64,000 nucleotides of DNA from Pholiota molesta (taxonomy: Eukaryota; Basidiomycota; Agaricomycetes; Agaricales; Strophariaceae). Position 1 is the first letter of the stretch. Each line of letters begins with the position of its first letter. The DNA lies in the NCBI GenBank assembly GCA_014925825.1, contig JACGCK010000038.1, forward strand, positions 1-64,000, given 5' to 3'. Position numbers and translations under genes: made by a program. The notes below the pieces were generated by a model. That model ran no database searches. It was not told where the DNA came from and worked only from the letters and a program-made list of their open reading frames with translations. Shown piece after piece: positions 1-64,000 of the stretch.

Positions 1-9
1 ATCATTTTT

Positions 10-1127
10 CTAGTTATTCGCCTCCGCATCATTCTGCTTTAACTCAGCCCAACTCTTTCCCGGAAACCCAAAATAATCAGGTAACAAATTCCACGCGCAC
101 AGCTGTCGCTCAAAATAAATTTGCCGTGCCTCCAAGATACATTGGTAACATCGCTCCTGCCTGCTTTCCCATTCAATCCTGCTGAATAGTGTTCGTCCAT
201 TTTCGCCTTTGGAGAAGGAAACGATGTGTCTTCTATATGGTTTTTCACGCAGCTAGGTAGCACTGTAGGCGTCATGTTGACAATGTCGACTTGCGAAATT
301 CGAGTACGACCAGACAGACACCAGATCTTGTAGATAGAATCAATTTTGGATGAGTTGATAAGTAATGATTATCTTGGCTGCCGTCAGGAGCAAGGAGGCG
401 ACCTATCCGATACAGAGCAACTGGCAAAAATTGCAATAGTCCACAGTTTTTGGAAAGTTCGACGATTGAGAAAAGTCGGGCCATTTGTTTGGCTCTCTCG
501 TCTTCTGTCAATCGCGCGACAGATGTGCTGCAGCGGGCCATAAATTCTTTAAGTTCTGTTGGATTAAGCATCTCGAGAACCCGGATGGCTTTTTTGCGCA
601 AAGTCCAGAATTCGTACTTGGTGCTGAGGCGCAGGACACCGGATATACTTTGCAGTGCAATGTCCTCGTTGCCTGAGCGTATCGCGAGTTCGAGTTCTTG
701 AACATAGCTATTAAATAAATCAAATTGAATGATCTTCGCTCATCCGAAAGTTTAATGAATTGAAGTGGACGTACTCTAGATTATAAAGCGCTTCCAAGAG
801 CATACTTAGTTCATCTGAATTATCCTCCAATTTTACGACAGGACATCCGTCGAAGGTATTTTCATTATCCAAGGATCCATCGTTAGGCTGTGGCATGGCC
901 ATCATGTCTCTAAATATGGCAGAATGTTGGCAGATAATGGTGCGGTGGATGCGATATCGAATGGAAGTGGCCTGAATGACAAGTGATCCATCGTCGAACC
1001 AAAGTTTGGGGTGCGGCTTGCTTTCGATGATATTCATCAAACGGGGGTGGTCATTCTCTTCGTAGGGAGATTTGTTCGAAGGTAGAATGCTACCTTCAAA
1101 TTTGGCTGATGCATGATCTCCTTCCAT
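10..1127 (-). CDS. BTB/POZ domain protein (basidiomycete family)
   Basis: Minus-strand gene of at least three exons. Exon 1 (1127-775) starts at the Met of MEGDHASAK and carries the BTB fold, with the typical HPKLWFDDGSLVIQ and YRIHRTIICQHSAIFRDM stretches. A GTACGT donor (774) and a TAG acceptor (708) join it to exon 2 (from 707), which continues as YVQELELAIRSGNEDIALQS and STKYEFWTLRKKAIRVL, the helical region that follows BTB in this fungal family. The last exon contains a CYQCILEARQIYFERQLC motif and a SWAELKQ end, with a TAG stop at 12-10. BTB proteins usually mediate dimerisation and, in some families, cullin-3 binding; no partner can be read here. The exon 2/exon 3 splice (between about 430 and 250) is not settled. 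An alternative start at 1214 exists but adds residues not typical of the family. Confidence 0.8.
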
Positions 1128-2344
1128 GCCAAGATACACGACAATGGAGACAAGACAATCTTGGAGGACTTTCCGAAACGAAAACGCCTGGTCGAAAAGC
1201 TTACCTAATACCAAGAATCTCCCACCGAACTGGTTTTGGGTAATTGATTCGCACGATTTACGATCAGTGATGGTGACTTGGTGAGCGACATAGCTGGGTA
1301 AATTTCGAAGTTCAGGTTGGTTCGAACTTCGAAGATGTATTTAGTGGCGTATGGATCTGGTATGGATTCAAGATATTATCTACCGAGATATTTACAATTA
1401 TTTTCTAATCGCAACATTTCTAGACATGAGTGTAGCCTTCATGTAATTGCGCGTGTCAATGGCTTTGGCGTGGCTGCATCATTGATTGAAGAGGCGATTA
1501 CCTGCTGATTATCTGACAGTAGTTGTTTGATGGTGTAGAACATGTACTATTCCATCGTTGCATGGACAACTAATAGATTCCAAAGATTCCAATTATATCC
1601 ACGTATCACCTACCTTGTCTATCTCCTCGGATAATTATATTTTTGAATGGAGCAATTTTGTGCACAATGATCAGACTGCTCAATACTGGGCCGTCTCTGT
1701 TATGATTGTGATCCAAGCATGTTACCTTATCTTCTAACCTCGACCCAACCTCGACCTTATTGTTCAGTTTTTGATATCCCGGTGCGAGATAAAATTACTA
1801 TTTTGAGACTACGTGCTACCTGAGCTTCATCTCGAGGAGTATTGGTCGCGGAATATGCAAGGAATATGTCAATAATTTTCCGTGCGCCGTCGTCGCCGTC
1901 GTGCCGCGTTAGTCACCTCCCGTGATCAATTTAATAGTCCTTGCTCCGAGTGACATGCTGCAGCTTTATGGCAACTTTATTTATGGCAGAAAAAATATTT
2001 GTCTGAGCAGCAGTTTCATAACTTGAATTCCTCCATGCCTCTGTCCTTGACCACAGCGAGAAATGGTTTGGGCAGATTTAATGCATGCGGTGATAATTGT
2101 GGACGCGAGTCGCGATCGTTACCAACGCGTCGTCATTGTATGTTTTACTCATCTCCACGTGCCAAGTTCGCCGTTGAACGTTGAGACTCCGCTGGCATCG
2201 CGTTGGAGGATTGATATGTCGAGATCCAGCCATATATATAATCCCATGTTCTATCGATATGTCCTAAGACACCCCTTATCATCCCCTTTTTCTCTTGCCA
2301 CCCTCACGATCTCAACCAAGCGCGCCCTTAGCTACAAACGGGTT
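1128..2344. other. Intergenic region between BTB gene and GH15 gene
   Basis: This divergent spacer holds no convincing gene. It contains short GTC-rich triplet runs near 1890-1910 and the likely promoter of the GH15 gene close to its right end. Open frames here are short and have no recognisable motif. Confidence 0.5.
2233..2242 (+). promoter_or_regulatory. Putative TATA box of the GH15 gene
   Basis: An AT run of the form TATATATAAT lies about 105 bp upstream of the GH15 start codon at 2345, a spacing that fits a fungal TATA box with a short 5' leader. Position and sequence are seen; function is inferred. Confidence 0.4.
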
Positions 2345-5300
2345 ATGAATCTAGTCAACCCAAGGGACGAGCGCGGGTACTTACCCATCGCGGACCACGG
2401 CCTGTAAGCACTGTATTGCTCATGATGAGGGTTTTAGCACTCATCAGATTCTGTATAGTATTGGAAATCTTCGGACGGCAGCGTTAATTAGCGTTGACGG
2501 ATCCAGTGAGCCCTTCACACAGTGAAGAACGACGGATACGTCATTAACGGGCGCCTGTTCTATTAGTCGAAAGTTACTGCGTGCCCAACTTCGACTCGCC
2601 TTCGGTCTTTGCGCGTATTCTCGACAAGGACAAAGGAGGGCACTTCTCGATAATGCCAACCGTCCCGTTCTCAACGAAGCAGAACTATCTGGCTAGTTCG
2701 AATGTGAGTGATTTCATTTCGGTCTCTCGCGGGGAGTCGCGGCGATGTGGCAGACGGCGAAGGAGTGGGGGATGATGATGGCGTGGCAGACGTCGCTTGG
2801 GTGTTTGGAAATTGAGGACCGGGCGGAGTTTCCTGTGAGTGTATTTTCTGTGTCTTTTTTGGGTGGTTCCGAGCTCATGTACGGATCTAGGAAAATCTGT
2901 GTGAGATTTGGGAGAATTTCTCGAGAGCGAACGTGAGCGTGGGGGGAGAACACGGTGATGAGGCCGCAATTGCCGTCAAATTCTCTCTCCCGGAATCCGG
3001 ATGGACATATGATGATGCTGGGTGTATTCCCGTGATTTCATTTCAGTCTCTCGCGGAAACATGCGTCTGGCAATCCGTGTGCTATAAAGATCATGGGAGG
3101 AGTCGGAGGACGTTGTGATTGACGTTCTGCCTGGATTGGTGTGAACTGCTTGATGGTCAAATTTTCGTCTTGTTTATCATCTCCCGGATAGACCCAGGTT
3201 GCTGGATTTATTCCGCAGATAGGCGCGCAAAGGGCCGCAGCGCATGATTGGAAGGAATGTTGACTCTTAGAAACTATCTTTAATCGCCATTTTACAGGTG
3301 CTTCAAACCAAATTCATGAATGACCAAGGTGTCGTTAGCGTTACAGGTACAATTATATCGTCTGTATCAAACTTGGCATTTAATCCAGCCTTTTTGCAGA
3401 CTTCCTTCCGCGGCCACGCAAAGACAATCCCTCTAGCCCTGCCTCGAGCAAGCCCCTCCTCCCATGGCTCATCCGACGCATTGAATGCATTCGCGGCCGT
3501 GTCCCCATCCAAGTACAATGTGCCCCGGCCTTCAACTACGCGCTGCACTCGCACGAAACCTCCATTGTCGACGACGATTCGCTCCCGTCCTCCGCCGCGC
3601 CCCAGAAGAAAGCCGTGTTCGTCTCGCCCGACCTCACGCTTGACCTGAGGTACGTCGTGGAGCAGACGCCTGCCGGGTCGGACGGGACCCCGCCCGAGGT
3701 GGCTCTGGAGTTCCTGGACCTCTCGGCGAAGGGCCATAAAGGGCTCGCAGTGCAGAGCAACATCCATCTTGTAGAAGGGCAGTGCGTGACGTTTGTGCTG
3801 AGGCCGCCGCCGGCGCGTACGATACCCCTCCCGTCGGAGAAAGAGGACGCCGCTGTGGCCGTGCAGGCCTTGCACGAGAGGGGGCTGTCTTCGGGGTTGG
3901 ATTCGAAGGCGTGGCGCCTCACCGTCGAGAGCGCGCCGCGCGCCATTGATGATCCCCTCCTAACAAAGGACCTTTTGGGGTCGCTTCTGCAGGTGCGCCT
4001 GTCTTCTGAAAATTTGACGATGTCTGTTTTTGCTGAGCGTTATTGGATGTGTGAATAGGCTACCAACAGGTATTGGTATGAGTGGGTGTCTCAGTCCACG
4101 TACAAGGGTTCATGGAAAGAGGCCGTCATGCGGAGCGCGCTGGCGCTTAAGCTCCTGGTGTACGAGCCTACTGGGGCAGTGGTCGCGAGCCCTACGTTCA
4201 GTCTTCCGGAGTACATTGGTGGCGTGCGGAACTGGTGCGTGATATGCTCATGTCCGTGTGAGCGGTATTTTCTTATTTGCTTTTGCGCGCGGTTTACAGG
4301 GATTATCGATATTCGTGGATCCGAGATTCGTCGTTCACGCTTTACGCGCTTATCCGACTTGGTTTCACTGAAGAAGCGAATAGTGGGCTTTTGTCACTTC
4401 TCTGTCCACGTCACCTTGTCTGATATATTTTCCTTTGTGCTCCATTTCAGCGTACCTCGAATTCATCTTTGAGCGCCTGAGGAATAAAAACCCGGATGGG
4501 AGTCTGCAAATTATGTATACTATCCACGGTATGTACACTTTCGCTTTCCCATTAAGTCATCGGGGTATTGATGTAAACAATTCAACACAGGCGGCAAGGA
4601 CCTCGAGGAAATAGAGCTTACTCACTTGGACGGACATAAAGGCTCGCGCCCTGTGCGGATTGGGAACGGCGCAGCGGACCATGTACAGCTGGTGCGTGAT
4701 ATGATCACCCATGATATATACACGAGCGATTGCATGTTGACCTTATAATGGACGGTTCAGGATATTTATGGCGAATTGTGAGCTGCTTTTACGCTTGTAT
4801 CGTTTACGCTGTTTCACAGAGAGTAGGATGGATTGTATCTACCTTGGACAGAAGGTATGTCCGATTTGTTCAATTTCTGTCTTTCTTCTGTTGTATTGAT
4901 TCTTTGGATTCTATTAGTTCGGAAAGCCATTGGTGAGCCTCTGCGGTCTTTTACGCGATTTTGTTGTTGTGACGCTTTCGCAACTACTTTATGCTGTGTT
5001 TAGGCTTATGACGATTGGTAAGTCGGATCATCGCGTATACGTTGTCCATTCAGTGCTAAGACTGCTCCAGGGTACTCGTTAGAGAACTGTACGCTTTTGA
5101 TCTATAAAACATTTGCCTCTCACTCATTCCTGTGTTCTTTATAGTGTTGACTGTAAGTCTCGCACTATGCTAGGCCCTTTGGAGTCTCAATCTTTTTCTT
5201 CTTAGATGTTGTTTCGATTTGCAAGAGCCCTGACTTGTACGCCTTCTTTCCTTTAATCTGTTCCAGTCGCACTGATTTTGTATAACCAGATCGATTTGGT

Positions 5301-6611
5301 ACATTGAACACTTTGAACGCGTGGTTCCGCTTACTGACTGAATGACGTAGGGAAGTTCGTGGTGAAAAGAAGAACTTTACAGTAAGCGCTCTTTTTTCCA
5401 TTGCTGTTCACGTTCTCATTATATTTTTTCAGTATTCGAAAGTAAGCTGCTCTCTTTCTAGCATGTGGCTCGATGATTAAGCGCCATACCCTAGGTCATG
5501 TTGTGGTGCGTTTCTTGAGCTTCCTCCTACAATCTTCACATACCAATGCCGAGAATGCTTAGGGTTGCAATCGATCGCGGATTGCGTTTGGCCGACAAGC
5601 GGTCTCTTCCCTGTCCCAATCGAACTGTATGGCTAGCCGCTCGTGACAGTCTATACGAAGAGATTATGGACAAGGCATGGAACAAGGAGCACAAGTTTTT
5701 CGGGCAGAGCTACGAAGACAACGATGTCCTGGATTCGGCTGTGCTCATCATGCCCTGGTATTTTTCATGCATGCTGTGCGTAATAGTCGTAGTCCCCTTC
5801 CACGTTCCGCTTCTGACGTTTTCTGATTTTGATTGCAACATACTCGCATCCTAGTCTGATCCTAGGTTCGTCAGTACCCTCAACCAGATAATGAAGACAC
5901 CGGAGAAGGGCGGCCTTACCTCGAACGTGCGTTACCGCCACTCTCATGCACGCGCCGCAAAAACCCTTTCTGATTGATGAATTCGATTCTTAGAATCTCG
6001 TCTACCGCTATGATGTGAAGAAATCTGATGACGGTGTAGGTGGAGAAGAAGGCACCTTCTGCTTGTGTACCCTCTGGTGCGTTTCCATTTCTCGTTTCCT
6101 TTATTCGACCGAATTAGGTGGAATCTAACTGCGTTTTTCTTTCACCGTCGCTGATAGGTGCATCGAGGCATTGACGCGTGCAGGAGAGATTGATAAGAGG
6201 CTGCTCCCCAAGGCAGTGAACATGTTCGAGGCAAGTCACTTCTTGTTGTTAGGCCGCATGAATGGGAGCATTACACTTATATCTCGTTGTAGGATTTCCT
6301 ACTCTATCTAAACCATGTCGGTCTTTGCACGGAAGAGATTTCTGACGCGGGCGAAGCGTGCGTATCCTTTCGCAATCAATGCCATATGACATACTGAACA
6401 CAGCTGCGTCATGTCCGCTTTTTATTATGGTTTTTAATTTTATCTGCGCTTCGCAGTTTGGGCAATGCCGTCCAAGGATTTACGTACGTCTGAATCGCTT
6501 TCTTTCCTGCAATGTTTTTTTTTAAACTATGTGTCGGTTTTCAGCCACGTCACCCTCATATCCGCAGCTTATAATCTATCAAGGACGCTCAACAAGCAAA
6601 GCATTCAATAA
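2345..6611 (+). CDS. Glycoside hydrolase family 15 protein (glucoamylase/trehalase-like, with trehalase-type N-terminal domain)
   Basis: Twenty-seven exons, all phase-compatible, sum to 2118 nt (705 aa): 2345-2403, 2459-2505, 2567-2703, 3298-3346, 3400-3992, 4059-4234, 4300-4382, 4451-4528, 4591-4691, 4761-4777, 4827-4854, 4918-4932, 5004-5017, 5071-5088, 5145-5152, 5206-5236, 5290-5298, 5351-5381, 5433-5441, 5495-5505, 5563-5779, 5855-5926, 5994-6076, 6158-6230, 6293-6357, 6457-6483, 6545-6611. The N-terminus reads [18 protein letters not shown] and [17 protein letters not shown] (trehalase-type N-terminal beta domain). The catalytic (alpha/alpha)6 part has [34 protein letters not shown] (candidate catalytic acid Glu) and [11 protein letters not shown] (candidate second Glu). 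No signal peptide is visible, so it probably acts inside the cell on an alpha-glucoside such as trehalose or maltodextrin; the substrate cannot be fixed from sequence. Intron 24 uses a GC donor (6231). The exon 21 end is the least certain junction. Confidence 0.9.
2704..3297 (+). repeat. Oversized GH15 intron with a 25-bp direct repeat
   Basis: Intron 3 is 594 nt, about ten times its neighbours. A 25-bp sequence beginning GTGATTTCATTTC occurs at 2708-2732 and again at 3032-3056 with one mismatch, 324 bp apart. This suggests an insertion or internal duplication inside the intron. The DNA between the repeats has short open frames but no recognised protein. Confidence 0.6.
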
Positions 6612-6823
6612 TCTAGAAGGTCGTTGCCGCTTCGGTATAGGCCCTGGCGAGTGGGTCGGCCTCGTTCAGATGCCGAAAGTAGCTTGTATTTGTATCACTT
6701 GAGCGATGCTAAATGAGCATGTAATAGTACCTAGTCAAGGCTGCATGCATCATTCGGAGCGTTTGTCTTTGGATATGGATTAATGACTGGCTAATAATTT
6801 GTAGGTACAGAGACACGAAATCG

Positions 6824-9800
6824 TTAAATATCATGTGCTTGTTCATGGCCAAAATATGCGACTTTAATCTTCCTACCCTCCAATCCAGACACGACCACTT
6901 CTTGCTTGTCTCCCGGAATGAGATCCAGTGCGTTGTCGCTCCATCTGAGTTTGGTGGAGGGATCATCAACGGAGAGAACGACACATTTGGCAGGGCGTTC
7001 AACGCTCAGTGTAAGTCTCGTCTGGCCGTTGTCTTCGACACTCGATATCTTCAAACCTGGGACAGGCGGTTGTAAAAACCTGTACGGCTCTGGCCAGTCA
7101 GAATATCGCGCCAAAATCTCTCCGGACGCCGCGTCAATCAAGCGAGCGCTTGCAACCACATTGGCCGACTCGACAGAAAGAGGATCACCAGCGGAGACGC
7201 CTTCCCGAGACGGACCTGGAACGCGGATCTTCAATAGCTCTGTGGACTGGTTGGGCAGCAATACGACGTCGTGAACTTCTGATTGTACCCATTCTGGGGA
7301 GAGGAGATCATGGAATGTAAGCTCCAACTTCGCCGATCGTGCGGTGAGTAGGCTGTTTGTGCCCCAGACATCGAGAGTCGCATAGGATGTCTGAATGGCT
7401 CCGAACTCGTAAAACTATAAATGATGGGTTTCACAGTGAGTTAAAGTCCTGGCCGCCATATATGGGGAAGGGAGAAAATCATACCTGGCGTGGTCTATCG
7501 TTGTCCCTGTTCTTTACGACCTATTGAATTATCATAAGTAAACCTATTCACCAAGAATTGGGTGTATTATTCACCGTGCGGAACATGCCAACAGTGATTG
7601 GAGCTAATTGACGAGCGATCGTGAAATAGACCGGTTTAGGACGCAGCTTTCAAACATTCCGTTAGATCGCCTCGCGGGGGCCTCTTCAGCCAATATAGGG
7701 AACGTACGAAATAATCCGCAATGGCCCATGAAACGACTGGCCAACAATCATTCAGCTGCCAAACAAGCACGCCTGCGCACTTTTGTTGGAAATACACAAT
7801 ATGAGAAGACATTTTGAAACGAAGAAATTTGGAACATACATATTCGTGTCCACGTCCGCGCCATTCCCGCCTCCAAACACGATACGCAAAGCTAACAGCT
7901 TCCGATTGCATTAGCTGGGTATTGAAAACATGGCTGTCGTTATCGCCTTGTTCGTTAGGTTATAGGCTTAAGCGATGGTAAGAAATGAGGCTCACGTCTC
8001 GAAATCGGAAGTCAATCTAAAATTCTCGTTCATGACAATGGCAAACCTGCGCTCAAAACTTCCCGCTTTCGTATGCTGCGCCATGAGCTGCGACTGCGCA
8101 TAATACTGGGATTTATCGGCGTCCTGCATCCAATATTTGATCGTGCTCATCGAGGGCATACCCGGAATGCCGAATTCACTAAAAATGGGCAATTTCAGTT
8201 TAATATGCATCAACGTGGTTGCTTCATACCTGACGAAGCGACCTCCTAAACGGTCGTATTCCTGGTACTGAAGCTCCTTGCCTCCCCATATGTTCCATTG
8301 GTGGACATCGCCGATAGTCGGATCGCTGGTGTCCCAGCCTTTCCCTCCGTACGGAGATCCTCTATGATAGGGTATTTGAGGATCTGTTAATCTCGAAACG
8401 ACTTCAGGCAAAACGTGTTCGTAGATGAGTCGTGCAGGTAACTCTCCGATTCCTGGGTTCGAAATTAGGGGGGGAAAAATCAACAGCATATAAAACTAAA
8501 ATACGCACCGCCCCATTGTAAGACCTGTTGATAGTCTTCGTTATTACCACAAAAGCAGACAATAGAGGGATGGTGTCGCAGGCGAGTAACGTTGTCTTCT
8601 GCCTCCTTCTTAACGTTGGCTACGAAGTCGTCGTGGGCAGGGTAGACGCCACACGCAAACTGGAAGTCTTGCCATACCACTATACCAAGTTCTATTGTTC
8701 AAATCACCCAATAAGCTACATCCATGCGTCAGATGTTTAAAAGAGGATAACGCACCGTCGCAGATATCATAAAAAATATCGGGCTCATATATACCTCCTC
8801 CCCACAGGCGAACCATATTTTGGTTTCCATCGCGGAGCAGCGTTAACCAGTCCCTATAACGCTCTTCCGAAATTGTTGTGAGGAAGTTGTCGGCGGGAAC
8901 CCAATTCGAACCTGATAATCATGGGCGATTAGGTACTACGACAAAAAAATAGGACAAAATCGCGAAATTTATTACCTCCCATGAACATGCGCACGCCATT
9001 GATTTCGAACAGGAAGGTCGTCCCAGTACCATATTGATCGGGTTGGGACAAGGGTTCTTGGACAAGGTTCACTGTACGAAATCCTACCCGTTGCGTTTTC
9101 CTGTCGATTTGCGTGTCGTTCTAGAACGTGCAATTAGCTTGCAAGGTCATCAAAAATTGCACAAGGAGAGATACTCACCGGTCCTACCAGCGACACCTCG
9201 ACGGTGTACATCGTTTGATTTCCATAATTCACTGGCCACCAAAGCTCGACACCCTCGGACTGAAGATTATTCCAGGCCAGGGAACCATTTGGGGCGGTGC
9301 CTAGGCCTGGAGCACCATCCCAGGCGGCGATCTCTAAGCGTTCCGTCTTCAGAATTCGGCCCTGCTGGTCGACCATGGTGACAACTAACGCAGAGGTCTC
9401 CCAGGAGCCATCGAGTGTGATGTTAACTTTCAGCGACGCAGTGTAGGTTCCATCATCAAGAATTTTGGCTAATGCGGACACATTCGCCTCCTTGATTCGA
9501 GCGTTGTAAGCAGTAAAAGTGATGGGTCGATATGGTCCACAGGTCATCAACTCGGGACCCTTGGCGTTCTATCAGAACATAACCGAGGTTAAATCAAATG
9601 AGTACATGCACTCACCCAATCCCAGCTTCAATTGAGAAAAATAGAATCAATATGACGATACAACTATAATATGGCATGCGTTAACTCACCGCCAGTCGTA
9701 TTGAGCCTTCCTCACATATACGCGACTAGGATCTCCCAGGTTCGTTGATCCCGCACGTACTTTACCGAGTCTCCCTTCTTCGTATTTAGCTAGCGCCTTC

Positions 9801-10403
9801 GCTGATTTGAAGTGGAGGAGTAGGGTGTTTCTCTCCTCGAGACTAGTTTTGTTCTCATCGAGGACCAGAGAGTGTGTATAAGTCCTAAACATGTTATCCG
9901 TCGACAAGATCTTCGCGCCATTCTATGGTGAGCATGGTAAGATATAAGTCGCTGAACGAGTTATTCTTTATTCGGAATCGTACCAGATAGACGTCGCAAA
10001 TCGTGTCAAGCCCTTCGAATGTCAAGAGTCCGTGTTTGTAGGTCCCGGATGACTCGAATGCAAATGAATACTTGTAAAGCCATTCAACGTCTCCGACCCC
10101 TGAAAATCAAATGATGCGAAGTCAGGACGCAACATCATATCAAACTGATAATTTCTTACATTGAACTTTGTGCTCGTTGAATCCGATATAAGGATCTGGT
10201 ATTGCGCCAACCTTCAGAAGCTCGACGTGGATGTCCGAAGGCATTGAAGAGACCCTCTTCCACCCCTGAGTGACGTCATTAGCTTCATCGATCACATTGA
10301 TAGTCGACAGTTCGCGCTGTTTCCAAGACCAGCTTTCGGTATCGTTAAAAACCCGCGTTTCGACTGCTGAAGAGTGGGCCATTGGCGAAGGCGTTACTGG
10401 CAT
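6824..10403 (-). CDS. mndB: Beta-mannosidase, GH2 family (intracellular B type)
   Basis: Fifteen phase-consistent minus-strand exons give 2739 nt (912 aa): 10403-10160, 10099-9984, 9922-9690, 9625-9616 (10-nt exon), 9559-9179, 9120-8976, 8911-8756, 8691-8509, 8452-8230, 8178-7996, 7933-7840, 7779-7708, 7646-7575, 7520-7485, 7414-6824. It hydrolyses terminal beta-mannosyl residues of manno-oligosaccharides (EC 3.2.1.25). The order is GH2 sugar-binding domain (WSWKQRELS near the start, QYDWRWDWGPELM), Ig-like domain, then TIM barrel with MVRLWGGGIYEPDIFYDICD, FCGNNEDYQQVLQWGG (acid/base Glu in NNE), SEFGIPGMPS (nucleophile Glu) and GVLVWQLNDCWPV. No signal peptide is seen, and its length is close to the approximately 850-910 aa of the fungal B clade. 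A Met seven codons downstream (10382) is an alternative start. It ends 212 bp from the convergent GH15 gene. Confidence 0.93.
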
Positions 10404-10443
10404 GGAAAATGAGTATCGAAATACCTATGCAAGATTGAGGTTG

Positions 10444-10451
10444 CTTATATA
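10444..10451 (-). promoter_or_regulatory. mndB: Putative TATA box of the beta-mannosidase gene
   Basis: Read on the minus strand, TATATAAG lies about 41 bp upstream of the start codon at 10403, with a pyrimidine-poor leader between. The match and spacing are seen; promoter function is inferred. Confidence 0.5.
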
Positions 10452-10687
10452 TCCTCTCCTGTACTGTCCCATGGTATCAAGTCGCCTGACCTTGATCAGC
10501 CTCAAAATGGACACGTGTATAGCGCCAAGAATCCGAAATACAATATTGTAATAAATACATACCTATTCTCGGTCCGTGCTATCTCGTACCTTCAATTGAT
10601 AATAACATAGGCCCGGAAGAGCCTGCAGGTTTAAAATTGTCACGAAGAGGAAAGGCTGGCTGGTCATCGATCATCATCAAAGTTCAC

Positions 10688-11042
10688 GGTCGCTGAAGTT
10701 GTTGAAACGGTAGGAGGTTTAATCTTGGAGACTGTAACATCATGAATAGTAGCTGAGCCTCTTCCTTCGACCCTAGGGAGTTCAGTCAACATGCGTATTT
10801 TCCCACTGCAAATAAGCCAATACGAACTTGAATGATTCCTCATCTAACACGCCAGGTAATCCAAGGATATTCAACTGATTCTGACCGGCTTTGACTGCGA
10901 ACTTGAAAAGACGCGTAATTTCTGCGCGTCCAGAATATACGGCAACGCTAATGATTTTGCTATCCTTCGTTGAGACGAGCTCAATCGTGTTGATGAATTG
11001 GGATGCGGGAGGAGCTCCATTGACAGTGTTCGAGGGCGACAT
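10688..11042 (-). pseudogene. Inverted N-terminal fragment (DUF4140 domain) of a DUF4140/DUF4139 protein
   Basis: Two minus-strand exons, 11042-10828 and 10772-10688, join in phase. They encode a start Met, a NTIELVSTKDSKIISVAVY stretch, SGRAEITRLFKFAVKAGQNQ and GLPGVLDEESFK, then VEGRGSATIHDVTVSKIKPP. This is the N-terminal DUF4140 domain of the eukaryotic/bacterial 'mucoidy inhibitor A-like' family. After about 119 residues the frame runs into a stop (TGA near 10660). The rest of the family protein, starting with its coiled coil, lies next door on the opposite strand (11304-13122). The order exon 2, exon 1, body is what a simple local inversion of promoter plus exons 1-2 would produce. Biochemical function of the family is not established. 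Confidence 0.8.
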
Positions 11043-11127
11043 TTAGTGAATGAGCGCTGGGGCTGGTTCATGAACTACTGGAGATGGATAGGGAGGTAAG
11101 AGGAAATATTCATCATACGAAGCCAAA

Positions 11128-11135
11128 CTTATATA
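11128..11135 (-). promoter_or_regulatory. TATA box inverted together with the DUF4140 fragment
   Basis: TATATAAG on the minus strand lies 86 bp upstream of the fragment's start codon at 11042, preceded by a CCACGCCC element. It was probably the promoter of the whole gene before the inversion. Confidence 0.45.
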
Positions 11136-11303
11136 CTGCCAGGGCTGGGCGTGGCTGGATATATAGTTCAACTGTCTGACATGATTGTTGTCACCGTTGA
11201 GCGCTTGAGCGGCGTTAACGATAAATGGCATGCCGTGACATAACCATGATTTTAAGTAGTAGTAGCCAATCAAAAAATTGTAACGCGTCATGTACTTACG
11301 CGG

Positions 11304-13122
11304 ATGAATAGAAATTTGAACAAGCGTAAGTACAAGTCAAGTTAAAATATAACTACTTTTAGTGTCCACGACCTAGTCTCCCGGTCAACTCCCGGTGTCA
11401 GACTCCGACTATTTGCCCTTTTGGCGAGACAAAAGCGCGTCGAGAAAGCGCTTGCTCGTACCCTGAAGTCGATTTCCTCACTCGAAACATATCTCAGTTC
11501 AGTTAGCTCGGAGCATCTTGAAGTGTCAAAGCTGAAGGAAGTCGTGCAGAGTTATGACTCTACTGCGCAAGAGCTAGATGAAAAGGTCATCAAGCTAGAA
11601 GAGGAGATCGAAGTCATAAAAGAGGCGATCTTAGAGGAGAAGAACAAGCTTGCAGGACCATCGGAGAACGAGAAGCTAAATTTGCAGGCGATGATAGGTG
11701 TTTTTGCTGAATCCGAAGGAGAAATCAAGATTGCTCTCGTCTACGGTGCGCGATGCTATTGCTCACAGTGTTACTACGTTGACCAAATTTATAAAATATT
11801 TATTTGTATACCTATAGCGGTGCATAACGCGACTTGGAAACCAGTATACGATATCAGGGTAGACATGCAGTCGAAGGAAAAGCCGGTGACCTTGATCTAC
11901 AAAGCGTCGATCACGCAGAGTACGGGCGAAGCCTGGGACGACGTACCCCTTACTCTTGAGACGGCTTCACCCACATTTGGGGTTGGCGTCCCCGTACTTG
12001 TACCTTGGACTCTATCCATCGCGTCCAATTATTATGGTATGGCCAAGAAGTCCAAATCGTACAATTTTGGGGGAGCGCCTGGAGGAGCTGGTGGGGCGCC
12101 AATGATGTCGAGCATTCTAGGAGCCCCTCCTCCGCCCTCTATGGCCCGTTATCTTGAAGGAGCCTCGGAGAGCGAGATTGGTTCCATGCAGCACCGGGGA
12201 TTGCAAGTGTCCTCGAAGGGAGCCGTGAGCGCTGCGTTTGGTGTACCTGGGCTGATTAGCATCCCCAGCGACGGCGTTGGCCACATTGTCACCATCGTAA
12301 AGCTTAGCCTTGATGCAGAGATGAGCTGGGTGTGCGTACCAAAGAAAGATACCAGGGTCCATTTGAAAGTAAGTCGCAATAAATTCATTTCTTCATTGGA
12401 AATTTGTTTGATACCTCTTGTCCCAGGCAAAGATTAAGAATGCATCTGAGTATACTTTGCTTAGCGGCGGTGCCAGTGTGTATGTCGATGGGAGTTTTAT
12501 TTCGAAATCGGAAGTTCCCCTCGTCAGCCCCGAAGAGAGTTTCACCTGTCCACTTGGGTATGCTTCTAATTTTCCTCCTGATCTTTGTGTCCTTGTACTA
12601 TAACTTAACTTTATCCTAAACAGGTTGGATCCATCTGTCCGCGTAACTTACCACCCATGTAGCAAGAAAACATTGCAATCCGGTCTCTACTCCAAAACAT
12701 CCATTCATAGTTTTACGCAGCGCATCACGGTGCACAACACCAAATCAGGCTCAGATAAATCGATTTCGAACCTCAAAATCAAAGTTATCGACCAGGCACC
12801 CGTCTCAGAGGACTCGACAATTGCAGTCAAGCTGCTCCAGCCCGCCCTCCTACTCCCCGACGCCGAGGGGAGTGGGAGCGGTACATTCAAAGCAGCGAGT
12901 AGCGGAGAGCCGAAGGCCCTGCCTCCTCTCAAGGTCTCTCCGGGAATTGTAGCTGCATGGACTGGGGCGGACGATGAGACGGGCCAGGATTCAGACTTTG
13001 ACGCTCTAGGGAAGGATGGCAAGTTTTCATGGGTTTGCACAGTGCCACCCCAATCTAAAGTAGGCTTGCTTCTCCAATACGAGGTGTCTGCGCCTCTCAG
13101 GACGAAGATCGCTGGAATCTGA
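11304..13122 (+). CDS. DUF4139 protein body lacking its normal N-terminus
   Basis: Coding sequence homologous to the family begins by about 11421 (LARQKRVEKALARTLKSISS, coiled coil) and runs 11421-11745, 11818-12368, 12427-12557, 12624-13122, all in phase, ending in TGA. Motifs include VHNATWKPVYDIRVDMQSK, YKASITQSTGEAWDDVPLTL and YHPCSKKTLQSG, typical of DUF4139, and a Gly/Pro-rich linker around 12070-12150. No in-frame ATG precedes the coiled coil after the stop at 11343-11345. A possible replacement start exists: ATG 11304, exon to 11325, GTAAGT donor, acceptor at 11376, then the body, which would give 523 aa without DUF4140. Whether that model is used is unknown. The missing N-terminus lies inverted at 10688-11042. 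Confidence 0.75.
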
Positions 13123-13184
13123 CCGACATATTATTACATCTACATACCCTGCGGTAGATTGACAGTAATAAACTTTGTTGTTAC

Positions 13185-15467
13185 CTAGATGGATTCCAAA
13201 ATACAATCAACCACTGCACATCTCTTTTCCTCCAAGACGACGCGAACTGCCTCCTGGATAACACTTTCCAGCCTTTTCTGCAATGCATGTCCATCTTGTG
13301 CTTCTAGCGCTGAATCCACTGGACCACCGACGCGTGCACCCCAAGCCCATCCTGCCGAAGCAGCAACAGCGATCTGTGAAAAATCAGGCGAAGATGGGCC
13401 AAAGCCGACTGAAAGCTGAGCGCCGGGGGCTGAGCTTCCATGACCCTTTGGATGGACTCCAAGCATGGATAGTTTTGGGGACTGCAATGACACGGGTTAA
13501 GCCTTGTCCAAATAATTTTTGAGACGCACTCACTTTCCAGCCACCGTTATTCAACACGATAGTGAGGAATGGCTATAGGGATGGAGAGGAAGTTTTAATA
13601 TCAAAGAACAGGAGTAAAATGTCGCGCACTCACTGTTTCGTATCGTCTCGCCATCCAATACGCCGAGCTCGGTACTCCAAACATAAAGGACCCATCTCCT
13701 ACAATCACCACGACGAGCTCGTGTTCTTGTTGATCAGTGTCTCTTCCACCAAGAGAGGCGCCAACTGCCGCTCCCAGAGCCCAACCCAGTGATGACCCGC
13801 CGCTTGTAATCACGGTACCGGGGAATTCAGGTCGCAAATGGCTCCATACCGCCGGATAATTACTGATAGACTCGTTGAGTATCAATGTCTTCGCGCCATG
13901 GGAAGGTGTCGCGGCGTTCATGGTCCGTCGGAGAACACCTATCAGGTTCGGCACGGTGAAGCTGAAATTTTTGCCTTCGTTTGTGGAGGATGGAAGAATG
14001 AAAGGTAAGAATTGTTCTGCTTTGTCGAGAGCGGCCACATGCGCTGAATGAGCTTGCACCATGGCTTGCCTTCGGGAATGTATCTTGGACACGATGGCTT
14101 CGCCCGTATTAACTTTCATCGGATCCGATTTCTCTCCTTCTGGAAGGATACCTATTTCCCTTAGATAAGTTTCAATCTGGGACACTGCAACTTCGGGATC
14201 CGCGCGACAGATGATCTCGGCATCCACTTGCGAATACCCTACATTCACTCTCAAAGGATCCCCACCATCGACGATAAACACCTTGGCTCCTTCCTGCGGT
14301 CTGTCGTTCTCCGTTATCCAGGGAAGGTCCGAGTCCAATACCAAAATCACATCTGCCTTGCTTAATCCTTCCCAGTGCGTCCCAGGGGCAAGGAAAGTCA
14401 CCCCGGTGTAGCTGGGATGGGAGAATGGGACGTTCACGGCGGTGGGGCACGAATTGACGACGGGAATGGAAAGAAGGGAGGCCAAAGAGAGGAGCGACGG
14501 TACAGCTGATTTGGAGCGGCCGATATGGGAAGTGATGATAATCGGTGAAGAAGCATGCAAGAGGGCAGTGGCAATGGTTTCCGTCGCTATGAGTTGTTGC
14601 GTGTATGATGAGTCTTACTGAAACCCAGAACGCCAAATCGGACATACACACCTGCAGAAGATAGCGCTGATGGCTCGATCGCAGGCCAGCCGGCCATATT
14701 AGAGACCAGATTGATATGCGCTGGATCAATTTCTTCCTCCATGACTTCACGTCGAGCCCAAAGATAAACGGGACCTTTAGGAACACTACCCGCACTATTA
14801 TGCAGAAACATCAGAACGAGGGACTTCTAGAAAGACGCCGTTGGATGGCCAGTACGCACATTTGTAAGGCCCTTTTAACACTCTTTTCAACTGTCTTGGC
14901 GCTGTTGAGCTGCGCAGTGTGCCTCATATACTGACGCAAGATGGCGGTCTGATCTGGAATATCTATATGCTCGACGTCAGATCAATTCGTTTGTATATAA
15001 ACGAAGAGGAGACACACCCTGAATCCACATAATCCACTCGTTCCTCGTTCCTTTGTGTTCGCCCTCCGCACTGAAGGGAGATGCACCCGCGTAAATAAGA
15101 ACAGGAGTTCTGCTCCGATCAACGTTGTGTACGGCGCCTGCAAGGGCCTGTTTGCTGTTAAAATTCGGTCACAAGGATACAGAACGGCCATTACCTGCGT
15201 TCCAACATCGACATGAACGATGACGGCTGCCATCTTGCCCGTCGCCTGGGCAAATCCTTGTGCAGCGCTAAGAGCAACCATTTCGTTGGGACATGTTACG
15301 ATATTGAGCTCGGTCCTTCCAGTCCCAGACTCGACGCGCTGTCTTTCCAATTCCTCAAGGATGGCCGGATGATCTGATCCCCAGTTAACGAAGGCGTGAG
15401 TTATCCCAGCGCGCACGAGAGTGTGAAGGAAGAGCGTCGATGCGGTGTACGTTGACGGCGCAGCCAT
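13185..15467 (-). CDS. Thiamine diphosphate-dependent enzyme (acetolactate synthase-like superfamily)
   Basis: Seven phase-compatible minus-strand exons: 15467-15195, 15147-15018, 14962-14860, 14794-14652, 14586-13634, 13572-13534, 13481-13185; total 1938 nt (645 aa). The N-terminal pyrimidine-binding domain has HTLVRAGITHAFVNWGSDHP and CPNEMVALSAAQGFAQ, with Glu62 as the ThDP-activating glutamate. The central domain has GPVYLWARREVMEEE. The C-terminal pyrophosphate domain has the full VVIVGDGSFMFG...IVLNNGG metal/ThDP motif. The enzyme should therefore bind ThDP and Mg2+ and cleave or carboligate a 2-oxo or 2-hydroxyacyl substrate. It lacks an obvious mitochondrial presequence, so it is probably not the biosynthetic acetolactate synthase. 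The exact substrate is not readable. Its 3' end is 62 bp from the convergent DUF4139 gene. Confidence 0.85.
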
Positions 15468-16411
15468 GTCGGATTTGATATTGTTCCAGTGAGGTGGTGG
15501 TTGTTCTGCGACGAGGGTAGTAGAGCAGATCCTTCGATTCTGGGAGATCAGGATGCGCCATGGGAACACTTATGTTCGTAACTTGACAATTGTTCACTGA
15601 CACTGTCTGAACTGAAGCATTATCTCGCTTATGAATATGTCAGACGCTACATACACGTGTTTTGCAAAGATCATCATGATCTAATTTGCGCATTGGCTAG
15701 GTTTCGGGTAATCTGATTAAGAACATCGAAAGAGTATTAATGGTTCTACAGTAGAGACCGCCCGTTGGTGCTTAGCACTGAAAGAACAGCGATACATACG
15801 TTCAACAACCCAAATTCTGACAACATAATAACACGACCTACAACTTGAACACTGATAAAATTATCAACAATGCTCCTGTAAACACCTTGCAACCTACAAT
15901 CGCCACTTTGCCCCTTGCCGGTTGTGACATCCCATCCCATGGGGATTGCGCCAGATCGCCCAAGCTTAGACTCAGAGCCACGAACGACCGACGTCGCAGG
16001 CCTCGTCGTCGCATGCTATGAAATGGCACCGATCCGCAGAAACACAAGGCGGGAACTGGAAGTGCATGAAAGGTACGACCCCGAGAGAATGAGTGTCAAA
16101 GACGTGGATCGCGCGATGGGTCGAGCGTGCGTGTAGTATGACGCCATGGGGGTGATGACGAATGGACGTGGTCATTTGAGTAACGCCCGCCGTCTTTTGA
16201 AGGACTTGAGCTTGAGTGTGTATATGTAAGAATGATGGTCATGAAGTACTTTTCGGAATGAGGTGAACCAGAATGGTGAAGTCAGAGGCATAGGTGAACT
16301 CCGCGTAAATGATATGGGTCTACACGATCACTGGGACCTTGGGAGAAAGATAGGGTTGATGAGGCTTGCTAGGAATAACTGCGAAGTCCATTGACATACA
16401 TGGTAACGGAA
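15468..16411. other. Intergenic region
   Basis: Upstream region of the ThDP enzyme and 3' flank of the nucleolar-like gene. Short open frames exist on both strands around 15840-16175, but none carries a motif I recognise or has a supported splice structure. Confidence 0.4.
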
Positions 16412-17271
16412 CTATTCGTCGTTGTCGCCTCCAAGCTTGTCCCCAACATCTCCATTCTGTCGTCGGCTTGCTTTCAGCTCGCGGTAGCGCGCAATGGCCT
16501 TCTCCCTTTCTTGTTCCATCATGACTTTCTGCGCCATCGACAGAACCCCGTCCCGTTTACCGATTCCAGGAAGCGAAGATGCACCGCGAGGTAGTTTCTT
16601 GAACTCTGGTGGAGCTTGAGCGATGTCGTTGAGGCGCTTTGGAGCTGACGAAGAGGCGACCTGGAATTCCTTCCGACGGTCCTTGAATTTATCTGACGGA
16701 AGGGGTGGAGAATCTTCACGAGGTTGTGGCTTCTCGGTGGTTTGGGTCTTGGATTTTGCCTGTTTCTCCTTCTTGGCCTCTAGCCGTGCTTCGTGCTCTG
16801 CTTTGGCGACATTGCGAGCAAAAGCGCGCGACGTTTGCGCTGCCGACTTGACGAGGGGCCGCAGATCGTCCTCTACTCTCCTAGAAAGAACGTAAGGTCT
16901 AGCATCGTAGAATCTGACGAAGCGTGGACATACCTGTTGAAGTGTTGTATCGATTCTCCAGGTTGGATAGTGAGTGAAACTTTCTTGTCTCCTTTCCCTT
17001 TATCCGTCTTCTGCTTCTTGCCTGCCCGTTCTCCATCGTCGTCTTCATTTTTCCGTTTTTTCGTCTTGAAGTCATCGCGAATAGCCTGTGCGTTGAAGAC
17101 CCGAGCAGCCGACTTGGGGATGGCCTCGTTTTGCAATGAATCCTTCGCCGGAGCCAAGTCTGTACCTCTGAGAACTAAGATTGAGGGTTTTTGAGAAAAT
17201 AAGATTGATTGTACACACTTTTCGTTGCGCAGCTTCTCCCGTATGGTGCGTTTGGCTTTTTTATGAGGCAT
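16412..17271 (-). CDS. Lys/Arg-rich, probably nucleolar protein (CCDC137-like)
   Basis: Three exons in phase (17271-17219, 17167-16934, 16880-16412) give 756 nt, 251 aa. The start MPHKKAKRTIREKLR is strongly basic. A bipartite basic stretch (KTKKRKNEDDDGERAGKKQK) resembles a nuclear/nucleolar localisation signal. It is followed by the sequence SLTIQPGESIQHFNRRVEDD and a predicted coiled coil (NVAKAEHEARLEAKKEKQAK), and the C-terminus is acidic. The PGES-x-FNRRVE motif recalls the CCDC137/ribosome-biogenesis type of nucleolar proteins, but this is similarity by eye and the assignment is tentative. No enzymatic motif is visible. Confidence 0.7.
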
Positions 17272-18739
17272 TTTTTCTAGTCGTTGGAATCAGGATGATT
17301 GGCTTGCGGGCTGCGGCTTCCAAGCGGCTTCGGTGTGTACAAAAAGAGTACTGCTTGGTTCTGACTGGTTTGCCAAACAATTCCGGTAACTCCAGTCTCC
17401 AACCTTGCTTAATGAATTCCTCCAATTCCAACCAATTCCGACCAATTCCGACCCTCATGCATTCATGTTTCCTGAACGTTCGGACAATGGGACCTACTTC
17501 TTCTCTCTGGATATCTGGATATTTGGAACATATGTATTCGACTCTCAGCAACTTGTCCTGTTACTCCCTGATGGCCAACTGACAGTGGTGGCAGTGACTC
17601 GGTTGGACCAGTGGGCAAACGTAATTCCAGGAAATCCTCGTCCGTTGAACTCTGAAAGGCCTAAAAAGATATGTATATATAATTTTCCTTCTGTTTGGGC
17701 GATGTTACATTCGCATTCTGACCCCTTGGGTTATAAATAAACCTGCCACTTGGACCACACTAGTTCGGATAATCGCCTCTGAATCCACATGACTGTATTG
17801 ACAATACCACCACCATCAAAACCTGACCCCCGTTCAAAAACCCTCCTCGAGCACCCCACCAAACCCCCGGCTGGACAGTGACGAGCGCAGTGAACGGTAC
17901 AGTCAGCCCCTTTGATCCAGTGGGCGGTATATGTAAAATTTCCCATAAATGCGTGAGACGGAGGGCCGAATGCCGCAGTGACAGACCTCACACTGTCGCC
18001 GGCTGCGCTCCTTACCTACAACCTCCACAAATCATACATACACACCCTCGTAGACGCCCCTCTCTGTGATGTTGCACACCCCAGGCCCTGTATAACGCAC
18101 CTCGCGTAGTTGGAAGACGTAGTGTGCTGGCACCGGCCTCTTATCAGTGCCATCAGCTCCCATCGATAACGACCACTGGTCCCCTGCCCCCGCTCTCCCT
18201 CTCCCTACAGTTGTCTACCCACCTAAGACAATCCTAGTATGCCTAACCACTGCCTCAATCGACCCGAATTCAACCCGTCGCTGCTAGCTGTGCCAGCAGA
18301 GGGTGTTATCGCCTGATCAGCCATCGATAAGACTCCCCCCCCCAACGCGGATGCGCTCCATCGCTAGCCTCAATAACCCTCCCCAACGAAAGTGGGATCC
18401 CCACCGGCAACATTGTTAAGGATGGATCGGACGATTTCAGGATGGCCGCCCGCCTCCAGTACTTTAACGGCGTGCTGCAACCTGAGGAGACCACCTCTCG
18501 CCCACCTCGTGGAACGCCCGCTACCAAGAGTCTGGGTGAGTCGTCTTCGGAACAACGTGATACACTTTGGCTGACACAGTGCCAGACCCTCGCCATGTCT
18601 AGCCCTATGGACGACCTCCCCCAAGTCACCTCCCTCGACGACATCAAAAAGAGTGTGGACACTGAAGGCGACACTGGCCATTCCTATCACCTCCGCCTCT
18701 ACTCCTCCTGCCGCCCTTCCACCTCCGTTGGTCCCACAT
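17272..18739. other. Intergenic region with low-complexity repeats
   Basis: No supported gene. Near 17420-17455 the sequence has tandem ATTCC-containing units. From about 18300 to 18740 several overlapping open frames occur on both strands with proline/serine-rich translations; part of this may be the decayed upstream portion of the retroelement that follows. Confidence 0.4.
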
Positions 18740-19640
18740 GAGGTCACTATCACCTCGTTCATGCAGGGAAACTAGTCAAGGCAGGACATGTAGACATCGG
18801 ACTCACTCCTGAAAGTATCGTAGTCACCTGTACTACTGTAGATACTGTATACCTAATATCTTCAAATCTCGCTATGAGAAAAAAAGTGAGCAAAGCATGA
18901 CCGATTGGAGGACTCATCCTTGGGATGGAATCAACCATTGGGCTACTCCTTCCAGATGAAGGTGTACCGTTATACATGGCCTTGATTGATCCCCATCTCA
19001 CACACGGAGCAGAGATAATCATATGCCTAGATATTAGCCAGAGCCACTTCGAAAGCCTGTAGGAGGTTCAGCTCACATTTATATGGTGCCTACTCGGACT
19101 CCCAAATAACTCCATCAACGTCATGTTATTCATGAGACTAGACTAATACCACTTAAGTTTCAATGTCTGCTGATCACACTTGAATCCCTAAAATATCTTG
19201 TTGCACTACCAGCAGATGACAACATGAAACTGTACCTTCTGCATAACAGGCTAGAGCCCAAAAAAGACGGTGAGGGATACACTCAGGTCACCTTCCTGAT
19301 CCTGTTGTGCCGCCACTGGCACCCTCTCACACTGGAATGACTTCGTCACACAGAGCATAGACGCCCAAAAGTCCCACGAGATAAGAGATTGTGCAGGTTC
19401 TACAAAGTACTTATTGAATCCCGATTCCCCAGAACACACCCTACTAGAGTGCATGGGTAATGAGGATATTATCACACTGAGAACTGAGTTTGCAAGCAAA
19501 CTCGATGCTCAACTCCCATATTGGTGGAACCTGTGAACAAACTATGCACACTGATTGGTGAAAGGGACACCATTGGCCTGCTCGCAAAAATTCTTGCACG
19601 AAGTCTTAGCCATGGCCCATATATGGTCCAGTGCTCATTC
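18740..19640 (+). mobile_element. Degenerate non-LTR retrotransposon (LINE) 3' remnant
   Basis: Read in three plus frames with several frameshifts and stops, the DNA matches the C-terminal part of Agaricomycete LINE reverse transcriptase proteins. Examples are GMESTIGLLLPDEG, YMALIDPHLTHGAEI, a CLDIS...SL.EVQLTFI and LLGLPNNSINVMLF series near 19030-19120, then SPEHTLLECMGNEDIITLR near 19420-19480 and GERDTIGLLAK near 19560. These occur in the order expected for the region after the reverse transcriptase core. No intact ORF remains, so the element is dead. The family assignment is from recalled motif order, not a search. Confidence 0.55.
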
Positions 19641-20431
19641 CGTCATGCCCATTTGACTGGGTAATAGCCCGCTATGAAGAAAGTACAAGTGGTAACAGGA
19701 TAGTCTCTTAATACTTCGGGAGGAGGGGCCACATTGACGTCCAGGCGAAAGCTGGGGGGACTGCTTGGTGTGGTTGCAATACTCGAGGTCCGGAAGCGAA
19801 GGTACTTAGTTAGCTCACATGTACTGGGATAACTTTCGGGACACGGCGCTCTGGGACGGGGCAATGCTGTGTATAATACTATCACTATCACTATCACTGC
19901 TTTTCAGAAACGCGGGCATGATGTCGAAGAAGTTATACGGACCTTATGGGCTTATCAGCAACACGAGTTCAGCATGATTCTTTTCGCTCCTCTGTGGGTC
20001 TTCGGGGAACGGCGCCCTCCGTGCCAGCTTGATTCGTGACAAGGCTTTAAATACCGTTTGACCAGACGCATGTCGCAGCTCTTCCTTTGTCGTATCTGGG
20101 AACTTTGGCCCTTGAAAGAGCTTTTTTTCAAGGCTTTACTTGCACTATTTTTGCCGTCGAGTAAGAGTAAGTCGCGATCTACTCTACTCCTTCCATACTT
20201 CGTTCAAATATGTTTCATCGTCGTATAGAGATGGAGTAAGACCATGATGTCCACCATATGGACTCCGCCCTTCCGTCTTCTTCTTATAGATCCGCCTCAT
20301 AGCGACAGAACCGACCACAAGTGCGATGTATACCTCGGGCATAAAATAAAAATAGGCGGCTGACTTATAACCTGTCGATAACAAAACCTGACCGCCCACT
20401 CATTCATAACTTGCCACTGGCGTTTTCGAAC
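19641..20431. other. Intergenic region upstream of the first carboxypeptidase
   Basis: Mostly unassigned. A short minus-strand frame ending at 20184 would encode about 52 residues with one hydrophobic segment (VYIALVVGSVAMRR) followed by basic residues. It could be a small membrane peptide or chance. A TTTAAATACC element near 20045 is a weak promoter candidate. Confidence 0.35.
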
Positions 20432-22556
20432 ATGTATCTCCCTGCATTTCTGTCAGCTTTAACCGTTTTACCCTTGCAAGGTGTTTTAGCGGGTCAATTC
20501 CCCGTCGTCAATGGTGTTCTTGGAGGCGTTCCAACTACCGTTGCAAAGACTTTCAAGCCGTCCGATATCCTCCACTTGAGCAACGCAGCCACCACCCCCG
20601 GAAAACTACGTGTGGTGGAAAACTCGGGCGTCTGCGGTTTGTTTAAATATCATATTGCCAATGTCAAGTTTTGTGACGAGATAATACCCAGAGACGACTC
20701 CTGGTGTCAACCAAGCATCAGGATATGGTGATCTTACCTCTACGGAAAGCATATGGTGCGCGTTCTGCATCACAGTGCATCATCTCTCATCATTTACAAA
20801 AGTTTTGCCTAGGTTCTGGTTCTTCGAAGCGCGCAATAATCCTGATACAGCGCCTCTGGCTCTTTGGTTCAATGGTGGAGTGAGTGCATTTACATCAAAC
20901 GTATACGATTTCTTCAAATGATTTCTATCCATAGCCCGGCAGCTCCAGCATGATTGGTCTGTTCCAAGAACACGGCCCTTGCCGAATCACAAACGACAGC
21001 TCCTCCGTGACGTTGAATCCCTTCTCCTGGAACAACAACGCGAACGTGCTGTACATAGACCAACCAGTCGGTGTCGGCTTCTCGCATGGAGATCTCAAAG
21101 TCGGCACGTCGCAACAGGCGGCGGCCGACGTCTGGAAGTTTATGCAGATCTTCCTTTCGGATTCGAGGTTCGCGAAGTTCGCGCAGAATAACCTTGCCAT
21201 TTGGACTGAGTCGTATGGTGGACATTATGGTCCGACATTTGCTGCGTATGTGATATCCATTACTCCTGTCGAAACGTACTCAGTAAAGGTGCAGATATTT
21301 CCTCTCCCAGAACGCCGCCATTACTGCTGGCACTGTTACTGGAATTCCTCTGAAACTGAAAGTCCTCGGAGTAGGAGATGGATTGACCGTGAGTGCGATA
21401 GTATTTAAAAAGTGCACGACGTTAAGGTGCATTTAAAACAGGATCCATTGAACCAATACCCAGGTTATATCACTTATGCCGGAAGCAACCCATATCACCC
21501 CCTAGTTTCATCTTCCACGATCAAGAAAGCGAACACTTCTTTCACGGAGGCTAATGGATGCAAGGCCCAGGTACATCACACAACCAATACTCAGTCAACG
21601 ATTCATATTCATCTGTCGTCTGGCTCAGATCACATCTTGCTACAACGGCGGATCTAATTCGGTTTGCTCAAATGCACAAAACTTCTGCAACAACAACATC
21701 CTGTCGCCTCTCGCTGGTAATTTCGACGTAATACAGCAGCCTTTACTTTATTCTTGAGGTCAGCGATAACTCATAAAAATGGTACAGGTCTACTATGTTC
21801 CTACTGCGAACCCTGATCCCTACCCCGCCGATTTCACGGATTACATCAACTCGCTCCAAAGCAAGATCGGGGCTGAAACGACGTGGCAGGAAACGAACGA
21901 CAACGTTTACAGCAATTTCGCTGCCACTGGTAAGCAGGTTAAGGCTGCGAGCGAGGCTTTCAACGACTAAACGAATATACAGGCGACTGGATGAGGAACT
22001 CGCGACCTCTTCTCGAGAGCGTCATTAATGCTGGAGTGAGTGTTTTTGTTGTGCGCGCAAATAGTTCGACCTAATTCTGAGGACGCCAGGTTCGCACTAT
22101 CGTCTATGACGGAGATGCTGTACGGTTTCGCCTACTTTTCGAGACTCTTTTCTGACAAAAGTATAACAGGATTTTATTCTCAACTTCAACGGTGTTGAAG
22201 CGATGGTAGATATCCTTACAAGATACTAGGGCTTCTCTTTTTACTTACAACCTTTGCAGGTGGCAAACCTTAACACAACCTTAACCCCGGTGTTCCAACA
22301 ACAAGCATTCCAACCATACACTGTCGCCGGCCAAACCACTGGTCAGTTCAAGAATGCCGGAACATTTTCATACGTCCGTATTTATGGCGCTGGGCACGAG
22401 GTCCCCGCTTATACGGTGCGAGATATTTAATAATTCGTCGACGAATGCTGATTGAAGGTAATTTGGGTATGATAGTACGGAACGCTCGCAGTTGGACAGG
22501 CAGCGTCACAGATGTTCGAACAGATCATGGCTGACCAACCTCTTTCTTCGACATGA
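20432..22556 (+). CDS. Secreted serine carboxypeptidase (peptidase family S10), copy 1
   Basis: Thirteen exons in phase (20432-20636, 20692-20755, 20813-20879, 20935-21245, 21295-21388, 21442-21570, 21629-21727, 21788-21929, 21983-22035, 22090-22119, 22170-22205, 22260-22415, 22476-22556) give 488 aa. The first about 20 residues (MYLPAFLSALTVLPLQGVLA) form a signal peptide, so the enzyme is secreted or vacuolar. It removes C-terminal amino acids from peptides. The triad is visible: Ser in WTESYGGHYGPTFA, Asp in IVYDGDADFILN, His in GAGHEVPAYTYG; the oxyanion region is WFNGGPGSSSM. Several Asn-X-Ser/Thr sites fit glycosylation. A paralogue with the same intron positions lies 1.07 kb downstream. 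Confidence 0.95.
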
Positions 22557-23621
22557 AGACAACGAAAAGAGTTACGCTGTAATGAATTCGGGAATGTGTG
22601 GCATCTGATTGTGAAGATTCGGAGACCATGGACAAACGTTGTAACACTGGACGATTTTGACCACTTACCGCACTCAGACTGCAGATGTTTATCCAAAATC
22701 AAACAACTTCTGGTTTCACTGACTGTTTAGTGTTACTGTGAGCGACATAGTGGGCCACGTTGATCAACTGATTCAAAACTTGAGCACTTTGATTTGCATA
22801 AAAAAGGCCCGAATACTGGTACTCGAGCACGATAATATCCCTCGTCTCCGCGAATCACTCAGACAGTCTCAGAGTCATAGGTGGTTGCGCACATCACACT
22901 AGTTGTTGCAATCGCATGCCTGTATACTACTTCGCTACTGATACATGATCGCGGATCGCAGTGATATAGAGCCCGGACATGACAAGGCCATGGTGGCCCG
23001 CCCACAACTAACCACAGCTTCTCTTTTTCAAAGAAGCCCTGGGTCGGAAGTCTGAAGCCTTTAAGTAGTTGACATTTTGACAAGGATCTGGCATTCAATC
23101 GGACCGCAGATGCTTCGCAGCACGTTTACAATTACGCAGAATGGACCACAATTGTACAAGCGCTCTCAAAGGTGGTCATCGGACAGCATTCTTCGCCCCT
23201 CTATTTTCTTGCTATTTCCTGTGACTTGAATATCCTGTTGTGCAAAATGCTCTTTGGGCTAAAAGCTCATCGATAGAAGATTTTTGCTCATACTAGCCTA
23301 CATAGAGCTACATAGACAACAAATATTACATTCGTAAATGACGCCAACAAACTTCTGCGAACCCGATCTTGTGCAGAATCTACGCTTTCCTCAAAGATAA
23401 TATGCTTGAATAACAATGTTAATCTTTATCGCGCCACATGCAACCAGCCTTCTTTAACGCAAAATTCATGATAGAGAAGTTCTGAAAAAGTGCTACAAAA
23501 GTGCGATATTACGATAAACGGCCCGTCCAATGAGTTAGAAGATGTATCTAAAAATAAAACTATCCATATAAATGTCGCCGAAAATGAGCGTTTGTCTCTC
23601 TATTATCGTGAAGGGTCATTG
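22557..23621. other. Intergenic region between the two carboxypeptidases
   Basis: No gene supported. It should hold the 3' UTR of copy 1 and the promoter of copy 2, including the TATA-like element at 23567-23573. Confidence 0.5.
23567..23573 (+). promoter_or_regulatory. Putative TATA box of the second carboxypeptidase
   Basis: TATAAAT lies 49 bp upstream of the start codon at 23622, in an AT-rich stretch. Promoter role is inferred from position only. Confidence 0.4.
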
Positions 23622-25741
23622 ATGCATCTTGCATTGACTTGTTTGTTTTCTTTTCTACCGTGGACTGGCGTACTGGCCAGTGGTCAGGTTCCAATTGTCG
23701 ATGGCATCATTGGAGGGGTACCAGGCCCCGAGTCACACTTCTCCCAGCTTTTAGAGGCGTCGACGCTCGCGAACGTAACGACCACCCCTGGAAAGCTGCG
23801 CGTTGTGGAAAATTCTGGGATATGTGGTCCGCGTTTCCTAATCCATTGTTGATGTAAATTGACATGTTCCCTCAGAAACAACGCCCGGAGTTTTTCAGGC
23901 CTCTGGATATGGTGATATAACTGCCACAGAGAGTATTTGGTAAGTTTTCTAGCCTTCAACGTATATCATTCTAATTACAAGTTCAAGGTTCTGGTTCTTT
24001 GCCGCCCGCAAGAATGCTAAGAATGCTCCCCTTGTGCTATGGTTTAACGGCGGTGTAAGGATCCCATCAATGCTCGTACGGTATCCTTTTGAATCGGATT
24101 CCTTCTATAGCCTGGAAGCTCAAGTATGATCGGCCTGCTTCAAGAGAATGGGCCCTGCAGAATTACAAACGATAGCACTTCCGTCACCTTGAACCCATTT
24201 TCGTGGAACAACGAGGCCAACGTACTCTATATCGACCAACCTGTTGGCGTGGGCTTCTCCCATGGCGATCTGAAAGTCGGAACATCAGAGGAGGCTGCAG
24301 CTGACGTCTGGACCTTCCTCCAAATATTCCTTTCTGACGCTAGATTTTCTCACTTGAGTTCCAACAAGCTTGGCCTTTGGACCGAGTCGTATGGTGGGCA
24401 CTACGGACCTACCTTCGCAGCGTGAGTGTCTTCACCTGCTGACATGCGTTATCAATCACTCACGACTCGGATTTAGGTATTTCCTCAATCAAAATCTTGC
24501 TATTGCAAAGCGCGAGATAAAGGGAAAAACACTCAACCTCCAGGTTCTTGGAATTGGAGATGGCCTAACGGTACGTTGCGTCATAGTACTTTATCGTATT
24601 ATTTAAGTCCATTTGAATAAAATGTCATTAGAATCCTCTCATCCAATATCCAGGCTACATCTCCTACGCTGCTGTAAATCCATATCATCCATTGGTTAGC
24701 CAAGCTGAAATCGAGGCCGCAAACATCTCTTGGACAACTCCCGTTACAGGATGCCGAGATATGGCAAGTTCAATCGTCTTCTAAGTTTGTGAACGCCCCT
24801 TATTCTACCGTCAGATCATCACCTGCAACTCCGTCAACGGGACCGATGCGATTTGTTCCTCTGCACAAAACTTCTGCAACGATGAAATTCTGTCTCCTTT
24901 GGCTGGAAACTATGATGTATGTCGGGTCTTCGAACTTGACAGTGATCAACGCATCTCACAAAGATTATATATAGGTTTACTACATTCTTGCTGAGAATCC
25001 CGATCCCTACCCGCCTGAGCTCTCCACCTATTTGAATGCGGTCGCTTCTCAAATCGGTGGGGAGGTAACTTGGACACAATCGAGTAACGCTGTTTATCGT
25101 AATTTTTCAAAGACAGGTACGTCTATAGACCAATTGATAAAAAACCGTGAAAGAAATACTTCTCGTATAGGTGACTGGATGAGAAACTCTGCACCCGATC
25201 TTGAATTCGTCATCAACTCAGGAGTGAGCTTTATTGATTAAGGTTTATTCGCTCGCTCGTCCTAATACTGCGCAGATCAGGACGATTATTTACGACGGAG
25301 ATGCGGTATGCATAAAATCTATGTGCAAAAATTCTATACACTAAGGCTACCCCTTGTAGGACTACATTTTGAATTTCAACGGAGTCGAAGCTATGGTAGG
25401 TACCTCTACTGGATATTGGCTGTCATTTTTAAACCCCATCTACGTGGCAGGTTAACGACCTTAAAACGACTTGGTCCCCGCTTTACAAGCTCCAGGAATT
25501 CCGCTCGTTCACGGTCGCTGGTCAAGAAACTGGACTCTATAAAAATGCAGGAAAGTTTTCTTACGTCCGTATATTTGGCTCAGGACACGAAGTTCCAGCT
25601 TACAAGGTGTGCCATTCACTTTAAACTAAATTATGTATAGGTCTGATGCTTGGGAAGTATGGTAAACTGGCGTATGGTCAAGCTGCGGCACAAATGTTTG
25701 AACAAATCATGCGCGATGAAGGGCTTTCAAGCACGTATTAA
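23622..25741 (+). CDS. Secreted serine carboxypeptidase (peptidase family S10), copy 2
   Basis: Thirteen exons at the same positions and phases as copy 1 (23622-23826, 23876-23939, 23988-24054, 24111-24421, 24477-24570, 24632-24763, 24815-24916, 24975-25116, 25171-25223, 25276-25305, 25360-25395, 25451-25606, 25658-25741) give 491 aa. It has a signal peptide (HLALTCLFSFLPWTGVLASG), Ser in WTESYGGHYGPTFA, Asp in IIYDGDADYILN and His in GSGHEVPAYKYG. Intron 6 has a GC donor (24764) where copy 1 has GT. Most exons have identical lengths to copy 1; exons 6, 7 and 13 are 3 nt longer. A tandem duplication origin is clear, with substantial protein divergence since. Both catalytic sets are intact, so both are probably active, perhaps with different C-terminal residue preferences. 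Confidence 0.95.
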
Positions 25742-25860
25742 ATATAAGAAAGTCGAAAGTTACATTTGGAAGCTTTGTTTACATGCAATGGTAGGATATA
25801 TGGAATCTCAAATCTATCCTTTCATGTTTATGGTGTTAAATAAAATGCGAGCGTGTTATT

Positions 25861-25890
25861 CGCTCGTCTCGCCCGTCTCGCCCGTCTCGG
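25861..25890. repeat. 9-bp tandem repeat upstream of the DUF6535 gene
   Basis: Three or so copies of a CCCGTCTCG unit lie 20-50 bp upstream of the DUF6535 start codon, inside the only 169 bp that separate it from the preceding gene. It may be in the 5' leader. Confidence 0.5.
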
Positions 25891-25910
25891 CTGTTCTTTC
25901 GGAGGTTGAA

Positions 25911-28771
25911 ATGTTTGATTACGCATCAATTTTTCGAGAGGCAGCCTCAGCAACCAAATCGAAGTTGGAAAAGGTTACTTACGGACTTACCATATACTTC
26001 TATTCCTACTTACGACTGAAACCATCAATGGTGAGAATACTTACAGCTAGTGCTTACATGCTAGTAATGCGTACATGACCCAAGATTCTCATCATTTTAA
26101 AACTTTGCAGTCGACGAACACCGCAATAAAGGAGCAAGAAGCCCAGCAATTACACAAAGAGGTATGCATTCAAGATTACTGATACCTTGAACACTTGGAA
26201 TGACAGACCCTAGGAGAGTCCTCGAGCATGGCAATGTGGGGAGCCTTACCAATATCCATTACCTGCTCCCGAAGGCGATCCGTGGCAGATTCTGTTGAAA
26301 CCGATTTTGGAAAAGGATAAAGCGCAGTGCGAGGCGTGGAAGGACGAGGTTCAGAACTTATTGATATTCGTGCGTCCCGCAGTCCAATTTCCATTCTAAT
26401 ATTATTATACGTCGCACCCTCAGGCTGGTCTATTTTCGGCTGTGGTGACCGCATTTACTCTCGAGACCTATAAAGGTCTTCAGCAAGATCCCAGCAATAC
26501 AATGATTTTACTTCTCTCAACGATTGCCAACAATCTTTCGAACTCTCAACACAATAACACCGAGCCGATCCCAATTTCACAGGCTCAGCTTGCATTCTCT
26601 CCAACGCCATCGGTTGTCCGCGTCAATATATTTATGTTCATCAGTCTCATCCTCAGCCTTGCCACTGTTCTCATCGGCATCGTCTCTCTCCAATGGTTGA
26701 GGGAACACCAAGCCTATACCGGTTCATTCACGCCCCAAAATACCTTTGCTGCTGTCCACATGCGATCAGAGGCCCTTGAAAAATGGCGCGTGCCAGAAAT
26801 CTTCTCTGCGCTGCCTCTTATACTCCAATCAGCCCTCATTCTATTCTTCGTTGGGGTCATTGACTTTCTATTGAATATAGATATCCGTGTCGTTATCCCT
26901 GTCGCGATAGTCATAGGCCTTACCCTGGTCTTCCTGCTCCTTACCACCATGCTTCCGACACTCCAAGCTTTTATATTACACCACCCCTACCTGAAGGTGA
27001 ACGACGAAGTTCCCGTGCAGTGTCCCTACAAATCACCTCAGTCGAGGGCTTTCCGTCGATTGATCACATCCTCCAAGCTTGTATTCATTGTGACGTCTTT
27101 CACATTTGCCACGATCTACTGGATAATCATGCGTCTCTGTCTTCTCCCCGGCCAAATTGTCCACTCACGTTTCTGCCAGTCAATTTGGCAATCTTTCATG
27201 AGATTGATCCATTCACTGCCCGTGATTAATCTGACATCTCCCTATCGGTTACCTTTCTTCGCGCTTTTGAGGCTGAATCAATCGAGACCCTGGGATGGTT
27301 TCAGCTATATGACGCGCCATATCTACGGGTTTTGGAGTGTTACGTCCTCATTCGATTTTGACTTAGTGTGGTTATCAGTCCGTGACAATTATTTTCAGAG
27401 CACCTGTAGTCCAGATAGCTGGCTCTATCGAAACCGTTTTGATCATCAGGACCATGGAGCTATCTACGACGCTATTCTAGGACTTTGCAAAGAACTTACG
27501 AAGGACGATGTCAATATGAACGCCGATTTTGAGTCGCCGATCTTTACGGCGTACCACTGCGCTCTCGATCCTTCTTCCATCAACCAACTTCGCGGCGATG
27601 AGCAAATCAAAGCCGCACGGACTCGAAATGCTTACTTAACAACGCTCCTAGGGTATAATCAACTTACACCCTTGAGCCCATTCCCGGATATCAGCCAGGA
27701 CCCTACCCTTTCTTTGCTATGGGAAGAGAACGCTTTTGTCGTGCTCAACTTTGCCTATTCCAAGTTGTATGATTTGGATCTATCTTCTCCTCGATTGTCA
27801 CGGCATCTGGCAGAGTTATCCTTTAGACTTCTCGGGTTCTTGTATAGCCAGCCACACCTCACGCGTATGTTGAATGGTTCGGAAGATGGTTCAACGGACG
27901 TCCTTTTTGCAGCTGATGAGTTGTATGTGATGAAAATATTTGAAGACAAAGACCAACGTGAGTGCACTTGTTGGCCGCACCTGATCATTATTATTGCTGA
28001 CCTTTCGTCGCATCATTGATATAACCAGCGTTTACCACCCAATGGGCTCTCACCATTGATTTATACTTTAGGGCTTTTAGTAGCCCAAATGCTGTTGATA
28101 TCGACTTGAAAAGTAGCTTCCACGGGCATCGATTTATTCGAGAGTACATATGGAACTTTTGGAAAGAAGTCGACAGCGAATTCACCAACAAGAACATTCA
28201 TTCCGACACACTGAAACAAATACAGAACACCTTCCATCTCATCAACGATATTTTGAAAAATCTTCTTGAAAGCGAAAATGCACAAATCCTCGAGTGCATC
28301 TACTATCCCGCAGCTCTATACGCCCAATCCTGCAGGCGCCTCCTGCCAGATCACGAAACACTTAACGAGAATATCGGTGTCCTCATCCCTTCTCTCCTTC
28401 GATGCAGGGATACCATCGCATTGAGGGGTAGCCAGGAGCAGCCGTGGATGATCGATGGCGAATATGACGAGGACCAAAAGCTGCCGTTGTTTTCAGAGGA
28501 GTGGTGGGATATCTTGTTTTCATCAGATCGGGTGTCGTGTGTTTCGCACTCGACCGGTACCGCGCAGCCGCAGAGAGGCAGCATTCGCAGTAGGGAAACA
28601 CCGACTGGCCATCATCGCTCGAGCTCCCAGTTGGACGATCCGGTACCTCCATCGCGGAGGAACGTAACTTTCCCGTTGGATCTCCAGACTGAACAGCTAC
28701 CTCGATCGAATTCGAGGATAGACGATAACCTAGTTTCCGATGAAAATAGAGGCGCGGAGAACCTTGTCTAA
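25911..28771 (+). CDS. DUF6535 multi-pass membrane protein
   Basis: Five exons in phase (25911-25973, 26111-26161, 26214-26369, 26424-27957, 28029-28771) give 2547 nt, 848 aa. The signature reads KPILEKDKAQCEAWKDEVQN, then AGLFSAVVTAFTLETYKGLQ, the hallmark of DUF6535 proteins, which are expanded in Agaricomycetes. Four hydrophobic segments are visible: around AGLFSAVVTAF, VNIFMFISLILSLATVLIGI, ALPLILQSALILFFVGVIDF and PVAIVIGLTLVFLLLTTM. A long soluble C-terminal region of about 600 residues follows and ends in a Ser/Arg-rich low-complexity tail. Function is unknown. The N-terminal exons are small and the start is chosen as the first Met in phase, 169 bp after the carboxypeptidase stop. Confidence 0.85.
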
Positions 28772-30498
28772 TTGGATACCAATAAATATGGATGAAGTAG
28801 CTTGAATTGACCCGCGTTAGCGTAATGTAGATGTACAGACCCAATGAGTTCCAGCAACATACCTACATGGTCGAATTGAACCATGGACACTCAGCTCCTT
28901 ATCCCAAAGAACAATAATTGTCGACATATCCTCCTGGCGCTATGTGGTTGGATGTTGATACCAGGGATACATAATTCATGGTTGAAATACCGATGGTCGA
29001 AGAAACCAAGTCTGATCCTCGGGTCTGCTATGTTACTTTTCCTTTGTCGCGCTCCTCAAGACCATATATCTGTCGGACTTCTGAGACAGCAACAGTCATT
29101 TAGTTACTATCATACACTGATAAATTACTGCCACATACCGTACGCAAGGCAAGACGGTCTTTTTCTTCTGCTTCAGCACGTATCTTAGCTTGCCGACTTG
29201 AAATCGAATGTAGTCAGTACTAGTGCATTTGATAATCTGGCCAAAAGATTTACGCAGGATCCTTTCTGAGGGTCTGCAGCGCCGTTCCCGAGGATGATGC
29301 CTTTGAGCGAGAAACGATGGCCTTTGTCCTTGCCATAATGAATGGATGGATGAGAATTGGGTGTAAACGTCAGGAAAAGCTGCAATCCTGACACGTTTCC
29401 TCTAGATGACGTTGGTGTTCACTGCGAGCCGTTATTCGCATGTTGTGCACATGTTTGACTGGTGTTTGGCCAAATTTCCACGCCATAAATCAACGTCTAT
29501 GCCATTCACCCTGTAAGTATATCTTAAATCATGTTAGGACTGTCAGTCCAATAAACTCAGTCGATACATATCTGCGACATCTCATTATTAAACTTCCAAG
29601 AATCAGAGATCTTGAGGGGTCAGGGCGTTTGCAGGGCGTAGTTTCATTACAGTTTTGAAAGGCTTCAAAGGGATATGCCAAGGATCGGTTTGGCAAGATT
29701 CAGAATAGATCTGGGGTATAATTACTCTGTAATGGTTGTGACATCTTGAGTATGACAATAATGTTGAGCTTGACTTGAGCTTGACACTTTGCATGACATT
29801 CTTGCTCATAGAAGCGCTTTTGTTTGGCTTTTGTCCTAGACTTGCTATTTTCGATTGATTTTCGAGCTCTTGTTATGAAACGTCCAACTCTCAACTTTCT
29901 GTAGGATTCTTGCTATCAAAACTATGCAGAAGATTGCTCAAATATTAATGCGTCATTACAATTCCTTCCCGCGGTGAAGCAGCGGCACATCGGTGGCACT
30001 ATTTGGGCACTATAGCGTTGATCGATCAGTGATCAATCGATCACATCGAATTTGGTTGATGGCGTCAATATCGGCGCCTAATTTTGGTTGTGCAGCAAGC
30101 TTGGGGACAGTATATCTGAGGCAGGTTCTGGATCGCCTGGAGGCAAAACCAAAATGCGAGTAATTATGGCCCTCATTTACTTTATAATAAAAAGTCGTAC
30201 CAAATAGATCTCCGAGATGTCAGTCTAATAAGTAAAGGCGCGATCAGAGTACCCCGAAAGACAGAGGAGATCTCTCTCTCCATCCTTCTTCACACAGAGT
30301 ATTTAATGATTGTCCTTGATTGTACTTCAAATGGGGCAAAGACTTTTCATGGATGCACCGTGTAGCTGTGCCACCGATTAGATAGATTTTACGCCGTGAT
30401 CATCTCATACAATCCACCATCCAAACTCCATCTGTAACCCAAGCATTATTAAAAATATAGCGCGACCGAGGCCCAATACCTCCAAGAGCTACTCAAAG

Positions 30499-30524
30499 CT
30501 GTGTCTACTGATCAATAGACACAG
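30499..30524. repeat. Perfect 9-bp inverted repeat (hairpin)
   Basis: CTGTGTCTA (30499-30507) and its exact reverse complement TAGACACAG (30516-30524) are separated by an 8-nt spacer. It is not followed by a T run and is far from any gene, so it is not an obvious terminator. Confidence 0.6.
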
Positions 30525-33275
30525 TCCAGGCCTGCAGTGCCTGTCGCATAATATATTTATTCTTCCAGCATCTACATACTCAAGTTGGGTCGCCGAAGCT
30601 CGAGCCTCGCAGAAGAGAGCCAATCGGAGGCTAAGCGTCTAATTATATTTCTTTTGGATGACATCTATGGTTAATTCCCTTCCACGGTTTGGGTCAATCG
30701 GTCCATGCGTGGGCATTTACACCTCAAGGGGCTCGCGGCTCCACGAAGTAACACAGGCCATGATTGGCTGCAGTGCACATTCGCCTGTTGGCGCAATACT
30801 GGAGTGGAATGTGTGAGGCCCCATGATCAGATTCAAGTATAAAGGTTTTCACTTGGAATAGTCTGGATAGAAAGTGGCATGATTCATGGAGTGCTAACAT
30901 ACGCTAGTTTGAACGCAGCACAAGATTTCGGCGATGGCCAATCAAAGTCCAGGCCAAGTGAAAGTCTATGTGTGAGGTGCCTCGACTCTCGCGAGCAAGT
31001 ATGAAGCAGATGAACACTGCTCAGTTAGACTTGTGACCTGTCGGATCGAATTTACGGTACAACTTCAACTGCTTTGGTTGTAGCACCAAGCTCAAGAATG
31101 ATGCAGAGTAGAACAAAATGCCACAGGGGCTCAATGATCCTTGTGCTTAAGGTGGATCATGAACGTATAACAAGTATATTCTCAAGCATCGGCGAATGAT
31201 TACAAGGAGCGCGTCACAATACAAGAAAGTCAGGGACGGCTTCGGCGCTTACTTCGTCATTACTTTTTAGATAAAACAAGATAAGCAGATGGTTTGTGGA
31301 GCATCAACCAGGTACAATAGATCACTTGATAACTCAGCCAGGAAGGTGTGTCGGGCCCCATCAGCATTGAATATATGGACAGGAACATATCCTCTGGCAT
31401 CGGGACTCGGACTCTGGTAGTGTCCAGATCCCAAACTTTTCATCGCTTTCAAAACGCGGTAAACTATGTAGTTCCTGTGGCCTGAACACTAGCGCTCGCA
31501 GTCATAGAACGCGATAAGTATCGGAAGTGCCACAGACAGCGTCATGGGGTTATCCCGGATCCGTTCATGTATATTAAGCCATGCGACAGGTCCCTGCGCC
31601 GAAATTCCTGTCAGAAGATCATAATATTAACTGATCATAATCACTTTCATTATTGCGGCATGCTTTTGTTCCCTTTCTAGTCTTTTCTAGTAGACCGTTC
31701 CGTCACTCGAGAATTTCTTAATACCTATCCTTGTTCTCATTTCGCTGCGTGTTCCGCCCAGTAATACCTGGGCTGTCTCCACGGGAGTCGCTTACAACAC
31801 ATACACGGCAGAACCATCGAATGATTGGGCGAAACGCTTACGCTACGACATCCTCGGTGTGGACGTGGAGCGGCATCCACCGGCGATCTATCCATCGAGC
31901 AGTCCTTGTCTGTGTAAGTAGCGGAAAGGCAGCTGGTACTTACGGCTTGATTGCTCTCACCCATACCTCCGCCTGGGCGCTGCGGCGTACATAACACATC
32001 CGTGTCTGTCGTTCCGCCTGCCCAGGATATGATTTTCGAATGAACCTAATATACATTCGACGGATTGACCTTACTCGGGGTGGGTACGCATGTCCTGCTC
32101 AGTTTGTTGTATTGATCGTACTTTATTTTCGAGAACGTGTCGGACGTTTGTTGTCTTTTTATTTAATTTTGGTCAACATGGTCTGATTTTGGAGGATTCA
32201 GACTTGTAAAGTTATGATGATCAGTCAGATACATAATTTTAATGGGGCTTGGTGGAGTGTCGGGCAAAAGCGCAACTCGTCATCATGATGGAGCTTGGGA
32301 TCTAGACTCCAGACTGGATTTCGGAAAACACACGATATCGTGCATTGAATCGCTAAGAAATCCCTTTCAAGTTTCAGCAAATTTTCTCGGATTCACTATA
32401 CCAAGCCAAGAGCCAAAGTGCGGTATTATGAGACTAATCATGCCTTCAGGAAAAGTGGCACCGCAGAGCCTTCATGTCTGGCATGTAGCCTGATGAGGCC
32501 AAGAGCCTACAAAACGGACACCAAATCAGTCAGGCTGGACAGCAAGGAACATTTTCGAATCCATTGTAGAACGATACTTATTCGAGGCTTGGACTTACTC
32601 AAGAAAGGAACGAGCTGCCACGCTAATACGCCGCAATGCCATGTCAAAGCGCTTCATGTCAAAAGTGCTTCTGCTGATCCGGATTCGAAGTCGGATACTG
32701 ACGGTGGGCTCGCTTGTGTATAAGCTCCCATAGGCTGGGCAAATCGCCATCAACAGTAAGTACACCTGGATCAGACTCATCAGGGAGTTTGGAAAGTCAT
32801 CAGGGAATTCGAAGTTCATTTACTTCTCCCGACAAGGAACTGCAATAATGTGATGATTTGATTATGATCGCTCTCAATCCTTAACTTCCTTTTGCAGGTA
32901 TTGCGTTATGCTTCGCGGGCATAAATATACTCTCTCAGCCTCCGAGTCTGCGACAAACATAGAGGACAGACGATGGTCTCGACCGCTATCCATTGAGAGA
33001 AGCAAGAAAGAAGGGGTCGGGAAGAACAGTATAATTTTAGCAACCGCGATCAGCAAATGTCGCTACAATCGCATACTTAGATGTTCATCTGCGGACATAA
33101 GGTCAGTGTTGTTGTCGTTCCTAGATTACGCTTTAGCTGAGAATTTCACCAGATTTCACCTCAATCCACGCCGGCATGGCCAAAATTGAAGTTCGTTCCT
33201 CTAGGATTGTTCTTTGTGGATTTGATGTTATTCTATCATGCAGACTCTGTGGAGAAAGAGAGGCAAGGAAAAGGG

Positions 33276-33283
33276 TATATAAG
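33276..33283 (+). promoter_or_regulatory. TATA-like element upstream of the phosphatase gene
   Basis: TATATAAG lies 637 bp upstream of the phosphatase start codon, in a purine-rich context. If real, the phosphatase mRNA has a long, probably spliced leader, or an unrecognised short gene begins here. Confidence 0.35.
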
Positions 33284-33912
33284 TATGCACCTTGACGCGT
33301 CTAGACCATAGGACTCAAGACCCAACTTGAATACACTACCCATCCCTCTTCGAGCATCGGTCATCACTTATCTTTGCTCATTGAGCTGACCGACCCCGAT
33401 ACTTGCCTTGCTCGCCGTGAGTGGATGGTATCTGCTGCGCGTTCTCCATACGCATCAATATCCGGCTCCACTCCCGCACCGCGATCGCGGCGCGAATAAA
33501 TTTCAGGTGAGTGACGTTGAACGCTGCACGTGTTTCGTTCCATCTCCCCTGGCGCGGAGCCCCATTGCTCGCTGTGCGGAATATCTACATACGCCATACC
33601 AGCAGATGCACATTTCTTGTCATCTTTTTCTACGTACACTTCCGGCGATCCTTGTATGTCCGTGTCGACACTCGCTAACATTCCACACCACTGTTCGACA
33701 GGTCCACCTTCTCCCACCCCTTTCGCGGCCAGAGAAGTAATCTCGCGAATCCGGGATTTTCTTTGAAACACAAAGGACATACCTATAAAAGTTCTTGCAT
33801 TCTGCCCACGACCTGACTTCGACGCGAGCTCCAGCGCTACCACCCTTCTCCCGACATACGCCCAACTTCCATTTCTTACCATGATTAGGTTCGACAATCT
33901 TCCCCCGAGGTT

Positions 33913-34658
33913 ATGCAGGCCATGTGCACACCCATGCACCAGGTTCTCGCTCCTACGCAGATACCCTCCGGAGGCCAGACAGGCGCTCTCTGGCTCGGGT
34001 CTCTGTCCGCCGTACAGGACCCCGCCCTGTTGCGCTCGCACCACATAAGCCACCTCGTGCAGGTGCTCGATGTGCCGTGGCTCCCGCTCTCTGAAAAGGA
34101 CGGCTTCACCTGCTACAAGATTGAAATCATGGACGAGCGCAGCGTCGACATCCGCCCGTATCTCGAAAATGCGTGCACTTACATCGACATGGCCCTCAGA
34201 GCAGGCTGGAATGTGCTCGTGCACTGTCAGCAGGTTAGTGCTCGCGTTTATATGATTATGTGGCAATGTGTACAAAATCTGTCGCTGGTGGGCCCCCGTC
34301 ATCGAAATTGTGACGGACACGGCGAGCGACCTAGAGTCTACAATCAGCCGGGACCGGATTTCGGGGTCGGGGGTGGCACACCGTCCCTGGTGCCTGACCC
34401 ATGCGTTCATCTTTGCGCTTCTTCGACTTTGCACGAATCTAACTAACCGTTTGCCATTTCTTACAGGGCGTTTCGCGCTCCCCCGCCATCGTTATCGCCT
34501 ACCTCATTCGCCAGCACGGGATGACCTTCGATGCCGCCTACGCGCTCGTGCGCCGCAAGCGCGCGTGCGTCAAACCCAATTCCGGCTTCGTGCGTGCCCT
34601 GCAGGAATATGAAGTCGCTACGCGCAGGCCGCCCGTCGCCCGCCGTTTCACGTCCTGA
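33913..34658 (+). CDS. Dual-specificity protein phosphatase
   Basis: Two exons, 33913-34233 and 34467-34658 (phase 0), give 170 aa. The fold matches small DSPs: a start with TGALWLGSLSAVQDPALLR, LPLSEKDGFTCYKIEIMDE, and the signature VLVHCQQGVSRSPAIVIAYL containing the CX5R loop (Cys105, Arg111), followed by NSGFVRALQEYE at the end. Asp74 is a candidate general acid. It should dephosphorylate phospho-Tyr and phospho-Ser/Thr in proteins, possibly MAP kinases, but no kinase-docking region is present. The 233-nt intron splits the signature loop just after the second Gln. Upstream Met choice is uncertain (Met4 and Met8 are also possible). Confidence 0.88.
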
Positions 34659-35890
34659 TCCGGCACCCTCCCTCATTCCTTCCAAGTTCCGTGGGCTTCA
34701 AACTGGTTGGGGCGCACCAGTTGTTTGCCATTGGGGCTGGAGCGATGGAAAGGCAAGAGTTTCGAAAATGAGCTGGTGCCCAAAGGCGCTATATACCATT
34801 TCTGAGCTGTGCCTGTCGCTATAGCCCTCTCAAATCTTCGGACGGATCGCCAAGGCCAACGCCTCATCAAGCGAAAACCAAAAATAATTCTGTGACGTCA
34901 CAAATGACGCGATGGTATCATGTTTCCTCGCTCTGGCGTATCATCGTTGCTTTTTCTAATGAAATTCAATTATTCCCTATTTGCCTCATTTTTGTTGTTT
35001 TCTTACGGACAATTTTCTTTCTTACATGTTCAGCTTTTATTTTTATGTTTCCTATCGTAAGTAAGTTGGCCTGCATCCGTTTTTCCGTTCATTTCTGTTA
35101 TTTTGGTTTTTAGGTGTTCTTCTACCCATATATTATATATAACATACATACCATGCTCTTGCTCTGTCCTATATACCCTGCTTGGCTCGGACTTTTCCTA
35201 TTATAATCGTTGTAAAGCTTCCAGTTTCTGTTTCCCGCACCTCAGTACGCCCAGCCTCGCAAACACGACGTATATGGTCTGTCTCTTCAGAAAATAGATT
35301 GACGAATAAATCCGTCCTTCCCATTCGTGTGCGCTGCCTTGATATCAAGAAGATTGTGCTTGGTCTTCTAATAAATATCAATAGTTTGTTTTTCGGTATA
35401 CATAGCAATGATTCCCCATCTCGCGATGTTCACCTAGACAATGTGCAACATATTGTACAAGGCTTTAAATCCTAATCCCCTTTTGCGTTTGGAGGTAGTC
35501 AAAGCCGTATTGAAAGGCAGTAGAATGTCGAACTGTTATTGCCAAAAAGAAAAACAAGGGCGTCCAGGACATCCCTCATCCCGGGACCCAATTTTAGCGC
35601 CCGATGACGTCACACTTCCAGTAAATGGCGATAATACAACTTCCAAGATTGCAGCGCTATCTATACAAAAGAACAACATTTTTACGGAAGATAATAGCGT
35701 AGGGCGATTGGCTGCGACAGCCATATACCTTATTGGTCGGCCCACGGCGCGTGCGGAGCGCACCGCGCGCCCCCAGCCAGCGGCTAGCAGAGGCTTTGCG
35801 GACCGTTCTGAGTCTCCTGACGTGCATTTGATATCAACGCGCTGATAATTCGGAGTAATATAATTGGAGATTGTGGGAATGACTGTTCTG
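34659..35890. other. Intergenic AT-rich region
   Basis: Pyrimidine-rich, T-rich DNA follows the phosphatase (34880-35170), then about 700 bp with no supported gene. It contains a 20-bp sequence at 35591-35610 shared exactly with 40539-40558. Confidence 0.45.
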
Positions 35891-35990
35891 CAATCGCGCT
35901 TACAAACACCCTACACCGATATGGCTAGCTGCCTTCCCAAGTTCGCCATCCAAGTCAGAGGTTCCGACCATCGGTGAGGAATGGTTAGTA
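35891..35990 (+). pseudogene. Relict duplicate of the aldo-keto reductase exon 1
   Basis: The stretch from CAATCGCGCTTACAAACACC through an ATGGCTAGC start to CCGACCATCGGTGAGG parallels the 5' leader, start codon, exon 1 and donor site of the functional gene at 36063-36170. It carries small indels that break the frame. No further exons of a second copy follow before the functional gene begins, so it is a partial tandem duplicate about 170 bp upstream. Confidence 0.65.
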
Positions 35991-36107
35991 AGATATTGTG
36001 GGATGGTGCTTACTTATTCTCGCTCTTCCAGAGTTATTAAAGCCGGCGGGGGATGATAGGTCGCAATCCTACGAGAGCTGCGCTTACAGACACCCCCCAT
36101 CAATATC

Positions 36108-37619
36108 ATGGCCAACATTCCCAAAGTCAAGTTCAACAACGGAGTCGAAGTTCCGGCCATTGGTGAGCACCAAGGTCTCTCATGAGACAAGCCAACTTTT
36201 GACGGCAGTGTCACTCTTAGGCAGTGGCTCATGGGCGCCTGCGACGCCCGAAGCTCAGGGAAAAGTCAAAGACTGGATCTTATCTGCACTGAACGTAAGC
36301 GGTGCTAATCTATATTCTTCAACGATAAGCCTCATCAGCACCGTTATCTGCAGAATGGCTTCCGTCACATTGATACTGCTCAAGGATATGGTAAGTACTA
36401 TAAAGGCTGTTGCATGACCCTGATTGCACTCACACGATAACGTAGGTACTGAAAAGGCCGTTGGGGAGGCTATCAGAGCCTCTGGAATTCCAAGGGAAGA
36501 GGTCTTTGTGACGACCAAGCTTCCGTAAGTGCTCTGTCCAATTTTGAATGCAGAAATTTATGTTGGCAGTTGGGACCATCATGGCCGCGTCCGTGAATCG
36601 TTTGAAAAGAGTCTGGAGAATTTGGGGACCTATATCGACCTTGTAAGTGGCATTGCATCATCGTGCCTCTGTAGTCGTAGTCCGCTGATGATTCCGATAG
36701 TATCTCATGCACTGGCCACAAGCCGTCTCTTACGAAGGTTCGATAGATTGATTTCTCTATTTTCCAAGAAAATCAATCATTAACCATAAATTTAGCTGAG
36801 GGCAATGGGACACCGTTAAATCCTGATGGAACAGTCAAAACAACTGACGAAGTTAACTTCAATCAGTCTTGGGCCGAGATAGAGAAGCTTTTGGATACTG
36901 GAAAGGTCAGATCCATTGGCGTTAGTAATTTTTCGATCAAGACGTGAGATTTGCTTCGTTTTATGTCGTCGAACAATTTAATTTATTCTCGCAGGCTAGA
37001 GCAGCTTCTCAAGACTGCGAAAGTGGTCCCAGCGACCAACCAAGTCGAGTGAGTAGTCTGGATATCCCAATTGTTCTATTCATGGTGATAATCTGGTCGC
37101 ATTTTTCGTCCAGATTACACCCTTATCTCGCCCAGAACGAGCTCCGGGAATATTGCAGAAAGAAGGGCATTACCATCACAGCGTATACTCCTAGTGGTAA
37201 GCCTCCCGGTTTTTTTTTTGTTGGGTCGTCTTATGGAGACGACTTTAAACTATTTACAGGGTATTCGGCTGTACGCAACGATCCATTGATAGTAAGCCTC
37301 GCGGAGAAGTACAAAGTTACACCTACACAGGTCATCCTCGCCTGGCATCTTTCCCGTGGCACCATTATTGTCCCCAAGAGCGAGAACAGCGAAAGGCAGA
37401 AAGAAAACCTCGCCGTAAGTGAATGTGACTACTTTAGGCTGTTGTGATACTAAAGCCGCTCTTTCGCAGATTCCCAATATTTCGGAGGAGGATCTTGCCA
37501 AGATATGGGCGCTGGACAGGGGTGAACGCATTTGCAACAAAGTCGACGAGAAGACAGGACAGGTGTACGGCTGGACGTTGGAACAACTTGGATGGGTGAA
37601 TTATCGACCAAAAATCTGA
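36108..37619 (+). CDS. Aldo-keto reductase
   Basis: Eleven exons in phase (36108-36162, 36221-36294, 36354-36390, 36446-36524, 36570-36642, 36701-36737, 36796-36943, 36995-37048, 37114-37196, 37260-37414, 37470-37619) give 314 aa, the normal AKR length. The four catalytic residues are visible: Asp50 in [11 protein letters not shown], Tyr55 in the same block, Lys80 in FVTTKLPWDHH, His110 in [20 protein letters not shown] and [16 protein letters not shown] are the usual substrate-barrel and NADP-binding motifs. It reduces carbonyl substrates with NADPH in the cytosol; the substrate (glycerol aldehyde, xylose, other) is not determined. Confidence 0.93.
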
Positions 37620-38166
37620 ATTGGGCTGTATCTGGAGGACCAAGGTGACACCATGGAGAAGTAGTTTGGATGGATTGCGTATGCATTATACTGCCGCAAC
37701 AAATTTTTTAAATGTATTTACAAGCGTCTATGCTTGTGGCGGCATATGAACCATGATATCGCTCAGATATGAAGGTAGTGATTATTACTATGAATAGAAC
37801 AAAGTCCTTCCTTCAACGCTTTAACGAGCATTGCAAGCATGTTTTTGACCCACAAAAAAAAATCCCATAATTGACTTACTATCGTATTCACGATACTTAC
37901 AGTGTAATGGTCATCAGCTTAGAGGTGAGAAAGTTGCGGTTTCAACCTCGTTCAGACGAACTGATTACAGTGCCACACTGGCATTGCCGTGGAAATTCGC
38001 TCGGAGTCTAAATTATATTGACGCGTCGGTTTCCCTTGATTTTCTCCTCTTGGTCTCCTCTAAATCTCCTCCAGGCTCCGACTATGCAACTCCCAGACAA
38101 AATCTACTTCAAATTCGTCTAATAACGAGATAAAAACACTCCAAAGGACCACACAACTCGCGAATC
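37620..38166. other. Intergenic region between AKR and GWT1
   Basis: No gene. Around 37900-37975 a tRNA-like string (GTGTAATGGTCATCA followed by GGTTTCAACCTCG) occurs, but no tRNA cloverleaf can be drawn. Confidence 0.45.
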
Positions 38167-40401
38167 ATGACAGAGGGATACAAGGAGGCCAAGGAGTCTT
38201 TCGTGTCGGGGATGTCAGGCTCGTCTATCACCCACATAAACTTACTTTGTCTAGTTGCACTGGTATGTATTTCTTCCTGTTAAATTGTGACGCTGGTTGG
38301 CCCGCCTCAATCGGTGACACCCCTGCTCTGAGCTGCATCTCTACATGGGTGTTTAAAGGGGAGGCGGCGGAATCGAAGGCAGGGGTGAAAGATGGAAGGG
38401 TAAAGGGCATTTGAGGCGGTATTGTCGGTGCGGTGCCTTGGGCTTAGTGACGCGCTGGCGAAACGTCCGCGATATTTTCTTCCAGAGAATACTATTTCCT
38501 GACTTCTGCATCCTTATTCTCCCATTATATTTATATTGACGTGCTCAAGCCCAGATTTCCGTATCGCTCTACGCTGCCATTCGCACACGCGTAGCGCCGA
38601 CGCGTTCTATCAGCTTCTTCACATCATGGGCTTTGCTGGTGCTTCCGATGCTGCTGGCCATGACAATCGCAGCCGAGAAACCCATGTATCTCATCGTTGG
38701 CCTTTGTCTTCCTCTAGCCGCTGTTTTAAGGTTACCACGCTCCGAGGCGGGCACACCACTCCCTTCTAATGTACCCGCGTCGCCCTCGACGCCCAGGCAC
38801 GCGGCTGTTTCTACATTGCGAAAGAACAAAATCCCGCCGTTGCCAGCATTGACGACCTATCGTTCGCACATGATGCTGATGACGGTGCTTGCTATTCTCG
38901 CCGTCGATTTTCCTGTGTTTCCGCGGATCCTCGCCAAGTGCGAGACGTATGGTGTGTCCTTGGTGCGTCGTCCTTCTTCTAATACTAAAAATTAATCTCA
39001 CTGGGTGGCAGATGGACTTGGGAGTAGGCTCATTTGTGTTTTCGCAAGGAATTGTCTCCGCCATGCCCCTCATCCGTGACCCCGCGTACATCACAGCGCC
39101 GATGTTCCCGAAATTGTTCACCGTGACGAAGCATAGTCTCCCTGTCATTGTTTTAGGCGCTTTTCGCGTATTACTTGTCAAGGGCACAGAGTACCCGGAA
39201 CACGTCACGGAATATGGGGTTCATTGGAATTTTTTCATCACTCTTGCGTTGCTACCCATCCTTCAAGTTTGTCTACATCCCCTCATCCGTATTCTCCCTG
39301 TATCTGCGGTTGGCTTTCTCGTTGGACTTGGTAAACTTCTTCCATGTATCTCGAGCCATTCAGATGTTCATTATTGGCAGTCCAACAGATAGCTCTCTCT
39401 CGTTTCCACCTACGAGACTATGTTTTCACGGCTCCGCGAAGTTCGTTGATTAGCGCGAACAAAGAAGGATTAGTATCCCTCACAGGTGCATTTCCTAGGT
39501 TCTTCCTCTTTGCTGCAGCTTGCTCACTGTACCCAGGCTACCTCGCTATCCAGATCCTTGGGCTCTCAGTTGGGACGATGGTCCTCCCACCCACGCCTTC
39601 ATTTTTCCGCCGACGCCAAACTGCCTTCGCAGCCCGGGCCACTCCTCCCGGGAGCAGGAAGCGACGAACGAGCGACGCGGACGCTGATAGAGATGCAGGC
39701 ACAGACGCTGCGTTCGCCCTGGATGCACCGCGCCAGAATGACAAGATCGCGACCGAGCTCTGCGCTTATGCGATTCTGTGGTGGGGCCTCCTTGGCCTTG
39801 CGCGTGTGGTGCGATTAGACGGGGCCTGGGGTGCGGACGGGGGCGCGTCGCGGCGGATGGTATGTCTTGCGCGCGCTTATCATAGAATATCTTGAGCTGA
39901 CAGCGTGGTTGGTGCAGGTGAATCTCTCGTATATCCTCTGGATTGCCGCGTTCAACACGACCTTCCTCCTCGCGTACCTCGTCGTGCTTGATATGGGATT
40001 CTTTGGGTCTTGGAGTGCAAGTGCGAAGAAGACCAAGCAGAAGAACGTTGGACACGAGGCGCTGCACGGCCGTGGAGATGATCGGAGGGCACCGTCGTCG
40101 ATGGGAAATGTGGCCGAGAATGGGAATCCCCCGCGTCTGCTTTCCGTGCTGAATAAACACGGGCTCGGCGTGTTTCTTCTTGTATGTGTCAAGGCGCAGT
40201 GCTGAGTTTTAAGCTGGGAATTTACTGATTATTGTTTACTGATTATTGATTGCTTCGCAGGCGAACGTGCTGACGGGTGTAGTCAATTTAAGTATGAAGA
40301 CGATGTACGTGGGGGACCTTTGGGCGTTGGTCGTTCTCTGCGTGTATTCTCTAGTTGTGTGTGGGGGGCCGTGGTTGGTAGAACGTGCATCCGGACGGTG
40401 A
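38167..40401 (+). CDS. GWT1: GPI-anchored wall transfer protein (GlcN-PI inositol acyltransferase)
   Basis: Seven exons in phase (38167-38262, 38555-38962, 39012-39330, 39381-39485, 39537-39859, 39918-40181, 40261-40401) give 551 aa. The start [20 protein letters not shown] is the conserved Gwt1/PIG-W N-terminus. Many hydrophobic segments fit a polytopic ER membrane protein, and motifs such as [26 protein letters not shown] and the terminal [18 protein letters not shown] are family hallmarks. The enzyme acylates the inositol ring of glucosaminyl-PI early in GPI-anchor synthesis, needed for cell wall mannoproteins. A Ser/Arg/Asp-rich, lineage-specific loop is present near the middle (about 39620-39720). 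Intron 1 is 292 nt, longer than the others. Confidence 0.93.
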
Positions 40402-40940
40402 AGTCTTGCTCTAATTGTATACCCTCTATTGATAACAAGTTGTGTTATTGCGGTGGCAACCTGTGGTAACCCGGTAGACCATTTGAATGCATTTCAAATC
40501 TATGGTGTAAACCTCCCGCTGGAAATGCTTCTTGACCCATTTTAGCGCCCGATGACGTTGTACTAGAACGTTGGCCGCTGGTGGCGATTCTCGCCACTAG
40601 TTAGATGCCGATAAACGCTATCGTCCGAAGATTCTGTCCCGTCCAAAGAAGAAGAAATAGCGATAATAAGGAATTCAATAAAGCGATGGGGGTGGTACTG
40701 TGCAAATCCAAAGCTCAGTGCTTGGCGCTCAGCATTCAGTTGACTTTGGCTCGTCAGGCTATAATGCAGAAGCCTCAAGGCTCCAAGTTAAATTCACGAG
40801 CACACGATGGTACTTATATACAGTAATACGCTACTTATCCAAATATTTTGATTGATATAGACTGTCACCGGCTGGGTACTCAACCCTTGCCTTTGAAAAA
40901 TCCATCTGCCAAGGCTCAGTCAGGATATACAATGGGTAAA
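40402..40940. other. Intergenic region between GWT1 and LAA1 (convergent 3' ends)
   Basis: No gene. It contains a 7-bp perfect hairpin (GTGGCGA/TCGCCAC, 40581-40597) and the 20-bp sequence at 40539-40558 shared with 35591-35610. Confidence 0.5.
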
Positions 40941-43900
40941 TTAAAAGGATCGAAGAGAAATTTGAGGTTTCGCGGTCGCTTGGGCAGTACCAGCCGAGGC
41001 GCTCCCAACTGAACGTCGGATACAATGTTCCAAAAGTTCTCGCGTGGGGCCATCCAACTTTCCAGCAGCCTCCTTGAACGCTGACGGGGAAGTACTTGCA
41101 AATGACAATAGCTGGCCAACAGTTTGAGACGTGACCGAAGCCGCTATTGGTTGTGATGGAGCGGTATTGGCGAGGAGGAGCGATATTGTAGGTAGGAATA
41201 CACCAAGTAATCGCGGGCCTAGCAAATTCATGAGTCAGAGAGATTCATATCAGAACTGTTATTGTGGAAACCCACGTTGATCTTCTGCAGCAGATGTAAG
41301 TAGAGCAGCGAATGCTTTCCAGACTTCACTAATTGCAGCTGCTTGAGATTCTGATATACTTTCATCGTGGATTAATGGAGCCATTTTGGCAATGAACTCA
41401 ATGAGTCCAGGTATGAGTAGGCGGGCACATTGTCGCAGAGTTGGACTACCTGAGGCCGATGACAGGATCAGCGTCTTTGCGCAATGCGCGGCGGTAAGTG
41501 ATGTCTGAAAAGGGCATGAGATACATTAAAGGAATACTGTTAGGAAAACGAACTTCGTCCGCATCTAGAAGCTTTTGGGAGATCAAATAACACGCATGCT
41601 CCACAGCAGCTCGTCCAACCTTGACCCAAGATGGGACAACAGTGAGAACGAGGACCGCTGCGAGCATGTTATTCTTGATCTTTTTCGTGGATATTGTACC
41701 GCTGCGGCCACTACAAGGCGGTCATTAATATTATACAGATATACCCAAGTAGGGAGCATACTGACCGCATACTATCAATGTTCAGCAGGCAAGCAGAGAG
41801 GAGAGCATGGATAAGGCGAGAGCATCGCTCCCGTTCTTCTGTACGATGTGATGCCGGAAGGTCCAACAATAATTTCAAAGCAGGAAGTGTGGGCGAAACT
41901 AGGTCTATCTCAGACGATTCGTCCTTGAGCAAATCTGTAAGCTAAAGGTGAGTTATCAGTTGACTAGTAAAATGAAAGGACATGCCGCTATAGAGAAGGA
42001 TGGCGACCCCGCGAACGTCCTCTTTCTGAGACGTGTTGATAGAGGTGGCAATAGAGGCAAATGCATTGATGCATGTGGATATCAACGCAATTCGGTCCGT
42101 CAATTGACCTTCTGTAATGGAATCAGTATCAGCATTGAAATGCGGAGATGATACTCACGAGTCGCACTTGCTCGACTGGAAGATGTCGTTTGCTTCAATA
42201 TATGTGCACAAATTCGCAAGCAATGAGCTGTCGGAGAGGTCAAACTGAGTAAATCGCCCCCAGTGGATGCAGATGTCTGAGAGGCAGCAAAGATCGAGAG
42301 CATCTCGACGAGATGGATTTGTATCGCCGCCGACTCCGTCATCCCCATGCGGTAGCAAAGACTGATGAACTCGTCGAAAATCGTCGGCTTCATGATGGCC
42401 GATCCTGAGTACTCTGGGCGCACAAGAGATTTCAATGCTTGGAGAGCGGATACTACAGCCGATTGACGGGCTGTTGTCGTGGAAGAGGAATCTGCTGATG
42501 AAGTCGCTAGAGCTTCGTAGACGAGGCCAAAAATTATGTGGAAGAAAGTCGTTGGCTCCTTGCGGACAGTAGTCGAGATTAGGTTCGTCTTGTCTTCGCC
42601 AACCTCTGTTCCATCCATAGCTGCTAGAATATGGGGATCGCCTGCCTGCATCGCAGTCGCCACTGCCTGAAGAATGATTGCCCATGATTTGGAGTAGTAC
42701 TGACAGAAAGATCAACAACAGAGTGCCAACAAAAGTGGAAAGTATACGCACTGGTAACAAAACTTCCTTTCCTAGACTGGAATACGAGGAATCGACCACC
42801 GATGATGTATCATGCAGGAACTCAGAATCGATTCTGATACTAGCATAATCCCGTAAGGATGCAATCCACAAAGAAGACAGTGTCGATCGATATGGCTTGA
42901 CAACATTCTCTAAATATCCTTGTTGCACGCTCGAGACTTGGAGCTGAGCCCAGGCGGACAGCGTAGATATCCTCAACATAGCAGATGCATTTGGGCTGAG
43001 CTCACCAGCATCGCCGAGAGAAAGCATACCAGAATCTGTTATAAGCGGTCAGAATTTAGGCGTGCATCAATGACAAGAAGGCGAAACGAACCTTTGGACT
43101 GTTCCAGCGCTGTCGTCAAAAGTTTGAGGATACGTCCCATACGACTGATATCCTTTACAACTCCACAGCCGACAAAGACAGCACACGCATCAATGGCCGA
43201 TGCCAAAATCTCCGGTGTAGAATCGGAAGAGAAGGCAGGCGTCAGAGCAGCGGTAATAGGCGCTTGGTGTTGTTCAAGTAGGAGAGCATCGTCGTACGCG
43301 GGATCGGGTGAAGCGGCGAACATCTAAAAATGAAAATCAATATGTCGAGACTCGATACAAAAAAACTGAATACTCATACCTCAATTACATCACGTAGAAC
43401 GACCAACCCAGACAACCTAATCTCCGTGACATATGCCGTCGACGCCGTGAACGCCATCTTAATAAGATCGCTCACGCGAGAGAACAACATACCCGCAGAA
43501 GGGACACCCGAAGTTCTTGCAACGATCGCATTCAGGTGCTCTTTTCGCCCACTATTCGCCACGATGAGGCAAATCTCATGCAGGCACTGCAGCGCAAAGA
43601 GCTGGGTCCTCCATCGTGACGTGAGCCTGCTCCTCTCACCGCTCTTCGACTCCTGCGACAGCCCAACATTGAGCGACTCGCCCTCGTCGTCGCGCAAGTT
43701 CTGCCTTGTCGCAGCATCCGCGACCTGTTGAGACGCCGTGGTCCGCGCCATGATCCGCTGGCAGAGATCGATCCATGCCGAAGGATTGTATATCACCGTT
43801 TGCTGGAGCCAGCTCGAGATGACATTTCTGACGCCCTGAACAGACGAATCGTCATCCAACATCCCAAACAAGTCTTCCACTAATTGATCTCCACCGAGCT

Positions 43901-46900
43901 TCGACATCGACAACGCGTCCTTCTGCACTAGTTGATAAAGTGCGTTGATCGAGGCGAGCTTCAGCGGACGGCGTGAAGATGCGAGGTGGCCCCTGAACCG
44001 CTTCACCAAATCTGGGATGTCCGCATGCTCGGGGGCGAACATAAGGAAATGTTGAATACACTTGATCGCCTCCACGCAGATTCCCTCGTCATCCTCCAGT
44101 GAAAATTCATTGACGAGACTCTGCACGAGTGCCCTCGTCCGCGCTGATTCCTGGATATCGGGTCCCAACACCGTGATCACCGCGTCTATAACCTGGCACA
44201 CGATCGGATACGCGGGGAGGTCTCCGCTGATATTCGCATTACTCAAGGTTCCGCCCTCTTTCTCGTGCGACTCTGTCAGGTACACCTTGAGCAACATGCC
44301 TAAAGTGCTTGACACAAAAGGTGCATACGCCAAGCTTGCAGCGTCGATCACCCGCGCAAGCGCATTCAGCGACCAAAAATGTACGACAGGATGCGGATCG
44401 TTGATTAGCGACATCAACACGTTGACGGTGGTTTTGAGAAGTGGACCAGCGGCGAGCCCTCCAACGTGGCTATAGATGGCACCGAAAGCTAGAGCGCAGC
44501 CCGCACGACCATTTGGGTTACGGTTGTTCACGACCTGGTCAACAAGGTCCTTGATCTGGCTGGTAAGATAGTTTGTCCCAGATAAACTGGCTAAGCGGCC
44601 CACGGACTCGCTTGCGGTAGACCGCAGGACAAGGTCTCCGTCTATCAGCGCTTCCTACAATTCCAGTAATAAAAAAAGTATCTGTTAGACAAAGTAACAG
44701 GAGAGTTGGGAACAGATGCCCCCCAAATACAACCGCAGGCAACTCACCATCAAAAATGGAGAAAGCAGGCCCGTAATCTGACTACTTCCAAACGTCTCCC
44801 TCGCCTGCCTGTATTGGGTAAGGCTCGCATACCTTAGGGCCATCACCAGCGCCACGGTAGCATTCACAAAGACCGCAGCCTTACGCCCCGTATTCTTCTC
44901 CAACTTCGGTGAGCGGACACTTTCTAGCAGCTGCGTGATGATCTTGACAGTGGACTGCAAGTCCTGGAGGGGTAAGAGGTGCGAAAAGAGCTCGATGGCG
45001 GTATCGACGACGGCGGTGGCAGGTGGCGGCGGCTCGGAGAGGACATAGTCCGTGTCGGAGAACTTGGCCTGGCAGAGGGAGAGAGGATCATGTTCGCAGC
45101 CGCCTATGACTGGTTTCCGATTCTGGACACATCCACCCAACACGTCAGCGATGCACTTATAGGAAGACTAATTCTAAATGCTCACCAGCGCATCAAGCGC
45201 GACCTCCACCGTATCCCTATTCAAATAGTCACCCCGGACACCCTGGCCCCCCATACCTTCCTCGCCCGCCCCGCCCTCCCCTCCTCTTAGCCCCGATCCG
45301 CTGATATCCATATCCCCTACTTCCCCACACGCAACTCCATACGCATACCCGTCCGCCGCCGTCCACAGCCCGCCAAATGTGCCGTTTGAGCTCGCAATCG
45401 CTGCCTGCACGGAGGACCCGGCGTACCCATCGGGGCTGGCAAAGAGCGCCACCGCGCCCTGCAGAAGCACCATCTGCGTCGTGTCCGGGATGCTGCTGAA
45501 CCCTAGGGACGTGAAGCACTGATGCACCCGGCGGCGCAACAGCGCCTCGCGCTCGCGCATGCTCAGCGGGCGCTGCTGGCCCGGCGGCGTCGTGCTTCCC
45601 GGCATCTGCACCTCCGCCGGGTCCTCGACGTTCAACGAGACGAAGTTGTTCGCGAAGCTCAGGGCGTTGCTCAGCAGCGACGCGATGCGCCGCGCCACGT
45701 CGAGCGTGATCAGCGCAGCGTTGTTCTTCAGGAAACACAGCACCGCGCTCAGCGCACTCTCCCGCACGTGCAGCAGGAACACCCATTCCGCCACACCGCG
45801 CCCCGCCGCCGCGCCCGGCCCCGAGTCCTTGCTCGTCGGTTTCGGGAGCGCATTCCGCCACAGCACGAGCAGCTGCGGCAGATGCGGCCGCACGAAATTC
45901 GGCCCCAGCGCCATCAACGCCGCAATCAGCGTCCACGCAACCTCCACTTCCACGCCCGCGATCTTGACGTCGTGCTCCCCAGCGCGTTTCAACAACTGGG
46001 TTGCAAGATCGAGTACCTTTGCGCTGACGTCGTACGATACGTAAAGCGGGCGGCGAGGGATGATGGAAACGAGGGCAGAGAGGCCGTAAGCATGACCAAG
46101 AGCACGAGAGGACACTTCGGGACCACTCGAAGGGATCAGGATGGAGGACAGATCGCGTTGGAGTTTGTCCATCACGGTAAGAATGGTCTTCGGCAGACGG
46201 AGGGGAGTAGAATAACAGAAGCACCGAAGCGCCCATGACGCAGCGACCCGAACTGTATGACTGGGATGCGAAAGGAGGGTAACAAGAGGTTCTTGGAGTG
46301 CATTCTATGGTGCATTAGCATCGATTCACACGACGTATTTTTATCTCACCTGTACGGGCGGGGGAGCGTTGCCGAGCTGTTGTAACAACCCAGCTACCTC
46401 TCGCAGAACAATAACGAGCACCTTTGGGCTAGGTGCACTCTGCCCAGGCATCATGGCGGGCCACCTCTTCAAATACGCGTTCGCGAGCTCTTGGATGGCT
46501 GAAATCTGCGCCTGCTCGCTCAACATCCGGACGCCCACCAGATCACGCAGAAGGATGCCCACGAGTGAGCGCACCAGTAGGGCTTCATATCGGGACGAAT
46601 TGCTGCGCAGAGTGGACACGATATCGGAAAGCAGATGTGTGACGATGAGCGAGAAGTTGTTTTCAACAAAGGCGGCGCCGAGCTTGGTCAGCGCCGCCGC
46701 GTAAAAGTCGAAGATGCCAATCCGCGTCTTGCGCGTGGCGTTGGGCTTGTTGAAATGCGTCGATAGGTGCACGAACATCTCATGCGGCGTGAGCATCGGT
46801 TTTGTGGCCTCCGCTGCCGCTGTCGGCGGCGAAATGTCGTCGTCTTGCGCGTCTACGTTCCCATCTTTCTTCCCCTTTTGCGTGGGCTCTGGTACCGGGA

Positions 46901-47980
46901 TAGCACGTTCGATCTGGGTAGCTGCAAGGATATGTCCGACGAGCTGTGCATGAGCGTGTCTTGTGGCTTGGTCTGCACTGTCCAGACTTTTCACGCTTTG
47001 GGTGATGATGGAGTCGAGGTCGCTTGGTGTCAACGGCGTGGCGTCGTTGGTAGAATACATCGCAATGAGGACCTGGGGATATCAGTATTCAGATATGTAT
47101 TATAAGATATGAGCTCACTTGTGTTGCCGCACGCTGCACAGGGAACGCTTTGTCTGTCAGCGCTGATTTCATCTGCTTTAGGATATCCTTGCCCGACGCG
47201 TCGGGAACTGCCCGTTTTGCTGTTGTGAGGGACTTGTAGAGTGCGATAAGGGCATGGTACCGGAGGAGAGAAGACTGCTATGATGTATTAGATGGGTAAC
47301 AGGATGGGGCGGGTGGACGCACCGAGGAAGACTTGTGTGTCTTGATCGTAACAGCACAGATCTCAGCCATGAACGACATAACCTGGGCGTCATCAGCTAG
47401 TTTACGGGCGTCAAATCGGAAACTAACACACCTGAGACCCAAACACGCCCATGAGATCTCCAATGCACGAGAAAGCAGCACTATTTGAGGAATCCATATC
47501 AGCTTTGTTGTCCAAGGCAACATTACGACGCACATCTTGACCACATCCCGGTCATTCGCCTTGAAATCGCCTACGATTCGAAGAAAGGCTTGCAAGGTAT
47601 CGAAGAGGGTTCTGGTTTCGCTGCGGGTATATAACGTGATGAGGCATCTGCCGACGAGATTCCGAATGGCGCGTCCGGGTGCTGGATAGGGTTCGGCGGC
47701 AGACACTATCTTGATGAATATCTTTTCGAGTTCGGGTTGTTGTGGCTTGAGATCTCCCTGATGGGATTATAAGAGATAAGTTTGAGCATTAACTTCTGAT
47801 AGACTTACTATAGGAACAATCTCCAACTTCTTATTTGTCGAAGACAACCATTGAAAGAGATAAAGCTCTCCGTTTTCTCCTGTAAGTTCAGACTGGTCAA
47901 GGTCAGAATTTGTCGGATAGTGAATCCTTCAAGCTTCATACCTCATTGAAATCTTCGATAACTGGAAGATCGTTTGACAT
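40941..47980 (-). CDS. LAA1: HEAT-repeat protein, LAA1/HEATR5 family
   Basis: A multi-exon minus-strand gene of about 7 kb, expected to encode about 2000 residues. Exon 1 (47980-47942) encodes MSNDLPVIEDFNE; exon 2 (47892-47809) SELTGENGELYLFQWLSS; exon 3 starts at 47757. Later exons carry HEAT helices: AEPYPAPGRAIRNLVGRCL, LTPSDLDSIITQSVKSL, ASWALRCFCYSTPLRLPK, TGRKAAVFVNATVALVMAL, NPNGRAGCALAFGAIYSHVG, HPVVHFWSLNALARVIDAA. The C-terminus ends QISLRSF, stop at 40943-40941. The motif order matches yeast Laa1 and animal HEATR5, which bind clathrin adaptor AP-1 and act in traffic between trans-Golgi and endosomes. An internal Gly/Glu-rich insert occurs near 45230-45310. Long opposite-strand frames over 45200-46240 are shadows of its GC-rich codons. 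The 5' third is duplicated at 55435-57685. Confidence 0.9.
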
Positions 47981-50100
47981 TAAAAGTACAGACAGAAACT
48001 GGAAGAGAACAGAACACTGAACAGAATCAAGCGCACCTACGTTGTGCAGAGTTCAAGGGCATCGCCCCCAACTTCAATCACAACCAAACAATAGGACTCA
48101 GCCCGTTGAACCATATCATGCATCAATCCCTGTTCTCAGGAGGGGCAAAGCTTACTCTCATCGAGGTAGAGCTATCTTCGGAGCTGACACTGCCGATCGC
48201 TTTTACCTAGTGGGTCGCCTTCCACCTGGACTCACATCCCGCTACGGCCTACGGAGCGTGTCCGCCCATCGCAGCCTAGGACGACTATCGGCCCGACGCA
48301 GCGCCATCTCTGCGGCGCCGTGCAACTGCACCATCCCTGTCTTACTAGTAGGTATGTCTGCTCTGTACGATGCGCGCCGGACCTCACCCACACTCTCTGG
48401 ACAGCAACGACGATGGCTGCCGACACACTGCGAGTTCGACATGCACACAGAAACTCACCAACCGCACGATCACAGCGGCGACGACTATCTACAGCGCACT
48501 CTCCGGACAGCAACGGCGACCGTCCTTCGCACCACAGGGCGCCGATGACCTCTGGGGCATCGCCCACCTCGTGACCTGCGCGTTCGACCACTCACCAACG
48601 AGCACAGCGCCAACACCAACACCCTGCTCAACTCTGCACCGTCAGTCCTCGTCCAGGACAGCACAGCGTAGGGACAGACACTATCGGCGCTTCCGCGCTT
48701 CCGTTTACATGCAGTATACACCTTGGGCAGCACACGATGTCCGCGGATAAGCCTCCTCGACGCGATCGGATCCATACACCGCGCCTCAGCCATCGCAAGG
48801 CCATCCCATGCGCACCCAGCGAGATCAGCGCACGTCGGGCCCGCAGCGCCACGGCCATTGGCAAGTCCCAGTCCATCGGCACCCCAGCATACGCACACAC
48901 CCGTGCATACCGTACCAGCAGCCACTCCACATCACAACGACGAGCAGAACCGGGTGGGCCGGCGAGCGCGAGGTGATCAAGAAGCCATCGGAGCCCACCT
49001 GGCGAGCGCAGCGCACGGATACACTCAGAGCAAGGGAGAGTGGTCCATGGGCACCACGGCCTGCGAAGCCACGCAGCACGGACAGCGCGCAGGTCTTAGG
49101 TGCGTACATCTCATCGGATCTCCCCTCCTCTCAGCGTCGCGCTCACAGCAGCAAGATAGGCAGACCGGCGGCGCGGCGACGACACATGCTGCAACACAGA
49201 ACGGCATGGGCGATATGCGGACGCGGAAACCGGAACAGAGTCGGACGACAGCGACTCGACTCAGGTGTGTAGATCTCATCGGATCTCCCCTCGCGTCGCG
49301 TTCACAGCAGCAAGCTAGGCAAAGCGGCGGCGCGGCGACGACACACGACACTACTGCAACACGGAACGGCAAGCGCGATATGCGGACGCGGACACCGGAA
49401 CAGAGCCAGCAACGGAACGACGACGCCGGGATATGGGATGGACCACGGACGGCGTGGCTTGGACGACAACGGCTCGACTCGCAAGGATTTCGGGGACGAG
49501 AGCAACGGTGTGCAGCATCAGTAAGCGCGGTATTGCCTTCACCATAATATAGACTTTACTCACTAAGCGCCTAGAGGCTATTGGACAAGCCTCACGGCAG
49601 CGTAGAGAGTTCGAAATACGGGTCACCAACGCGGCGCTCGCCGTCGAGGAGGAGACGGACAAGCTACCGGAGCGGAACGACGACGACGACGAGGAACGCT
49701 TTCTGCGAGGGCGGGGGCGTCAGTGCGTGCGGCGCCGATTCGACCTGCAGGAACTCACCTGTGTCAGGTTTGCAGTCGACGTGCGCCGACGTCGTGCGGC
49801 ATGCAGACGCAACGTCCGCGGGATGGCGCCTCGTCCTCGCGCATGGAAGGACGACGATGCGAACGGCTGCTCAGCGGCGAGGAGGCGAAGACGACCCATC
49901 CGTTCCACTTACCAACGAGGTGGACGACAACAGGCGGACGGCGGATGGGATGGATGCGAGGACGCCATCTTTGCTGCCTCGAAGTATAGGTGAGCACGTT
50001 TATTAGAATGCTAATAGCCTTGACCTACCCTGACTTTATCCAGCACCGAGGCTGGCTGTCCCAGTCGCGCAAGGGCACGGCGCGGGCGTATCGCGCATAA
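47981..50100. other. GC-rich gene-poor DNA upstream of LAA1 (copy A)
   Basis: Long overlapping open frames occur on both strands (for instance 48723-49547 plus, about 274 codons), rich in Arg, Ala, Thr, Ser and His. The equivalent frames in copy B are broken by indels, no domain is recognisable, and codon choice looks like a by-product of GC-rich DNA. A roughly 165-bp block is tandemly repeated here (see 49098-49410). I consider it non-coding. Confidence 0.5.
49098..49410 (+). repeat. About 165-bp direct repeat, two units
   Basis: Two adjacent units begin around 49098 and 49263, both starting with a GT[GC][TG]GTA[CG]ATCTCATCGG-type sequence and ending with ACCGGAACAGAG. In copy B (from about 58747) only one unit is present, so the unit number differs between the segmental copies. 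Confidence 0.6.
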
Positions 50101-50512
50101 TCGGCAACGGCGAACGGTCTTGCGGGTGCTATGAGAGGCGGTAAGCAACATCACGGCTGCGGAGCGAGCAACAACCTGCTTACTGCGCGTTCCAGATGGG
50201 CGTCGAAGCTCGAAGGCTATCTGCGGAGGGAAGACGACATTAGTGCGGTGCGTATGCCGTGTTGGAGGAGAGCGCTCCCTTCGTATCGTAGATCCCTTGT
50301 ACGCTGTGACCGCGTGCGCAGCTAGCTTCTGAACGGCTCTGTGGTGTAGCCGACGCAAGGTGCAGCGCATTAGCGCTTTGGGTTATCACTCAAGAACGCC
50401 GACAGCTCACTTGTAGGACAGGCGGACCACATCGCCATCGACGAGTGGATGTGCGGAGAAGGGCAGCGCTGATAAGATTCAGCAGAACCATCGAGCTCGG
50501 CGGGCGGAATGG

Positions 50513-50582
50513 AGCGAGAGAAGAGAGAAGACCAGGAGAGGAGAGGAGAGGAAAGCGAGATGAGAGAATGAGAGAGATAACC
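50513..50582 (+). repeat. Purine-rich (GA) tract
   Basis: About 70 bp composed almost only of G and A on the plus strand (GAGAGAAGAGAGAAGACC, repeated GGAGA units). It is repeated in copy B at about 59945-60015. Confidence 0.6.
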
Positions 50583-50949
50583 GTAGTCTTATATATACCT
50601 TTGGTAGATGTGTACGTACATAGAATGAAAACGTTGGCATTGGAAACATATCGGCTAGCGTCCGCATGCGCTAAGCGAATATCGATCCGCATCTCCTCCT
50701 CCGTTTTCTCGTCCGCGTCCGTTGCTCACCTTTGCTTGTGTCTTGTAAACCATACCAGTTATCAATAAGAAACTCATAGCCAATTTCTATCATGACTTGA
50801 ATATAGAAAAGCGACCTATTCGTTGTGTTTTGTTCAAGTTTGTTATTAAGTGTAGATCATGCAGTTCATGTTTCTACATTCGCAAAATTGCGAGCCTCCT
50901 CTGCGCAGCGGCCAAGGATATTGCTACCCACACACCCACCGATCCCTGA

Positions 50950-52866
50950 CCCGGTAGGCATATTCTTATGTCGTAAAAATAAAGGGAAATGGCACTAGAA
51001 TGCGCGTTCCATGCAATGCTCCGAACCTAAGCATCCAGCAAATGCATCGATTTGCAGGCGGGAAGTTCAAGCGCGCATTGTTCGCTGGCAACGCACCCGA
51101 GGGGACCCTTGATGGGCCTAAAAACGGGCTTTTACGTGGGTTTTTTCTAGGTCCCCGTGCGATGCGCAATCGACTAGAAATGTGAAACGGGGTGGGAGGA
51201 GAGGGCCAAGCTCGGTACGGGTATCCTTGTCTATCCTAGCCTGACCGCTCCAACCTTCTGGTGCATAATAGAGGCTATTGGAGCTATGTATTACCACATG
51301 CTTGAGGCGTCTATATGGATTGAGACGAGAGCAGCGGATGCGCTCTGCAAGCTCTTAGACTGAATCTTGATGTCGCCGTTGTCTCGTCCAGCCGCCGCAT
51401 CGCGCTCGCAGCAATAAAGAGAAATGTTAATATTGTAAATATGTGTATATCATATACAGCCTGAATTAGGATCGATACATTTCTGTGTTTTAACTGGCGA
51501 ATCGGGAGAGGAGGAGCGCGTTGTTATAGGAGTGATTACTACACGTCCGTCTCGTGTTCAAACTGGAATTGAGACCATTAATCAGAGATTAGATACGAAT
51601 AAACATGTCTGCGGCCACCTTTTTATGTGGAATGGAAAAGTGCACAAGTTGGGGAGCATATGTATTGCGTCACATCCACGCCGGCGCCTAAAACGGTGGC
51701 ACACTACGCGCGGCGCTTTACCTCGTTCGCTCGCGTCGACAAGCTACCAACGGCTTCGTAAAAAAGTTCCCATCCACTTACTTACGGCCACCTTTGTATA
51801 TCTTCTCATGCAGAATTCTGAGCCCAGAGGAAACAACATATTTCAAGCCGGAGCAATGACGGACGCGCAGATGCGACTGAATAATGTCATGTCAAGCCGC
51901 TCGCAACGCTTCAACCTCGCATGTACATTTAAACCCAGTAGGACATATTCATAGTCGTAAAACTAAGGGAAATGGCACTAGAGTGCTTATTCCATCAATG
52001 CTCCGAACCTAAGCATCCAGCAAATACATTGATTTGCAGGCGGAAGTTCAAGCGCCCATTTCGCTGGCAATGCACCCGAGAGGACCCTTGATGTCTATAA
52101 CGCGTTTTACGTGGGTTTTCTAGGTCCCGTGCGATGCGCAATCGACTAGAAATGCGAAATGGGGTGGGAGGAGAGGGTTTGCTCGGCACGCATATCCTAG
52201 TCTGCCTTAGCCTGGCCGCTCCAAATTTCTGGTATCCAATAGAGTTACATTGGGCTATGTATCACATACTTTGTAGGCTCCCAGATCGAATTGAGACGGA
52301 TGCGCTCTACAAACTCTGAGATGGAATTGATGGCATCTTGATTTCCGCCGTCTCGTACATCCCACCACATCGCAGTTCCAGCAGTGAAGAAAAATGCTAG
52401 TACGGTATACATGTATGTAATATACAGCCCTGATTCTAAATCGATACTTGCCTGTGTTCCAAATGGCGAATTGGGAGAGCAGGAGAGGGATGAATATCTG
52501 AATGCCCATCTCTGGGGTCAACTGGAGTAAACACCCCTTTTTATGAATAATCATGTACATCTAACAATAAGGACGGTCACCCTTTCATGTGTAATGCAAA
52601 TGTGCGCAATTTTGAGTGTATATGTATTGTGCCGCCGCCATATTCAGCGCCGGCGCCTAAAACAGTGGCACAGTACGCACGGCGCTGGCCTCGTTTTCGC
52701 GCGACGGCAAGTTACCAATAGCTTGTCATTTCCGGCCAATCATTTACCAAGTGTAAGTACACGCCATTTTTTTCTCCGGAACGTGAGATCTATGCAAATT
52801 CACAGTTTCGGACGCCGCTCGCAATGCTTCCATCTTCCTCAATTACGTTCGCCGTACATAGCCTAA
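50950..52866 (+). repeat. About 980-bp tandem repeat, two diverged units (copy A)
   Basis: Unit 1 (about 50950-51932) and unit 2 (about 51933-52866) share long blocks, for example GGGAAATGGCACTAGA, CTCCGAACCTAAGCATCC, TGCGATGCGCAATCGACTAG and GGGGTGGGAGGAGAGGG, in the same order. They differ by many substitutions and indels, so this tandem is older than the segmental duplication. The matching pair in copy B is at about 60386-61390 and 61391-62345. Confidence 0.8.
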
Positions 52867-53571
52867 AATTTGATGGTATTTCCGCTCGCAACGCTTCAAC
52901 CCTCCATAGCTATTGTAACGGATTCCATTCTCAGTAGCAAAAATTGTAGTTTGCCGGGCAAGTAGCAGTGCGAGATACTCGTTTATTAGGATATATTTTA
53001 TTACTAGTAGAATGTTCTGATGATGTTAGAAGAAAGAAGCGGTGTTTTTTTAGATTTACGGTGGTGATTTGGGGATGGAGGCGATGATGTGGATTCTATT
53101 ATGTACTTGGGTTCTTGTTGTGTCCGTGATACCGTGCGCGGTTCTTGAAATTAGACCCGAGTTGTAGCTAATGAAATTCTAGTTACGTTTGGGATTATGT
53201 ATAAGGAAAGATTTTCTATTCTCGGAGATAAATAATATGGAACGAGATGCAGTCTTGCAGATCTATAGAAGTAAGTAATGTTGAATCTGACTCAGAGAAC
53301 TGTAAAAAGAAGAAATATATTGCAATGGATAAAATGTTATTAAAATAATAAAGAAAGAAATCAAAGGCTTAGGCAGGCCAGGAGTACAGAGGGTGAGGGA
53401 GGATTATCCCTGAGCGGTGATTTTGCAGGGGTCGGGACTAGTAACAGCAGTTTGGGACCTGGGTCTAAGGATTATGTATTCGGATTTGCCACCGCGCATT
53501 CCAAAATTTAGTGATTGGTGAAATGGTGATGGAGACGTGGAAGAATTGTTCTGGCTTGGCATTCTGGGAGT

Positions 53572-53785
53572 ATAAAGATGAGTAACTTTCGGACGGGATA
53601 TGTACCATTCTAACCCGTCCTAATGCTCATTTTATTGCTGTTCCACACTTACAGCCCTCTCTATGACAATGGTGTCATCTTATCCTTGTGAGTACTTGAT
53701 TGCATATCTTGTCTTCCATTAACGTGCACTCATTGAGTTATCTCTAGCTTTGATCGTTGTCTCTAATTTAAGCGCCCGTGCATAA
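53572..53785 (+). other. Possible short spliced transcript unit (copy A)
   Basis: A TATAAAGA element (53573) is followed 90 bp later by ATG (53663). Two short exons, 53663-53687 and 53748-53785, join in phase through a GTGAGT...CTCTAG intron and would encode 20 residues (MTMVSSYPSLIVVSNLSARA). Copy B keeps the TATA element, splice sites, start and stop (about 63050-63265). The peptide has no known motif; it may be a non-coding RNA promoter or chance. Confidence 0.25.
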
Positions 53786-53879
53786 GCGGAAGGTTAGCTT
53801 TTGATTTCAGATGTTGGTGTTGCTTCTACGGCTCCATATCTCTATGTAAGACGTCTCTTATCATGCCTGGAGGATGTTC

Positions 53880-54562
53880 TTGCGATGCTAACTCCCCTCT
53901 ATCCCTCAAGTTCGATATTTTGACTTTCCGTCAAATTTCCGTGACGCCGTCATCTTATACCCCTGTTATCACTTTGATTGGACTTCAAATTCGATTTTTG
54001 GCTTTCCCGCAAACACTCGGACTTGATCTGAAGTTATACCCTTTTCTTATGCTTAAATCTGATACTCACTCCACTCTTAGATCAGTTCCCAAGTCTAATT
54101 TGATTTTTCGAGTTCCCGTGGCCCTCAACATAAGTTCCAGTCAACTTTTGTAAGTCATAATACTCTATGTTTATGTTTACACCAGGGACTTACTCAGTCC
54201 CCAATTTTAATTAGATTTTCCGAGTTCCCGTGGCCATCAACATGAGATCTTATCAATCTGTCGCCTTGAGTTTGAATATTGAAGCTTTTGAATGATCAAA
54301 GTGGTATGTGATTGATTTTGCATCAATTTTGAATGTATTATGTCGTTGTGGGCAGATTCTGTTCTAACCAGACTTCTAGATTTCCCGCGAGTGATGTGTT
54401 ATGTCGTTGCGGTACTAATTAGGTGGCTGATATTCTGATTAGAGTTTTGGATTTCCCGCAAGCAATGATATCATCTCAGTTGAGTCTCAATGCACCTGTG
54501 TTGGCTCTATTTGATTTTCGGTGCCTAACCATGAAAATTAGATATTTGGATTTCCCGCGAGA
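53880..54562 (+). repeat. Degenerate array of TTCCCG-containing motifs (copy A)
   Basis: A motif close to ATTAGA-TTTT-GATTTCCCGCGAG recurs with its TTCCCG core at about 54004, 54113, 54225, 54382, 54452 and 54552, with a weaker one near 53923. Spacing is 70-157 bp. Copy B repeats it from about 63400 to 63950. Confidence 0.55.
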
Positions 54563-55017
54563 TCGCTTCCAAATGCTATGTACGTGGTTTCAGAACTCCG
54601 AGTCACTAATTTGGTCTGATATTGACTTTTCACAATACAGATGGTCTCGTAAAGTGTGCGGGTGGAGATATTAGGCCAGTAAGTGTTTGTAATTTGATTT
54701 GGGGACATTTGCTTACCGTGTAATTGTCAGGACTTGATTGCTACGGTTCTCGTGGTATCTTACTTTTGTGGTCAGTGATTCATATTGGAATGATCGAAAA
54801 TTGCCTAGTTTGATGTTTGCCTTGCAGATAGACAGCCGTGAATGCATGATTTCTGCATGCACGTCATTTTCGAGTTTGATGAAGATCGGATTTGCACGTA
54901 TTTTCGCACAAACCCAATTACAAGTCCATTGCGCAATACTCAGTTGCTCGCGCAGACTTGGCCGCACAGTCAATAGGGCCGCAAACAGTAAGTTGTCAAT
55001 ATTCCATTCCATTTTAT

Positions 55018-55217
55018 TGCAACCTATCTAATAGAGTTACAGAGCACTTGTGTACGTAGATAGTGGCGGAGTGCTTTGCATGTGCGCGTCATTTTCGCAC
55101 GAATCCGACCTTGTTCGCGGAAACTCAGTGCAAAGTAAGTGTTCGAATTCATTTCATTGCAAACTGGCTAATTAGTGTTACAGAGCACTTGTGTACGTAG
55201 ATAGTGGGGGAGTGCGG
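55018..55217 (+). repeat. About 140-bp direct repeat near the duplication junction
   Basis: The block ending in GTTACAGAGCACTTGTGTAC and GTAGATAGTGG occurs at 55036-55066 and at 55176-55207, about 140 bp apart, with related sequence between. It lies in the part of the unit not seen in copy B. Confidence 0.65.
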
Positions 55218-55434
55218 ATGGCCTTGCCCTTCGGGGGGGGCTGCACTCTGCGCACACGGCGCCTGAACGCGAAGGGAGTTGGCGCACCTACGCTCATTTT
55301 CAAATATTACCTCCGTTTAGGCATCTTTACCACACAAAATCGCTCGTTTTCCCCAGGATTCGCACCGAAAACCACTCACCTTGGCACCCAATATCACATG
55401 AGAACTCACCAGCGTTTGAGCTCGCAATCGCCAC

Positions 55435-57685
55435 TTCTTCAGGAAACACAGCGCGCACTCTCCCGCACGTGCAGCAGGAACACCCATTCCGCCACACCGC
55501 GCCCCGCCGCCGCGCCCGGCCCCGAGTCCTTGCTCGTCGGTTTCGGGAGCGCATTCCGCCAGAGCACGAGCAGCTGCGGCAGATGCGGCCGCACGAAATT
55601 CGGCCCCAGCGCCATCAACGCCGCAATCAGCGTCCACGCGACCTCCACTTCCACGCCCGCGATCTTGACGTCGTGCTCCCCAGCGCGTTTCAACAACTGT
55701 GTTGCAAGATCGAGTACCTTTGCGCTGACGTCGTACGATACGTAAAGCGGGCGGCGAGGGATGATGGAAACGAGGGCAGAGAGGCCGTAAGCATGACCAA
55801 GAGCACGAGAGGACACTTCGGGACCACTCGAAGGGATCAGGATGGAGGACAAATCGCGTTGCAGTTTATCCATCACTGTAAGAATGGTCTTCGGCAGACG
55901 GAGGGGAGTAGAATAACAGAAGCACCGAAGCGCCCATGACACAGCGACCCGAACTGTATGACTGGGATGCGAAAGAAGGGTAACAAGAGGTTCTTGGAGT
56001 GCATTCTACGACGCGTCAGCATCGATTCACACGACGTATTTTTATCTCACCTGTACGGGCGGGGGAGCGTTGCCGAGCTGTTGTAACAACCCAGCTACCT
56101 CTCGCAGAACAATAACGAGCACCTTTGGGCTAGGTGCACTCTGCCCAGGCATCATGGCGGGCCATCTCTTCAAATACGCGTTTGCGAGCTCTTGGATGGC
56201 TGAAATCTGCGCCTGCTCGCTCAACATCCTGACGCCCACCAGATCACGCAGAAGGATGCCCACGAGTGAGCGCACCAGTAGGACTTCGTATCGCGACGAA
56301 TTGCTGCGCAGAGTGGACACGATATCGGAAAGCAGATGTGTGACGATGAGCGAGAAGTTGTTTTCAACAAAGGCGGCGCCGAGCTTGGTCAGCGCCGCCG
56401 CGTAAAAGTCGAAGATGCCAATCCGCGTCTTGCGCGTGGCATTCGGCTTGTTGAAATGCGTCGATAGGTGCACGAACATCTCATGCGGCGTGAGCATCGG
56501 TTTGGTGGCCTCCGCTGCCGCTGTTGGCGGCGAAATGTCGTCGTCTTGTGCGTCTACGTTCCCGTCTTTCTTCCCCTTTTGCGTGGGCTCTGGTACCGGG
56601 ATAGCACGTTCGATCTGGGTAGCTGCAAGGATATGTCCGACGAGCTGTGCATGAGCATGTCGTGTGGCTTGGTCTGCACTGTCCAGACTTTTCACGCTTT
56701 GGGTGATGATGGAGTCGAGGTCGCTTGGTGTCAACGGGCGTGGCGTCGTTGGTAGAATACATCGCAATGAGGACCTGGGGATATCAGTATTCAGATATGT
56801 ATTATAAGATATGAGCTCACTTGTGTTGCCGCACGCTGCACAGGGAACGCTTTGTCTGTCAGCGCTGATTTCATCTGCTTTAGGATATCCTTGCCCGACG
56901 TGTCAGGAACTGCCGTTTTGCTGTTGTGAGGGAGTTGTAGAGTGCGATAAGAGCATGGTACCGGAGGAGAGACGACTATCACTATATATTAGAAGAGTAA
57001 CAGGATGGGGCGGGTGGACGCACCGAGGAAGACTTGTGTGTCTTGATTGTAACAGCACAGATCTCGGCCATGAACGACATGACCTGGGCGTCATCAGCGA
57101 GTTTACGGGCGTCACATCGGAACCAAACATACCTGAGACCCAAATACGCCCATGAGATCTCCAATGCACGAGAAAGCAGCACTATTTGCGGAGTCTATAT
57201 CATCTTTCCAATCCAAGGCAGCATTACGACGTACATCTTGACCACATCCCGGTCATTCGCCTTGAAATCGCCTACGATTCGAAGAAATGCTTGCAATGTA
57301 TCGAAGAGGGTTCTGGTTTCGCTGCGGGTATACAAGGTGACGAGGCATCTGCCGACGAGATTGCGAATGGCACGTCCGGGTGCTGGATAGGGTTCGGCGG
57401 CAGACACTATCTTGATGAATGTCTTTTCGAGGTCGGGTTGTTGTGGCTTGAGATCCCCCTGACGCAATCATAAGAAATAAGCTGAACATTGAAATATGAA
57501 TCCTGGTGACTTACTATAGGAACGATCTCCAACTTCTTATTTGTCGAAGACAGCCATTGAAAAAGATAAAGCTCTCCGTTTTCTCCTGAAAGTTCAGACT
57601 AGTGACGGTCAGAATTTGTCGGATAGTGAATCCTTCAAGCTTCATACCTCATTGAAATCTTCGATAACTGGAAGATCGTTTGACA
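55435..57685 (-). pseudogene. LAA1: Truncated, frameshifted 5' copy of LAA1
   Basis: It keeps the LAA1 start codon (57685), exon 1 and the following exon/intron pattern down to the exon encoding VMDKLQRDLSSILIPSSGPE, then stops within the LHVRESA segment, so only about the first third of the protein remains. At least two frameshifts relative to the intact gene are visible: a one-base insertion after MYSTNDATP (about 56737, GGG versus GG in the intact gene) and a one-base loss near 56922 before AVPDTSGKDILKQ. Even if transcribed it cannot make the full adaptor-binding protein. The missing 3' two thirds are not seen elsewhere in the window. Confidence 0.9.
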
Positions 57686-60385
57686 TTAAAAATACAGACA
57701 GAAAGTGGAAGAGAACAGGTTCAAGCCAAGAGCTCACCGGAGTTCAAGGGCATCGCCACTAACTTCAATCACAACCAAATAAATCGAATTATCAATCCCT
57801 GTTCTCAAGCTTACTCTCATCGAATTGCCAGAGCTATCTTCGGAGCTGACACTGCCGATCGCTTTACCTAGTGGGTCGCCTTCCACCTGGCCTCACATCC
57901 CGCTACGGCCTACGGAGCATGTCCGCCCATCGCAGCCTAGGACGACCATCGGCCCGACGCAGCGCCATCTCTGCGGCGCCGTGCCAGTGCACCATCGCTG
58001 TCTTAGTAGGTATGTCTGCTCTGTACGATGCGCGCCGGACCTCACCCACACTCTCTGGACAGCAACGACGATGGCTGCCGACACACTGCAAGTTCGACAT
58101 GCACACAGAAACTCACCAACCGCACGATCACAGCGGCGACTATCTACGGGGCACTCTCCGGACAGCAACGGCGACCGTCCTTCGCACCACAGGGCGCCGA
58201 TGAGCTCTGGGGCATCGCCCACCTCGTGACCTGCGCGTTCGACACCTCACCAACGAGCACAGCGCCAACACCAACACCCCGCTCAACTCTGCACCGTCAG
58301 TCGTCGTCCAGGACAGCACAGCGTAGGGACCGACACTATCGGCGCTTCCGTTTACGTGCAGTATACACCTTGGGCAGCACACGATGTCCGCGGATAAGCA
58401 TCCTCGACGCGATCGGATCCATACACCGCGCCTCAGCCATCGCAAGGCCATCCCATACGCACCCAGCGAGATCAGCGCACGTCGGGGCCGCAGCGCCACG
58501 GGCATTGGCAAGTCCCAGTCCATCGGCACCCCAGCATACGCACACACCCGTGCATACCGTACCAGCAGCCACTCCACATCACAACGACGAGCAGAACAGG
58601 GTGCGCCGGCGAGCGCGAGGTGATCAAGAAGCCATCGGAGCCGACCTGGCGAGCGCAGCGCACGGATACATTCAGAGCAAGGGAGAGGGGTCCATGGGCA
58701 CCACGGCCCTGGAAGCCACGCAGCACGGACAGCCCGCAGGTCTTAGGTGCGTACATCTCATCGGATCTCCCCCTCCTCTCGGCGTCGCGTTCACAGCAGC
58801 AAGCTAGGCAATCCCACGACGCGGCGACGAGAAACACGACACTACTGCAACACAGAACGGCAAGGGCGATAAGCGCACAGCGGAGCAGCGTCAGCAACGG
58901 AACGACGACGCCGGGATATGGGATGGACCACGGACGGCGTGGCTTGGACTACAACGGCTCGACTCGCAAGGGTCTGGGGGACGAGCGCAGCATCAGTAAG
59001 CGCGGTATTGCCTTCACCATAATATAGACGTTACTCACTAAGCGCCTAGAGGCTATTGGACAAGCCTCACGGCAGCGTAGAGAGTTCGAAGTACGGGTCA
59101 CCAACGCGGCGCTCGCCGTCGGGGAGGAGACGGACAAGCTACCGGATGCGGAACGACGACGAGGGCGATCTGCGAAGGCGGGGGCGTCAGTGCGTGCGGC
59201 GCCGATTCGACCGTGCAGGAACTCACATGTGTCAGGTTTGCAGTCGACGTGCGGCATACAGACGCAACGTCCGCGGGATGGCGCCCCGTCCTCGCGCATG
59301 GAAGGACGACGACGCGAACGGCTCAGCGGCGAGGAGGCGAAGACGACCCATCCGTTCCACTTACCAACGAGGTGGACGACAACAGGCGGATGGCGGATGG
59401 ATGCGAGGACGGCGTCTTTGCTGCCTCGAAGTATAGGTGAGCACGGTTATTAGAATGCTAATAGCCTTGACCTACCCTGACTTTATCCAGCACCGAGGCT
59501 GGCTGTCCCAGCCGCGCAAGGGCACGGCGCTGGCGTATCGCGCAACAATCGGCGACGGCGAACGGTCTTGCGGGTGCTATGAGAGGCGGTAAGCAACATC
59601 ACGGCTGCGGAGACGAGCAACAACCTGCTTACTGCGCGTTCCAGATGGGCGTCGAAGCTCGAAGGCTATCTGCGGAGGGAAGACGACATTAGTGCGGTGC
59701 GTATGCCGTGTTGAAGGACAGCGCTCCCTTTGTATCGTAGATCCCTTGTACGCTGTGACCGCGTGCGCAGCTAGCTCTGAATGGCTCTGTGGTGTAGCCG
59801 ACGCAAGGTGCAGCGCATTAGCGCTTTGGGTTATCACTCAAGAACGCCGACAGCTCACTTGTAGGACAGGCGGACCACATCGCCATCGACGAGTGGATGT
59901 GCGGAGAAGGGCAGCGCTGATAAGATTCAGCTCGGCGGGCGGAATGGAGCGAGAGAAGAGAGAAGACCAGGAGAGGAGAGGAGAGGAAAGCGGGATGAGA
60001 GAATGAGAGAGATAACCGTAGTCTTATATATACCTTTGGTAGATGTGTACGTACATAGAATGAAAACGTTGGCATTGGAAACATATCGGCTAGCGTCCGC
60101 ATGCGCTAAGCGAATATCGATCCGCATCTCCTCCTCCGTTTTCTCGTCCGCGTCCGTTGCTCACCTTTGCTTGTGTCTTGTAAACCATACCAGTTATCAA
60201 TAAGAATATCATAGCCAATTTCTATTATGAATTGAATACAGAAAAGCGACCTATTTATTGTGTTTTATTCAAGTTTGTCATCGAGTATAGAGCATACAGT
60301 TCATGTTTCTACATTCGCAAAATTGCGAGCCTCCTCTGCGCAGCGGCCAAGGCTAATCGCTACGCACACACCCACCGATCCCTGA
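57686..60385. other. GC-rich gene-poor DNA (copy B)
   Basis: Counterpart of 47981-50950 with indels. Long overlapping open frames are again present (for example 58028-58807 plus) but differ in frame and length from those in copy A, which argues against coding function. Confidence 0.5.
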
Positions 60386-62345
60386 CCCAGTAGCACTTAT
60401 TTCCATGTCGTAAAACTGAAGGGAAATGGCACTAGAATGCGTGTTCCATGCAATGCTCCGAACCTAAGCATCCAGCAAATGCATCGATTTGCAGGCGGGA
60501 AGTTCAAGCGCGCATTGTTCGCTGGCAACGCACCCGAGGGGACCCTTGATGGGCCTAATAATGGGCTTTTACGTGGGTTTTTTTCAGGTCCCCGTGCGAT
60601 GCGCAATCGACTAGAAATGTGAAACGGGGTGGGAGGAGAGGGCAAGCTCGGTACGGGTATCCTTGTCTACCCTAGCCTGACCGCTCCAAACTTCTGGTGC
60701 TTGATAGAGGCTTATTGGAGCTATGTATTACCATATGCTTGAGGCGTCTATATGAAATTGAGACGAGAGCAGCGTATGCGCTCTGCAAGCTCTTAGACTG
60801 AATCTTGATGTCGCCGTTGTCTCGTCCATGCCGCCGCATCGCGCTCGCAGCAATAAAGAGAAATGTTAATATTGTAAATATATGTATATCATATACAGCC
60901 CTGAATTAGGATCGATACATTTCTGTGTTTTACTGGCGAATCGGGAGAGGAGGAGCGCGTTGTTATAGGAGTGATGACTACACGTCCGTCTCCGTGTTCA
61001 AACTGGAATTGAGACGATTAATCAGAGATTAGATACGACCAAACATGTTTGCGGCCGACTTTTTATGTGCAATGGAAAAGCGCAAAGCGCACAAGTTGGG
61101 GAGCATATGTATTGCGTCACATTCAGCGCCGGCGCCTAAAATGGTCGCACACTGCGCCCGGCGCTTTACCTCGTTCGCTCGCGTCGACAAGCTATCAACG
61201 GCTTCGTAAAAACGTTCCCATCCACTTAAATTACGGCCACCTTTGTATATTTCTTCCCGTGCAGAATTCTGAGCTCCAGAGGAAACAACATATTTCAATG
61301 CTGGAGCAATGACGGAGCGCGCAGATGCGACTTGAATAATGTCATGTCAAGCCGCTCGCAACGCTTCAACCTCGCATGTACCATTTAGGAACCCAGTAGG
61401 ACATATTTCATGTCGTAAAAATGAAGGGAAATGGCACTAGAATGCGTGTTCCATGCAATGCTCCGAACCTAAGCATCCAGCAAATGCATCGATCGACGAT
61501 TTGCAGGCGGAAAGTTCAAGCGCACCATCTTCGCTGGCAATGCACCCGAGAGGACCCTTGATGGACTAATAACGCCGTTTTACGTGGGTTTTTCCAGGTC
61601 TCCGTGCGATGCGCGATTGACTAGAAATGCGAAATGGGGTGGGAGGAGAGGGTCTTGCTCGGCACGCATATCCTAGTCTGCCTTAGCCTGGCCGCTCCAA
61701 ATTTCTGGTATCCAATAGAGTTACATTGGGGCTATGTATCACAATACTTTGTAGGCTCCCAGATCGAATTGAGACGGATGCGCTCTACAAACTCTGAGAT
61801 GGAATTGATGGCATCTTGATTTCCGCCGTCTCGTACATCCCACCACATCACATCTCCAGCAGTGAAGAAAAATGCTAGTACGGTATACATGTATGTAATA
61901 TACAGCCCTGATTCTAAATCGATACTTGCCTGTGTTCCAAATGGCGAATTGGGAGAGCAGGAGAGGGATGAATATCTGAATGCCCATCTCTGGGGTCAAC
62001 TGGAGTAAACACCCCATTTTATAAGATATCATGTACATCTAACAATAAGGACGGTCACCCTTTCATGTGTAATGCAAATGTGCGCAATTTTGAGTGTATA
62101 TGTATTGTGCTGCCGCCATATTCAGCGCCAGCGCCTAAAACAGTGGCACAGTACGCACGGCGCTTGGCCGCGTTTTCGCACGACGGCAAGTTACCAATAG
62201 CTTGTCATTTCCGGCCAATCATTTACCAAGTGTAAGTACACGCCATTTTCTTTCTCCGGAATGTAAGATCTATGCAAATCCACAGTTTCGAACTCCTAAT
62301 GATATGCCGCTCGCAACGCTTCCATCTTGCCTCAATTATGTTCGC
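60386..62345 (+). repeat. About 980-bp tandem repeat, two units (copy B)
   Basis: Units at about 60386-61390 and 61391-62345. Unit 1 of copy B resembles unit 1 of copy A more than its own neighbour, showing that the two-unit state predates the segmental duplication. Confidence 0.8.
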
Positions 62346-64000
62346 CGTACATAGCCTAAAATTTGATGGTATTTCCGCTCGCAACGCTTCAACCCTCCAT
62401 AGCTATTGTAACGGATTCCAATCTCAGTAGCAAAAATTGTAGTTTGCCGGGCAAGTAGCAGTGCGAGATACTCGTTTATTAGGATATATTTTATACTATG
62501 TGAATGTTTCTGATGATGTTAGAAAAAGAAGCGGTGTTTTTTAGATTTACGGTGGTGATTTGGGGATGGAGGCAATGATGTGGATTCTATTATGTACTTG
62601 GGTTCTTGTTGTGTCCGTGATACCGTGCGCGGTTCTTGAAATTAGACCCGAGTTGCAGCTTAGTTACGTTTGGGATTATGTATAAGGAAAGATTTTCTAT
62701 TCTCGGAGATAAATAATATGGAACGAGATGCAGTCTTGCAGATCTGTAGAAGTAATGTCGAATCTGACTCGAGAACTGTAAAAAGAAGAAATATATTGCA
62801 ATGGATAAAATGTTATTAGAATAATAAAGAAAGAAATCAAAGGCTTAGGCAGGCCAGGCGTACAGAGGGATGAGGGAGGATTATCCCTGAGCGGTGATTT
62901 TGCAGGGGTCGGGACCAGTAACAGCAGTTTGGGACCTGGGTCTAAGGATTATGTATTCGGATTTGCCACCGCGCATTCCAAAATTTAGTGATCGGTGAAA
63001 TGGTGATGGAGACGTGGAAGAATTGTTCTGGCTTGGCGTTCTGGGAGTATAAAGACGCGTAACTTTCGGACGGGATATGTACCATTCTAACCCGTCCTAA
63101 TGCTCATTATATTGCCGTTCCACACTTACAGCCCTCTCTATGACAATGGTGTCATCTTATCCTCGTGAGTACTCGATTGCATATCTTGTCTTCCATGTAA
63201 TGCGCACTGATTGAGTTATCTCTAGCTTTGATCGTTGTCTCTAATTTAAGCGCCCGTGCATAAGCGGAAGGCTAGCTTTTGATTTCAGATGTCCATGTCG
63301 CTTCTACGGCTCCATATCTCTATGTAAGATGTCTCTTATCATGCCTGGAGGATGTTCTTGCAATGCTAACTCCCCTCTATCCTTCAAGTTCGATATTTTG
63401 ACTTTCCGTCATCTTATACCCCTGTTATCACTTTGATTAGACTTCAAATTCGATTTTTGGCTTTCCTGCAAACACTCGGACTTGATCTGAAGTTATACCC
63501 CTTTCTTATGCTTAAATCTGATACTTACTCCGCTCTTAGATCAGTTCCCAAGTCTAATTTGTTTTCTCGAGTTCCCGCGGCCATCAACATCAGATCCAGT
63601 TAACTTTTGTAAGTCATACCCTACGTTTTATGTTTACACCTGGTACTTACTTTGCACCTAGGGCAGTCCCAGAATCTAATTAGATTTTCCGAGTTCCCGT
63701 GGCCATTGACATGAGATTAGGCAAGTGCACGGAATACTACGTTGTTATGGCACTCATTGGGCGGATTCTGTTCGAATTAGACTTTTAGATTTCCCGCGAG
63801 CAATGTATTATGTCGTTGCGGTACTAATTAGGTGGCTTACATTCTGAGGATTTCTGGCAAGCAATGCTATAGTTTCAATGTATGTGTGTTGGCTCTATTT
63901 GATTTTCGGTGCCTTACCATGAAAATTAGATATTTGGATTTCCCGCGAGATCACTTCCAAATGCTATGTACGTGGTTTCAGAACTCCGAGTCACCAATCT

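Follow-up and report, generated by a model that had tools for sequence, protein, structure and literature searches.

In the Pholiota molesta sequence analysed here, a gene encoding a DUF4140-DUF4139 protein is split in two by a local inversion, which we read as a derived 0.72-kb inversion carried by one haplotype, most likely a recent loss-of-function allele whose loss the intact haplotype makes good (probability about 0.82). The window, by which we mean the whole 64,000-base stretch that was analysed, comprises bases 1–64000 of contig C311 (332,255 bases) in a 65.6 Mb assembly, in which contig C467 carries the region a second time. Window positions 10688–11408 (721 bp) are the reverse complement of C467:177747–178470 (724 bp), the two sharing 94% identity in opposite orientation between collinear flanks, and among the matches listed (E ≤ 1e-5) this is the single opposite-strand match to C467 between window positions 873 and 30968. 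Within the assembly, the local inversion is confirmed as real. An earlier note on this DNA had placed the DUF4140 N-terminal exons on the minus strand and the coiled coil with DUF4139 on the plus strand, which the domain matches uphold, and had predicted one local inversion from this single sequence, which is borne out by the intact order in C467 and the flipped order in the window; its estimate of size (~0.5–0.7 kb) was too small, the right edge lying ~100 bp further right than it had been placed.

Intact gene and ancestral order

In C467 the gene is whole, consisting of five exons that encode a 605 aa protein with DUF4140, coiled coil and DUF4139, and it is open across the break point, the Thr100 and Leu101 codons that flank the break in the window being adjacent there. 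Both domains lie in one reading frame (DUF4140 at residues 33–129, E = 6.5e-21; DUF4139 at residues 209–597, E = 7.1e-44) and the protein shares 76% identity with its Pholiota conissans counterpart. The gene stands head to head with a GH2-type gene, 683 bp away. Across the best 120 of 391 homologues found, 119 contained both domains, and the lone protein lacking DUF4140 was the window's own, BJ912DRAFT_926564 (Pholiota molesta); two independent divergent genes, the arrangement of orthologues that the earlier note had set against its inversion, were not seen in this comparison. Judged on sequence, the window orientation is the derived one, because the gene is whole in C467 and the listed relatives, that one protein apart, hold both domains.

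The matched parts of the same-genome paralogues on C615, C513 and C623 each lie on one strand throughout (those on C513 and C623 are ~96% identical to each other). Two JGI-sourced open-reading frames, presumably environmental in origin, also bear on the order: in P0142 (158 aa) exon 2 runs straight into the coiled coil, whilst P0121 (78 aa) supplies exon 1, and as the longest contig listed for both is 3006 bases, they probably derive from one contig. P0121 agrees with C467 at Pro10 but with the window at Gly64, and from this mixture of the two haplotypes we take it for a further allele with the intact order. The genome also encodes three ~95% identical copies of a more distant DUF4139 gene (L028, L029 and L030, on C124 and C178), for which a DUF4140 match was absent among the matches listed at E ≤ 0.001.

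The two halves of the inverted allele

The inverted segment contains the promoter region together with the DNA that ancestrally flanked the gene upstream, as well as DUF4140 exon 1, intron 1 and the greater part of the exon 2 remnant. On the minus strand, exon 1 (10828–11042) and the exon 2 remnant (10664–10772) encode an N-terminal half of 107 aa with a DUF4140 match (E = 2.6e-19), in which codon 100 is followed by seven new residues (VNFDDDR) and then a stop. The flipped promoter points at the GH2-type gene, which we take to be 'beta-mannosidase-like' and which is now downstream on the same strand (start at 9686–10403, minus, ATG at 10403, Glyco_hydro_2_N2 in 2 of the 6 open-reading frames given).

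On the plus strand, the body of the gene starts with a new first exon (11304–11325) made of flipped upstream DNA, its start shared with the public protein BJ912DRAFT_926564 (P0001), followed by an exon of 32 flipped bases and then coiled coil (11377–11745), two DUF4139 exons (11818–12368 and 12427–12557) and a last exon (12624–13122) with the stop at 13122. The predicted product is 523 aa long, with its first 18 residues encoded by flipped upstream DNA and a DUF4139 match at E = 2.1e-43, and a comparison by script found it identical to BJ912DRAFT_926564; the start at ATG 11304 and the intron at 11326–11376, which had been proposed as a potential new start for the body, are those of the public model. 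With the right edge of the inversion further right than first placed, the start exon, this intron and the next 32 bases all fall inside the flipped DNA. The window allele consequently carries one domain per half, on opposite strands, with both domains found together in neither product. Beyond the body, on the minus strand, lies a gene for a thiamine-pyrophosphate enzyme (13601–15569).

The foremost alternative, which we consider unlikely, is that a nascent gene fission is under way, in which DUF4140, read leftward, and the coiled coil with DUF4139, read rightward, form a divergent pair from one flipped promoter region and both work. The state of the coding sequence can be cited in its favour, as the 107-aa and 523-aa frames are both open, each with one stop, which is terminal, and without a frameshift, and gap-free alignments to C467 cover 100 codons of the one and 505 of the other. 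The N-terminal part differs from C467 in 14 codons, 11 of them silently (dN 0.013, dS 0.164), and the body in 39 codons, 23 of them silently (dN 0.014, dS 0.081). Open frames with dN well below dS suggest that the split is recent, or that the halves are constrained, and they bear no apparent sign of long decay. Conservation of the halves is, however, equally expected under a recent inversion, which would give a similarly low dN/dS, unlike an allele that had long been dead. By a crude majority rule with eight relatives, nine of the 19 amino-acid differences were assigned as derived to the window branch and four to the C467 branch, with six unclear; nine versus four is not a significant difference (p = 0.27), and several of the differences fall within a linker of low conservation. 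Against function, of the 58 columns that are invariant among 45 chosen relatives, 13 are in the DUF4140 part, which the body has lost.

Predicted structures bear on fission from both sides. In the model of the intact P. conissans protein, the DUF4140 strands lie within residues 18–88 and are followed by helices at 99–131 and 139–181, then by strands at 192–200 and 204–215 after the coiled coil (pLDDT ~94), so that the break coincides with a domain boundary of the predicted fold, as fission might favour. In the model of the window body alone, the strands after the coiled coil are missing and pLDDT there is ~47–55, which suggests that these two strands may need DUF4140 and that the body fold would be impaired without it. 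This comparison is confounded, since two different proteins are compared and the body model scores lower overall (intact P. conissans versus P. molesta body: pTM 0.56 versus 0.47, mean pLDDT 78.2 versus 69.6).

The new start exon likewise counts for fission, in that its GTAAGT donor is peculiar to the copy in the window haplotype, C467 differing there by 4 bp, and is used by the public annotation. Against it, five ATGs lie upstream of the new start, between 11181 and 11290, and a search with the 107-aa half for proteins of similar length found no P. molesta NCBI protein among its 22 matches, one of which was from NCBI (Agrocybe chaxingu). The body frame has a single ATG between 11346 and 11745, at 11691, which lies beyond the coiled coil. 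If the fission were true, former upstream antisense DNA would have given the rightward gene a newly born first exon, and the old and new forms would coexist in one individual, where they could be compared directly in sibling monokaryons.

On the loss-of-function reading that we prefer, the inversion has turned the promoter and DUF4140 left toward the GH2-type gene and deprived the coiled coil and DUF4139 of their start, and the normal protein function is most likely lost from the window allele. The 523-aa body may be made from the new start exon, and the models lead us to expect that it would be impaired. Such an allele would be tolerated because the whole gene on the other haplotype shelters it.

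Junctions and the second copy of the locus

The edges of the segment (10688 and 11408) were set by a script that reversed the C467 segment, followed by alignment of the junctions, the right edge being uncertain by ~5 bases, with BLAST extending the match to 11413. At the left there is a breakpoint zone with a ragged flank (10659–10687), where, relative to C467, ~10 bp are lost beside the break and another 16 bp close by. At the right breakpoint (11408–11409) the flipped upstream DNA abuts the codon that encodes Leu101 in the intact protein, with the loss of 4 bp (TATT) from the end of the C467 segment; as aligned, codons 18 and 19 of the body lie on either side of the break. Inverted repeats were not found at the segment ends; when the two break regions were compared, the longest inverted match measured 9 bp and lay off the breaks. 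A shorter one, of 8 bp, comes within 5 bases of the left break, and its partner lies 38–46 bases beyond the right break; at this length it carries little weight, though not none.

Small losses, together with the lack of an inverted repeat longer than 9 bp, point to end joining of two breaks. One break would have fallen in exon 2, where the DUF4140 beta-domain meets the coiled coil, the other ~0.37 kb upstream of the start codon, and the piece between them would have been rejoined in reverse with a few bases lost.

The same junctions weigh against an assembly error, in which C311 would truly be intact and its segment flipped by the assembler. Local errors do occur in heterozygous assemblies, but an assembler flip normally depends on inverted repeats and produces clean edges, and is therefore a poor fit to a segment bounded by no long inverted repeats and joined with the losses described above. 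The divergence of the segment from C467 (35 of 721 sites) ranks 29th of 60 along the alignment and is ordinary for the region, and the segment bears the substitutions particular to C311 and so was not copied in from C467. We regard an assembly error as quite unlikely.

The reading as an allele depends on what C467 represents. Between window positions 0.9 and 31 kb the two contigs align in collinear pieces of ~90–98% identity with several insertions on either side, and the spacing of the collinear flanks differs by insertions only. Tens of kilobases in common order at this divergence lead us to read the C311 and C467 copies, most simply, as the two haplotypes of a heterozygous dikaryon, and the Pholiota molesta genome sequenced was presumably dikaryotic. 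An identity that stays below 99% would suit a paralogous duplicate in C467 instead of an allele, but the order of matches is kept over window 0.9–37.8 kb, insertions apart, with the same neighbours, and the DNA search lists only these two copies of the gene (its counts being lower bounds), which makes a duplicate very improbable. That the segment is an invertible element serving as a reversible promoter switch, and not a one-off mutation, is hardly credible: a promoter-bearing segment of 0.7 kb is indeed inverted between two copies, but it lacks inverted repeats at both ends, bases were lost at both junctions and one break lies within a coding exon.

Known inversions and wider differences between the haplotypes

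Inversions between basidiomycete haplotypes and the splitting of genes by inversion are both already known. For fungi, translocation and inversion are named as events able to fuse or split genes in one study (PMC2557144), and the present case is alike in that an inversion splits a gene, but differs from the fission treated there in that the split is still heterozygous, the intact allele being present beside the broken one, and in that the two halves may not both be kept as genes. Inversions between the haplotypes of one basidiomycete individual or compatible pair have also been reported (PMC12411881, PMC12134998, PMC12129025), in passages that describe a 0.4-Mb inversion, large inversions, inversions within gene clusters or totals per genome, whereas the inversion here is 0.72 kb in size and breaks inside one exon. 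Relative to DUF4140-DUF4139 proteins (named in records 'mucoidy inhibitor A' or 'protein F37C4.5'), the C467 allele is alike in having both domains, whilst the annotated product of the window allele lacks DUF4140 and begins instead with 18 residues from flipped DNA.

What is notable here is a split at a domain boundary that is still heterozygous and has been carried into the public protein set. A sub-kilobase inversion breaks the gene at this boundary, and the intact allele on the sister haplotype serves as an internal control. As the public protein is the product of the broken allele, comparative studies that use it would wrongly infer that DUF4140 has been lost from this gene in the species. 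Short inversions of this sort are easily missed where one allele per gene is kept in cataloguing the genes of a dikaryon.

The two haplotypes differ elsewhere along the window. A 2.1-kb insertion at 17796–19888 is present in the window haplotype only; its flanking matches overlap by ~10 bp on C467, imperfectly, as a possible target-site duplication, and terminal inverted repeats are not clear (8 of 40). C467 alone carries a 1.48-kb insertion (C467:187881–189359) at window position ~1515, and around window ~32.6 kb it is longer by ~5.7 kb (C467 ~152.7–158.4 kb), an excess that includes a 129-bp piece 100% identical to the window. For window 54–64 kb, a close C467 match was absent among the matches listed. 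Past window ~37.8 kb (about 37760–54000) the C467 matches switch strand (106.9–110.8 and 124.0–147.3 kb, plus), and there seems to be a second, far larger rearrangement between the haplotypes beyond this point, adjoining tandem units of ~10 kb to which related units occur on C378, C168, C58 and other contigs.
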